NCBI RefSeq assembly: GCF_014839805.1
Contig: NC_051116.1
Coordinates: 7,235,556-7,299,555, forward strand
Source of the DNA: Manduca sexta
Lineage: Eukaryota; Arthropoda; Insecta; Lepidoptera; Sphingidae
Direction: 5' to 3'
DNA: 64,000 bases
Part shown: positions 1 through 64,000 of the stretch, one piece after another
Layout: every line of letters starts with the position of its first letter
Numbering within the stretch: position 1 is the stretch's first letter
Notes under the pieces: generated by a model
The model's input: the letters and a program-made list of their open reading frames with translations, nothing else
Databases searched by the model: none
What the model was told of the DNA's origin: nothing
Position numbers and translations under genes: made by a program

Positions 1-23
1 TTCTTGTTCAATAAAGTTAACCC

Positions 24-240
24 ACAGCACCTGATGGTAAGTAGAGAGGGGTCGACTAGAATGTCGACTGACAAGAGATGATTACCCCGCGGCAGTCAAC
101 ATAATTATGCCGGCCTCTTGGAGCCGGATATACACAGGCTGACCCCAGAACGCGATACACTTGGGCTACTATGGCGGGTTTTAACACCTTGTGTACAGTG
201 GTGGCTATCTGGCCGGATATAAAATATATCCTACCAGCAA
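24..240 (+). mobile_element. Interspersed repeat family B copy
   Basis: CAGCACCTGATGGTAAGTAG, AATTATGCCGGCCTCTTGGA and GATATAAAATATATCCTACC mark the family. An open frame on the other strand at 56-262 is this repeat read backwards. No coding function seen. Confidence 0.7.
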
Positions 241-1970
241 CAAAATGTACATTTTGTTCCAAACTTATACTTTTTATATTACATCTATGGCTAGAATAAC
301 TTATGGTATTGTTTTCAAGACAAGTATAAGGTTTTATTAATTAAATCATTTATACATTTTGTTCAAAACTTACGTATACTTTTTTATATTACATCTATGT
401 TAAGAATAACATATGGTTGTGCTGTTTTCAAGAAGTATTTGGTTTTATTTATGAACGCAATGTCAAATTACTCTGTATACAAAAAATCTAAAGGCGTAAC
501 AAATGAATACAAAAGCAAAACATTATTGTAAGTAACACGTATGCATTAATAATCCACGCTGTCACCGGAAGAATGTCTCGGATCTACGAATGTCGGATGC
601 GGTATTTAATTAAGAGTTGATTTTTCAATTATATCCGAAGGCGTATCGACGGGTGACAAGGGAGGATAGCTGCCCCTGGGTTCAGTATAAATACATACTT
701 TTTAGTAAGTTATTGTGTAGAATTATTGAGATGATAATTGAAAATACAATGACAAGTTGGTACGAAATCTTCTGTGCATGAGTCCAACTCGCGTTAATAG
801 TATTTAAAAAAATACACGTATTAACAAGACATAAGTAGTTGTGCTAAATGAGAATGTATAATTCACTTTGATCATGATTACTCCTTAATAGAATTCAAAT
901 TACAAAGCCCCTGCGAGGGCTTCAACTTGCGATATCATGCATAATGGCACCTTCTGCCTCACGTTTAAAACAGTGTAGGGGTACAAATGATATTGTAGCG
1001 TGTCTTGACCTATTTTAATGTTAACCAACTTATACTTGAAAACTGGTTGCTATACCAAGATCTTTATAAAAAAATGTATTGTCTGTTTTTTGCTCGAGGC
1101 TTTATGGCACGAATGTCTTAATCCGGTATGATATTTCACAAAATATATGAGAAAATTTCATTCTCGACAGTTTTTTTTTGTTTGTCTTAATATAATCGTT
1201 GTATCAAATAATATGTAGCATGAATGTGTTAAAACAAAAAAATAAAAACAGAACATTTCGGCAAAATATTTTCGTTACGAACATATTTAAGAATACTCAT
1301 GAAAGTACCACTGCAAATTTTTAGGATAAAAAAAAGCCTAGAATGTAATCCCCGACTAGTGTCGTGTAACTTTCAATCAAATACATGCCGTAAAATTAGA
1401 AATAAAAATGCTTTATTCATCAGTTGCGCTTATAATAAGTCAAAGTATATAACAGTATTTAATTATTACTCCAATAAATCAATAAATCCATTTTATATTG
1501 CACATAAAATTAATAGAAGAGTAAAAAGTTAACAAAGCCAGCTCGGACTGGCACGAAATATAGTATAGACTGCATTAGCCTTTAACATTCAAACATCTTT
1601 ATATTATTGCCATATCGCCTTTATTTCTTCGTTCATTGTGTCGGTGGACGAACTTGTAACTGGCAGGAAGGGAAACGTAGATCAAATCTTTGTGTTCCAA
1701 TTGTGACGCTCGCTTTGTGAGCGCCGACCCTCTCTAAGGTCTTACGTATCGACAGCTTGTGACAAAGAAAATGAATAAAATACAACAGGAGACGTAGTAA
1801 TGTATTTAAAATATTGATAACTAACTTTTGCCAGAGTCTCCATCCGTGTGTAAAAGATTTTCCCGGAATAAAAGTATGTAGCACAAAGAAGTAATGTAGC
1901 TTCCTATTGGTGAATAAGATATCGAAATCGGTTAGGTCCTGAGATTAGCACGTTCAAACAAACAACTCTT

Positions 1971-2250
1971 CAGCTTTATACTAGATATAGAATACTAGTT
2001 TTTGTTCGCGGCTTCGCTAGCGTGAAGGAGTTTTCCGGGATAATTTTCCGACTCACTTGACATGTATCGTTATATTATGACCAAATTACACAAAATCATT
2101 ATAAATTGTAGACTATGTGTTATTTTGATGTATAACCAATATTAGTGTAAAGTTTCATCCAAATCCGTTCAGTAGTTTTTTCGTTAAAGAGGAACATACA
2201 TACATATATACTCACAAACTTTCGTATTTATAATATTAGTAGGATTTATG
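1971..2250 (+). mobile_element. RTE-type LINE 3' tail
   Basis: TTGTTCGCGGCTTCGCTAGC, CCAAATCCGTTCAGTAGTTT and TTTATAATATTAGTAGGA are the usual landmarks of this very common insect repeat. No coding part is left. Confidence 0.6.
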
Positions 2251-2387
2251 CCACTCTCATTTAATATTTATCTTTTTGGTAGATTATGAAACTTATTATT
2301 AGAGGTCCTATATCAGCCTGGCTTGTTCCTCCTTTTGTCATTATCAATTGACCTATTGTTTAATTTCCTTTGTTTATATAATCCGAC

Positions 2388-2595
2388 TGACTGTCTCGGT
2401 GGCGTAGTTGCATACGTGGTACAGCAGCGGTCTGAGGTCCTGGGTTCGAATTCCGGGTCGGGCAAAATGATATTTGGGTTTTTCTGCTCAGATCAGCCCG
2501 GGGTCTGGAGTTTGTCCCCGATACGGCGATGGTAGTGGCGAAAAGTGGGTGCCCTAGTTGCCTCTGCATACCGCTTCGGGGATAAATGAGTGTAT
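2388..2595 (+). mobile_element. tRNA-derived SINE (family A) abutting an IgSF exon
   Basis: The head carries Pol III-type boxes (GGTGGCGTAGTTG and GGGTTCGAATTCC), followed by the family body CAGCCCGG...TGGCGAAAAGTGGGTG and tail TTCGGGGATAAATG. It ends just before the splice acceptor at 2606. Confidence 0.8.
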
Positions 2596-2606
2596 TACTT
2601 TTCCAG

Positions 2607-2761
2607 AATCAAAGTTCAATGTCCGCTGGTACAAAGACACCACCCTGCTGGGTGACAGTGGGGATCCTCATCATGTGCCGCCCAGGGTACGGATGCACGC
2701 CAACTACAGCTTGCAAGTGGACTCTCTTGTGGCAGACGATACCGCGGACTACACCTGTGAG
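2607..2761 (+). CDS. IgSF gene exon: second half of Ig domain 1
   Basis: The exon opens after ttccag (acceptor 2601-2606) and ends GAG|gtaggt. It enters with two bases of a split codon and leaves at a codon boundary. It encodes the core Trp (VRWYKD) and the DxxDYxC motif of an Ig domain (DDTADYTCE). The partner Cys must be in an upstream exon. A tRNA-type SINE ends about 10 nt before the exon, so the branch point must lie in SINE sequence. Confidence 0.85.
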
Positions 2762-5700
2762 GTAGGTCCAAGGCAATTTTATCTCCATATTGAATGATGC
2801 CAGAGGATTTTGGAGTATGAAAGGAGCTGATGAGCATGCATGGTTGTAAGTAACCAGTACAAAGTTATGTCTTCGTTTTGTGTTTTTAAAAAAAAATTGA
2901 AACTGATTGTTAATATGAGCCAGCTTGGTTGGTCGTAAGTAAGCAGTGTGGCTCACAGGTTCATGTGTTGAGGACAATTCTCTATCTACGTTTTGTATTT
3001 TACTAAAACTGTATTTAAGGTGGTAGCTCAAGGTCCATTTTCATACATTTTGTTTCGGCTTTAATCTGGGTAACTAAACAAGTATTGGCAAGTAAAGAAA
3101 TTAAATTCACGTCTAGTTAGTGATTAGTTCTCGCAGTTGAAAGAAAAATGTAAAAATAATTAATAATCATGGATATTTCTGCCTTTAAAATTTCGTCATG
3201 TTAAATTTTAAAGGCCGAAATATCCATGATTAAAAATGGACCTTGAGCTACCACCTTAAAGAAAGACCCAATATCATATTAAATACTTATACGAGTAATA
3301 GTATTTGTTCCTAATTTGAAAGGTCTGTGATAATTAAAAAATATAACACATCTTGGGAGTCGGGACGAAATGAAGTCATCGGACTCTGTCTGCACTAGTT
3401 GGTTTCTGCTTACCCCTATAATTGTGTGGTTAAGTTATAAACGGCAATAAAAGGTAGGCAGAGGTGAAGTTAGAGCACTTACTTTGCGTTTATGTGTTCC
3501 ATCCCATGATGTGATAGGGGGCGAGTCTAACGCCAAATCGAGCACAAATTCCAGACTCCGGGCTGATAGAGTAGATAATATCACTGCCCGACCCAGGATT
3601 TGAACCCGGAACTGATGTCAAACCGCGCACGCAAAACAATTACGACAATATACGAATTCAACTAATTTTTATTCCCTTGACGAAACTTCTTACTGACCTC
3701 TTTAGATCTACATTTTACTGATTAAACTTTTTAGGTTCATGACGCAACTGGCCACTTTTAAATACACACTAATTGTATAGTGAACGATGGAGTTGTTTTT
3801 AACTGTAGATAGCAATTAATTCGATAGACGGACCGCGTTTCGGTAGTGCTGTTTGGGAATAGTGATGTTACTTTTATCGATAAACTATAAAATTATATTT
3901 TCCTTGTCTTTGAAGACAGACGGTGGGACCATCCAAAGGTAAGTCTACTCCTCATGTCCGTCAGATATCCTAGTGGCACAATTTTGTTGGTTTGTTCATA
4001 GGTTTATGTGTTGTTAAATAACAGTTCCTTGATTCGAATTCCATGTAACGTGCCATCATCCATGCATCAAAAGAGGAGGCCTGTGCGCAGCAATACGTTA
4101 GAATATATAATATAAAACAAAATAGTCCATGTCCTACCGTATGATTCAAGTTCCGCACTCAATATTAGTCAAACCAGGTTCTGTGGTTTGAACCTAAAAG
4201 CGTAACCAACAGAGTTATTTACGCATTTATAAGCATGGATGAAGAGCTTGTCTTGGTCAAGGTAACTCTTCTGATAACTATGAGATAGGTCACTACCCCG
4301 GTCGAACTGATCTATTCCGTGTTAACAAATGTCTATACTTTTTCTCTGTTACTTGGATATATCATACTCCAAATAATCTTTACATATTATTATATTATTG
4401 AGGGCAGGTGCATCGACGTACGCAATGCAGGGGGATTGAAGACAGAGGCATGGATTTTGTATGCCTACGCACCGTTGCTCTTACATAATTATGTGCAAAT
4501 ATTACGATCACTTATAGGAAATTTCTGAAATTTCTAACATCAAAAGCGGGCATCCCCCTGCCCTCTCCTGGCCAAAAGTTAGATAAGGAAAAACATAACA
4601 CCGTTATCGATATGTTTTAACCCCACCCATTCCGTCCAGTTCAACCGGGCAATTATGCAATTAATCAATTTGAGCAAACTCTTTTGTGTGACTGATCTCG
4701 CTTGTGCCAGTAATTGTACCAAAAGAGCTTGTGCGCTTGTGAAGTTAAAAGGTTAAGGCACTGCGCAGACGGTACAGAAGCTGCGCAAAATAACGACTTC
4801 GAATAATGCTTTCGAATAATTAATACAAATTGATCTAACTGCTACAATAAGAAGAAGTTTATTGTTTTACTTCTCTCTAGATCTAGGTACTTCTTAATCC
4901 TTTTTCTAGATATATTTATTTGTGGAAATAAGGTGTTTGTATTTTTAAAATAAATAATCTTTATTTATAAATGCGAAAGTTCCTTTGTCTTCGTTTTCAC
5001 GGCTGAACCACTGAACTGATTTCAATGTGGTATGAAGATAGATTCAGACCCTGGAAAGGACATAGGCATATTATCCTGGGAAAATATATAATGGGATTTT
5101 TATTCCGGAACAACTTTATAACGCGGGTAAAGTCACGAGGAAAAGCGAATATAAAATAATATGTAAGTTCTTAAGGTGGTAGCTCAAGGTCCATTTTCAT
5201 ACATTTTTAATCTGGGTAACTAAACAAGTAGGTAAATTAGTTAGTTCTCGCAGTTGAAGAAAAATGTAAAAATAATCATGGATATTTCTGCCTTTAAAAT
5301 TTCGTCATATTAAATTTTAAAGGCCGAAATATCCATGATTATTAATTATTTTTACATTTTTCTTCAACTGCGAGAACTAATCACTAACTAGACGTGAATT
5401 TAAATTCTTTACTTGCCAATACTTGTTTAGTTACCCAGATTAAAGCCGAAACAAAATGTATGAAAATGGACCTTGAGCTACCACCTTAAGAGTTTCTTCT
5501 GAAGTTCACGATAACTTATTAATTTCTAATAATTGATATACAGTTAACGGATGTTGTCAGTTAAACGGCCAGTTAAAACTAATTAACTGAAGACCGTTCT
5601 TCGCTAATTGGTAACGGGACAGTTAAACTCTTTTTAAGTTATTTATTACGAGCATTGTAGACAGCAAGTGCACTTAAATGGTTTACTCTGAAAAATAATT

Positions 5701-8700
5701 CAAAATTTGGTTTATGGAAGTTATTTTATAAAATTTACCGGGGGTAGGTATCTCATATGTGAGAGTCCGCCTGGGTAGGTACCACCGCAGTGTCTATTTC
5801 TGCCGCCAAGCAGCAGCGTGTAGTCACTGTTGTGTTCCGGTTTGAAGAACATTGTAGCCAGTGTAACTACTGGACATAATAAGACTTAACATCTCATGTC
5901 TTAGGATGGCGAGCGCAGTGGGATACCGAACAATACTTTGTAGTTCAAAGTTTTGGATGGTGTTTCTACTGTTTATGCGCGGTCGTATCGCTTACCATCA
6001 GGCAAACGGAAAGCTCGTTTCGTCATTCAAAGCAAAAAAATAAATCAAAATTATATCCACATATCCCTTTAATCCCCGAGGGGGTAGGCATAGGCGCAAC
6101 TGATGCACCCACCCACCCGTGCGTATTTCGTCCCATGACGTCATGGGTGAGCCTATTGCCATATTGGGTACAAATTCCATTTCGCGGGCTGTTACTGTGA
6201 TAAACCCAATAAAACTATGCCCAACCCGAGATCGAACCTAAGACTTCAGCACTGCAGTCATAATAAATACAACATGTCGTGTATTTAGCAGTTCCTCAAG
6301 GGAATCCGTAAATTTGTATGACAAAAGAAAGTGACTTTAGTATTACAAACTAAAATTTTTTGTTTGGTGTAATAACTGTGTCTAGCGGTCGAATGGTAAA
6401 ATTAAGTTTGTCAAATTTGAACTAACTAATTGAATCTATAAGTTTGTACTGAACCTGCGGTGCGCGAGTCCAACTCGCTGTTGTCCGGTTTTTGTTTTAT
6501 TATCTCAAGATTCAACCGAGAATTTACTTGTTTCATAACTATATTTCCCACAATAGCATCAAAGATTGTAATTTTATGACATTTAAATTAACTACAATTA
6601 GTTTAATAAAACATTTATTACGTGTAGGAAGAACGAGAAGCGTGGAAATATGGTCTTGTACTTGAAACAAATAGAGGTCATTCTAAAAATAACTAGATTT
6701 TGACCTTGACAAGAATTCTGTAACTTTTTAGGCTATGGAATATTTCTGCATAATATGAATCTGGATTCAAAAATTGTACTAAGTATACACACAATATTAT
6801 AGATTCGCCCGATAGCTGACGAAATGTGTGTGGGTGGTTCCTCTGCCTACCCTTGGATAGGGAAAAATGCGTGATCCTATGTATTGAAAATATTGTGATT
6901 TGTCCTTTCCAGGTGCTGAGACCCGAACCTTGGGGTCCAATACGGCAGACGCATTCAATAGAAGTACAATGTAAGTATTGTTTGGTTAGTCCATTTGGTT
7001 AATTGTAAAGCTCCTAAAGCCGTTGGTCCTAGCCTGATCTCTCTCCGGTCATGTCGGATTGCCGTCTCACCTGACTATGAGAATGAAGGAACAGAGAGTG
7101 CTTTTGTATTGCACAAACTTGTGCACTATAATACCTACTACGTGGCTGATCTCCGTTGAGATTGGCCGTCGAGGTCGAAATTCGGATAGGATGGAATCAA
7201 TAATTTTGTTGTTCAAACGATATCTCCTTCAAATTGTTAAGATGTGGAAGTCTTACAGCTACATAACCTTAATAGCATTAGGATAGTTAACTAAAAGCCA
7301 ATAACAAGTCAACAAGTCTTCAATATTTCTATAAGGTGGTCAAGTCTCTACCTTATAGAAATATTGTAAGGGTGGACAGCACCCAACATAGAAACGTCTT
7401 TGCCTACCGTAAAAAAAGTTTAGTCAGCATCCATCCTAGAATCCTCTTTGTTCACCCTAGGAAAAGTCTTGGGCTTACAAGGTCCTCTCGTGATACGAAC
7501 CTTTCGTTGAAATCGCCGAAATTTTTGGTACCCCCAGCTATCCCACTTGAAAGCCCTATGTCAATTGTTCATAATTAGGTAGTACGCCTGTCTTAGAAGG
7601 AGAAATTGACAGCACCTAACCAATATTAAGATTAGGTAGAAATTTGCCTGAATTCTGGTACAGGACAAAACTGACGCTACCGCCTGCACCTATACCCATT
7701 TAAATTGTTTATTCGCTACAATAACATAATGGAGCTGATTAAAGAATTCGTCGCGGTGGGTGTCTCATTACATATTTATTGCAATAGTTTACTTGTGCTA
7801 TATTTGTTCTATTTAGACTGCATTATAGTCTATTTCATCTACGAAGATGCCTCCCTCTTCAATCCCTGATCGCTTACAGTGTGAGCAGTATGTGTACACA
7901 CGCATACTACGATGGATGGCGTCAGAGAAAGTGCTTAATCGACCCCTTTACCTTACAACATTTCCGCTTAAAATGTGGTGGGGTGCATCTTCATGGATGA
8001 CCTATTCCTCCATTTGTAATCACAAATACTTACAGATACTGGATACTTTTGCGAGCTAAATCCAGAGACAAATGATTTAAACTTCTTTAAAGTTCAAAAA
8101 GTGAATCAATGAAAAGACATTTTTATATCAGCACTGACACATAAATTTTTTGCAAATAAAGACACTAAACAGTACGGTTGATTGCAACATCTAAGTTTCA
8201 AGTAGAGCATGTTCGTTAGGCAGTGAACTTTTCGTTGTTTTTGCTATATATTATGATGAAGCGTCAGATAGATAAAGTTTTAGTAGGCATTTTCTCAAAG
8301 AAAACCTCCACGAACTGATATCTTGCTTATTTTTTATGAGTGAGATCTGCGAAGATCCAAACACCCAATCTAATACGGCCTAATGCATACATAATAATTA
8401 TTCTGATATTATAGGCTCATATCAATCAATATTGGGACTCTTTTGTCCATTATGAGTGCCTGCTATAATAAAAATATAATTAACAGATCCTCCTACAGTC
8501 AAGACGGTTCCAGAAGATGGATTCTTGGAGGTCCGTAAAGGGGAATATGTCGACATTGGCTGCGAGACCACGGGCACCCCAGCACCTATAGTGGACTGGA
8601 GGAAGAACGTAAGTATACCATTTACCGTATAAGTATTTCTTAACATCATCATAACATAATATTAACGCCATGTCAAAGGGGTAGGCAGAGACTATAGATT

Positions 8701-11700
8701 GCCACTTTCCTCAATTCTAGCACATTGTTTCTTTTCCTCCAGTTTCACCTCTTTTCACGCATTCTCGTCGCTTTAGAGTTTTTTTTTCTTTTAACAAAAA
8801 TGACGGATATCTGACATTCCATGCCTATGCACTATGAATCATTATTCGAATCCTTGTCGGTCTATATTTTTAGACCTAAGTAAGTGTACAACTATGAAAA
8901 CAACGTTGTCCCCAGGGTGAGCCCATGGCCCTGCTGGAGCACCGCGCTCGCATCAGGTTCAGGGCTGAACATCGTCTTCTTGCCGGGGTTTATGAGTGTA
9001 CAGCTAATAATGGAGTGGGGGACCCAGTGAGAGCTGCGATACGAGTCGTTATACATGGTGAGTTGTGTGATGATGAAACGAAATGAAATGATTTATTTTA
9101 TAATGTTATACATTATTTAGATTCCGTCAATATTAACTCTACCACCAGTTCGGAAAACAGTTCTCACCAGAGAAGAACGGGCAAGAAACTCTGGTGTTGC
9201 TCTTTTCAAAATCAGTTTAAGGTATAGACTAAAGTACATGATAAAGAGAAGAATACAATTGTTTTTGTTTATTGTTGTTTATAGCTGTTCATTAATATGC
9301 TCGCAAAATAAGGAATAAACTAGTTACTGGACTAGTTCTATTATTATTGGTCTAGGGTTATACAAATCCTGTCATCAACTGCACTTTTGAACTTTTCCTT
9401 TCCCTTCCGACTTCAATAATGTCACTAGAATGAGAAAACAGTTCCTAAGATCATTTGATCTGTACACTAATCTTTTAACACCATGAAAATGCTGGGGTAA
9501 ACAATTTCAGACCGATTGCCAATGAAACCATTATATTGATTCCAATAGTTGATGACACTTCCTTTCTCGAATAGGGTAGATATATATAACTCTTTATTGA
9601 ATTAAATGGAAGTCCAGATATTCTCAATATTCCGTTCACAGATGCACCAGTGGTGACAGCGGAGAAGACCTTCATCCACACAGCTATAGGCCTCCGAGCG
9701 GCTTTGTCTGCTAAAGTGGAGTTCTCTGTACCACCAGCTCGCACCGCGTGGTACAGAGACGGAAGGCCGGTCAAGACTGATGACAGGTTTGTAGTTTTAT
9801 AAATGCATGGCAAAGTGACCCAAACCTGATGGTAGGTAAGTGGAGTGGGGTCTAATACTGTCAACTGACGAAAGGTGGTGTATGAAATGGTGTAAGTGAA
9901 TGGGTTTCTTTTGAGCAAGCGTGGTTCACCTTAGGCCGCATCATCGCTATACATGACATGGAGAGTGGTTACAAGTTACAACAGGCATAATTGTTTTGAC
10001 TATCGAGGGGAATCAACTCGGCAGCCGACATTCTAAGACTCCACTCCACTTACTATCAGATGCCGTAGGGTCATTTTGTCGGGGACGTACCATATAATAG
10101 TGAGCAAGCAAATTATGGTCTCACTAAAAACAAAAATTTACGGCATTTGGTATCTTGATTTTTTTAAATACGGCTTTTTCCAGGGTCCTAATAATAGCGC
10201 AAGAGAACGTCCATCAACTGATATTCCGTAACGTGAGGAAATCAGACCTGGGCAACTACACCTTCAGGGCGGAGAACCAGCTCGGCATGGCGGACGTGGC
10301 TTTCAAGTTGACTGGTCAGTGGTAGCATCGTAATATAATATCAGCTCTGTATTATATACTGTCCTTCTGCTGGACCTCCTGTACTACTGAGAGGGATTAG
10401 GTCTTAGTCCACCACGCTGGCCTAGTGCGGATTGGTAGACTTCACACACCCTCAAAATTCCTATAGAGAACTTCTCAGGTATGCAGGTTTCCTCACGATG
10501 TTTTCCTTCACCGTTAAAGCAAGCGATAATTCATAAAGAATAAACACATAATTTTAGAAAAGTCAGAGGTGTGTGCCCCTGGGTTTTGAACCTGCGAACG
10601 ACCGTCACAATTGTGACCAATAACATGGGCTACATGTTTAAAATTAGGTTCAATAAAATTTAAAAATACTGGTGGTAGGTCTCTCATATGTGAGAGTCCG
10701 CCTGGGTAGGTACCACCGCAATGTCTATTTCTGTCTCCAAGCACGTATGTAGTCACTGTTGTGTTCCAGCTTGAAGGACATTGTAGCCAGTGTAACTACT
10801 GGACATAAGACTTACCATCTCATGTCTCAGGATGGCGAGCGCAGTGGAATACCAAACAATACTTTGTAATTCAAGGTGTTGGTGTTTCTACTGTTTATGG
10901 TCGTATCGCTTACCATCAGGCGAACGGCAAGCTCGTCTCGTCATTCAATGCAATAATAATACTGCCTTGTTGCAGGCGTGCCTAATGTGGCGTCGTTCAA
11001 AGTCGACGCGACTCTCAACAAGGCGACGTCGACCAGCTTCACGCTCATCTGGGAGGTGGATTCTTACTCCACTATAATTGGTATGATGGTGTTTAGATCT
11101 TATTAAATCGCCATAAGAGTTATTTTGGAACTGATTTCACTTTTTTTATATTTTTGAGACTAAATGACAATTGACTCAACATAGCTGGCGAAATTTTGTG
11201 ATATTACTTACACCTCTGTTTATCCCTGAAAAGAAGGTGTGATGCAGAACTGCGGCAATGTAGTCACGGGATAGAACCCCGAGTCGGGTATTGCTATTAG
11301 GTATTCTGCTCATTATCTGGAGTCTAGAATTTGTGTTCAATATGCCTATCCCCCCCCCCCCCCCCCTGCCACCTCTCTACCATCACATCATGGGTCAGGT
11401 CAGGTCCATCTGACGCGAAAAAATTGCACTAGTCTACCTTTATGGGGATAAAAGGTATATGGAAGGCTCATTATAGCTCAAAATATTTTTAGAATATAAT
11501 CTATGGCTGCGTCCGTACTACGGGCGGCTGGTGACACCGGAACCGGACGCGCTCACCACAGAACAGCCCGCCAACCTGTGGAGCAAGATCATCGTGCCGG
11601 GAGACTCCAGGGATGGTAAATATTATCTTAATATATATCAGCCCTGTATTATATGCTATCCCACTGCTGGAGCTCCTCTACTGAGAGGGATTAGGCCTTA

Positions 11701-13841
11701 GTCCACCACGCTGGTCTAGTGCGGGTACACTTCATACACCCTCGAAATTCCTTTAAAGAACTTCTCGGGTATATAATATCTATGTATTTGTAATTACATA
11801 TTTATGATAGATATATTTTAATACTTAATTATTTTATCTATGGTATATATACCTTAAATAAAATATTTCATTATTATATCTATGGTATACATGCCATAGA
11901 TAAATATTTTACTTTACAGGTACTATCTTAGTATATTGACGTGTACCTATGTTTTATCTCTGCACCAACTCAGGTTGACTGGTAGAGCATGCCTCTGGGA
12001 TTAAGTTCGCCTTAAATGATATGTATGAAGTAAATAAATAAAATAAATAAATCCGTGATCTATATTGTAACGTTGCTGTTATGTGCCCTTTTGTAAATAT
12101 TTTTAATTTCAGGTCCAATACACAGTGCGCTGTACACGGTGCGAGGTCTGACGCCGTCCACTGTGTACGAAGCCATCGTCACCTCTAGAAATAGGTGCTG
12201 AATTATTTATTTTTGAAGTTTAAATGAAAATAGTGCATAATAAGGCTATATGATATGTTTTTGATGCTAGATTTTACACAAATCAATATAACAGTTTTTA
12301 TCAGATAACCTTATATTTAGGTATTGCTCGCGGTTTTACCCACATAAAGGAGTTTTTCTGGGATAGAAAGTAGCCTATTACCTTTCCAGGGTCCTAAACT
12401 ATCTCCATACCAAATTTCATAAAAATCCGTTGAGTAGATTTTGAGAAAACTACCGAAGCGATCTTGAAAAAAAATTTATGGGACCAATCTGGAGAGAAAT
12501 TCTTTGGAATAAAAAAAGAATTTTCCAAATCGGTTCATAAATGAGCGAGTTCTGAGGTAACAAAAATAGAAAAAAAAAATCACGTCGAATTGATAACCTC
12601 CTCCTTTTTTTGAAGTCGGTTAAAAATCGATAACATACAGACAGAAAAAGGGACTGTTTTATAATACGTATAGATTTTGTCTATGATCCCTTGATAAATG
12701 TTGGATAGCCCAACACTAAAATATTTTTCAATTTAGTCCAGTGGTTCCCAAAAATTTGATTAAAACAAACTCTCCAGCTTTATATAATAGGTTTATGTTT
12801 CAGATTCGGTTGGAGCAAACCTTCAGCGGTTTTACATTTCGCAACAGAACCAGGAGGTAATTCATTTATTATTATTTATTTATTTAAACTCTTTATTGTA
12901 CATCAAAACCATAAAGAAAAATAAATATACAACAGAGATGATGAAATAACAGGAAATACAAATTATAATTATAATTATCTGTTATATTTATATTGTTAAG
13001 TTGTACCTTTACTTATCTTGAATTATAGGTAATTTTGATCATGCTTATGAGGCAAACTTGAAGAATAAATAACTTTCAACTCGTCCAGTAGACCTCTTTA
13101 TTTTAGATTTTTTATGCCAGTAAAATGATTCTGGCACATCGGTCTTTGGGACTGTTTTAGGCGCTGGAACTTTTTTAGTAACGTGCTCTGTGGAATCTCA
13201 TGGAATGTTGACGCTATGATTTAACTTAATGATTTTGTTGATGTGAAAAAATATTTATTATATAAAAATAAAGACGTTTATTGTTTATTCACACTAAACA
13301 TAAATTATACCTAGTAAGTATAATATTTATAAAAAGAAATCAAATAGTAATTAAATATTTTAAAAATAAAAAATAATACACTAATAGCTTAACAAGTATA
13401 ACAGGCAGTGTGTACCTACTGAATAGTTAATATCGACTATAATTCTAAACTATTTTGATCTAGAAAAATATTTACTTATTAAGTATATAAAAATAAAGAA
13501 AGAAAGACGTTTATTGTTTATTGACACTAAACATAAATTATACCTAATTATGGTATTTAAAAAAACTAAAAAATAAAAAAAAAGAAATCAACAAACAGCC
13601 TAAATGCGTACCTACTGAATATATCGACTGTAATTTCAAACTATTTGTAACAGCCGGTCGTACCAAACCATCGACAATGGACTACATGGACATCACTCCG
13701 ACGTTGGAACACATAGAGTCCGAACCTCACAACATGTCGCAAGCTCAAGTTTCCGAACGTTACGACGAACTGACAAATGGCGGAGCGCGGGAAACTGTCG
13801 CCGCCATCTTTGTTTTAACATTACTTGTTTATTTTAGGTGA
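2607..13841 (+). CDS. Klingon/Wrapper-like Ig-superfamily adhesion protein (3' eleven exons)
   Basis: Exons 2607-2761, 6913-6970, 8487-8608, 8916-9057, 9642-9786, 10184-10314, 10976-11080, 11493-11615, 12113-12194, 12804-12856 and 13654-13841 have AG/GT borders and join in phase to 433 residues, open at the N terminus. Domain order: second half of an Ig domain (VRWYKD, DDTADYTCEV), a full Ig domain (DIGCETTG, WRKNG, GVYECTANNG), an Ig-like domain without cysteines (TAWYRDG, GNYTFRAENQLG), one fibronectin III domain (FTLIWEVD, YTVRGLTPSTVYEAIVTSRN), then a tail where ELTNGGA precedes a hydrophobic end (VAAIFVLTLLVYF), as in a GPI-anchor signal. Three Ig + one FN3 + GPI is the known layout of insect Klingon and Wrapper, homophilic adhesion proteins of neurons and glia; which of the two this is cannot be decided here. 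N-glycosylation sequons: NYS, NYT, NMS. The signal peptide and first Ig half were not found and probably lie left of the window. Convergent with Spred. Confidence 0.88.
3015..3259. mobile_element. TTAA-flanked foldback MITE, copy 1
   Basis: The ends are inverted repeats (AAGGTGGTAGCTCAAGGTCC and its complement) between TTAA sites. A second nested hairpin (ATCATGGATATTTC...) lies near the right side. Confidence 0.85.
3452..3645 (-). mobile_element. SINE family A, degraded copy
   Basis: Reverse orientation, with GCACAAATTCCAGACTCCGG and CCCGACCCAGGATTTGAACC recognisable. In the first large IgSF intron. Confidence 0.65.
5171..5489. mobile_element. TTAA-flanked foldback MITE, copy 2
   Basis: Same family as copy 1 and nearly a full palindrome. 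Both halves carry the CTCGCAGTTGAAG and AATCTGGGTAACTAAACAAG blocks in opposite orientation around a central ATCATGGATATTTCTGCC hairpin. Confidence 0.88.
5738..6035 (+). mobile_element. CR1-like repeat (family C) copy
   Basis: GGTAGGTATCTCATATGTGA through AGCCAGTGTAACTACTGGAC to CAAACGGAAAGCTCGTTTCG. The unit recurs five more times in the window; the CR1/LINE-tail identity is from memory. Confidence 0.65.
6057..6260 (-). mobile_element. SINE family A copy
   Basis: Reverse orientation: tail TAATCCCCGAGGGGGTAGGC to head CCCGAGATCGAACCTAAGAC. Follows a CR1-like repeat directly. Confidence 0.7.
6913..6970 (+). CDS. IgSF gene 58-nt exon: last strand of Ig domain 1
   Basis: The exon lies between acceptor tcctttccag and donor gtaagt. 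It reads 19 codons (VLRPEP...THSIEVQ) plus one base, which completes a Tyr codon with the next exon (YPPTVK). It supplies exactly the residues expected between the YTCEV of Ig 1 and the PPTV linker that opens Ig 2, and it repairs the phase mismatch between the flanking exons. Confidence 0.85.
6971..8486 (+). other. IgSF intron (1.5 kb)
   Basis: Unassigned sequence apart from the 17-bp hairpin at 7321. Several 60-80 codon frames are seen but none with family features. Confidence 0.6.
7321..7366. repeat. Perfect 17-bp hairpin
   Basis: CAATATTTCTATAAGGT at 7321-7337 and its exact complement at 7350-7366 with a 12-nt loop. In the IgSF intron after the 58-nt exon. Confidence 0.85.
8487..8608 (+). 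CDS. IgSF gene exon: start of Ig domain 2
   Basis: Acceptor taacag, donor gtaagt. It encodes PPTVKTVPEDGFLEV, the first Ig cysteine (DIGCETTG) and the core Trp (VDWRKN). It starts with two bases of a split codon and ends at a codon boundary. Confidence 0.92.
8916..9057 (+). CDS. IgSF gene exon: end of Ig domain 2
   Basis: Acceptor tccccag, donor gtgagt. It continues GEPMALLEHRARIRF and contains the second Ig cysteine (GVYECTANNGVG) and the final strand (RAAIRVVIH). It ends in phase 1. Confidence 0.92.
9642..9786 (+). CDS. IgSF gene exon: start of Ig-like domain 3
   Basis: Acceptor ttcacag, donor gtttgt (weak). It encodes DAPVVTAEKTF and then AKVEFSVPPARTAWYRDG. The core Trp is present, but the position of the first Ig cysteine reads Phe (VEFSV). 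Confidence 0.88.
9817..10080. repeat. Inverted pair of family B fragments in an IgSF intron
   Basis: AAACCTGATGGTAGGTAAGT near 9825 is met by its complement ACTTACTATCAGATGCCGTA near 10055. The stretch between holds no gene. Confidence 0.6.
10184..10314 (+). CDS. IgSF gene exon: end of Ig-like domain 3
   Basis: Acceptor tttccag, donor gtcagt. It encodes VLIIAQENVHQLIF and KSDLGNYTFRAENQLG. The DxxNYx motif is kept but the second Ig cysteine is Phe (YTF). A SINE tail begins some 15 nt after the donor. Confidence 0.9.
10327..10650 (-). mobile_element. SINE family D copy beside an IgSF donor
   Basis: Reverse orientation; the tail TAATATAATATCAGCTCTGT starts about 15 nt after the donor at 10315, and the B box (GGGTTTTGAACCTGCG) is near 10580. 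Confidence 0.75.
10669..10958 (+). mobile_element. CR1-like repeat (family C) at an IgSF acceptor
   Basis: GGTGGTAGGTCTCTCATATG to GGCAAGCTCGTCTCGTCATT; ends about 17 nt before the exon at 10976, so it overlaps the expected branch-point zone. Confidence 0.7.
10976..11080 (+). CDS. IgSF gene exon: first strands of fibronectin III domain
   Basis: Acceptor gttgcag, donor gtatga. It encodes VPNVASFKVDATLN and the FN3 core Trp strand (SFTLIWEVDSYSTII). It enters and leaves in matching phase. An interspersed CR1-like repeat ends about 17 nt before the exon. Confidence 0.88.
11350..11367 (+). repeat. Poly-C tract
   Basis: A run of about 17 C within a degraded family A SINE (11225-11450) in an IgSF intron. 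Confidence 0.85.
11493..11615 (+). CDS. IgSF gene exon: middle of fibronectin III domain
   Basis: Acceptor atttttag, donor gtaaat. It encodes EYNLWLRPYYGRLV and a loop ending WSKIIVPGDSRD. A SINE fragment begins about 15 nt after the donor. Confidence 0.88.
11630..11775 (-). mobile_element. SINE family D fragment beside an IgSF donor
   Basis: Tail ATATATATCAGCCCTGTATT through GTCCACCACGCTGGTCTAGT to CTTTAAAGAACTTCTCGGGT; the head is lost. Starts about 15 nt after the donor at 11616. Confidence 0.75.
12113..12194 (+). CDS. IgSF gene exon: FN3 Y-corner strand
   Basis: Acceptor tttcag, donor gtgctg (weak). It encodes PIHSALYTVRGLTPSTVYEA and IVTSRN, containing the FN3 hallmark LxPxTxYE. Leaves in phase 2. 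Confidence 0.9.
12300..12670 (+). mobile_element. LINE-tail-like repeat in an IgSF intron
   Basis: GCTCGCGGTTTTACCCACAT, AACTATCTCCATACCAAATT and the CGGTTCATAAATGAGCGAGT / CCTCCTCCTTTTTTTGAAGT block. The last block recurs at 55105-55243. Confidence 0.6.
12804..12856 (+). CDS. IgSF gene 53-nt exon: end of FN3
   Basis: Acceptor gtttcag, donor gtaatt. It encodes RFGWSKPSAVLHFATEPG: the G-W-S strand and the final FATEP of an FN3 domain. It is preceded by a LINE-like repeat at 12300-12670. Confidence 0.88.
13654..13841 (+). CDS. IgSF gene last coding exon: stalk and GPI-anchor signal
   Basis: Acceptor gtaacag; the exon runs to the TGA at 13839-13841. It encodes a polar stalk (TKPSTMDYMDI ... 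HNMSQAQVSERYDELT) and then NGGA, a short polar spacer and a hydrophobic end (VAAIFVLTLLVYFR). No positively charged cytoplasmic tail follows, so a GPI signal fits better than a transmembrane anchor. That is inference. Confidence 0.88.
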
Positions 13842-14002
13842 ACCCACTTGAAATTGGTATAATGTACGATTGCCATGTACTGGGTCATTTTGAAATTGTT
13901 ACTAAATGACACATACTTATCTATTTGGAAATAACACTTAATAATAAGTAACTGTAAAATAAAAAAGTGTAAGATTCGAATAAAATGAATATTATAAATA
14001 AA
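13842..14002 (+). terminator. 3'UTR and poly(A) signals of the IgSF gene
   Basis: AATAAA occurs at 13979-13984 and again at 13997-14002, about 140-160 nt after the stop. Which one is used cannot be told. The sequence from about 13900 to 14150 is repeated in diverged form at 35615-35870. Confidence 0.5.
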
Positions 14003-14702
14003 AAAGTAATTTTAAAATTTACGCGCCCTAATGTTAGTACTACTACTGTGAGAATTCGGCGTAGCGGCAACATTATACTTTTAGTCAGAAATACACTCTC
14101 GCACAGGCCATACTTATTTGCATTAAACTACAAAATGATAAAAAAATCAGAAAACTAAAACCAGGATTTTTGGTGAAAATATTCGTTATTAATGGATTTT
14201 TGGCACAATGTCATCACAGGTGAAGACGAGTATGTGATTTCATTTAGTAACGCAATTACAAGATGACGCTGTATAAAAAAATAATAAAAAGATGATTAAA
14301 TGAGAATGAATTTGTTATGTACGAGAAATAGTATTTATGTACAATGAAAATGATGTCAAGTTAAATTATTTTTCAAGTGTATTGGTAAGTTTGGGCCATT
14401 ATTTTTAAGATTTTTTTGTTAATTTTAATGTTTTGATTCATATAGGTTAAGTTTAGTTGTAAGTTTATATTGTATATAATTAAATCCTTTGATATATGAT
14501 TAAATTATTTTTCCATATTTACAGTTTATTTCATTCTTGTTTTAAGATCATCCGCTATATCTGTACGCCGTGCTACGCTCAAAAGCGATATCTCAAAAAA
14601 AATCATAATCTTGATTTATATGTCGTCAGATAGCTTAAAGAAATACCCATCCAATGAACTTACCTAAATAACGGTATCATGTTTGGAACTTGTTAAAAAA
14701 CC

Positions 14703-14919
14703 TTAAGGCGATACCTCAAGGTCCATTTATCATTTGTATTCTTAATTCAGTAGTAAGTTAACGTTAGTTCGCAGTTGTTTTTACGTTTTTCTTTCAACTG
14801 CGAGAACTAATCACTAACTAGACGTGAATTTAAATTCTTTACTTGCCAATACTTGTTTAGTTACCCAGATTAAAGGTGAAACAAAATGTATGAAAATGGA
14901 CCTTGAGGTATCGCCTTAA
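14703..14919. mobile_element. TTAA-flanked foldback MITE, variant copy 3
   Basis: Same family between TTAA sites, but both ends read AAGGCGATACCTCAAGGTCC instead of AAGGTGGTAGCTC..., so the two ends changed together. Located just after the IgSF gene 3' end. Confidence 0.82.
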
Positions 14920-15118
14920 AAGAGTTTCTCTATCTCAGTTTTACATACAAAACTATAAAACTACATTTACAAATCTTCGATTATCTCGAAATAAGGTTTC
15001 CTTGACATACCGCTTTTGCGATTAGCAAGGCAGTGTATGTAAGACTTGTTTTTTAAATAAAATTAAGCAAAGTTTCCAAATGGACCTAAAATAAAGTTTA
15101 TTTGTTTGGGTATAGTAA

Positions 15119-15245
15119 AGTGATCCCTATTGCATCTGATCTTAAGTGGTGTGGGGTTCATATAGTGGTTCTCGATAGTTACCCCTCGCCAATCGATAAA
15201 ATTATGCCGGCCTGTCTGAACCGGGGGTTCATGTACGATATTTGA
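15119..15245 (+). mobile_element. Interspersed repeat family B fragment
   Basis: GATCTTAAGTGGTGTGGGGT and AAAATTATGCCGGCCTGTCT; truncated. Lies just past the proposed Spred poly(A) site. Confidence 0.6.
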
Positions 15246-15344
15246 TATAACATTCTTATAAATTGGGTTTGAGTAACAAAAAAAGCGATACTGTGGTGGT
15301 TAGAATATGGCGTAGGGTTTAATATGTTAAGAAAACAAATCACA

Positions 15345-17260
15345 GCTATGTATGTACGATTATTTATTTAGTATTAATTACATGAATTTAAACTCCGAGG
15401 TATGCGCATTAGCGTCCCACAGTCACTTCACCTCACTTACACTTACAATATGAGACACTAAAACATTGATATACCATTTAATGAACTATTAAAGTCTCTT
15501 CATACACTAACGCAGCGCAAAGTTTAGACAAAACGCGCGCATCCGATCTCTGCGAACAGTTCCACTCAGAGACAATGCGGAGTAACTGCGGCCGCGGCGG
15601 CGCTCCGCCCCACAGGCGCCTGTCGCACGATTCTAGACTCTATCTAGTGGGTTCTGAGTACGGTTTTTGTTTACGTTCCTGTCGCGTCGCGTTCGCTATC
15701 GCATCCCGTGCGATCCCGTACGCGAGAAAATACAAAATCGTCTTTAATTTTCATAAGTGAGCCCTGTGTCTTATAAAAACTAAGAGGATTTTATATTTTG
15801 TACCAATTTGTAACTGTTTTTGTGTGTGATTTGCGATGGACGACCGTCTGTAGTCCAGAGCGACGCCGCCGCCGACCGACTTACTATAAATATACAAAAA
15901 ACATTTTTGGTCAGTTTTTAAATACAATTAAATCTGTAACGGCTAATAGAAATACTGATGTAGCAGACTAGAAAGTTTTTCGCACAAATTAAATGAACAT
16001 TGTTTGAACTTACATCTACGTATAAGAAACGTCACATACATTAGTAAAGTTATTAACGAACATTAACTCGCCTAAGGCTGGCGCGGCGGCCGCGGGACCC
16101 GGCGGGGCCTGGCGGGACCCAGCGGGACCTGGCGGGACCCGACGGGAACACGGCGGCCGCTCGACGCTCCAAGTGACAGTACAATATTAAAATTTACACA
16201 TCGATGGAAATATAACGCAAACTCCCCGTTCGGAGATCACTTCGCCTCAGGTAACGTTTACCCGTATCGCTTAATTAAAATTCTTATATAGTACAATATT
16301 TTGTACAAATACATTCAATCGGCGCGGTTCGGGCGTCACTTACAACCTGTACATTTGGCGGTAGTTTACACGAACACAGCTAACGCCATCTATCGTTGAC
16401 TTTTCAAACTAATCAGATCTTTAATTTCCCTTCAACAAGAGAATAAATAAATGCATACGTGCAGTAACTACAGATTCCGTACAAAACATCAACATTCATA
16501 AACCTCTCAGATCCATGTTGCAACTAAATAACAGATGGCGCCCAAACTTCGCCGACACATAAATAAGCTTTTAAAATGTCAAATATAATTATAACAATAG
16601 ATATGTTAACTTTGTATATTACATTCAATGTCCTCGCTGTCCGTCACTCGAAGGAAATCACTAAAATGTGTAACATGGAAGACTGACAGTTGTGATGCGG
16701 GGATTGCCATACCACTATACAGGGTGTTTGTTGATTCCAAATGACATTCGGTATCAACTTTGGTATTAATTTTATCGACAGTCGATATTTAAATACCCAA
16801 GTCCCAGCCTTCAACCCATGAGTAGGGAATAGGATCGTGAGACCAACACCCAAGAATATTGGTATACGCAGTTCAGTATCAACACTATTTGAACTCTAGA
16901 TTACCGTTCAGAACTGCCATTAAGCAACTTATACTATTTCGAAATTTGTATTAAACCCCCACACAATGCACCGCTTAGATCATATAACATTTTAGACATA
17001 TTTTAAACATTTATGGCAGCATTCAGATAAACCGAAACAATTTAAAACACATTTAAATATGAATTTCAATTTTCACTTCACACACAACTTGGATTCTGTT
17101 AATCCATTGAGGTCCTCACAGGATATAGTCCGGGGTGTCACATATAGCTTTCCATGGCTTCCATAGAGGTCAGTTTCAGTCCTCATACTTGGTGGATATT
17201 CTCCGGGATATCCACTTAGGTGTCCGTGGGTCCTGGCACGTGTCCCCCGGCGGTGTGGTG
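15345..17260 (-). other. Probable 3'UTR of Spred
   Basis: No second gene is seen between the Spred stop and the AT-rich sequence near 15340. TTTATT at 15363-15368 is AATAAA on the - strand and is the best poly(A) candidate; an interspersed repeat begins just beyond it. The interval holds two GC-rich patches (15550-15730 and 16080-16160). The 1.9-kb length is inferred. Confidence 0.4.
16080..16160. repeat. GC-rich minisatellite in the Spred 3'UTR region
   Basis: Several turns of a 10-11 bp unit near GCGGGACCYG, between two GGCGGCCGC blocks, in otherwise AT-rich sequence. Confidence 0.7.
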
Positions 17261-17408
17261 CTAGTCGTGGTCCCTGGGCTGGTGGTGGTGGGGCGCGTGG
17301 GCGCCGCCGGCGAGGTGCGCGCGCGCCGCTGCCCGGTGAGCGCAGCGCAGCGGCACGTAGCAGCACAGGCACGGCACCACCAGGCTCAGAGCCACGATCG
17401 CCACCCAT
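17261..17408 (-). CDS. Spred: Spred last coding exon: end of SPR domain
   Basis: Acceptor gtgtgcag; the exon runs to the TAG at 17261-17263. It encodes [28 protein letters not shown] and a His-rich end ([11 protein letters not shown]). The hydrophobic Cys-rich run is the palmitoylated membrane-targeting segment in Sprouty/Spred proteins. The tail after LRC lacks the further cysteines (CHxCG type) I recall from vertebrate Spred. Confidence 0.95.
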
Positions 17409-20400
17409 CTGCACACCATTACAATGTGTTTATTACTAACATACAATATTCAGTTATATTAATATAGTTCGGCCAGGAAAATAAAGAATCTGCTTTGAGA
17501 GTGCCAGTTTTGTTTTTTGGCGTGGTTTGGATTTTCCTGTTATGGATATATACTTATAGTTTTACGTGTTAGCTCATAACTGTACCAATGATTGTGACTA
17601 TGGCCAATAAGGAAGGCGGATTTGTTATATTTAATAAAAATGTAAGTGTGAGTGTTGGAACACATGTAGCGACACCCGCTTATTGATCATTGATTGAATA
17701 ACCGCCGCATCCACAAGTTGAATAAGAGATGAACGTTTTAAGTCTTCTACCAACAGAAATAAGACTCAAATTTCAAAATAATCGATGTACTTACATTAAA
17801 AATACATACGCGTTGAGAATCTCCATTTTGAAGTTGATTAAAAAAATCGATATAACTGAATTAAGAGCGTTTACGCATCCGCGCCCCGTATGTCTCAAAA
17901 ACAGCACTTTTCGAAGGAGATAATATCCATCAAAACATTATTTTAAAAACATATGAATTAGTAATTATTATAGAAAATTTTGCTGTCTAAAAAGTTAGTA
18001 GAGAAAATTTTTAGATTTATTGAGTATTTGTAAATTGTTTAATGATTACTGAACAGAGGTTTTCAAATTTGCGCTTCGAACGTCTATTTCGAAGCTCAAA
18101 ATATGTTAAACCACTAAGGAACATAACAATATGTTATTTTTATCTAACTAAAAAGATCCTGAAGAAAAAGTTAGTAGAGAAAAAATATCTTTTTATGTTT
18201 AATTCATGAGAAATAAAAATTCAAAGAATTCGAAAATTTCAGAAATGTTGGTCATTTAAATGATTTTTTTATCACTATATCTTACTTAATTGAATATAAT
18301 ATTGGATTACTATAATAGAAGAACATCTCCTTAAAAACATACAATTTAAAAATTCTACAAAATTAGTTCTGTTATTTTTCTATAAATATTTTAAATACCA
18401 CTATAAAACGCAACGCGCAAATCGTTTCAAATTAGTCCGCCTTGAGGCTTTCTAGAGAGAGGACGTATCGCTCGTCGCTCCGGCGAGACTCCAATTGGAC
18501 TTCGCTGTGCGTAGAAAAAATAGTCACGTGTATACAGTGATTGCCACATCTTAGTACTTTAGTAAGTAAAATATTTTTTCTTTAATGATTGACAATAATT
18601 TTAGTAGTTACTATAAATTATTATTATATTATTATGTTTCAGACACAATGGGAAGTAAAGCTATTTCTAGGCAAGAAAAGGAAACGTAACAACGCTGAAA
18701 CTTCGGCTAAAGCAAAAGCTAAAAGATTGATGTACTAATGTTATAACATGCGTCTGTAGTTATGGTTGTTGCTTTTTTTACTCATTAAACACTTGAGCAT
18801 AGTTACTCGAAGGAAAAAATGGAACCTTAAGCTAAAAACAATTAGCCCATTTAAATGTTACATGAGCTTTGTATTTTTAGAGGACCCAATTTTATTTTTA
18901 GAACATGTGTGGGGGGTCAATAGAAGCTTAATCTCAAGTTTGTGAGGTCGCCCCCCTTGTCCCCTGGCCGCCATCATGGAAAAAGTGGTGAAAACACTTT
19001 ATTCGCGATATCTCGGAAACTATGCGTCTTACATAAATTTTGTAAAGTCATAATTTGTAGCAAATTGTTTTGCCTACAAATATGTTTATAGAACTTTTTG
19101 CCCTAAATTAAAAATTAAAGAAGTTATAAGCAAAAATGTGAGAAAATGTTTATAAAAGTTTTCTTTTTTGCACTATAACTTTTTTTTTTACATTTTACAA
19201 AAAAATTACCTCAAACTAACTTGTAAATGATCTTTTGAGGAAAATTGTTCCCTATATTTTTTTTTTATTTCATTCATTTAAAACGCTGTTACAGCGCTCC
19301 AAAGTTTACCGGGTTCGTCAATGCTCATGAGAATCCGGTCGAAACAAAATGTTTAACTTATTTTTGATTTTTTTTATGGTAAATATATTATTACAATTTT
19401 TTTGTTAAATTCGTACAACTTTACTTATTTATTCCTAACTCTTTTCTTTGCCATAGAACTTACCAAATTTAACTTCTCGAATGTTATGCAGGTAGAAAAG
19501 GTATGAGTTACCATTTGGGGATAAAGGAGAAAATAAACATATTTGCAGGCAAAACAATTTGCTACAAATTATGGCTTTACAATTTTTTTGTAAGACGTAT
19601 AGTTTCCGAGATATCGCGAAAAAAGTGTTTTCACCCCTTTTTCCAAGATGGCGGCAGGGGGACAAGGGTGGCGACCCCACAAACTTGAGGTTAAGCTTCT
19701 ATTGACCCCCCACACATGGCCCAAAAATAAAATTGCGTCCTCCAAGAAATGCAATATTCGGTCCTTAAATTGTAACATTTCAATGGACTAAACGCACATT
19801 TCAAAACTCGTTTTACGCCCGCGGCGTGCGCGGTTGTATGCGGTACCCGCTGTATTGGCGGCCAACTATTAGAATCGTGCGGGCCACGGTAGCACCAGCG
19901 CGCTCTGTGGTTAGTAGGTGGGCGACTGCAGTAGTCGGTAGGGAAGGGGTGGTTACAGAAATCTGACGCCATTTTCCTCCATCGTGATCGTTTCTGATAT
20001 TTGTCCATGGCGTTCTGGAACTCAACTGACCGTTAACTGTCCATCTTGTAACCGCCCGCCTTGCGATAATCGCTCGCCAAGTTTGCAGGACATAATCGGA
20101 ACCGCGGTGGTTACAAATCGCACAGATCTCCGGTCGTCATGAGTTTGGAAATAAAACAGCCGTTTCTCAACCACGGCGGGCGCGAGTAAAAACCGCTTCG
20201 TGAGTTCTTAGCCTTATAGAATCACTTTGCTGTCCCGTTGTCAAAACGTTTACAACTCGCCAAATACCCATTGCGCGAGTCCCACTCGCACTTGGCTGAT
20301 TTTTTGCATAATGCATAGGTACGCTTACTTTCAAATAACAAGGTTTTTGTGTTCACTGATGCGCACTGTTAAGAAAATTCAAGTGACGAGAGACGGAATC

Positions 20401-23400
20401 CTATATCTTTCTCCTCTTTGAACCTTAGAAATAAGGGATTTGGTAATTTATGTAGCTAGTGAATAAAACTACTAGTAGTAGTTAGTATACCTATCTTCTT
20501 AACTATTTGGGCTAGTTTAGGTTTACACGCTCACATCAATTTTACATATAATTTTATACTGACGTTTAACCCTGTGCAGGTTTCGGCGTCATTATACTTG
20601 TATAAATTAAACGCGTCTAGATCCATATGCAGTTTTATTTAAGTATGTAGTGTTTGCGTAAACTTCGATAACAATAATAGTATATTCTATATATTTTTTT
20701 TATTTTTAGGTAATCGTGCCTGATATTACACTCAAAATAAATAAGGTTATTAAAAGCCGCAAAATTATAGATTTTCAATATTTTTTGGATCAAATTAAAA
20801 CACTCAATAACCACAACAGAGCAACAGGTTGTAGTATCGAACATTTACAACTATTGAAAGAGAATGTTTGCTTGCAGTCAACATTTTTAATGAAGTGTAA
20901 TATGTGCAATATGGAATTTAAGCTATTTAAGCGCTAAGAGATATACTGATAGTATGGACGTATATCGTGGAACTGTGAATGGAGCTATGATGACTGAAGT
21001 TGGTAGATCAAATTTAAACGAACAGTTAGCTTCCATAGATTTACCAATATTAACGCAAAATGTTTACATGAAATGTTACGACGAGTTAGCTAAATGATTG
21101 AAATTAGCTGCAGAGGACAGGATGCAAGAGGCCGCTAGGGAAGAAACTGATAAAGATGTTGCCTGTGGCGATGTAAAAGACGGTATTCCCATATTTACAG
21201 TCAAAGCTGACTGCTGTTGGTAAAAAAAAGGTACAGAACCATCTATTTTGCTTCGTCGTGTGTCGCAAATATTATGCAAAACTATGGATATAAAACTGGT
21301 AAATTGTTATACATGGATGTACAATCGATCGATTGATGATCGATGTCACTGAGAAGCAATACCTATTAAAAAAACTATCCAAAAAAATATAACCAACTTC
21401 CGAAAAAAGAAGTCTTTTATTTCTCACTTTTTAGTTATACACTTAAAAATGACATCTCATTACATACACCTTCTGACTCAAAATATAAATTCCAATATGT
21501 AATTTCTAATGACTTAATTTAAACTTTCAATACGCTAAATATTAAAAACTGCAGATCTATGGAGTAATTATGTGGTCCATTATAAACATCGTAGCACAGT
21601 AATTTTCCTGATTTATTGTCTGATTACGGAGTTCTGGTGCCTATCTTTCGGCTTCATGATGAGCTCCACTTTACTAAAGGGTACTTTCTAAATGCAAATG
21701 CTTAAATTTTTTAAGCATTTGCATTTAAAAGTGAAAATAACAATTTGTAAAATTGCCGTTAAAATTTGTTAAAAATGTTTATTTTTTTTTATAATTACAA
21801 AATGATACATATAAACTATTTCATGATGAATTCTTATATATTTAATAATAGAATTCTTCATTTATCATAAATTCATAAATCATAAGTTACATTCCAATTA
21901 GATAATTAAAGCGAAAAGATCAAAATTGGTTGGTCTGACTATAAAGATAGCCGATGCGCTAACTCTACGCACACAGCTACGAAACGGCTCTGTGTGAGTG
22001 AATTTTGCGAAGAATTACCTATAGTTGACTTCACGCGCGGCACGTAAACGCTCTTAAGGCAAAAGGGTTACTAGAAATGTACAGAATATATAATTATCTG
22101 TACGGACACAGTAAACTGTCCCTGATTGCAAGAAATGGTTAACTCTCGCCAGTCGACATAATAATGCCGGCCTGTATGAAATCGGTTGTACACAGGTTGT
22201 TCCTGGAACCGACACGCTTACGCCACTATGGCGGGTCTTACACCCTCGTGTCTTTTGGTTGCTATCTGGGTGGATACAAAATAACCAACATGTAAAAAAG
22301 AGCTGTAAAAATAAGTTATATTATTATTAATCAACTTAATACTATTTACCGCACGGCGCAGGTGGTGTGAGGCGGTGCGCAGGCGCAGGGTCGGTTCACG
22401 GCGTCGCCCTCAGAGTCCCATCCGCAGTGGTACACCAGACACTGGAAGACATTATTTAAATTAGTACTATTCCCCTAAGAGGGTTCATAATGACAGACAG
22501 GTGACCGTAAAATTAAGTCAAATATTTTTTGCAATATGTTGTTCAAAGGTGTTGCTTGGAGACCGTTGATTGTTTTTCTATCAATTTTTACATTGATTGC
22601 GGTTTGGTATGGATTTTAATATTGTCAGAATCATTTTTATAAATTGACGAATACTTTCTACCTCTCATTCTGCCCAGTACTAATTATATAATAACAAAAA
22701 CACGTCACGTCTTTATCCTTGAAGGGATAGGCAGAGGTGCAACCAGGATACCTGCTGTTAACCTGTGTTCCTTCCCATGTTGTGATAGAGAGCGTGCCTA
22801 TCGACATATCGAGCATTAATTCTAGACTTGATACTGAGTAGAAAAACCTAATATAATTTTGCCTGACCTGGGATTGGAATCCAGAACTTCAGAGCCGTGT
22901 CGTACATCTAATATAACTTCACCGAGGCATTATATGCAGAAATGTACTCCAAAAATTGTATAGAAGAAAGAAGAAATATAAGAATAGAATTGAGAGATTA
23001 CTTATCAATAGTTTTGGGACTATTAGGTAATGTTTTCTTTATTTGTTTTATTTTAACACTTTATTGAACACCATAAGTATTAAAAAAAATATGTTAACGT
23101 TTTTTATAGCAAAAGCCAAAAATGGTTCATTATGATACGTTCGCGGCGCATTCATTAGACACATTTTGATTATAATCAGTGCTGGTTCTCGGTCGCCCCA
23201 CGTTGTAGTTAAGGCGCTAGTTTCTAAGGGGGAGTCTCTACCTCCACCGTCATCATGCACTTGGGACCTTAAAAAATCATATCGAAATAGTGGCACAGTT
23301 TTCTTTCGCCTAAAGCACCGTAATAGGTCAGCTAAGCGTGGATCATATTTCGTCCGTGACATGGTACAGCCACATGGTAAAAGCGGCGATAGCCTAATTG

Positions 23401-26400
23401 GATGTGGAATGGACTTCCAAGACGAATGTCCGCAGATTCAAATCCCAAGGGCACACACCTCTGACTTTTCTAAAATCATGTGTGTATTCTTTGTGAATTA
23501 TAGTTCGCTTTAACGGTGAAGGAAAACATCGTGAGGAAACCTGCATATCTGAGAAGTTCTTTATAGGAACTTCGAGGGTGTGTGAAGTCTACCAATCCGC
23601 ACTAGGCCAGCGTGGTGGACTAAGGCCTTACCCTATAGTAGTAGAGGAGGCCCGTGCCCAGCAGTGGGACAGTATATAATGCAAGGCTGTTATTATTATA
23701 TAGCAGCGACCCGCCCCGGCTTCGCACGGGTGCAATGCTGATATTAAATACACTACAAAAAAACTGTGAACGTTTTATATAAAAACATAGCGGCCCGCTC
23801 TGGCTTCGCACGGGTATAACATAACAAAATAACAGTATTTCTCCACTATTTAATGGATGTTATTATACATATAAACCTTCTTCTTGGACCACGCTATCTA
23901 TTAAAAAAAAACCGCATCAAAATCCGTTGCGTAGTTTTACAGATTGAAGCACACATAGGGACAGAGAAAGCGACTTTGTTTTATACTATGTAGTGATATT
24001 ATACTAATGTTAGTGTCCGGTCCAGCCCCCCCCTAGTACCTGCGCGCACTTGATGCAGGACACGCAGTCGACGCAGGCGCGGCAGCAGTCGGGCGCGTAC
24101 TCGCACGAGCCGGCGCGGTTGTGATATTATACTAATGTTAGTGTCCGGTCCAGCCCCCTAGTACCTGCGCGCACTTGATGCAGGACACGCAGTCGACGCA
24201 GGCGCGGCAGCAGTCGGGCGCGTACTCGCACGAGCCGGCGCGGTTGTGATATTATACTAATGTTAGTGTCCGGTCCAGCCCCTAGTACCTGCGCGCACTT
24301 GATGCAGGACACGCAGTCGACGCAGGCGCGGCAGCAGTCGGGCGCGTACTCGCACGAGCCGGCGCGGTTGTGATATTATACTAATGTTAGTGTCCGGTCC
24401 AGCCCCCCCCTAGTACCTGCGCGCACTTGATGCAGGACACGCAGTCGACGCAGGCGCGGCAGCAGTCGGGCGCGTACTCGCACGAGCCGGCGCGGTTGTG
24501 ATATTATACTAATGTTAGTGTCCGGTCCAGCCCCCCCTAGTACCTGCGCGCACTTGATGCAGGACACGCAGTCGACGCAGGCGCGGCAGCAGTCGGGCGC
24601 GTACTCGCACGAGCCGGCGCGGTTGTGATATTATACTAATGTTAGTGTCCGGTCCAGCCCCCCCCTAGTACCTGCGCGCACTTGATGCAGGACACGCAGT
24701 CGACGCAGGCGCGGCAGCAGTCGGGCGCGTACTCGCACGAGCCGGCGCGGTTGTGATATTATACTAATGTTAGTGTCCGGTCCAGCCCCCCTAGTACCTG
24801 CGCGCACTTGATGCAGGACACGCAGTCGACGCAGGCGCGGCAGCAGTCGGGCGCGTACTCGCACGAGCCGGCGCGGTTGTGATATTATACTAATGTTAGT
24901 GTCCGGTCCAGCCCCCCCCTAGTACCTGCGCGCACTTGATGCAGGACACGCAGTCGACGCAGGCGCGGCAGCAGTCGGGCGCGTACTCGCACGAGCCGGC
25001 GCGGTTGTGATATTATACTAATGTTAGTGTCCGGTCCAGCCCCCCCCTAGTACCTGCGCGCACTTGATGCAGGACACGCAGTCGACGCAGGCGCGGCAGC
25101 AGTCGGGCGCGTACTCGCACGAGCCGGCGCGGTTGTGATATTATACTAATGTTAGTGTCCGGTCCAGCCCCCCCTAGTACCTGCGCGCACTTGATGCAGG
25201 ACACGCAGTCGACGCAGGCGCGGCAGCAGTCGGGCGCGTACTCGCACGAGCCGGCGCGGTTGTGATATTATACTAATGTTAGTGTCCGGTCCAGCCCCCT
25301 AGTACCTGCGCGCACTTGATGCAGGACACGCAGTCGACGCAGGCGCGGCAGCAGTCGGGCGCGTACTCGCACGAGCCGGCGCGGTTGTGATATTATACTA
25401 ATGTTAGTGTCCGGTCCAGCCCCCCCTAGTACCTGCGCGCACTTGATGCAGGACACGCAGTCGACGCAGGCGCGGCAGCAGTCGGGCGCGTACTCGCACG
25501 AGCCGGCGCGGTTGTGATATTATACTAATGTTAGTGTCCGGTCCAGCCCCTAGTACCTGCGCGCACTTGATGCAGGACACGCAGTCGACGCAGGCGCGGC
25601 AGCAGTCGGGCGCGTACTCGCACGAGCCGGCGCGGTTGTGATATTATACTAATGTTAGTGTCCGGTCCAGCCCCCCTAGTACCTGCGCGCACTTGATGCA
25701 GGACACGCAGTCGACGCAGGCGCGGCAGCAGTCGGGCGCGTACTCGCACGAGCCGGCGCGGTTGTGATATTATACTAATGTTAGTGTCCGGTCCAGCCCC
25801 CCTAGTACCTGCGCGCACTTGATGCAGGACACGCAGTCGACGCAGGCGCGGCAGCAGTCGGGCGCGTACTCGCACGAGCCGGCGCGGTTGTGATATTATA
25901 CTAATGTTAGTGTCCGGTCCAGCCCCTAGTACCTGCGCGCACTTGATGCAGGACACGCAGTCGACGCAGGCGCGGCAGCAGTCGGGCGCGTACTCGCACG
26001 AGCCGGCGCGGTTGTGATATTATACTAATGTTAGTGTCCGGTCCAGCCCCCCCTAGTACCTGCGCGCACTTGATGCAGGACACGCAGTCGACGCAGGCGC
26101 GGCAGCAGTCGGGCGCGTACTCGCACGAGCCGGCGCGGTTGTGATATTATACTAATGTTAGTGTCCGGTCCAGCCCCTAGTACCTGCGCGCACTTGATGC
26201 AGGACACGCAGTCGACGCAGGCGCGGCAGCAGTCGGGCGCGTACTCGCACGAGCCGGCGCGGTTGTGATATTATACTAATGTTAGTGTCCGGTCCAGCCC
26301 CCTAGTACCTGCGCGCACTTGATGCAGGACACGCAGTCGACGCAGGCGCGGCAGCAGTCGGGCGCGTACTCGCACGAGCCGGCGCGGTTGTGATATTATA

Positions 26401-29400
26401 CTAATGTTAGTGTCCGGTCCAGCCCCTAGTACCTGCGCGCACTTGATGCAGGACACGCAGTCGACGCAGGCGCGGCAGCAGTCGGGCGCGTACTCGCACG
26501 AGCCGGCGCGGTTGTGATATTATACTAATGTTAGTGTCCGGTCCAGCCCCCCCTAGTACCTGCGCGCACTTGATGCAGGACACGCAGTCGACGCAGGCGC
26601 GGCAGCAGTCGGGCGCGTACTCGCACGAGCCGGCGCGGTTGTGATATTATACTAATGTTAGTGTCCGGTCCAGCCCCTAGTACCTGCGCGCACTTGATGC
26701 AGGACACGCAGTCGACGCAGGCGCGGCAGCAGTCGGGCGCGTACTCGCACGAGCCGGCGCGGTTGTGATATTATACTAATGTTAGTGTCCGGTCCAGCCC
26801 CTAGTACCTGCGCGCACTTGATGCAGGACACGCAGTCGACGCAGGCGCGGCAGCAGTCGGGCGCGTACTCGCACGAGCCGGCGCGGTTGTGATATTATAC
26901 TAATGTTAGTGTCCGGTCCAGCCCCTAGTACCTGCGCGCACTTGATGCAGGACACGCAGTCGACGCAGGCGCGGCAGCAGTCGGGCGCGTACTCGCACGA
27001 GCCGGCGCGGTTGTGATATTATACTAATGTTAGTGTCCGGTCCAGCCCCTAGTACCTGCGCGCACTTGATGCAGGACACGCAGTCGACGCAGGCGCGGCA
27101 GCAGTCGGGCGCGTACTCGCACGAGCCGGCGCGGTTGTGATATTATACTAATGTTAGTGTCCGGTCCAGCCCCTAGTACCTGCGCGCACTTGATGCAGGA
27201 CACGCAGTCGACGCAGGCGCGGCAGCAGTCGGGCGCGTACTCGCACGAGCCGGCGCGGTTGTGATATTATACTAATGTTAGTGTCCGGTCCAGCCCCTAG
27301 TACCTGCGCGCACTTGATGCAGGACACGCAGTCGACGCAGGCGCGGCAGCAGTCGGGCGCGTACTCGCACGAGCCGGCGCGGTTGTGATATTATACTAAT
27401 GTTAGTGTCCGGTCCAGCCCCCTAGTACCTGCGCGCACTTGATGCAGGACACGCAGTCGACGCAGGCGCGGCAGCAGTCGGGCGCGTACTCGCACGAGCC
27501 GGCGCGGTTGTGATATTATACTAATGTTAGTGTCCGGTCCAGCCCCCCCCTAGTACCTGCGCGCACTTGATGCAGGACACGCAGTCGACGCAGGCGCGGC
27601 AGCAGTCGGGCGCGTACTCGCACGAGCCGGCGCGGTTGTGATATTATACTAATGTTAGTGTCCGGTCCAGCCCCCCCTAGTACCTGCGCGCACTTGATGC
27701 AGGACACGCAGTCGACGCAGGCGCGGCAGCAGTCGGGCGCGTACTCGCACGAGCCGGCGCGGTTGTGATATTATACTAATGTTAGTGTCCGGTCCAGCCC
27801 CCTAGTACCTGCGCGCACTTGATGCAGGACACGCAGTCGACGCAGGCGCGGCAGCAGTCGGGCGCGTACTCGCACGAGCCGGCGCGGTTGTGATATTATA
27901 CTAATGTTAGTGTCCGGTCCAGCCCCTAGTACCTGCGCGCACTTGATGCAGGACACGCAGTCGACGCAGGCGCGGCAGCAGTCGGGCGCGTACTCGCACG
28001 AGCCGGCGCGGTTGTGATATTATACTAATGTTAGTGTCCGGTCCAGCCCCTAGTACCTGCGCGCACTTGATGCAGGACACGCAGTCGACGCAGGCGCGGC
28101 AGCAGTCGGGCGCGTACTCGCACGAGCCGGCGCGGTTGTGATATTATACTAATGTTAGTGTCCGGTCCAGCCCCCTAGTACCTGCGCGCACTTGATGCAG
28201 GACACGCAGTCGACGCAGGCGCGGCAGCAGTCGGGCGCGTACTCGCACGAGCCGGCGCGGTTGTGATATTATACTAATGTTAGTGTCCGGTCCAGCCCCT
28301 AGTACCTGCGCGCACTTGATGCAGGACACGCAGTCGACGCAGGCGCGGCAGCAGTCGGGCGCGTACTCGCACGAGCCGGCGCGGTTGTGATATTATACTA
28401 ATGTTAGTGTCCGGTCCAGCCCCCTAGTACCTGCGCGCACTTGATGCAGGACACGCAGTCGACGCAGGCGCGGCAGCAGTCGGGCGCGTACTCGCACGAG
28501 CCGGCGCGGTTGTGATATTATACTAATGTTAGTGTCCGGTCCAGCCCCTAGTACCTGCGCGCACTTGATGCAGGACACGCAGTCGACGCAGGCGCGGCAG
28601 CAGTCGGGCGCGTACTCGCACGAGCCGGCGCGGTTGTGATATTATACTAATGTTAGTGTCCGGTCCAGCCCCCCCCTAGTACCTGCGCGCACTTGATGCA
28701 GGACACGCAGTCGACGCAGGCGCGGCAGCAGTCGGGCGCGTACTCGCACGAGCCGGCGCGGTTGTGATATTATACTAATGTTAGTGTCCGGTCCAGCCCC
28801 CTAGTACCTGCGCGCACTTGATGCAGGACACGCAGTCGACGCAGGCGCGGCAGCAGTCGGGCGCGTACTCGCACGAGCCGGCGCGGTTGTGATATTATAC
28901 TAATGTTAGTGTCCGGTCCAGCCCCCTAGTACCTTCGCGCGCACTTGATGCAGGACACGCAGTCGACGCAGGCGCGGCAGCAGTCGGGCGCGTACTCGCA
29001 CGAGCCGGCGCGGTTGTGATATTATACTAATGTTAGTGTCCGGTCCAGCCCCTAGTACCTGCGCGCACTTGATGCAGGACACGCAGTCGACGCAGGCGCG
29101 GCAGCAGTCGGGCGCGTACTCGCACGAGCCGGCGCGGTTGTGATATTATACTAATGTTAGTGTCCGGTCCAGCCCCCCCCTAGTACCTGCGCGCACTTGA
29201 TGCAGGACACGCAGTCGACGCAGGCGCGGCAGCAGTCGGGCGCGTACTCGCACGAGCCGGCGCGGTTGGCGCTCTCCAGGTACCACTCGTGACAGTGCCT
29301 GTTGAGTTAAACATTATTATTGTAATTGATTACTATAACTGTGGAACACTACGTCTCTACCACTGAGGAATTTTGAGAATGTACGTAAGGTCTTTGCAAG

Positions 29401-32400
29401 GAATGGTGGTCATTGGTGGTAGGTCTCTCATATGTGAGAGTCCGCCTGGGTAGGTACCACTGCAATGTCTATTTCGACCGCCAAGCAGCAGTGTGTAGTC
29501 ACTAGTTTGAAGGACATTGTAGCCAGTGTAACTGCTGAATATAATAAGACATCTCATGTCTCAGGATGGCGAGCGCAGTGGGATACCGAACAATTGTAAC
29601 TCAAGGTGTTACTGTTTCTACTGTTTATGGGCGGTCGTATCGTTTACCATCAGGCGAACAAGCTCGCCTCGACATTCAAAGTAATAAAAAAAGTTTTTGA
29701 AGTCTTCCTACTCTTTGGCATGATGAGTAACACTATGCAAATAACTTATGGGGTTCTATACTATATGGACATTGTTTAGACTATATGGAATTTGCATATT
29801 TTCTGGCATTTTTTTCATGTCTATTATTGGAATCGAATATATATTTCATTTCAATAAATTATGATTTTTTACTAAAATGAAATATATTGTTATTTTTTTA
29901 TTACTTTTCTTTTAATGAATAATTAATACATGGCATTATTTTACTATTGTCTTAAGAGCCTATTCAATCTTGAATGATTATTTCCATTTTTACATAACGG
30001 CAATGCTCCCCGAAGCATGTATAGTAAAAGGAAACGGGTTGCTTTTGCTGCTTAGACAGAGTATTTTAAAGTTGCATACATTTAAAACACTGAGGTACAA
30101 AGGGCAAACGGGTGTCGCGGGTTGGCAAAATGGCGGCCCGCTTTCGACTGACTGCCTACGTGACGTGTGGCCGTGGTCTTTATTCGTTCATATTCTGGTA
30201 CTGGTTGTATTGTTAACGTTATTGTATGAATGTAAGTAGTGTTATTATCGTAAATATTCAATGTATGTATACTGTTATCGTGCAATCTATACTATTATAT
30301 AAAGCTGAAGAGTTTGTTTGTTTGTTTGTTTGTTTGTTTGTTTGAACGCGCTAAGCTCAGGAACTACCGGTCCAAATCGAAAAATTCTTTTGCGTTGGAT
30401 AGCCCTTTGTTCGTGGAGTGCTATAGGCTATATATCATCACGCTATACCCAATAGGAGCGGAGCAGTAATGGCTCATCTTAGGAAATACCGGTCAAAACT
30501 GAAAAATTCTTTTGCGTTGGATAGCCCTTTGTTCGTGGAGTGCTATAGGCTATATATCATCACGCTATACCCAATAGGAGCGGAGCAGTAATGGCTAATC
30601 TCAGGAAATACCGGTCAAAACTGAAAAATTCTTTTGCGTTGGATAGCCCTTTGTTCGTGAAGTGCTATAGGCTATATATCATCACGCTATACCCAATAGG
30701 AGCGGAGCAATAATGAAACATGTTGCAAAAACGGAGAAAATTATTAGTTTTGAGAGCTTCCGTTGCCTGCGCTGCGTAAACGGTTAAAGTTATGCAACAA
30801 TGATGTATGACGGGATTGTTCCTCTTAAAAAATTCTAAAAATATATTATAAAACAAAGTCCCCTGCTGCATCTGTCTGGCTGAACGTGTTAAACTCAAAA
30901 ACTACCCAACGTATTAAGATGAAATTTGATATGGAGATAGTTTGAGACCCTGGGAAGAACATAGGCTCCCGGGAAACTACTACTTTTATAACGGAAAACT
31001 TTAGCCTGAAAAACTTTATAACGCGGGCGGAGCCGCGGGCAAAAGCTAGTCTTTCTTATAATTTTTCTTCTTCTTGCTCTGAAACCCTTAAATGTTGTAT
31101 ACTCCTGTAAAGGCATTTCATACTGTAAAAATTCCTATATATTTAAATATCGTTATATTGTATTGTGACATGTCGTTGGTGTAACTAGTAAATAAATAAA
31201 TAAATAAAATAAATATTGTCGGATAATAAACATACCTGCATTTGAGCCGTCCCTGGAAGGTTTCGATGGTTTTCTTCCCTGGCAGTGGCGGAGGCGCGGT
31301 GTACGTGGACTTCTTTAGCGACCCTGCAAGTTATACATTATGATTAAGAACTAAGTAAAATTATAAACGTGAGTTTCTGGAGATTTTTGGGGTGTATTTG
31401 AGATGAAAGCAGTGGTTGCGGAACAGATTTAGATAAATATTTACACACAGATAGGCTATGCTTTTTATATTGATCATATAAAGGCTACTTTTTTCTATAA
31501 AAGTACATGGTGCAACTTTAGTTCTGAGAAAGAATCTACGGACTAATATAGTAGTAGCTTTTGCTCGTGGATTTAACGTGAAAAATTACGTTAGTAATAA
31601 AATAATGAAGTAATCAAACATTTAACCCTATATATTCATTTGTGGCAACTGTGTGCCGAAGAATGGTATTATCACCTGAGTCCCTTTTGAGTAGCGGTGG
31701 CTTGGTGTTGGGCGTGGACTTCTCCGAGCTAATGACGCCTTGACCCTGCGGGTATGTGTACTCGTGCACCTGCAATAAAGATAATAATAATAATATCAGC
31801 CCTGTATTATATAACGTCCCACTGTTGGGCGCGGGCCTCCTCTACTACAGGGCCCTTATTCTCTATCCCGCACGTTATTTTAACAGCGCGTAACAAGCAC
31901 GGAACACAACGCGTCATGTTTAGGACTATAGAAATTTGGCTTACAGAATACCATTCCACGCACATTTCTCGAAGATAACATGACACGGCCGCGTTACGCG
32001 TTTACACTATCATACAGAATAAGGGCCCTGAGAGGGATATAAGTAGTTTATATTATTTCGTTGTCTATTTAAGATGTATAAAAAAATTCAGAGAAACATA
32101 AAAGCTAAAGTTAGTAATCTGAATTGTACTCCAAAACTTGTGCCCAATCATGATTATTGTAACTATGATATGTAAAATTAAAAATAAATATTATGGTTAC
32201 ATTCAACTAACTACCTGAATTAAATCTTTCTAAGTTTCATATTTCCTCCCTAATTAATTTTGTGTTTTTACGCTCATTATAAACTTTGCTGAATTGCTAT
32301 TCATGATGTCAATTTGCTTATGTGTTTGCTAAATCATGGAACACGTTAATATTATTAGCTTTGCAGTTAGAATAGTCAGTGATTTTGGGTCCTTTTTTTA

Positions 32401-35400
32401 TTTCGTTTTAACAAGGCAGGTGTGTCGTTCGCCTGATGGTAAGCGATACGACCGCCCAACAGTATCAATATTTCTTTCCTTTATCCGTAAGTATTCTAAT
32501 GATATTGGGTTTTCAGTCCAATATCTGGAGTCTGGAGTGTCTGGCGATGGGATCGTCCCATCACATCATTGGTCGGAATACACATAACAAAAGTTTGTGT
32601 ACAGGTAGCGTAGGGATGTGAGCGTGCACGTGTGTATTTACATACATACATAACATCACGCATTTTATCCCCGAAGGGGTATGCAGAGGCGCCACTATGG
32701 CACCCACTTTTCGCCAAGTATGTTCCGTCCCATGATGTGATAGGGGGCGAGCCTATCGCCATATCGGGCACAAATTCCAGACTCCGGGCTGATACTGAGC
32801 AGAAAAACCCAAATATCATAAATAGTGTGTATTTATGTGTGCTTGTACACGTGTGTTTATGCATTCGTGTACGTGTTTGAGTGTGTGCGTTTGCATGTGT
32901 ATAATAGTGTGTGCGTGAGGGTGTGTGTTTGTGTATGTGTGCGTGTACGTATGTTTGTGCGTTCGGGTACATGTTTGTGTGTATGCATGCGTGTGTTTGT
33001 GTGTGTGTGCGGATACTCACGGCGGATAGTTGTACGTAGTGGCACCTCTCGTTGTCGTCCTCGGTGCTGGTCTTCTCGTCGTACTGCACTTCGTACTGCT
33101 TCATCGACTCTGCAACGGATATTTATTGACGTGTGAGTATTTTTGCGGATATATTTTTGTAACCAAAATTTTAATTGAAGATGGCGGATTGTACTTTGGA
33201 GTTTTAAAGTGATTATGAATATACTAAATATCCGATAATACGGCAACATTCGGATATACAAGAAATGCCTATGCTATGCCCAAGAAATGTTGACTATATT
33301 TGCCCACTAAGCTACAGCAAATCCGTTATGGTTCGGATATGGCAGAAATCCGAAAATATCCGAAAAATATTCCCGTTGTATTACCGTGTCCGTTGAGCGG
33401 GTGTGCGGGCAGCGTGATGGGCGCGAGGATGGGAGTCTGCAGGTCGCGCCGACCCTCCTCGCGGGAGCCCCCCGACGGCAGGTTCAGGCACTGCACAACA
33501 AACACAACTGGCGACTGGCGACTGGCGACTAGCGACCACTACTACTAAGCTACTAAACTAATAAGTTATGCATGGAAAACACGTCAAATGGTAAACTATA
33601 CACAGAGGAAATTTCACATGGAGAAAGTTATATGATTCTTAATGGTAACTCAAAGAAACGAAACTTTGAACGAATGAGTCATGAGGGAAAGTATTTCATA
33701 GTTTCAGGATATTACATATATACAAACATTATGATTTTTTTTACATGAACTATTACATAAACAGGCTTTGTGTGACAAAAATACATTGCAGTGATTGTTA
33801 CCTCGAAGATGTTTTGTTCCTCGTCGTCCTCTTTGGGCGCTGGGTTGTGTTTTTTGTACGCGTGAAGTGATGGCCATGCCCCACCCAGACCTGAACACAA
33901 ATGTATCAATGTATTTATTTAGGGTTGACAGAGGTCTAGTTGGATTGCTATTGAGGGAAGTAGACAATTAATATTTCCAACTCCTCCTTATCTTTCTATT
34001 TGATTAATTTCGTTGCGGGATAATGAGAAATTAGTTTTCCCTGAGACTCGGCGAGCTTCACTGCTCGGTGTCATAAAATGCGTGTCACTGATGATCCTGA
34101 CTTACAGGAGTTGTAATGGTGGGTGTCAGGGCGGGAAAGTCTCTAGAGGTCTAGTTGGACGTATTGGGAAAAAGGGTAATTTATTAAAGTCTGTTGAAAA
34201 ATATCCGAATCTGCCAGCCTGTTTGACAGTATTTGATTAGTGTTTTATTTAAGTTTTATAGAAAAATATCCGAAACCAAACTGGCGTGGCGAAAGGGATC
34301 CCGACATAACTTATAGGTGGTTATACTAATGATAATTAAAATTTCACATAAATTACAAAAGGGAAGCCGGCAAGAATCAGGCTTTATATACAGGTTAGAC
34401 TTATAGCCTTTTCACTCTAGTGGTATTAATATTAATACGACTACCTGTAAGGTTTTGAGTTTAAGTAACCACAAGTATCATCAGAGTTGACTTGTCAACA
34501 CTTTCTAGAGATCATACACCAGGGACTAGACAAGATGGCTTTCTACAACCGTTAATGGTGATAAAAAAAAAGTCACAGAAGATCGCTGGATGCGGGCCGC
34601 TGTCAATAGGTCGACCTGGACATCTTTGTGGGAGGCCCATGTCCAGCAGTGGACATATTTCGGCTGATATGTTTGATCGACAAGTGTATTACTAGGATAT
34701 GTCACTCTTAGATCAGTAAAGCAGAGAACTGTGACGAAAATGGTACCCACTTTTGGTGCCTTAAAAAATTGATTTATTTTAATATGTTTAACTCACCGTG
34801 GAGAAATCCAGTATACGGTAGGGGAGGCAAAAGAAAACACATTAGATAAATTAGTTCACAGGGTACTTTTACACATTCCATATAATAAAATAAATTGTAC
34901 TTCAATAGTATTTGTAGTACATTGGTATATACCGAACATTTTCGAATATCGATATATATGTACTACGTAAATTTGGCGTACCGAACATTCATTGTGTTCA
35001 ACTGAATTGAACTGCAATCCATTCAAATTGATTTAAGCATGATGTCAATATTGATGCTTTTGGTTGTGTACGTAGTAGCGCTCATAATATAAAAACGCGA
35101 GACTAAGTGCAAACCTGGATGTGAATAAAAAATATTAGTCAAATAAGGACAATTATTTGTTGTACAAGGGAATAAATAGGTTATAACAGTGACGTTTTGG
35201 TTGCCATTTTAGTTCAGATTTTGAACAAATAGTTTATATGGACGTTTGAGTCTATAGAATATACGTCAATGCTTTCGATCTTATATGTGAACCACAATAC
35301 TTTTTAAGCGAGTACCAAGTGACCCCACTGTATCTGATGGTAAGTGGTGTGGGGTCCAGACTGACGACTAATTAGAGATGATTACCCCTTGCCAGTCTAC

Positions 35401-38400
35401 ACAATTATGCCGGTTTGAAACTGGATATACAGGCTGATCCCAGAACGCGACTCACTTGAGCCACTATGGAAGTTTTTTTGTATACGGTCGCTATGGGCTG
35501 ATAGTCTACCTCCAGTTTGACATCGCATTTTAAATATCGTTAGCTCATTATTACAAGGATCTGTTTTATATATTTTTATGTACAAATTAAGTTATATACA
35601 AGATCTTTTGTCATTTCCTTACTAAATGAAACCACATACTTATCTTGAACACTACAATAAGTTATTCAAACCGTAGATGTAAAATAAAATAGTGTAAGTT
35701 TGGAACAAAATAAATATCAAAAGTGATTTTAATCTTGCACGTTACTGCCACTACTTTAAGAAAATTCGTCGCAGCGGCAACATCACACATTAATTTAGAA
35801 ACACACTTACAAACACGACATATTCGCACTTACAAAATGATAAAAAAATCAATCAAAATCTAAAATCATCCTTATAAGAGAGCCAGCGATATGTCGAACA
35901 ACGATGGAAGATGAATGTATCATTCGCTAGACTAATTGCATTTACACGAGCTACATAATTAGTATATGATGTATAAAGTTGCTAGAGTACTAAAACACAC
36001 ACACTCTCGCCTTTTATTCCGGAAGGGGTAAGCAGAAGCACAACTGGTGTGCCTACTTTTCGACGTGCGTATTCCCATGATGTAAGGAGTCTATTGCCAT
36101 ATTGGGCACGAATTTTAGACTCCGGGCTGATACTAAATAGAAAAGCTTAATAGCACTTTGCCCGAACCGGGGGTTTAACCCAAGACGTCAGCAGTACAGT
36201 CACTGTAATACAACTACGCCACTCTACTTCTACTTGATATAGCTGTTATTATATCATAGACACGCCCCACGTCTTTCTCTAACCGCCTACCTACAATATC
36301 CTTATTCTTCCATTTTTTATTAGAAATTTGGTCCTTCAACCCAGATATAACTAACAATGCATGGATACCATTGGTATTGTAAATGTAATTTGTAATTACT
36401 TTCTGTCAGGTGATCCCTTGCTCCTTGGTTTTTTTAGAATAGAAAAATCTTACTTCCAGTTGCCAATTAATATAATTATTACGTCAGCTATATTATTAAG
36501 ATAGATAGCGTGGAAGCCGAGGCTCGGATCCGATCTCTTACCGCGCGTCGTCCCCAAAAAGTGGTGTGGCGTGTCTTTATTAATGAAATAACTTATATGA
36601 GTTGAATATTAGAGATTAACAGGAATAATTTTGTGTAACACATTGTAACTGCTGTTATAGTAATCACTAGCGACCCGCCCCGGCTTTGCACGGCTGCAAT
36701 GCTGATACTAAATACACTACAGAAAAACTGTGAACGTTGTATATAAAAACATAGCGGCCCGCTCTGGCTTCGCACGGGTATAACATAACAAAATAACAGT
36801 ATTTCTCCACTATTTAATGGATGTTATTATACATATAAACCTTCCTCTTGAATCACTCTCTCTATAAAAAAAAACCGCATCAGAATCCGTTGCGTAGTTT
36901 TAAAGATTTAAGCACACATAGGGACAGAGAAAGCGACTTTGTTTTATACTATGTAGTGATTACTACCTAACGCATAATATGATGTTAGTTTTAGCTTAAC
37001 TTTGAGATTAAATTTTATATATTGTAATGATGTTATAACACATTGTATTGTAATTTTGCACGTCATTTGACTAAATATGGTAAAACACTATTTTATAAAA
37101 CACGCCACCTAATAATGTACCCATATTTGCAAAATAAATAGATTGATATTTCTCAGTTGTTCATTGCCATGTTGAAGCAATCCTATAGCCCCGTCTTCCA
37201 ATAGCTCCTTACCCTATTCCCACAGCAGCTTACCGTCTAACAGCTCCTCGATGGCAGTCCGGACTCCCTTGTCGAAGGCCCTCGCGTCTGCAGCCGTCTG
37301 GAAGGTCAGCCCGAACCGCTTCTCGTCAGTCACCCAGTGGTGGAACGTGGGCATCACCTTGTTGTACTGGAAGTCTTTCTTCACCGTGCATTCTAACACC
37401 ACCTGGAAAGATGGTATATGTTTTTAAGTACAGTTTTGCGGAATTTTTAACTGTGAAATAAATCTATTATAATTTTCTCTCGAAGAAATTGGAGGCCTTC
37501 ATGGCCAGGGGGAGAGGGGCTAAAGTATTTAAGTGCATATTCTGTCAATATGTGCACAATGGCATGCATTGTGTTTTTATAATCGTTTATATTAAGTTTA
37601 GTTTATATTAACTTTAACTTGTAACTGTTTTTGTCCGGGTTGAAGGACCAAAAAATTCTAATATGGCTGACTAAATAATTATATTGTATGTACAGTTGGA
37701 AGCAAGATTTTTGCAAGCAAGTGGGTCATCTGAAAAAAGTAATTACCTATAAACATATTCAATACTAATTGTATCAATGCGTTGTCAGATATATCTGGGT
37801 TGAAGGACCAAATTACTAATAAGCTGAAAAACTAAGGATATTTTAGGTAGGTTTTCAATTCAAGACATGCAATCCGCTACCCTGATGGTGATAATGACGT
37901 CATTAACCTTATGCATGGGCGTGCACAGAAAGACATTTGCCACAAGAATAGCCACGTTGGCGTCATGAGCGAAGTGCGGGAGCTTAGCTTACCAGGTCTA
38001 CCCATCAGAGGCACTGCATAAGCTTCAACAAACCATGGTTCAAGTTTAAGGATAGGCAAGGTTCGTGGCAAAAAAAAAGCGACGATAGCCTAGTTGGGTG
38101 TGGAACGGACTGCCGAGACGAATGTCCGCAGGTTCAAATCCCAAGGGCACACACCTCTGAGTTTTCTAAAATCATGTGTGTATTCTTTGTGAAGTTATCG
38201 TTCGCTTTAACGGTGAAGGAAAACATCGTGAGGAAACCTGCACATCTGAGAACTTCTCTATAGAAATTTCGAAGGTGTGTGAAGTCTACTAATCCGCACT
38301 AGGCCAGCTCGGTGGACTAAGGCCTAATCCCTCTCAGTAGTAGAGGAGGCCCGTGCACAGCAGTGGGCAAGTATATAATACAGGGCTGATATTATTTTAT

Positions 38401-41400
38401 TATTATTATAAGGTTCGTGGTACATACCATATTATCGCTGATCCGTTTGCCGTGTATGTAGTATTCGTGCGTGGGCGTCGACACGATCGCGGAGGTGGAT
38501 GTCGTGTCGCTATTACTATCCCCACCTGCTAACAGAAGAGGATAAGTCTTTATTTAAGGGTTTTGGTATAGATGTATATAATTTTGCAAGTGTTAGAGTG
38601 TGGTTTGACTGCCTCGGTGGCGTAGTTGTATTGCATGTCCGGTACAATAGCGCTCTGAGGTCCTGGGTTCGAATCCCGGGTCGGGCAAAGTGATATTTGG
38701 GTTTTTCTGCTCAGTATCAGCCCGGAGTCTGGAATTTTTGCCCGATATGGCGATAGACTCGCCCCCTGTCACATCACGGGACGGAACATACTTGGCGAAA
38801 AGTGGGTGCCCTAGTTGCGCCTCTGCATACCCCTTCGGGGATAATTGCGTGATGTTATGTAGAGTGTGGTTTTTGTTTGTTATTTAAAGGTATAGTTAGA
38901 AACTATTTGTAACTAAATTATGATTGCAAGAATGTTTTCTAGCATCGTGTTTTATAGTGATATGGAATTTTCCACGTATTTGACAACGTAAGCAACAGCA
39001 AAAATGTTATCTATATATTTAATTAGAATTAGTGGGTACAGTCAGCCACATAATTACCTGAACAAATACAAAATTTTAAATCGCGTTTTACCTTTTGTGT
39101 CCATATCAACAATGGTATTTTTCAATAAAATAACCTTCCAATTTTTATCTTTATTTTAGATAAAGAAAAAATAATATTTCATCTGAAGTTAACTACTTTT
39201 GTGGCTGACTGTACATTAGTAAGCATTTTTATACATATCCTGTTATAAACAATAACGTTTATTAATTGCAATAGTTATACACAAAGCAACCGGAATCACA
39301 CTAGCTGATCAACATGAATCAAGAACAATTCAGAATAAAATAATCAAATAGTAACTATTTTAAACAATGCTTTTGTTTATCAATTATATTATGAAATACA
39401 ATGATTATTGCAGAATGTATGTATTTATTTTTCTTCGTTCCTTTAATATAATAGATTCTATTTTGGATACTTTGACGTAATTCCATTGTAATGTTATCTA
39501 CATTGATCGTCCATATTTAATTATTTATAATATTATATTTTCCCAGCGTATGTAATGTATTATTTTATTCTTAGTTCCGCGTCCTGCGATCGAAGTACCG
39601 TAATAATACTATTAATGCAAAATGAACCGTAAACTTACCTAACATAACATTTCTTTTATTACGATCGCTTATGTCTGGACTACCATCTAAGCTTCGAAAT
39701 TCAAAATTTTTTAATGAGAGATAAAGAGTCATGTGTTTTGAATTTCGAACTTAGGGCGGTAGTCGAGACGTAGTTTGAACTTTGAATCAAATCAAAACCC
39801 ATGACTATCATTCCAAGTTCAAACTACGTCTCGACAACCTAAGTTCGAAATTCAAAACACATGACTCTCCGTCTCTCATTCCAAGTTCAAAACGAGTTGA
39901 CACTATTACCCCAATCGGGGTTCTAAATTCAAAACCCATGACTTCCGAGTTCAAAACCCATGACTTCCAAGTTCAAAACCTAACTCACCGGATATCCTGT
40001 GCGTGTGTGGCGCGGGCCGCTTGCCGACCATGACGTCGGCCAGGCCGCCGCCGCCCAGCGCCACCCACCCGCCCGTGCCCTCGTCGCGGCACATCACCTG
40101 CGCTCGCACACGCACCAGATAGGCACTGGAGACAAGTAGAACGGTACATTATAGTAGACAATAACAACCGCTATAACTAGGTAATAATAAGCGGTTGCCT
40201 AGTTGGTTGTGGAACGGACTGCGGAGACGAATGTCTGCAGGTTCAAATCCCAAAGGCACACCTCTGACTTTTCTAAAAAATTATGTGCATTCTTTGTGAA
40301 CTTATCGCTTGCTTAACGGGAAAGGAAAACATCGTGAGGAGCTGCATACCTAAGAAGTTCTCTACAGGAATTTTCGAGGGTGTGTGAAGTCTACCAATCC
40401 GCACTAGGCCAGCGTGGTGCACTAAGACCTAATTCCTCTCAGTAGTAGAGGTCCGTGCCGAGCAGTGAGGCAGTATAGTATAGGGCTGATATTATTATTA
40501 TATACACCTTGAGTTTTCCTAACTTGGACTTACATTATAGCTATAAGTTATAATATTTTAATTATTGTAATCGTAGTGTTGTCTTTTTTTCTCGCTGGAA
40601 AATATGCGTTTTAATCAAGTCTGCTGGAAAACTTAACAAAAAATATCTCTTGAATTTTCAAGAGAGGAACTTGTTGTCTTTGCACTTGTACGAAGAATAA
40701 AACGTGACATTTATTTAATATTAAATTAGCGCATAATATAATGGCTGTAAATGTGCCAACCAATAGTGCGTAGTCACTTGTGTTCCGGTTTAAAGGACAT
40801 TGTAGCCAGTGTAACTACTGGACATAAGACTTAACATCTCATGTCTCCGGATGGCGAGCGCATTGAAATACCAAACAATACTTCTTAATTCAAGGTGTTG
40901 GTGTATCTGCTGTTTATGGGCGTATCGCTTACTATCAGGTAAACGGCAAGCTCGTCTCGTCATTCAAAGAAAGAAAAAAATCTAGGTAAAGCCTGAGACC
41001 CGGTAAAGGACAAAGTTGACTGACCTACTTACCCATCCCGGGATGGACGTCAGCAGTGGGTCTGATCCGTATTGACGTAGGTCAATACCGGGTGAAACTG
41101 CAGTTTTTATAGTGAAAATCGGTTGTAACGATATTGAAGGGATCTCACCTAGACGCTATATCCAATAGTTATGACCGGTTTCTTTTTAATATCACGTTTT
41201 TTTCCTTTGTAATCACCAAGATATGTCATGGGACCTATTCTATGTAATAAAGACTTATATGTAATTGATTGCCATTTAACGGCCAGACCCCAAGCTAATA
41301 CTAAGCAGAAAACCTCAATACCACATTGCCCCATCAGGGATCGAACCCTATACCTCAGCGCGTCGTACCGCGATACAACTAAAAAAGCCAGGCCTAAATC

Positions 41401-44400
41401 AAAAACCAGGTAAAAATCCATGACTTAACCTAAATATTTTTTATAACTTAAGCCAGAGACCATATTCTCTTTTCGAGGTCATTTTAACAGTGCGTAACAA
41501 AAGCGTAACACACCGCGTCGCATTTAAGACAATAGATATTGGCCTGGGCCCTTATTCTGTATGATAGTGTAAACGCGTAACGCGGCCGTGTCATGTTATC
41601 TTCGAGAAATGGGTGTGGAATGGTATTCTGTAAGCCAAATTTCTATAGTACTAAACATGATGCGTTGTGTTACGTGCTTGTTACGCACTGTTAAAATAAC
41701 GTGCGGGATAGAGAATAAGGCCCCTGTACGCCAATATCTATTGAGAGACCATATTCTCTATGCCACACGTTATTTTTACAGTGCGTAACAAGCTCTTAAC
41801 GCATCGCGTCACGTTCAATACAATAAAAATTGGCATACAGAATACCATTCCACACAAATTTCACGAAGATAACATGACACGGCGGCGTTACGCGTTTGCA
41901 GTGTCATAGAGAATAAGGCCCCAGAATACCATTACACGCTAACTTAACTAAGATAACGAAACACGGCCGCGTTAAGAGTTTACACCGTCATACAGAATAA
42001 GGGCCCAACAATACAATGATGGACCACTTATCACATTAAAGGACGGAATACACATAGCGAAAAGTGACACAAATTGCCTCAACCTACCTTTTCTTTTATT
42101 TTTTTATATTCCTGTGAATGACAAGACGAGCTTGCCGTTCGCATGATGGTAAGCGATACGACCGCCCATAAACAGCAACACCTTTAAATACAAAGTATTG
42201 TTTGGTATTCCACCGCGCTCGCCATCCTAAGACATGAGATGTTAAGTCTTATGTCCAGTAGTTACCCTGGCTACAATGTCCTTCAAGAACACAAGTGACT
42301 GCACACTGCTGCTTGGCGGCAGAAATAGACATTACGGTGACTACCTAGGCGGACTCTCACATATAAGAGACCTACCAATAAAAAGTGGTTTAAGTGTGAA
42401 CGTATTTGGAAGTACTTATGCATTATAATGCAGAGCTTTCTAGTTTAAACGATTTTGTTCAATATTTTAACCCATAGGTAGCAGATGTGATGTCAGTGGA
42501 ACCATTGCTTACGAAGCATACTTCCGTCAGTAGTAGAGGGTGATATTTAACTCGGGCAACTTGTTTCTTAAACTTTCGCGAGACATTATCCAGAGCAAAG
42601 GTTATAAGTTCATTAGGTATGGTATACTTCTCGACAATTTTGCAGATTCAATACTTTGCGTAGGGTCTGTCGATATTTAAACGGTCCTTATTGAAATGAA
42701 CTGCATTTAAGTCAATAAGGATCGAAGTGCTTATCGCCATGGGAATATACACTAAACAAGCGATGTATATTCGACAATCCCTACGCAAAGCATTGCATGT
42801 GCAAAATGCAATTTTGCAGATTCAATACTTTACGTAGGGACCGTCGTTATACTGGAAGATTATAGCCTACAATGGTTATTGAAGCCATCTATTATAAGAA
42901 TATAGTTTTTGGACCCTTGGAAGGTTAAATTTGTTACAATGGTTTTTGAATTTTATTTTTCGTTATATTTTTTTAATCCTTATTTAAACCGCAAAACGTA
43001 TCTACGTAATGCAACAGCCAAGCAATTTTAACCGACTTAAAAAAGAGGTTTTTAATTTGACGTACATTATTTTTGGTATCGCACAACTCAGTCATTTATA
43101 AATGGATTTGAATTTTGATACGTGCATGACAAGGCGACTCCTCTGCACCTGATGGTAAGTGAAGTGGGGTCCAATAGAATGTCGACTGACGAGAGATTAC
43201 CCCTCGACAGTCGACACAATTATGCCGGCCTGTTGGAACCGGATATACTTGACTTGTAACAATATACTTCCAGATTGGCCCTATAGATTGTTCAGTTCAG
43301 TAGTTTAGTTGTTTCATACAACTGAATGACGATGACGAACATGGTCAAGCAAATGTTATTGTTTATGGCATTTGTGTCAACACTGAATAACGAAGCACTG
43401 CTCGTTTCTGGAATCACACGTCTTTTATTCCCAAATGGGTAGGCAGAGGCTAGAACACCCATTTAGTAAGTATTACCCATAATACTAAGTGTATTCCGTC
43501 CCATGATGCCTTGACAAGCCAGTCGTCATGGAGCGGCAATTTATACACCAAATTTTCGCTGTGATATTCCGTCCCATGATGCGATAAGGGCTTACGCCAT
43601 ATTCGTCACAAATTCCACTCAGAACTCTACTTAATAGTTCATATTGCATTAATTCGATAACGAATGTGAACTATGCAGTTATTTGTCAATCAAAGCCGTG
43701 TACCAGTACAACTATCTAAGGGGTTCCTCAGTAGCGTAGCTTGCCAAAGAGACCCTATATCTATATTTGTTGGGGGCACTTCAGGCCAGTGCGAACTTTA
43801 GAGCTGCTAAGTTTAATGTAGGTAGGGGCCAAGAGGGACCCCAAAGCCCCCTGTATCACTGATACCGCTGATACGACGGTAGCTACGCCCCTGAGTTTCC
43901 AATTAAATTAATATTACTAAAATCGTAATATTAGAATTCAGCGAATGCTTCAAGAGCTCAACTATCGTGTTTTTAGCTTTATCACTTGTAATGTCAAGTA
44001 AAGAATATTATGACGTGATTCAAAATCGAAATATAAATACGGGTGATAATTGAATGGACATAAAAATAGAGTCAACGGGCGATAATCGAATACACATCAA
44101 TTTAGCTTAATTGGGAAAAACAATGTACCTTCCAGTGAGGTTTAGCCAAGGTCCACAAATTGTGTTAATAATCACAGCAAGGCAGTGCAAATTTTGAAGC
44201 TTGCAGGACTTGGAGCAAATCACATTTGTAGGAGCCATTGAAATACTGCTGAAAATACCTTTTGTATTATATAAATATTTCAATTATAATTCAGTAACTG
44301 AATCGCATTTGTAGGAGCTATTAAAACATTACTGAAAATACTTTTTGTATTATCTACATTTCAATTATAATTCAATAACCGGTGTAAATTATCTACTGGT

Positions 44401-46836
44401 GCTCATAGCTGATGTAGATGTGATAACATCCAACCCTTGTGAAAGGCAAATGGTACAATACCGTAAATATATGGGATAAAATCAAAATTTCTATAGTTAT
44501 AATAGATAAGTAATGTTTAATTTTCATTATTCTCATGAATTATTTTGAGTTATTAGTGTAACTATGTTTCCTTATTTGTTAAAAGGATTTTTATTTTTGT
44601 ATAATTTTAATTTAACATTATTTCATGGTAAAATTCTTTCTAACCTTCATAAGATAGATATATCATGTTATTTGTCATGTAAAAAAAGAAACTAATTTTA
44701 ATAATTGACTGGCTAATCAACATTATTTTTTTTAAAAAATGACTTAGTTTTGGTTGGCTACAAACTCCAAGAGAAAATAAATTAAATTGTTAATATAGTT
44801 TTATTTTGGGGAAACAAACCCAACATTATTGCTTCATAGCCTCTGTTTTATACTTTGCCATTCATGTCTCAATCTTATTATTAAGGTTCATTAGAATCAA
44901 AATACTTAAACTGAGAAATCGGTTAATAAATAAACAAGCAATCATAAAATTGATTGAAGACGGCAAGTAATCAAATTAAATTTATACTTAGCTGCACTAA
45001 AAACTCAATTTGTTAAAGTATTGTTATTTTTTTGTAATCATTACTAAATATAATTCAATAATTTATGTATTTATTAGTTTATGCAGTCTGTACATTTATT
45101 GCTTTCTGTATTGTAATCATAAGTGTATAACAGAATTAATTGACAGTGTTTCCTCTTTAATTAGTCTTTGCTTTATTCTAATTGCTTAATGTATATAACT
45201 ATTTAGAACATAAAAATAATTTTCGAAATTCAAAATTCAAGTTAATTGAAATTTTGACTATCTAAACTGAATGGGTCTCTACCAAGACCTTGTATGGATT
45301 ATATGTATATTTTTTAAATATTCCACTGCCCAGTGTCTAATGACATTATGCCTAAATAAAAAACAATTATCTCTATTGTAACTGACCAGTAGCAATTAAA
45401 ATTAATTATACATTATGGTATGATTATAATTTTAAATTCATGTCCACTAAACTGTTGTTTCAATGCAGCTGTCGCTACTACAATCATTAATCAAGCAACT
45501 TAACAATGGGTTAATTAATAATTATGTAGATGTCTCATTGTCACAAAGTGTTGACCATATAAGACCAACATTTATTTTCTGACACCATAATGTCAAAGGA
45601 AAACGTACGAACAGCTTTGCGCGAAAACATAACTGCGAAGCTAAAATCGCATAACAATTCATTGAAACAGCTCGCTTGAATTGAACCAGCTCCAAATGAC
45701 CCCGAAAGGAGTCGCCTACTTTATTGTGAATGAACGGCGACTCATTGATTATAGCTATACACAGGACACAGGGTTCACCCGAGGGCGGCGGTCGTATCCA
45801 TCTACGCTATGTGTGACGATCCCACACCCATGTATGTCTACTATCCCACTAATTATGAACTCAGAGGGAATGCAGGGCCCTACAAAACATCGTAAATCCC
45901 ATTAAAAATTCCGCGAGCTGTGGAAAATGGCCGGGGTAAGGCCCTACCTAGCCCGAACAGGGCGAACCATAAAACACGATAAACTGAGTAACAAGGACTC
46001 CACTTACTTTTCAGATGCCTCGGTCATGATTCGACACGTCGAATATTCTAATTTCTACTCGCCACTTCACAGATTTCACCATTTTTATGACATAAATACA
46101 TCAGATTCACTTACGAACCGTTCTTATTTCGGCCCTTTGTTGGGCCTCAATGCGCGTGCGTCAATAAAACAGTCCGGGCGGGTTTCAATGAAAACGGCGT
46201 GCCAGCGCGACAGGTGGCGCAGTTGTCGCGCACAACTACTTATTCGACACGTGATTGGCCTGTTCGCCCGTCTAGGATGTAACGACCAATCACAGAGCTT
46301 CGCACTAGACGGGTACCAATACTGTTACTTTAGTGGAAAGAAAAAAAATATCGCGCGAAATTTAAGATACTGTACAGCACCGGTTGAATTTTCACAGAGC
46401 GCGCACAGTTTTCTTGACTTAGAGAATGCTAGTTTTCACCTCAAGAAAATACGTCGTACCACAAAACAATTTTTCTCGATATTTTATCGCGAATGCGGTG
46501 AAACGTAATGTTGCAGAACCAGCAGCGGAAATAGGTCACGCCGGCCTCGAGGGTTCGACTGTTACTGAATGGAACGGGGCTCGCAATGGGCCCATCCCCG
46601 TTCATGCACCGACCCATTGAAAAATAAATAGGTCAAATCATTGCAACGTGCCCTAGATGCAGCCAGCTCAGCCATTCACAAGGCGGAGCCTGCACGGGCC
46701 CCCCGTCTATTTATAGCTGCTCTATATTTGGTCGGTCATTCGCAGCAGACGTAAATGCAAGCCTCCGTAAAGTAGGTTACCTGATTTTCTTTGTTAATAG
46801 GCGTTTCGGTGACGTAGTTTTGCTGTGTGACGTCAT
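17261..46836 (-). CDS. Spred: Spred: EVH1 and Sprouty-domain inhibitor of Ras/MAPK signalling
   Basis: Exons from 5' to 3' on the - strand: 46836-46781 (proposed), 40125-39989, 38525-38428, 37402-37234, 33890-33802, 33490-33385, 33109-33021, 31769-31676, 31323-31236, 29298-29187, 22441-22350, 17408-17261. They join in phase to about 425 residues, close to the family's usual length. The EVH1 domain has [31 protein letters not shown] and [20 protein letters not shown] low-complexity linker follows, then the Sprouty domain: [47 protein letters not shown]. Known Spred proteins act at the plasma membrane, bind Ras/Raf and neurofibromin, and dampen receptor-tyrosine-kinase signalling; EVH1 recruits partners and SPR is needed for membrane targeting. 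The gene spans about 30 kb, swollen by repeats. The SPR domain is split over three exons, and one of these seeds a 42-copy tandem array. Confidence 0.95.
18844..19790. mobile_element. Foldback element with long inverted arms
   Basis: The left arm from about 18844 to 19110 is matched in reverse complement by about 19525-19790; shared landmarks are GTGTGGGGGGTCAATAGAAG, CGCGATATCTCGGAAACTAT and AGCAAATTGTTTTGCCT. The roughly 400-bp middle is AT-rich. No coding frame is recognised. It is nested in the TTAA-bounded element. Confidence 0.75.
20710..21300 (+). pseudogene. Decayed Mutator-like transposase domain
   Basis: After a possible acceptor (tatttttag) one frame reads [20 protein letters not shown] and [10 protein letters not shown] up to a stop at 20937. 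A shifted frame resumes at 20954 with [14 protein letters not shown] and [14 protein letters not shown], has a stop at 21095, then [20 protein letters not shown], with another stop at 21222. The zinc-knuckle-like CNMCN, the 'LDLP' region and the 'DGIP...DC.W' stretch are the order seen in insect proteins annotated as Mutator-like transposase domain. Two stops and a frame change make it inactive. Family assignment is from memory. Confidence 0.6.
22112..22295 (+). mobile_element. Interspersed repeat family B copy
   Basis: ATAATAATGCCGGCCTGTAT and CACTATGGCGGGTCTTACAC. Directly right of the TTAA-bounded element and about 55 bp from the Spred exon at 22350. Confidence 0.62.
22350..22441 (-). CDS. 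Spred: Spred exon: middle of SPR domain
   Basis: Acceptor cttccag, donor gtaaat. It encodes [20 protein letters not shown] and [10 protein letters not shown], equivalent to the YHC..D.EGD....PC.C segment of Spred proteins. Confidence 0.95.
22705..22925 (-). mobile_element. SINE family A copy
   Basis: Reverse orientation. CTTGAAGGGATAGGCAGAGG and CCTGACCTGGGATTGGAATC mark its two ends. Lies between the Spred SPR exons. Confidence 0.65.
23383..23700 (+). mobile_element. SINE family D copy
   Basis: GCGATAGCCTAATTGGATGT and CAGATTCAAATCCCAAGGGC at the head; tail GCAAGGCTGTTATTATTATA. Directly followed by the family E repeat that borders the tandem array. Confidence 0.8.
23701..23997 (+). mobile_element. 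Interspersed repeat family E bordering the tandem array
   Basis: CGACCCGCCCCGGCTTCGCA to ACTATGTAGTGAT. The last bases run straight into the first array unit. The family's other copy is at 36668-36960. Confidence 0.72.
24001..29298 (-). repeat. 42-copy tandem array derived from a Spred exon and its donor
   Basis: Unit starts can be placed at 24001, 24129, 24254, 24378 and so on to 29148, 42 in all. The unit is 120 bp plus a C tract of 4-8, so the period is 124-128 bp. Read in Spred orientation, each unit is 82 nt of exon (from AACCGCGCC to GCGCAG), donor gtacta, a G tract of 4-8, and 32 nt of intron ending ...CACTAACATTAGTATAAT. The exon part is the same in all copies, apart from a two-base insertion near 28934 beside one donor. 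Only the right-most unit continues into the true exon with its acceptor. The array lies inside the Spred intron between two SPR exons. Open frames inside it are shadows of the repeat. Confidence 0.97.
29187..29298 (-). CDS. Spred: Spred exon: first part of Sprouty (SPR) domain, parent of the tandem array
   Basis: Acceptor caacag, donor gtacta. It encodes [20 protein letters not shown] then [17 protein letters not shown], matching the Spred-type CEYAPD...C..VSC..CA pattern. Positions 29187-29268 (82 nt) and the following intron are repeated 41 more times to the left. Only this copy has an acceptor and the codons for [10 protein letters not shown]. Confidence 0.95.
29413..29690 (+). mobile_element. 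CR1-like repeat (family C) copy
   Basis: ATTGGTGGTAGGTCTCTCAT to CAGGCGAACAAGCTCGCCTC. Sits about 115 nt from the SPR exon that founds the tandem array. Confidence 0.7.
30311..30342 (+). repeat. (GTTT)n microsatellite
   Basis: About eight GTTT units at the start of a repeat that opens TATATAAAGCTGAAGAG, a common lepidopteran motif. Confidence 0.85.
30345..30716 (+). repeat. Three-copy tandem repeat, period about 122 bp
   Basis: TTGCGTTGGATAGCCCTTTG recurs at a spacing of 122 and 121 bp. Units end AATAGGAGCGGAGCAGTAAT. Lies in a Spred intron; no coding frame. Confidence 0.88.
31236..31323 (-). CDS. Spred: Spred exon: linker leading into Sprouty domain
   Basis: Acceptor cttgcag, donor gtatgt. 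It reads [20 protein letters not shown] then TFQGRLKC. The last Cys opens the SPR cysteine series together with RHCHEW of the next exon. Confidence 0.85.
31676..31769 (-). CDS. Spred: Spred exon: linker region
   Basis: Acceptor attgcag, donor gtgata. It reads [20 protein letters not shown] then [11 protein letters not shown]. Phase and codon use fit, but no domain is assigned. Confidence 0.82.
31850..32028. mobile_element. GGGCCCTTATTCT-ended MITE
   Basis: Inverted ends GGGCCCTTATTCTCTAT and ATACAGAATAAGGGCCC surround about 180 bp with CGCGTAAC/GTTACGCG motifs. It splits a SINE whose two parts lie at 31790-31849 and 32029-32040. Confidence 0.8.
32654..32822 (-). mobile_element. SINE family A, 5'-truncated copy
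   Basis: Tail TTTATCCCCGAAGGGGTATG to GAGCAGAAAAACCCAAATAT; the tRNA head is absent. It leads into the GT-rich microsatellite. Confidence 0.75.
32823..33012 (+). repeat. GT-rich microsatellite beside a Spred exon
   Basis: Degenerate TG/TGTG/CGTG repeats over about 190 bp (AC-rich on the transcribed strand), ending at the donor of the exon 33021-33109. The long open frames over it are composition artefacts. Confidence 0.85.
33021..33109 (-). CDS. Spred: Spred exon: linker region
   Basis: Acceptor gttgcag, donor gtgagt. It reads [20 protein letters not shown] and [12 protein letters not shown]-rich microsatellite begins directly after the donor on the transcribed side. Confidence 0.84.
33385..33490 (-). 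CDS. Spred: Spred exon: proline-rich linker
   Basis: Acceptor gttgtgcag, donor gtaata. It reads [20 protein letters not shown] then [17 protein letters not shown]-rich against an AT-rich intron background. Phases match both neighbours. Confidence 0.82.
33802..33890 (-). CDS. Spred: Spred exon: linker after EVH1
   Basis: Acceptor gttcag, donor gtaaca. In phase with the EVH1 exon it reads [20 protein letters not shown] then DDEEQNIFE, an acidic linker. No domain is recognised. Support is from splice sites and phase. Confidence 0.82.
34575..34665 (+). pseudogene. LINE reverse-transcriptase protein, C-terminal scrap
   Basis: One frame reads [20 protein letters not shown] then HVQQWTYFG and TGA at the end, the typical C terminus of RTE/Jockey-type LINE proteins (DRW...W..L.EA.VQQW). 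Nothing upstream is intact. Confidence 0.65.
35319..35520 (+). mobile_element. Interspersed repeat family B copy
   Basis: CTGATGGTAAGTGGTGTGGG and ACACAATTATGCCGGTTTGA. Directly precedes the duplicate of the IgSF gene 3'UTR. Confidence 0.65.
35615..35870 (+). repeat. Diverged copy of the IgSF gene 3'UTR sequence
   Basis: CTAAATGAAACCACATACTT, AAATAAAATAGTGTAAG, GCAGCGGCAACATCACAC and CAAAATGATAAAAAAATCA match, in order and orientation, the stretch 13900-14145. Confidence 0.75.
36005..36230 (-). mobile_element. SINE family A copy
   Basis: Reverse orientation. CGCCTTTTATTCCGGAAGGG at the tail and CCGAACCGGGGGTTTAACCC at the B-box end. Confidence 0.7.
36668..36960 (+). mobile_element. Interspersed repeat family E, second copy
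   Basis: AGCGACCCGCCCCGGCTTTG to ACTATGTAGTGAT, about 290 bp and highly similar to 23701-23997, which suggests fairly recent movement. AT-rich between, no coding frame. Confidence 0.72.
37234..37402 (-). CDS. Spred: Spred exon: EVH1 core and C-terminal helix
   Basis: Acceptor tttccag, donor gtaagc. It encodes [23 protein letters not shown] and [19 protein letters not shown], the most conserved part of the Spred EVH1 domain, ending in the helix AIEELLDG. Confidence 0.97.
38069..38409 (+). mobile_element. tRNA-derived SINE (family D) with 11-bp target duplication at a Spred donor
   Basis: Pol III-like boxes ATAGCCTAGTTGGGTG and GGTTCAAATCCC, body CGGTGAAGGAAAACATCGTG, tail CAGGGCTGATATTATTTTAT. 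AAGGTTCGTGG flanks it on both sides (38058-38068 and 38410-38420). The right duplicate ends one base from the donor hexamer of the EVH1 exon. Confidence 0.88.
38428..38525 (-). CDS. Spred: Spred exon: EVH1 loop and third strand
   Basis: Acceptor gttagcag, donor gtatgt. It encodes a Ser/Thr-rich stretch ([18 protein letters not shown]), then [14 protein letters not shown]. The second part is the EVH1 strand before VVLEC. The first part is a loop that appears longer than in vertebrate Spred. A SINE target-site duplicate lies directly beyond the donor. Confidence 0.93.
38606..38857 (+). mobile_element. tRNA-derived SINE (family A), best-preserved copy
   Basis: Reads GCCTCGGTGGCGTAGTTG (A box) and GGTTCGAATCCCGGGTCGGG (B box), then the body ending CCCCTTCGGGGATAA. 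Lies in a Spred intron, opposite to transcription. Confidence 0.85.
39715..39880. repeat. Inverted repeat next to a Spred EVH1 exon
   Basis: Arms 39715-39783 and 39812-39877 share GTCATGTGTTTTGAATTTCG and CGAGACGTAGTTTGAACTT as complements. Further shorter AAAACCCATGACTTCC direct repeats run on to the exon donor near 39985. Confidence 0.8.
39989..40125 (-). CDS. Spred: Spred exon: EVH1 N-terminal strands
   Basis: Acceptor gtctccag, donor gtgagt. It encodes [20 protein letters not shown] and [17 protein letters not shown], the opening strands of a Spred EVH1 domain, with the conserved GGW..LGGGGL. GC-rich compared with its introns. Adjacent to a large inverted repeat on the intron side. Confidence 0.95.
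40187..40503 (+). mobile_element. SINE family D copy
   Basis: GCGGTTGCCTAGTTGGTTGT and GCAGGTTCAAATCCCAAAGG at the head; tail GGGCTGATATTATTATTATA. In Spred intron 1 close to the next exon. Confidence 0.8.
40755..40978 (+). mobile_element. CR1-like repeat (family C), truncated
   Basis: AATAGTGCGTAGTCACTTGT to GGTAAACGGCAAGCTCGTCT. The GGTGGTAGG head is missing. Confidence 0.65.
41450..42006. mobile_element. Cluster of GGGCCCTTATTCT MITEs
   Basis: At least two full copies (41546-41725 and about 41745-41925) and flanking partial copies of the element at 31850, back to back in alternating orientation, sharing GATAACATGACACGGC and ACAGAATACCATTCCAC. Confidence 0.75.
42113..42388 (-). mobile_element. 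CR1-like repeat (family C), reverse copy
   Basis: GAATGACAAGACGAGCTTGC to AGGCGGACTCTCACATATAA, the full family unit in reverse. Confidence 0.68.
42635..42846 (+). mobile_element. Nested-hairpin repeat, copy 1
   Basis: Bounded by palindromic blocks built from GCAGATTCAATACTTTGCG and AGGGACCGTCG, with a middle block CATGGGAATATACACTAAAC. The same element occurs inverted at 54854-55103. Confidence 0.75.
43130..43262 (+). mobile_element. Interspersed repeat family B fragment
   Basis: GCACCTGATGGTAAGTGAAG to ATTATGCCGGCCTGTTGGAA; cut before the ATATATCC end. Confidence 0.65.
43420..43640 (-). mobile_element. SINE family A, rearranged copy
   Basis: CGTCTTTTATTCCCAAATGG to a duplicated TATTCCGTCCCATGATGC block (about 43495 and 43565), indicating an internal duplication. 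Confidence 0.6.
44218..44383 (+). repeat. Two-copy tandem duplication, period 83 bp
   Basis: AATCACATTTGTAGGAGCCA at 44218 and AATCGCATTTGTAGGAGCTA at 44301 start two similar 83-bp units within AT-rich DNA. Confidence 0.8.
45560..46836. promoter_or_regulatory. CpG-rich block at the 5' end of Spred
   Basis: This block is clearly richer in G+C and CpG than the AT-rich flanks, and it holds opposed CCAAT boxes (gtgattgg near 46250, gaccaatcac near 46284). It starts at the proposed Spred first exon and extends into intron 1, as expected for a promoter-proximal region. Long open frames on the + strand here (for example 45927-46508) match no family I recognise and are probably by-products of base composition. 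Confidence 0.4.
46781..46836 (-). CDS. Spred: Proposed first coding exon of Spred
   Basis: On the - strand an ATG at 46836 opens 18 codons (MTSHSKTT ... KKI) plus AG, followed by donor gtaacc. The two spare bases join the T that opens the next exon, giving Ser and the reading [11 protein letters not shown]. An in-frame TAA lies 11 codons upstream, so this ATG is the first in its frame. It sits at the edge of a CpG-rich stretch. The peptide resembles no family consensus I can recall and the ATG context (C at -3) is weak, so transcript evidence is needed. Confidence 0.5.
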
Positions 46837-47000
46837 ACGTGATTTTTCGCAATGGCGGGAGGGCGGTTAATTTTTTTAAAATTCAATTTTTAAATTTATT
46901 GGAATTTTTAACCTTGGATTATTATGAGGCAATTTGTGCATTATTTATCGAAATTCAATAAGTTATTACGCTTTTTACATGAAATAATTTATTAATAAAT
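46837..47000 (-). promoter_or_regulatory. Probable Spred 5'UTR/promoter
   Basis: This lies directly upstream of the proposed Spred ATG. On the - strand it reads AT-rich sequence and then a CpG-containing block with CCGCCATTG. A CRE-like TGACGTCA overlaps the start codon (46828-46835). No TATA box is seen at a suitable distance. Tentative. Confidence 0.3.
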
Positions 47001-47754
47001 TTAATAAAGAAATATATTTCCTTTGTTACCTATATGCCTACTTCGTTACTAATTATTTGTTAGAGTTTACTAAACGGTTTATAGAAGGCTTTATTATATA
47101 GATTCCTTTGTCTATCAATGGTTCCTTCTAACTTTGACTGCATATTAGGGGAGGTATTCTTTTAATTCGTAACCTATATGGAGTGCAGTTACAGTTGCAG
47201 ATGAAGTTAGCTTTTGGAGTAAAGGTGGACATCGTCCCTTCCATTAAAAACAGTCTATAAGTTTCCAATATTTAAGCATTTAGGCATTTTATTTGAGATT
47301 TTTGGCCTGGCGTTAAATAGTTTTGTATGGATTTTAAAGCAATTCCTTTGTATCTATTGCACCTTGACCTACCACTGTATAAATATCAATTGATTTTCAT
47401 ACCTACTTTGATGTTATATGTAATCCACTTTGATGAATAGATTTAATAATGTTCCTTTACAAATCAAGCAATTACTTATGAGTTAAGTTACTGCAATTTC
47501 TTAATAAGTAAATATGATTTATTATTATTGATGGATGATTACTTTTAGTGATGGTTTGAGGATTTGTGAAACTGGTGAGGTCTTGAGTTTAGACTTCCAA
47601 TGGAACTAAAAGTTTTTTAATTTTTTGTCCATGAAATAAGTAAATGAAACTTGGCCGATATTTAAATTATTGTCTTAGTTATATGCTTTCTTCTTTTGAT
47701 ACCATGATGATGTGGAACCGAGTTTGGTGTATCATTTTTAATACCTGAAATGAC

Positions 47755-47976
47755 CCCATTGCACCTGATGGTAAGTGGAGTGGGGTTCAATAGAATGCCG
47801 ACTGACGAGAGATGATTACCCCTCGACAGTCGACACAATTATGCCGGCCTGTTGTTATCAGATATACACATACTGATCCTGGAACGCGACATATGTCGGC
47901 CTCTATGACGGGTTTCAACACCTTGTGTACGGTGGTCGCTATCCGGGCGGATATTAAATATATCCTACCACTAGCA
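47755..47976 (+). mobile_element. Interspersed repeat family B, full copy
   Basis: CACCTGATGGTAAGTGGAGT to ATTAAATATATCCTACCACT, about 220 bp. Confidence 0.68.
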
Positions 47977-48621
47977 AACTAAGACCTCATCTCAGTAGTA
48001 GTGTAGACCCGTGTCCAGCAGTGGAACAATTGACAAGTCTAATTACTTACTAAGTAAAAGCCACACAACTACCGATGACATCACTCATCAGGAATATCTA
48101 GATTGAACAAAATACCGCAATGCGCTCGTCATTCAGATATATCAAGTCTCATATCTTAATTAATGGCTGCAATGTCCTTTCAAATGCTTATTAATACTTT
48201 GAGATTGATAAAAATGGAAGAGGTGAAGAAGTGTCAAAGTGCTGTGACAATAGTGTCTACCCACCATAAGATGCAAGCGTTATAGTGAAATTATGTTTAT
48301 AATTGGAAGAAAATTAAAAAAATTACCTAGCTACATGGATTCGCATAAGATTAATAAACTGATTTATTTATATAACACTAATGAATCAGCTTAAAATAAT
48401 CTGCTATAACAAGCTATTGCAACGCGTAAAAATGGCAGTTTACGCGATAGCTCGTGTTGACGTCACACTCGACCTGACCTACCTCACAAAGCCGAAATGT
48501 ATGAAAACTGTGCTATTTTATATATTTAATAGCTCGTACGTATATTTTGAATACCTATAAAGGATATTGTCTTGTAAATATTTACCAAATTACGATTCAG
48601 AGCACTTACATTCTATGTATT

Positions 48622-48760
48622 GAAAGGGATACCACTTTGTCTGATTGTATGTGGAGGTGTTAATGGGAGATATTTATTGCAGTCGACATAATTATGCCGG
48701 CATTTTTGGAACTGGATATAGACAGGCTGATCCTTAATGTACCACGTGGGCTTGTAGTTT
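48622..48760 (+). mobile_element. Interspersed repeat family B, degraded fragment
   Basis: CGACATAATTATGCCGGCAT and GATATAGACAGGCTGATCCT are recognisable within diverged sequence. Confidence 0.5.
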
Positions 48761-49892
48761 TGCCTTCATAGATCTTGATAGTTGTTGACAAAATATTATC
48801 AGATAGTATTTTATTCAGGTAATAAAATTTAATTTTTAGGGCTGGCGGTTTCGTCTGCATGTTGTACTTTTTCCGGATTAAGCCTTAAGGAATATTTTTC
48901 GGTTTAAAAAATAGTCTCTGTCTCAATTTAAGACCTAGTCTGTTATGTGTGCTAAGTTTCATTTAAATACGTCCGGCAATCGGTGTTTACTTGTAACAAA
49001 TATCCAAATAATGCAAACTGTCGCATAACGCATTTATCTTCGTAGGAAGTGGCTCATAGTGATTGTAGTCAGCCATGTAAGTGTGTTGCATTAATTTTAA
49101 AAGAAATATTTTTATCTCTTTTTGTCAAACAGTATAAACTACTTATATACTTAGTATATTTTCCTAAATAAAAAAAATATTGTTGGTATGGAAAGAAAAA
49201 TATAGACGCTATAAAGTTTTCGATTAGTTCTGCAACTTTTGCGGTAAACCGTACCTATAAAGTACTAAATAAATCATCTCTACATATTTTTATAGTAATA
49301 TAGAAAAATCGGGTTGCACTAGATTAATGAACAACCCCTATTTGCAATATAACTCGAGGTTACCAAACGACTGATGCAAAACAAGACGTAGTCGAATAAG
49401 TTCGTATTGCATTGAAAATGTAAATGTAACGCTCGCGGAAGTCATGAATAGGAGATGCGCGCGCCATCTAGAGTGCGCGGGAATGTAGGCCGTTGACCCG
49501 CGTCGACATTCGCTTCCCTACCCAACCCCCGCATGCATTAATGGAATGAAATTCAATGTGATTCGTTAATGAATATTTTAGCTAAAGTTGTATGTATTAC
49601 CGCCAAAATTTACGTCAAATTATTTTTATTTAACTCAGACATAAAACAATGAAGTTGTATTTGTAGTAATTAACTTTTTATAATTTAGAAGGAATTTTTT
49701 TTAGTTAAATTTGCACCTTAAGAATTCTGCCATCTTTTATTTCGCAACATTGCAGCGGGATATTGTTTCTAGGAATCCGTTTTCACGGGGACCGAGGCTC
49801 GAGTAAAAACTAGTACCTAATATACTTAGTATACATATTAATTTATATAGAATATTATTTAGGCATTCGGCTTCAAAATTTTGTTGTTGATA

Positions 49893-50060
49893 CACTTATG
49901 CCTTTATTTCCGATGTAGGCAGAGGCGCACCCAATGTGTATATGTATCGTGTTCATTATAGGAGAGCCTATTGACATCTAGCACAAGTTTCAGTCTTCGG
50001 GGTGACACAACCCATTAACAATGCCGGACCTAGGATTCGAACTGAAGACCTAAGAGCGTT
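49893..50060 (-). mobile_element. SINE family A, degraded copy
   Basis: GATGTAGGCAGAGGCGCACC at the tail and CCGGACCTAGGATTCGAACT at the head. Lies between Spred and Ech1. Confidence 0.6.
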
Positions 50061-50129
50061 AGTGGAATCGCGCACAGAATACTAGTGAGACAGATCGATT
50101 CCGATGATGTGGGTTTTAAATATCTATAT

Positions 50130-50386
50130 ATATAAAAATGAATCCCTATTTCCCTGGGTCACGCCATCACGCGTGAACGGCTGGACCGATTTCACTAATT
50201 TTTTTTGTTGTGTTTGTTATTGTCAGGAGAAGGTTCTCAATTGAGAAATTCAAAAAATTAGGCGGAACATTAGAAAATATAAGAAACGTTAACGAAAATA
50301 TTAATTTTGTATAACTGTTAGCGATTGACAGAATGCGCGCTGCAAATTCATATTTAAGACGGGGCAACGTCTGTCGGGTCAGCTAG
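50130..50386 (+). mobile_element. Helitron-like non-autonomous element, copy 1
   Basis: AATCCCTATTTCCCTGGGTC at the left and GTCTGTCGGGTCAGCTAG at the right. A 3' CTAG after a short GACG...CGTC hairpin fits a Helitron 3' end (CTRR). Class assignment is tentative. Confidence 0.55.
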
Positions 50387-50472
50387 TCGACATATTATAT
50401 GTACTAGAATATACGTCAATTGTTTTAAATAATTAATTACTTTAATATTAATACACACAACTAACAAGACAT

Positions 50473-50730
50473 ACCACGCATTCATTCGCGAAAGGGTAGA
50501 CAGTGGTGCAACCAGAGCATTCACTTTCGCCATGAGTGTGTTTTGTCCCATGATGTGATAGAGGCCTTGCTTATGGCTATATCGGCCACGAATTATAGAT
50601 TCAGAATGACAGCAAAAATCCTAATATTGCTTTGCCCGACCCGGGATTAGTACCCGGGAATTTCAGAGCGGTGCCATTCATATACCTTATGCAATACAAC
50701 TATGCTATCGAGGCAGTAATGTTGGTCAAA
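50473..50730 (-). mobile_element. SINE family A copy
   Basis: CATTCGCGAAAGGGTAGACA to TTGCCCGACCCGGGATTAGT and CAACTATGCTATCGAGGCAG (A-box end), so it is close to full length. Confidence 0.7.
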
Positions 50731-51344
50731 TTAATTTAATTTCTAATATCGCTTTCTATTAGTTACAGTGTAGAACTTCGGTTGGGAGATTTTGGGTTGT
50801 AATCTCGGGTAGATTATTTTTTTAACCGACTTTAGAAATAGGAGGAGGTTATTATTTCAACGTGTATTTCTTATGTTGTCTTAACGCAATTTCAACGTCA
50901 TGCATTCATCCAAAACTCAGCCTATTTCTGTATTTTTTTATATTATTTTTAATAAAGTAGTAACGGCTGTTAACTATTTATAAACATAACAGTATAACCA
51001 TAATTTGATAGCCAATAACAACTACTCAATTAAAATATACTGAAGTTACATTGCAGACGGTTCTTGTGGAAAAAATAGGAAGAAGAAAAGGTAATATGCT
51101 CGAAAGTGTTTCAAGTGGAAATAGTATCATGCGTTTTTTAGGGAAAGGCAGAGGTTCATCACACGTACATACCTATTCCCATTTTTTTCATGTTATTTTC
51201 GAACTCTTTCCATTATATTTAAAATTGATTTGTTTACGTACTTCTTCTATTAAATTATAGCACATAGTTAAGTACTATATGTTGCATTGTTTCTTGCATG
51301 CGACTCAATATATATATTTTAACCTATATTATGGCAACCCTATG

Positions 51345-51560
51345 TTATTTCTTTGTGAATTATCGCTTGCTTTAACGGTGAAGGAAAACATCGTAAAGAA
51401 ACCTGTATACCTATTTTCTATAGGAATTTTGAGGGTGTGTAAAGTCTACTAATCCGCACTAGACCAGCGTGGTGGACTAAGGCCTAATCTCAGTAGTAGA
51501 GACCCGTGACCAGCAGTAGGACAGCATATAATATAGGGATAGTATTTTTATTTATGCTAG
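51345..51560 (+). mobile_element. SINE family D, 3' part
   Basis: TTATCGCTTGCTTTAACGGT through CTAATCCGCACTAGACCAGC to the tail. The tRNA head is missing. A second like copy with the same flanking GCATTGTTTCTTGCATG block is at 55790-56100. Confidence 0.72.
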
Positions 51561-51815
51561 CCCAAGGTATAAGAGCAGTGTAGTATGGGTGCCACTAGCA
51601 AACACTGTAAGCCCTTTAACTTTACATTTGAAATAAATAAGTTAAATTCGGTGAAACTGAGTATTATTAACAGAGCCTGTAGCTTTACCCGACCCGGGAA
51701 TCGAACCCAAGACCTCGGCATGGCAATACGTATGCAACTACTCCACCAGGTTGCCCTTCATTATATATGTATAAAGATGCATGAGAAGACATTAAATAAG
51801 TGAAGTATTAATATA

Positions 51816-51988
51816 CAGTAAAAACCGCTTATAACGTCTCCGGTTATAGCGACGCATCGGTTATAACGACTATATAATAAGGCCCCTTTAAATAAATGCA
51901 TATAAAAAGAGTATCGTTTATAACGACTATCGGATATAGCGTCCAGATACGGTGGTCCCCTCAATGTCGCTATAACCGGTTTTTAGTG
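51816..51988. mobile_element. pogo/Tigger-type MITE
   Basis: Inverted ends CAGTAAAAACCGCTTATAAC and GGTTATAGCG...CCGGTTTTTAGTG sit between TA dinucleotides (51814-51815, 51989-51990). CAGT ends with 'ACCGxTTATAAC' repeats and TA duplication are typical of pogo-like elements. 173 bp, no coding capacity. Confidence 0.75.
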
Positions 51989-52849
51989 TATTTTTAATCA
52001 AATCTTCATAAATTATAGGCATTTTGTAAGTTGTAAAAAAACAATGTATGTATGGAAAATATTTTATTTATAAAGTACAATAAATAAATACTCTACAAAC
52101 ATAATCAATAAATAACAAATGTTCTATTTATTATTGAACAATTTAATTTTTTACGGGCAGTGTTTTTGTTGTTTTACACAGTATACAGTATAAATACTAT
52201 GTTGATAACAAGGCAATTGTCTGTCGATCGTCAGAATTACGCCGGCCTAATTACGCCTTTTATACCCGAGGGGATAGGCACAGGCGCAACCAGTGCACTT
52301 TAAATGACAATAATTTTACTTATTTGACTAATATTTTGTATTGACATCCTGGTTGACACTTAGACTCGAGTTCTTATACTATGAGCTTCACTCCGTACAT
52401 AACCACACGCTGTCAATGTTGAAAACATTCTAAAGTGAAGTGTACGGATTGCAGTACAATTGAGTCGAACACGTTGAGCGTTCAGAACTCTAGGTATAGT
52501 ACGTAGTATATCAATGAGGGTTCCCCAATTTTTTGTCTTTCAGGTTTATTGTATTTTTCACAAATATAGAATCATGTCATATATAATTCAATTTGTACAT
52601 CAAACTAGCTATTCGCGGTTTCGTCCCGTAAAGGAATTTTCCGGGATAAAAGTCCCGCTGTATATTTCTCGGGATAGAAAGTAGCCTATAAGCTTCCCAG
52701 GGTCTTAAACTATCTCCATACCAAATTGTTAAATATATTCTATAACAGGCCATTATGCTTAAATTAAAATCTCAAAAAAGACAGCCACCATAAACTCATG
52801 CATAGAAATATCACAAACCATATTCTGTTATAATACTTAAGGGTAAGGC

Positions 52850-53134
52850 ATATATATATATATATAAAAATGAATCCCTATTTCCCTTGGTCACGCCATC
52901 ACGCGTGAACGGCTGGACCGATATCACTATTTTTTGTTGTGTTTGTTATTGTCAGAAGGTTCTTATGAAAGAAAAAATCAAAAAATTGTGCGGAAAATTA
53001 GAAAATGTAGGAAAACGTAACGAAAGTATTAATTTTATATAACCGTCAATTGTTTGAAATAACTGTCAGCGATAGACACAATGCGCGCTGCAAATTCATA
53101 GTTAAGACGGGACAACGTCTGTCGGGTCAACTAG
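52850..53134 (+). mobile_element. Helitron-like non-autonomous element, copy 2
   Basis: Begins in a TA run, then AATCCCTATTTCCCTTGGTC, and ends GACAACGTCTGTCGGGTCAA then CTAG. About 30 bp longer inside than copy 1. Confidence 0.55.
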
Positions 53135-53765
53135 TACTATATAATGATTAATTCGTATAAATTTTAACCGCTCCAGTCGAATTCGTAGCGAAAATAGACC
53201 AATCAGAATAAAGTTTGATATGTTTACAGATGCCTTTTCTATTGGTAGATTTTTTTCCTTTACTAGGCAGATGAGCAAGCTATCCACCTGACGCTAAGCA
53301 TCCACCATGGACTTTGCAATGCCAGAGGTACAATCAAGCCGTTGGCTACGGGGAGGTAAACACTCTTTTTAACCCTCATGTAAAGAAAGATGTCATAGCA
53401 CTCGGGAAATTGGGGGGGTTCTATTCTCACCATTTACCCTTAGTTGGCGGTTAATTTAGTTTAGTAGAATCAACTGTAAGAGGTTCAGAACAAAGAGGCT
53501 CATAAAATTATTACAAAATATTTTTTTCATACAAAACAAACAATTTTTTCCCAGATTTTAAGTGTATTGTGAAAGGTCCTTAATGTAATTAACATTGGGT
53601 TAAAGTATTCTCTTTCTATTACCTTTCCAAAGTATTCGTATATACAGGAGTTATAATTAAAATAGTACTTAATGTATTGACATAAGGTTACAAGTATTTT
53701 TTTTCACACTATTTTTTATGTTTTGAATGCGTTGTAAAATGATACTTAACCCAATGAAAATAAGG

Positions 53766-53864
53766 TTACAAGTTGTCGAACTCCGGCGGCGGGCTCTTGG
53801 TCGCCTGCGCTATGGCGGCTTTGGGAAGATCTTCTCCTTGGTTCATCACAGAATTTAGTAGTCG
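53766..53864 (-). CDS. Ech1: Ech1 exon 9: C terminus and stop
   Basis: Acceptor tttccag; 32 codons, then TAA at 53766-53768. It encodes RLLNSVMNQGEDLPKAAIAQ, then ATKSPPPEFDNL. The part up to IAQAT aligns with the ECH1 C-terminal helix without gaps. The last residues do not form a peroxisomal PTS1. Confidence 0.93.
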   Translation of the reverse strand, partial: RLLNSVMNQGEDLPKAAIAQATKSPPPEFDNL

Positions 53865-56800
53865 CTGGAAACAAAATATAAATCAAGTTGAATAAAATAA
53901 TTATTTTTTAGAAATAAACACATCGACTTTACTTTTTAAAATATTTAATCTATCCTATATTTTGTTTATGGAAAAGGGGCTTACATACCATGTATACAAG
54001 ATCAGAGCTGGAAAGGTAACAGCTTGGAAAGGGACGTCAAGCAAAAGAATTAAGGAGAAACCATATGCTAGATGGTAGGACGAGATCAAAAAATTGTGGG
54101 TACCAAATGCCTCCAAAAGCACAAGAGGCGACTAGAATTCCTTACAAGAGACCTTCACCTCCAAAGGGGTTCTTGCAAATACAATACAAAGAAAACAAAT
54201 TATGCACTATATTATAATAATAATAAACCCTTTTATTTCCCAAAAACTGAACAGCAAAACAATATTCATCAGTAATTATTAGTTTAAAGTTATTCTAAAG
54301 TATGTCTCGAATTTCGGTGTGCCTCGTGGCATAGGCCTCCTTTAACTGTTCCCATTATCGTCTATCGCGAGCTACCCTCCTCCAGTTTGGTCCTGCTGTC
54401 TGTTTGATTTCCTCTTCCCATCTAATATGTATGTATGCACTATATTACTAAGGAAGAAATAAAGGCTTATTATTATGTTTATACAGACAGGGCAGGCCCC
54501 TCTGTATGTGACGCGAAGTGTGGCGCAGTGTCGATTGATTATAATTTTTGGCACAAAGTTAGCAGAGGTACACGACTGTTAGGTTTTATTTATTAACGCG
54601 ACATCAAAATGATCCTATCAAAATAAGAATAATTTTTTTTTTACATTATCCATTTTTCCAAAATAGTAAATATAAGTAGTTAAGTAGTTCCTTGCCGTTT
54701 TGACAAATATTATATTTTCAGGTATTGGTAGGTAAGATAAGCGGTCTTATCCTCGAGCGATAACACCGCCAATTGTACCTCCTTTCAGCCTTCATTGTTT
54801 TAATATTAAGCACAATGTTTTGTATATGGTGTACAATAAAGCTATGAAATAAATCGACCGTCCCTACGTAAAGTATCGAATCTACAAAATTGCATTTTGC
54901 AGATGCAATACTTTACATAGGGACCGTGGAATAAATATCGCTTGTTTAGTGTTTATTCCCATGGCGATAAGCACTTCGATCCTTATTGTCTTAAATGCAG
55001 TTCATTTCAATAAGGACCGTTTAAATATCGACAGTCCCTACGCAAAGTATCGAATCTACAAAATGCAATTTTGCAGATTCGATACTTTGCGTGGGGACCG
55101 TCGAAATAAATAAATAAAAAAAGAATTTTCCAAATCGGTTCATAAATGAGCGAGTTCTGAGGTAACAAACATACAAAAAAAAAGAAAAAAAATTCATGTC
55201 GAATTAATAACCTCCTCCTTTTTTTTGAAGTCGGTTAATAAATAGGTACTCACGATGTGTTCGAGTCCGTCGTCGCTGGGCCGGCTCTGCGAGTACACGA
55301 GGCTGAGCTTGGTGGTCTGCACCGCCACCGGACTCTTCGCGGCGATGCCCTCCGCCACCTCCAGCGCGTGCGACAGCGCCCTGAGGAGGAGAAACATATC
55401 ACTCTCCAGGCTGATGGGCAGGGAGAAAGGACTGCCGAGTATGCAAGTTCAAACCCGAACACCTCTGACTTGTAAAACTATGTGTGTATTTATATTTACG
55501 CGAATGTTAGACATTGAAATTAAACCACTTTTCGTATTCTATGGCGGTTTTTTATGACCACCAACAGCTAAACAAAATTTTAAAAGTTGTATGTTTAGAA
55601 AATGTAGGTTGATGTTGTAACCCTGACTTTGCGGATGAACAACACCTCAGTCCCCCCCGTGACCATGAAGGCTGCAAAGTCTTCGAAACGTCGGGAGAAA
55701 ATAATAATATAAAAAACCGCGATAGAATCCGGAAATTAGTTTAATTTCAATATGTGTGTATTCTTTGTGAATATAGAAGCATGCAAGGAACTATGCAACT
55801 TATATCACATAGTTAAGTATTATAAGTTGCATTGTTTCTTGCATGCAACTCATATATATTTTAAATATATTATGGCAATCCTATGTTATTTCTTTGTGAA
55901 TTATCGCTTGCTTTCACGGTGAAGGAAAACATCAGGAAATCTGCATACTCAAGAAGTTCTCTATAGGAATTTTGAGGGTGTGTAGAATTTACCAGCCCGC
56001 ACTAGGCCAGCATTGTGGACTAAGGCCTAATCTCTTTCAGTAGTAGAGGAGGCACAGCAGAGGGATAGTATATTATACAGGGTTGATATTATTATTATTC
56101 TCAACAGATGGTGCGGACCACATATATACCGTAAAGACTTTTGGCAAATTAACCGAATAAGACTTCTCCTAGCATAAAAAATCTGTACCTATATAGAATC
56201 AGAGTACCTTATTTAGGTTCCAATTAAGGTTTGCGTCAAATATAAGAAAACAAGCTGTTACATAATTTCATTAAAATCAGTTCATTGTTGAAACTTAACT
56301 ATGTAACAGACAGATTCAAGAAATGATTACCTATGTACCTTTACTATTAAAAATGTAACGAAATGTTATGAAAATGTCTGGATGTTTGTTACAACTAAAC
56401 GCAGCAACAGCTGAACGGATTTGGCATACAGATAGACGATATCCTGGATTAACACATACGCCACTTTTGTATATTACTCCTATAGGATACAATGAAATTT
56501 TTTGTACGAGCCGACCCGACCGCACCTGATGGTAAGTGGAGTTGTGTCCAAAAGAATGTCCACTGACAAAAGAATACTCCTCTACCACCTCTTGACTGTT
56601 GATACAATTATGCCGGCCTGTAAACCGGATGTACACAGGCTGATCCCGGAATGCGACACTTACGTGGGCCACTATGGCGGGTTTTAACACCTTGTGTATG
56701 GTGGTCGCTATCTGGGAGGATATAAAATATATCCTACCAACAGCAATTTATTTTTTTCGGATTACAAATGTGTGACACTGACTAGTAGCATTTATTAGGT

Positions 56801-59800
56801 TGGGAAATGGGCCGTTAAAGTGATAAATATTATAATATGTATGTATTTATAGCATAATTAATCAGCTAGATCAGGAGTAACAGCTTAGTTTTTGATACTT
56901 GACTTTTGGAGACACAAAAATACACATTTTTTTTCCTAACTTCGAAGACAAAAAATTCCTCTAATATATTTGACTGATCATCAACTACATATTTGCTAAA
57001 CAGTGACTAATTTACTAGAGATCTTGTCTTGTCCATATTTGTACTTCTAAATTACAGCAAACCAAAGATAAACATGATACAAAAAATATCTAGATATATT
57101 CACGTTTTTTGATCTGGAAACACTTTGCTGACGAGCCCGATTTCCTTTGCCTCCTTGGCGTCGAACTTCCGGCCCGTGAAACACAACTCCCTGGCGATTG
57201 AAGTGTTGCCCACCACCTGAAATGGGCAGTTGTATAATGAGTATCCTGCTCGAAGGACCAAAACTTATGTACGGTGTATCTATAGTATTTATACATTGGC
57301 AATAAGGTTGATTATTGTTTGTAGTGTTTTATAGAAGGAAAAATTCTTCTGAATTTGTTGAAACATTGGGTAGAAATTTATGTTGCAAATATTTACTGTA
57401 ATCATTGTGGGCGCGTATTGGATCCGACATCGCAATTTCTTTGTTATGCCTTATGTCATAAAGCATTACTTGGCAATTTGTTTTTATAATTATCAGATTT
57501 TAAATTCTTGTAACATTAGGGACCTTTCAAGTATTATGTAACGCAATTTGGGGAGATCTTTCATATGTGAGAGTCCGCCTAGGTAGGTAATTATACTTTC
57601 TAGTATCAGATGTTAGTAAACATGTACCTTGGGCAGCCTCTGCAACGTGCCGACATCAGCCGCTAAACCGACCTCCACTTCCTTCACTTGGAACCACGCA
57701 TCCTCTGTGCAATACCTGAAAATAAAAAAATAAAAGAAATCAACAATTATCCTGTTGTACATATGTTTAATAATATTTCCGAATTATTTATAATTTAAAT
57801 AGGTATCACAATTTTTTTTAAATTATAAAAACATTGCTATCTTTTGCCTAATTGAATATATATTAGAAAAAATAATTTGTTACAAAAGTATCCCTATAAA
57901 AAGTAATTTTGGTCAATACTTAAAAATATAAAAATAGCTTTGCTGCCTTTATGAAATACATATTTGACAAAAAGGTCGACATAGGTTTTTCATTTATAAT
58001 ATCTTATCTATTCCATATACCAGTGGCTAAGGGTCAATATAACCCGATTTCTGCCGGCTTCCTTTATGTAAAATTATTAGAATTTATATAGAATCTTATT
58101 ATCATTAGAATGATTTGTAGACCGCATCTTCTTCCCTGCCAGCCCGAGCTGGCTTCTTTGTTTACTAAGTATATTTTTCATTTATTTTATTTTCAATATA
58201 AATTGTCTTTGTTTATATAAGCTAATTTAATTAAGTAATAATTAAACATTGTCATGTACCTTGACTTATCATAAGTGCAACTATGTTCGTCAACGTGATG
58301 AAAAAAGCATTTTATTTATTTTATTTTAGCATTCATCCATATCAGTACCTATATGTTGTGTCGAATTCCCTTTAGGAATATTTTCGCCACTGCCCCATTG
58401 CCCATTTTTTTTTTTGTACAAAGTGTTTTATTTACACCGTATACTGTCAGTTGTAAAAACTAAGCAAAAATCTGAACATGTTCACATCACGGAATATACA
58501 TAGTGAAATGTTTTTATTTGCGTCTGCCTACCCTTTCGGATAAAAGGCATGTGTGTGTAGAACTTGCTTTTAAATGTTAGGTTAGGATTGTCATTGGAGT
58601 GGAATGACAAGTGGTATATGAATTCAGTGGAGGCCTTAGTGAATGCAAATATTGCTAGCAATAATCGAACGCAAATATTGCTAGGATTAATTATAATCCT
58701 TTGTAGGTATATCAGAATGAAATTCAGTGTCAATCTTAAGTGTGATATCAGTAAGCATATTAAAATAATCGTTATTTAGTAAACCCATATTAATATAATT
58801 TCAAATGACATTTTAATTGACAATATGTGACACATTTTGACAACTGACTTTTATTTATGTCACAACGCAAACTCATCCGAGAACAATTTTAAGTAACATC
58901 TTAAGCTTGGTTTATTAAATAGTTCAATGCATTAAACTTGAGATTTCGCTCAAGCATGAGATTGTTTTGTTATCAAAAATAAAAAAAATAAAATAAAAAA
59001 AAACAGGGCTCCATGTCACTGTTCGTTTGCCCCACTCTCCCCCCCCCCTCCCTCCGCTGCCATTATGCGTAATGCGTGCTATATAAATACCGGATGTCGG
59101 CCGCGGTGATGAGGTCCACGCCGGCCCCGATGCACGCGTTGTGTACGACGCTCAGCACCGGCTTCACGCACTTCTCCAGCGACGTTATGCCGTCCTGGTA
59201 ACATTAACACATAAATAAAAGGATTTTTCATATCTTTACATATAATAAAGTCACAGATCGATGCTTGTATGTATATATTAAAAAAAAATGAATATAAAGT
59301 TTTTTAGATTTTTTTATCTGTATGTTTGTACACGCATTTCGTAAAAATTACTGGATGGAATTGGATGTAGTTTTCAGCGATGTATTGCTAGAGGTTTATT
59401 TTTTATCACTAAAAAACTTTTTCACGCGGGCAGAGTTGCTGGTAAGAACTAGTTCTTAAATTAAACCAGTTTTTTGTAAGCGTTCAATAGTAATATAAGA
59501 AATTATAAATTGGCCAAAAATTATAATATCTCATTTCTACAATATGACTACTAAAATGCCACGAATTTTTTAAATTCCCTACATCTTCTAAAGCACACAT
59601 AATTTTAATTGGCAATCGACACCATTAGACGGACAATTTAATATCCAACAATTTGGTAGTTAAAATTTTTCATAAGGGGCCGTTCAAGTATTACGTAACG
59701 CAATTTTTGAAGATTTTTGATCACCCCACCACATGTAACGCGCCGTAACGTTTTCCTGTACGCCCCCGCCCCCCCCTCCAAAATTTATGTAACTCTAAAG

Positions 59801-62318
59801 TGACAATTTTTTTTGGAATATTCACACAATTATTTTACGCAAACGACCGGAAAATTGCTAAAATACCTTTGTTATTATTTTAAAATAAAAAAAAAAACAA
59901 TGTTACATAACGCTTTGTACGAGAACCCCCTCCCGCTTTTGTGACACATCGTAATGTTTTACCAGACCCCGCCTCCCCCCAAATTGCGTTACGTAATACT
60001 TGAACGGCCCCTAAAGATCTAAACTTTATTAAAGAAATTAAAAAAAATCTACATCTTTCTAATTTTTTCTTAAGAAGAAACGTAGATTGCATATTCCCCG
60101 TGACTAGGGCGTCACCATGTATGGAACGAATCGCTTAGGCCGTTTGCCTAGAGGGACTTAAACCACATACCTGTGCAAATTTGATGAACCCATAATGGAA
60201 CCTGGCCCTCCGCGCCACATCGGGTAGATCGTCCGCTTCCGATGCCAACTCTACTAGACTTTGTAACTCTATACCTGGAAAATTATAAAAGTATTTTTAT
60301 TCATGTATTCTTTCATGAGATCCTTCTCCTGACATTAACAAATACAACAAAAAAAATATTAGTGAAATCGGTCCAGCCCTTCACGCATGATGGCGTGACC
60401 AAGGGAAATAGGGATTCATTTTTATATATATAGATTTGCAAGTTTGAACTGCTGTGTATTAAAAAACATACCTAGACTAATAATATATATAGTATAAAGT
60501 TTAATTTGGAATATTAAATCAGCTTACCTCCAGTGAAGTGTTTGCCTTGTCCAGAGAGAACAATCACTCTGCACTCAGAGTTGTTGCTTAATGTGGAAAA
60601 ACACTCATTCAGCTCCCTGGAATTTATTAATAAACAATCTTAATACTTTAATATAAAGTTTACATTACATTGAGATTCCAAAATATTAATATATGCATAG
60701 CATCAAGTCTTTTCCCTTTTCAGGAAAAGCTGTTACACATCTATATTTCACCAGATATGTTAGATCATAGGGGCAAGCCTATTGCCATATGCTGAGCATA
60801 ATTCTGTGTTGATACTGAGCAAAAAACTCTTTATGATTTCACTTGAACTGAGGTTTGAACCTGAGATGACAACATTGTGGTTGTACCTACCCATATACAT
60901 AATACATTCATTACATAGAGGCAGTTATATTTATTGAAATAAAACTATTTTGTGGATTTTATTGCAGTTTTTATAGTATAATACTTTTCCTGAAAAATTT
61001 AAACATAAAAAAGGCCAAAAATTATAATATAAAAAAACACAATGAAATCAGTTTTATTTCAATGCCTAATATTCTCATAAGCACATGAAATCATGATGTA
61101 GTTATATATATTTTTTTTAATGTTTTGAAGGTCCATAGCTGTATATAGGTATGCCGTAAAGATTTTCAGATGGACCTGTCAAATATCACCTGCATCTAGT
61201 AAGTTCCATAACCCTTATGAGGTTTGTCTATGTACTGAATATTAATATTACCTCCACATAGCCCTGTTTAATGTGTTTAATTTCTTTGGTCTGTTGAGTT
61301 CTACGTGAAACACATGTTTTTTGGGCACAGATACAGCTAATGTTTCATATTGGGGAACTTCCGAGGAATATGTCCGGCGCAGGAAACCTGAAGAATATAA
61401 TAGTGTTATTATTATGTGTATAAAGTGCCTAAAATAGGCTTAGAGGTACCTAGCGATGTGGTTTGTAAGGTACAGTATTATATATATCAGATACAAACCA
61501 GGGGCGGCCAAAGAGTTTACCTAATTCTAATTTGGGGGCTGTCTAATCAATCAACCCATCTTGTAAAATAAATGGCTTTATAATGATGCAGATAAATAAT
61601 TTAGGAGAAATACAGGATAGTAAAATATAATAATTGTTTAATATGACAAAGAAATCAACCGCATTGGTTATGTGTTAAAAATGTATACTATTCATATAAA
61701 GGTCTTTTTTAATTATTTGGTAAGATGTTAACTGCCTTTAATGGGGACAGAGAGCCCAATAAATCCATAGGGCTGTGGGATAAAGCACAAAAAGCCCTTA
61801 TGCAGATCCCACGGCTGGTACAAGCAAAAATAATTTATGAATTTTTCACTGTCAATCAGTATACCAATTTCATTTATTAACCATATAAGCTTTAAGGAAC
61901 TTGTACCAATTCTGTCTCAGTCATAATGTTTTTTTTTTAATTTTGATTGTCCCCTTATTATTGGAAAGGCAAAGGGTTTTAGCCCACACAGCCTCAATCA
62001 GTCACAATGTTCTTTGCTACATAGATAACCTTTTTAAAGAGTTGGATATAGGAAGGATGATAATTATGACCCTATCCTTTCAACTTGTTCAAAGGAGGTT
62101 TATAGGCTGCTATAGTCTTGTCTACTGGTTGACAAGGTAAATTGGCTAGTAAGGATAGTTAAACCTGGTTGGTATTACTCCAAGTTGCAGTATCAACTTG
62201 AGAATAATTAATTAGTTTCTTTAAACTTTAATATTTATATGTAATTTAATCAGATAAACTTACTACCGACGGATTTCCTAGTTTGGTTTAGCACAAGTGT
62301 TTTTATAATAACCGACAT
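53766..62318 (-). CDS. Ech1: Delta(3,5)-delta(2,4)-dienoyl-CoA isomerase, mitochondrial
   Basis: Nine exons on the - strand (62318-62264, 61387-61252, 60616-60528, 60274-60171, 59194-59091, 57715-57628, 57216-57104, 55380-55254, 53864-53766) join in phase to 304 residues, complete from ATG to TAA. The protein belongs to the crotonase fold and aligns along its length with ECH1: HVELNRPKKLNTLN, VIVLSGQGKHFTGG, NACIGAGVDLITAADIR, FQVKEVEVGLAADVG, SPVAVQTTKLSLVYS. The three acidic residues that mark this isomerase (Asp of GVDL, Glu of VKE, Asp of AADVG) are all present. It moves double bonds from 3,5- to 2,4-dienoyl-CoA during beta-oxidation of odd-position unsaturated fatty acids. The N terminus (MSVIIKTLVLNQTRKSVG, then FLRRTYSS) is a typical mitochondrial presequence. 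The C terminus, FDNL, lacks the SKL peroxisomal signal of mammalian ECH1. Confidence 0.96.
53985..54140 (+). pseudogene. LINE reverse-transcriptase protein scrap with internal stop
   Basis: Frame reads KEKPYARW, a stop, then DEIKKLWVPNASKSTRG, similar to the RPxARWxDDI region of LINE ORF2. Faces the scrap at 54300. Confidence 0.45.
54300..54425 (-). pseudogene. LINE reverse-transcriptase protein, C-terminal scrap
   Basis: Reverse strand reads RWEEEIKQTAGPNWRRVARD then RRQWEQLKEAYATRHT, the standard LINE ORF2 ending. Short and isolated. Confidence 0.7.
54854..55103 (-). mobile_element. Nested-hairpin repeat, copy 2
   Basis: Inverted relative to the copy at 42635. Each end is itself a hairpin of CCCTACGCAAAGTATCGAATC and its complement, giving two stem-loops that can also pair with each other. 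Confidence 0.75.
55105..55243 (+). mobile_element. Repeat block touching the Ech1 exon 8 donor
   Basis: CGGTTCATAAATGAGCGAGT to TGAAGTCGGTTAATAAATAG, the same block as 12500-12630. Follows the nested-hairpin repeat and ends a few bases from the donor at 55248-55253. Confidence 0.65.
55254..55380 (-). CDS. Ech1: Ech1 exon 8
   Basis: Acceptor tcctcag, donor gtgagt. It encodes ALSHALEVAEGIAAKSPVAV, then QTTKLSLVYSQSRPSDDGLE and HI. A repeat ends about 5-10 nt from the donor. Confidence 0.95.
55790..56100 (+). mobile_element. SINE family D, 3' part with shared flank
   Basis: Body TCACGGTGAAGGAAAACATC to tail AGGGTTGATATTATTATTAT. About 90 bp upstream of the body is also shared with 51270-51345 (AGTTAAGTA, TTGCATTGTTTCTTGCATG), so the copied unit is larger than the SINE. 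Confidence 0.7.
56512..56742 (+). mobile_element. Interspersed repeat family B, full copy
   Basis: CGCACCTGATGGTAAGTGGA to GGATATAAAATATATCCTAC. In an Ech1 intron. Confidence 0.68.
57104..57216 (-). CDS. Ech1: Ech1 exon 7
   Basis: Acceptor tttcag, donor gtgaat. It encodes VVGNTSIARELCFTGRKFDA, then KEAKEIGLVSKVFPDQK plus AC of a split Thr codon. This is the FTGR..A.EA...GLVS motif of the crotonase family. The donor overlaps an in-frame TGA, so failure to splice would stop translation at once. Confidence 0.93.
57628..57715 (-). CDS. Ech1: Ech1 exon 6: catalytic Glu and Asp
   Basis: Acceptor ttttcag, donor gtacat. It encodes YCTEDAWFQVKEVEVGLAAD, then VGTLQRLPK. VKE and AADVG carry the two remaining acidic residues. 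Confidence 0.96.
59091..59194 (-). CDS. Ech1: Ech1 exon 5: second oxyanion hole and first catalytic Asp
   Basis: Acceptor ttaccag, donor gtattt. It encodes DGITSLEKCVKPVLSVVHNA, then CIGAGVDLITAADI. The Asp of GVDL is one of the three acidic active-site residues. Strongly GC-rich. Confidence 0.96.
59676..60011. mobile_element. Harbinger-type MITE with TAA target duplication
   Basis: Inverted ends GGGGCCGTTCAAGTATTACG and CGTAATACTTGAACGGCCCC flanked by TAA at 59673-59675 and 60012-60014. A 3-bp TWA duplication fits PIF/Harbinger elements. A damaged end of the same family is at about 57525-57553. Confidence 0.75.
60171..60274 (-). CDS. Ech1: Ech1 exon 4: helical segment
   Basis: Acceptor tttccag, donor gtatgt. 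It encodes IELQSLVELASEADDLPDVA, then RRARFHYGFIKFAQ, equivalent to the GIDLMDMAS...DVAR segment of vertebrate ECH1. Confidence 0.93.
60305..60435 (-). mobile_element. Helitron-like element, 5' end only
   Basis: Reverse copy of the left half (ACCAAGGGAAATAGGGATTC, GAAATCGGTCCAGCCCTTCA); the CTAG half is missing. In an Ech1 intron. Confidence 0.55.
60528..60616 (-). CDS. Ech1: Ech1 exon 3: first oxyanion-hole strand
   Basis: Acceptor ttccag, donor gtaagc. It encodes ELNECFSTLSNNSECRVIVL, then SGQGKHFTGG, the segment carrying the first oxyanion-hole backbone. Confidence 0.95.
61252..61387 (-). CDS. Ech1: Ech1 exon 2: start of crotonase domain
   Basis: Acceptor cttcag, donor gtaata. It encodes SFLRRTYSSEVPQYETLAVS, then KKHVFHVELNRPKKLNTLNR. 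The strand HVELNRP is the crotonase opening motif. Confidence 0.95.
62264..62318 (-). CDS. Ech1: Ech1 exon 1: start codon and mitochondrial presequence
   Basis: ATG with A at -3 (aaaaATGTCG), 18 codons and donor gtaagt. The peptide MSVIIKTLVLNQTRKSVG has Lys/Arg/Ser/Thr and no acidic residue, as expected for an import signal. Confidence 0.9.
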
Positions 62319-64000
62319 TTTTAAATAAAAAATTAATAAGAACAAATGAAAAACATAAAGGGCAAAGTCTAAAAAGTAAACACAAAATATTGTATCACTT
62401 GTCAGTTGTCATTTTGGCAGATATAATGTCACTTGAATTTGGCATAATGTACAATAGTTGCCATAAAAAACCTATTAAGTCAATTTTGTTGTTTTAACTT
62501 TCGAAATATTAATTCAATTCATCCAATCATCATTATTCATCTCATTTTAATATTATGAATATTCCCTTATTATTTTATTTTTGGTTTGATTTACTTCTTA
62601 AGGAGAAGGCAAAGGCTCTCGGCCTTACAGCCTAGTCTGTCAAATATAAGCTCCTAATGCTGACTTTGACAGAATAATATTTTTCAAAATACGAGTAGGC
62701 AAAGGAAAATTAGATCACACAATTTTGTTTGACGTGTCGTAGATTTTCATAATTATGTAATATGGATTTACAAAACTCGAATTTTCGACAAGTTTAGTAA
62801 ATATTAATGACTGGCATAATCTCACTCACTCACTCTGTTATAATTCTTTGCCTGGTTTCGCAAAACTTATTTCATATTATGTAAATAATTTTGACCATAC
62901 ATTTGAATAAATAAATACACACGTTAAGTAGGTATCGCGCATTTGATTAAATAAATTGAGAACTGAGGCCAATAGACTTATTTCACACATTTATATTCAC
63001 TCAGAGTCCGAAAATTGGATAAAATATTGAAGCATGGAAATGCTACCGGTTATTCATAATACAAAATAATTGTATTTCTATAGGTATATTGTACTTTATT
63101 TTACTATTCCATACTATATTAGCATAAGAAAATTCGATATTACAAAAAATTACGATGCGGTTAAGTCTAAGTTGTTTACGAGTGTTAAATATATATAGCC
63201 GTGATGCAAATTCTTGACAACGTAGGTACCTACTCATATTGTCACCGACTATTTTGTACTCAGGACATGAATAACAATAACATGTTTTTGTTATTTGTGA
63301 AGTTAAACACTATTTAATGTACTTCTGATGCACCTATTATTATTATTTCTGCCTTAAGAGTCTCCCGAGTAAACAATCTATTCACTAAAACCTTCAAATA
63401 TAAATCTAGGTATACCTAATTGCATAGGTTCCCCCCAGAGGCAATTCTTGTGCGCTCGGTCTCCACACCAAACGCACACAGTTAAGAGTGTATGCCTCTT
63501 GGTTGCCAAATTCACATTGAGGTCTATAAGGGCTCGCGAACATCTCCCTTCCTTCTGCCCTCCTCCCATCCTAAGAGGTTTCCTTGTTATTCCTCAACTT
63601 CCGAATCGTCCTTCAGGGTCGTTAAGCCCGGGGATTCCAGTATCCCATTCGCGAGTTACCGCTGGTGTTAATTTGCGTCCGATACAAAAAAAAATTACAT
63701 AGGTTAGTATCTAAGTTAATATTATTATGAATTAAATTTATCTGTATTGTATTGCGTTGTATAATCTAAACAAATTGAAATGTTACAAACACATCACGCC
63801 TTTACTCCCGCAAGACTTGGCAGGGGTGCAACTATGGCACAGAATTTTTGCTATGGTTGTTCGGCCCCATGGCACAGGGGCGAGCTAATCACCACACCTG
63901 GCACAAAGTTGAGATTCTGGGCTACAATTATCCAGCAAAATATAATATCATTTTCCACGGCCCGAGTTCGGATCTAAGACTTCAGATCTGTGGTTGCACC
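62319..64000. other. Upstream of Ech1
   Basis: AT-rich, holding the presumed Ech1 promoter (62319-62450, no TATA box recognised), an unassigned block at 63430-63690 and a family A SINE at the end. No further gene is seen. Confidence 0.6.
63790..64000 (-). mobile_element. SINE family A copy, cut by window end
   Basis: CACGCCTTTACTCCCGCAAG at the tail and CGGCCCGAGTTCGGATCTAA at the head. The window ends inside or at its tRNA part. Confidence 0.65.

Follow-up and report, generated by a model that had tools for sequence, protein, structure and literature searches.

The window analysed here, a whole stretch of 64,000 nucleotides from contig NC_051116.1 of Manduca sexta, carries a Spred gene on its minus strand. 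When the three 3′ exons were joined, they matched the Pfam Sprouty family (PF05210, E 1.9e-23), and exon 37402..37234 matched the WH1/EVH1 family (PF00568, E 1.4e-8). The gene has the EVH1 domain and the C-terminal Sprouty domain of a Spred, and the identity proposed in the first-pass annotation stands. Exon 39989..40125 presumably also resembles the EVH1 domain of Spred. Single-exon queries against PDB and Pfam gave no match, and the exon preceding SPR exon 1, compared with Pfam with a Kit-binding domain in mind, matched no family. The features are as follows, with slashes at splice or element boundaries.

39989..40125, minus strand: probable Spred EVH1 exon, from its splice sites
37234..37402, minus strand: Spred EVH1/WH1 exon, from the PF00568 match and splice sites
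36667..36959, minus strand: second Helitron of the same family as that at 23703..23996, in an upstream Spred intron (95.2% identical; ends A/TC and CTAG/T, canonical)
33385..33490, minus strand: Spred upstream exon (CLNLPSGG...), from splice sites and frame only
33021..33109, minus strand: Spred upstream exon (ESMKQYEV...), from splice sites and frame only
29187..29298, minus strand: complete SPR exon 1 of Spred, 112 nt, of which the final 81 nt recur in the array units; PF05210 with the two downstream exons
29181..29186, minus strand: first donor GTACTA, functional, followed by a G tract of 8 (4 in the second contig, C1128); frame and domain continue into 22441..22350
23993..29267, minus strand: Spred array of 42 units (81 nt of exon, 39-43 nt of donor and intron, TCAC), G tract 4-8
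28764..28888, minus strand: the one odd array unit, in which a 2-nt insertion directly precedes the donor, giving GCGAAG/GT in place of GCGCAG/GT
23703..23996, minus strand: non-autonomous Helitron, 5′ end A/TCACTACATAG, 3′ end CTGC/T (family CTAG/T); its first 4 nt are in every array unit
22350..22441, minus strand: Spred SPR exon 2 (CLVYHC...), the next exon past the array intron, part of the PF05210 join
17261..17408, minus strand: Spred last exon, with the stop codon, in the PF05210 join

Between SPR exon 1 (ending at 29187) and SPR exon 2 (starting at 22441) lies an array of head-to-tail units of 124-128 bp each, at about 23993-29267. TRF reported a single array (23993-29268, 42.0 copies, 98% matches, score 10071), and splitting the minus strand at each occurrence of AACCGCGCCGG, an exon motif, gave 42 units. 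Both the count of 42 and the arraying of an exon piece with its donor inside the exon's own intron had been claimed at first inspection and were confirmed. The array cannot be a product of chance, and chance or a simple repeat as its identity is ruled out by the TRF result. A coding repeat was likewise rejected, as the G-tract lengths and stops break the frames of the array.

Each unit consists of the last 81 nt of SPR exon 1, the donor GTACTA with following intron (39-43 nt, donor counted in), and TCAC. The first-pass annotation had the exon part, donor and intron right; it had counted 82 exon nucleotides and missed that the closing TCAC is the first 4 nt of the Helitron just downstream. Outside the G tract that follows the donor, 41 of the 42 units in the window were identical. 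The tract was 4 nt long in 16 units, 5 in 9, 6 in 3, 7 in 6 and 8 in 8. Every unit holds AG/GT. The minus strand has 41 exact matches to CAGGTACTAG, namely the real donor and 40 units, all CAG/GTACTA; one decoy donor in the window array reads AAG/GTACTA. No higher-order period was established: the best of 15 lags tried was 9, with an uncorrected P of about 0.02.

The element at the downstream edge is a Helitron by the 5′ A/TC and 3′ CTRR/T ends of its family. These ends were defined from 30 genome copies, two of which were the Spred locus on the window contig (C2) and on C1128: an A stood before TC in 27 of the 30, and CTRR followed by T was found in 26 of the 30. In a sample chosen by the 5′ end alone, with 5 copies common to the first sample, A preceded in 26 of 30. 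The genome has 1820 copies of the family 5′ end at up to 1 mismatch. Neither a search of viral and prokaryote collections for the end pattern nor one of phages for the element gave a match. The array-side copy has an off-consensus 3′ end of its own (CTGC/T), just before which a short GC stem was predicted (without a shuffled control). It is about 4-5% divergent from its nearest relatives while the units are identical, so its insertion is older than the array. Insertion of the Helitron into an existing array was ruled out, as other DNA, not the remainder of a unit, lies past its 3′ side.

A genome search (470 Mb, 4056 contigs) returned at least 74 unit matches, all at the Spred locus on C2 and C1128. 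With the best candidates kept, no third array locus was among the matches listed, and a dispersed satellite was rejected as these all belonged to one locus. The earlier label of satellite is therefore not appropriate for a single locus of about 5 kb, with no dispersal and no megabase arrays found; by its near-identical head-to-tail units, the array is an intronic minisatellite, or VNTR. The array occupies 7259548-7264822 on C2. C1128 has the same array at 10253-14494, in 34 units, with the same edges and founding junction and other G-tract lengths (G4 in 16 of 34 and G5 in 14 of 34). Its flanks are 98-99.6% identical to those of C2 overall (99.6% over 10,270 bp; 98.8% over 5,044 bp). C1128 is probably the other haplotype; it could be a segmental duplicate rather than a haplotig. 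Provided that it is the other haplotype, the difference of 42 and 34 units is VNTR-like. With the interrupted tract given a value of 3 and the final one a value of 7, no colinearity of the G tracts was found between the two arrays.

The 76 units of both contigs showed two substitutions and one 2-nt insertion in addition to a single change inside the G tract, the substitutions all lying outside it. If the units had been static since the haplotype split, 5.7-12.5 substitutions would be expected from the flank divergence. The deficit had a P of 0.0016 with all flanks and of 0.18, which is not significant, with the long flank alone. Too few substitutions against this expectation fits homogenisation or recent growth.

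It is very unlikely that one or a few real units were over-built in assembly or that the G-tract differences are read errors. In favour of an artefact, there is almost no variation in the bodies of the units and most of it falls in a single homopolymer, a kind of sequence in which long-read consensus makes errors; in the window array, moreover, the first and last units have G8 with lower values in the middle third (mean G 5.4, 4.7 and 6.5 by thirds), as if the edges had been better corrected. The first unit of C1128, however, has G4, contrary to the edge-correction idea. The 34 units of C1128, with a different G-tract profile and private changes, the unique flanks on both sides in both contigs, and the absence of colinearity are also contrary to an artefact, as is the size of array and flank (about 5.3 kb), which is within the span of single long reads. 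The sequence of the second contig counts strongly against a simple assembly artefact. The first-pass annotation had held that one or a few real units would mean an artefact, and C1128, with its unit number and other G tracts, answers this in part.

We consider it likely that the array is a young, length-variable intronic minisatellite, which arose by a duplication at a Helitron edge, then grew and is tolerated by Spred. At each unit junction, a point 4 nt inside the Helitron 5′ terminus (TCAC) is joined to exon base 32 (AACCGC), and the two breakpoints have one base (C) in common. Before the array existed, an old Helitron copy would have lain downstream of the exon, about 40 nt from its end. 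A single duplication, through template switch, end joining or nick repair at the Helitron end, may then have rejoined the Helitron 5′ terminus to the exon. The tandem would next have grown, whether through unequal exchange, slippage during replication or rolling-circle synthesis, before the haplotype split, and unit number and G-tract length would have gone on changing after it.

A birth driven by the Helitron itself is an attractive but not a general explanation, and we regard it as unlikely here. A transposase nick at A/TC would free a 3′ end on the gene-side strand; this end would copy 4 nt (TCAC) and jump back about 124 nt, repeatedly or round a small circle, so that the array would build directly upstream of the Helitron 5′ end. 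In support of this explanation, one breakpoint of all units is 4 nt inside the mapped 5′ terminus, and the Helraiser transposase, as described in PMC4778049, cuts the border of flank and 5′-TC on the top strand. The review PMC12628747 describes arrays that have Helitron parts on just one side, for which aberrant rolling-circle replication is a possible source. PF14214 (Helitron replicase) has 7 matches in the genome, candidate sources of a transposase, the best in an open frame of 1118 aa. Five places in the non-autonomous family, about 3 of them independent by their flanks, carry an 11-bp tandem repeat of the 5′ terminus. However, a comparable array reaching the 5′ end was found in 0 of 53 other sampled family copies (two with like flanks), in scans within 1.5 kb, of which one reported periods of at least 20 and the other of at least 15. 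The nearest cases were L076 (a 15-bp repeat of 2.2 copies ending 15 nt off) and L041 (an 11-bp repeat), and a general tendency of the family to amplify upstream DNA was thus not found in these 53 copies. In addition, the known model amplifies Helitron sequence rather than upstream DNA, the copy is old with its CTGC end off consensus, and the coincidence of the edges was spotted after the fact.

The exon part of the array units begins at exon base 32, so that the preceding 31 nt and the acceptor of the exon are absent from them. The first-pass claim that the first donor is used past 41 identical decoys holds in that the first donor alone is joined to the exon's own acceptor; the decoys are not all identical, one being the AAG form. 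By their anatomy, the decoys look weakly competitive. Because of what the units lack, the acceptor at 29298 would pair with the nearest donor by exon definition, and the array would be removed along with the intron. Read-through past the real donor also tells against the decoys, as the frame closes at a stop 9 codons further on in the window and 49 codons further on in C1128. In C1128, however, the second donor comes before this stop, which speaks against weak competition. If that donor were used, the exon would be 236 instead of 112 nt, with a frameshift and no immediate stop. Transcripts that pass the first donor would run into an early stop in the window and, in C1128, into a frameshift followed by a stop. 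As the units are without the exon's own acceptor, Spred probably tolerates the array. Effects on splicing choice, transcription or gene conversion, raised at first inspection, are hypothetical, and conversion would leave little trace, since the copies are nearly all identical.

Pyrimidine content per 20 nt was 0.40-0.75 at the 7 Spred acceptors and 0.45-0.60 at the unit AGs, and cryptic acceptors in the array are possible, as the unit AGs fall within the range of the gene's own acceptors. For CAG/GT in the unit it was 0.55, inside the range of the 7 acceptors and hence not discriminating. It is highly improbable that the 42 U1-type donors, G tracts and AG/GT junctions tune Spred splicing or transcript completion, such that unit number matters. 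In favour of such a role, all but one of the 41 extra copies keep an intact donor 9-mer, CAGGUACUA pairs with U1 at -7.1 kcal/mol, in the middle of the values for Spred donors (-5.3 to -8.9, the last as a 10-mer), and no AATAAA or ATTAAA was found on the array sense strand. Donor intactness is, however, accounted for by youth, and unit number differs by 8 between the contigs. We give almost no credence to a further reading in which the CAG/GTACTA ladder, born at the Helitron 5′ end, would serve as recursive splice sites and U1 landing pads and its unit number (42 or 34) would set the speed or completeness of Spred processing. In such a scheme, splicing of the first donor onto any CAG of the array would regenerate a donor, and the intron would be removed stepwise with the mRNA unchanged.

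Intronic minisatellites, or VNTRs, are a known class. Like them, the Spred array is head-to-tail (about 125 bp), near-perfect, at one locus and of different unit number in different contigs; unlike them, two-thirds of its unit is coding exon with a splice donor, from the exon just upstream. In potato RdRp, a tandem duplication across an exon-intron boundary gave a new intron (PMC4974935), and in Drosophila coding duplications with proto-splice sites did so (PMC2891723). As in the cases these papers describe, a segment with a splice or proto-splice site was duplicated within its own gene, with AG/GT in the repeat, but in Spred the 41 extra copies all lie within an intron that was already there, and no gained intron is in evidence. 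Like the Helitron-linked tandem arrays described in PMC12628747 (Xiong et al. 2016 as cited there), the Spred array adjoins the end of a Helitron at just one of its two edges. The repeats there are Helitron sequence or carried DNA, whereas those in Spred are host gene from upstream of the 5′ end with 4 nt of Helitron. Like the satellites from genes and transposons that the same review describes, the Spred array is homogeneous and of non-satellite source, but it remains at about 5 kb in one locus, with no dispersal or megabase arrays found.

The locus is a natural experiment, in which a coding exon of a Ras/MAPK regulator is followed at once, in two probable haplotypes, by 41 or 33 extra copies of a real splice donor. 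Normal splicing of Spred would show in vivo how strongly exon definition and proximity prevail over dozens of like decoys. It is also a minisatellite caught early, whose founding junction can still be read and lies at the end of a rolling-circle transposon; related species can thus be used to test whether Helitron ends are linked to tandem amplification of the host DNA next to them.

A Spred gene runs along the window's minus strand; seven of its exons were located, with their splice sites checked:

40125..39989, minus strand, probable EVH1 exon (splice sites and frame)
37402..37234, minus strand, EVH1 exon (WH1 profile match, E 1.4e-8)
33490..33385, minus strand, upstream exon (splice sites and frame)
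33109..33021, minus strand, upstream exon (splice sites and frame)
29298..29187, minus strand, SPR exon 1 (joined SPR exons, Pfam Sprouty)
22441..22350, minus strand, SPR exon 2 (joined SPR exons, Pfam Sprouty)
17408..17261, minus strand, last exon with stop codon (joined SPR exons, Pfam Sprouty)

Joined together, the SPR exons matched Pfam Sprouty with E 1.9e-23. At 33021 the upstream exon closes in phase 0, yet SPR exon 1 needs two upstream bases at its start (29298); with these phases in disagreement, the gene model either lacks an exon in between or has a wrong splice site. A (GTTT)8 tract followed by three 122-bp tandem copies (30312-30715) stands in the intron preceding SPR exon 1 and presumably resembles the lepidopteran Lep1 Helitron. 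A GC-rich 10-bp minisatellite, GCGGGACCCG, is present in 6.4 copies 3′ of the stop codon (16092-16156).

SPR exons 1 and 2 are separated by an intron of about 6.7 kb (29186..22442), whose first 5.2 kb are taken up by an array. Read on the minus strand, each unit consists of the last 81 nt of SPR exon 1, the donor GTACTA, a G tract, CTGGACCGGACACTAACATTAGTATAATA and TCAC, after which the next unit begins. The first unit is the end of the real SPR exon 1, and the last passes into a Helitron. The window has 42 units, and in 41 of them the sequence apart from the G tract is the same; one unit carries two additional nucleotides ahead of its donor. Tract lengths were 4 (16 units), 5 (9), 6 (3), 7 (6) and 8 (8), distributed unequally between thirds of the array (P 0.008). 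The first-pass annotation had claimed a 42-copy satellite of exon and donor within its own gene. Its observation is confirmed: the exon piece, the donor and the unit count hold in sharpened form, reinforced by a second copy. Its interpretation is supported in part, and what it called a satellite is an intronic minisatellite built from the end of a coding exon together with the donor.

The second copy is in contig C1128. Among the matches listed (at least 74; 470 Mb in 4056 contigs of the window's assembly), the array sequence was found at the Spred locus and in C1128 only. This contig of 21,183 bp corresponds to window positions 39532..17202 over nearly its full length, and by its sequence looks like an unmerged haplotig. 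Its array has 34 units, 31 of which equal the window unit outside the G tract. Its private changes are a G tract broken by T, CTAAC changed to CAAAC in one unit, and GTACCAG as the donor of the last unit. The differing unit number and tract lengths, together with these private changes, suggest that C1128 was assembled independently of the window contig; one or few real units, the result by which the annotation itself would have been overturned, are therefore unlikely.

Divergence between the two contigs climbs across the array, from 13 mismatches in 10,270 bp (0.13%) upstream to 19 in 5,044 (0.38%) and 15 in 1,697 (0.88%) downstream. Both contigs have the same founding junction. The 76 units of both arrays contained 3 substitutions, one of them inside the G tract. 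Had the units been static, the divergence of the long flank by itself would predict 5.7 (P 0.18), and that of all flanks together 12.5 (P 0.0016). That units are more alike than flanks fits homogenisation or recent growth, although the test is weak. The G-tract orders of the two arrays aligned no better than shuffles.

The repeat directly downstream of the array occurs once more in the window; the two copies have the same 5′ end and are 95.2% identical over 293 bp. The element's ends were mapped from 30 genome copies, with rows read by eye; two of these were the Spred locus on the window contig and on C1128. The 5′ end is TCACTACATAG preceded by A (A before TC in 27/30), and the 3′ end is CTRR followed by T (26/30). 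In a second sample, picked on the 5′ end alone and sharing 5 of its 30 copies with the first, A preceded TC in 26. The 30-nt 5′ end had 1820 genome copies at no more than 1 mismatch, and a reversed control pattern had none. These are terminal features of Helitrons. The term TCACTA does not occur in the main text of a silkworm Helitron paper (PMC3789558). Of the 28 family copies outside Spred (L014-L041), 23 end in CTAG followed by T, and 21 of these have ATAA within 14 nt of 3′ host DNA, against 2.6 expected from the next 300 nt of the same flanks; the family seems to favour insertion at A-T sites that are closely followed by ATAA.

The Helitron at Spred extends over 23996..23703, with an off-consensus 3′ end (CTGC, then T). 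It is abutted by a SINE-like repeat (23500-23702), at most about 200 bp long and found at about 7 other places in copies 80–90% identical. TCAC, the first four Helitron bases, closes every array unit, and exon base 32 follows directly, with one C common to both breakpoints of the junction. Because every unit ends in this way, the Helitron probably predates the array, and the founding duplication had one of its breakpoints 4 nt within the Helitron terminus.

Template switching after a nick at this terminus would be a reasonable hypothesis for the founding step, since the Helraiser transposase cleaves between the flank and 5′-TC (PMC4778049), the genome has Helitron replicase domains (7 matches), and Helitron-linked arrays, including some that have Helitron parts on just one side and perhaps arose via aberrant rolling-circle replication, are described in a review (PMC12628747). 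We nevertheless consider it rather unlikely. None of 53 other Helitron copies (28 scanned at periods of at least 20, 25 more at periods of at least 15) had a comparable array at its 5′ end, the scan covering 1.5 kb upstream of each, and tandem repeats of the 11-nt terminus may be plain slippage. Such repeats of TCACTACATAG occur at five places, about three of them independent by their flanks (L044-L048, in the window's assembly, G000):

C15:2657688, tandem TCACTACATAG
C18:15454227, tandem TCACTACATAG
C18:15461106, tandem TCACTACATAG
C15:10793717, tandem TCACTACATAG
C3461:262756, tandem TCACTACATAG

These could reflect recurrent slippage at the Helitron left terminus. Growth of the Spred array after its founding duplication would require no special mechanism. 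A limited literature search, with most subscription papers outside its reach, found, among the papers listed, neither the Spred array nor any exon-plus-donor array of tens of copies in its own intron. Duplications over an exon-intron boundary (potato RdRp, PMC4974935) or of coding DNA (Drosophila, PMC2891723) have made introns.

U1 pairing of the array donor (-7.1 kcal/mol) is middling for Spred, whose other donors range from -5.3 to -8.9. Cryptic or recursive splicing is conceivable because pyrimidine content does not separate unit AGs (0.45–0.60) from the seven Spred acceptors (0.40–0.75). A splice into a unit CAG would restore a donor without altering the mRNA, but we regard such recursive splicing as very improbable. 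The first 31 nt of SPR exon 1 are missing from the units, as is its acceptor. Read-through past donor 1, the exon's own donor, would reach a stop after 9 codons in the window. In C1128 the stop comes after 49 codons and donor 2 precedes it, so that splicing from donor 2 would lengthen the exon by 124 nt and cause a frameshift. For these reasons the simplest expectation would be that donor 1 is used normally and the array is lost with the intron.
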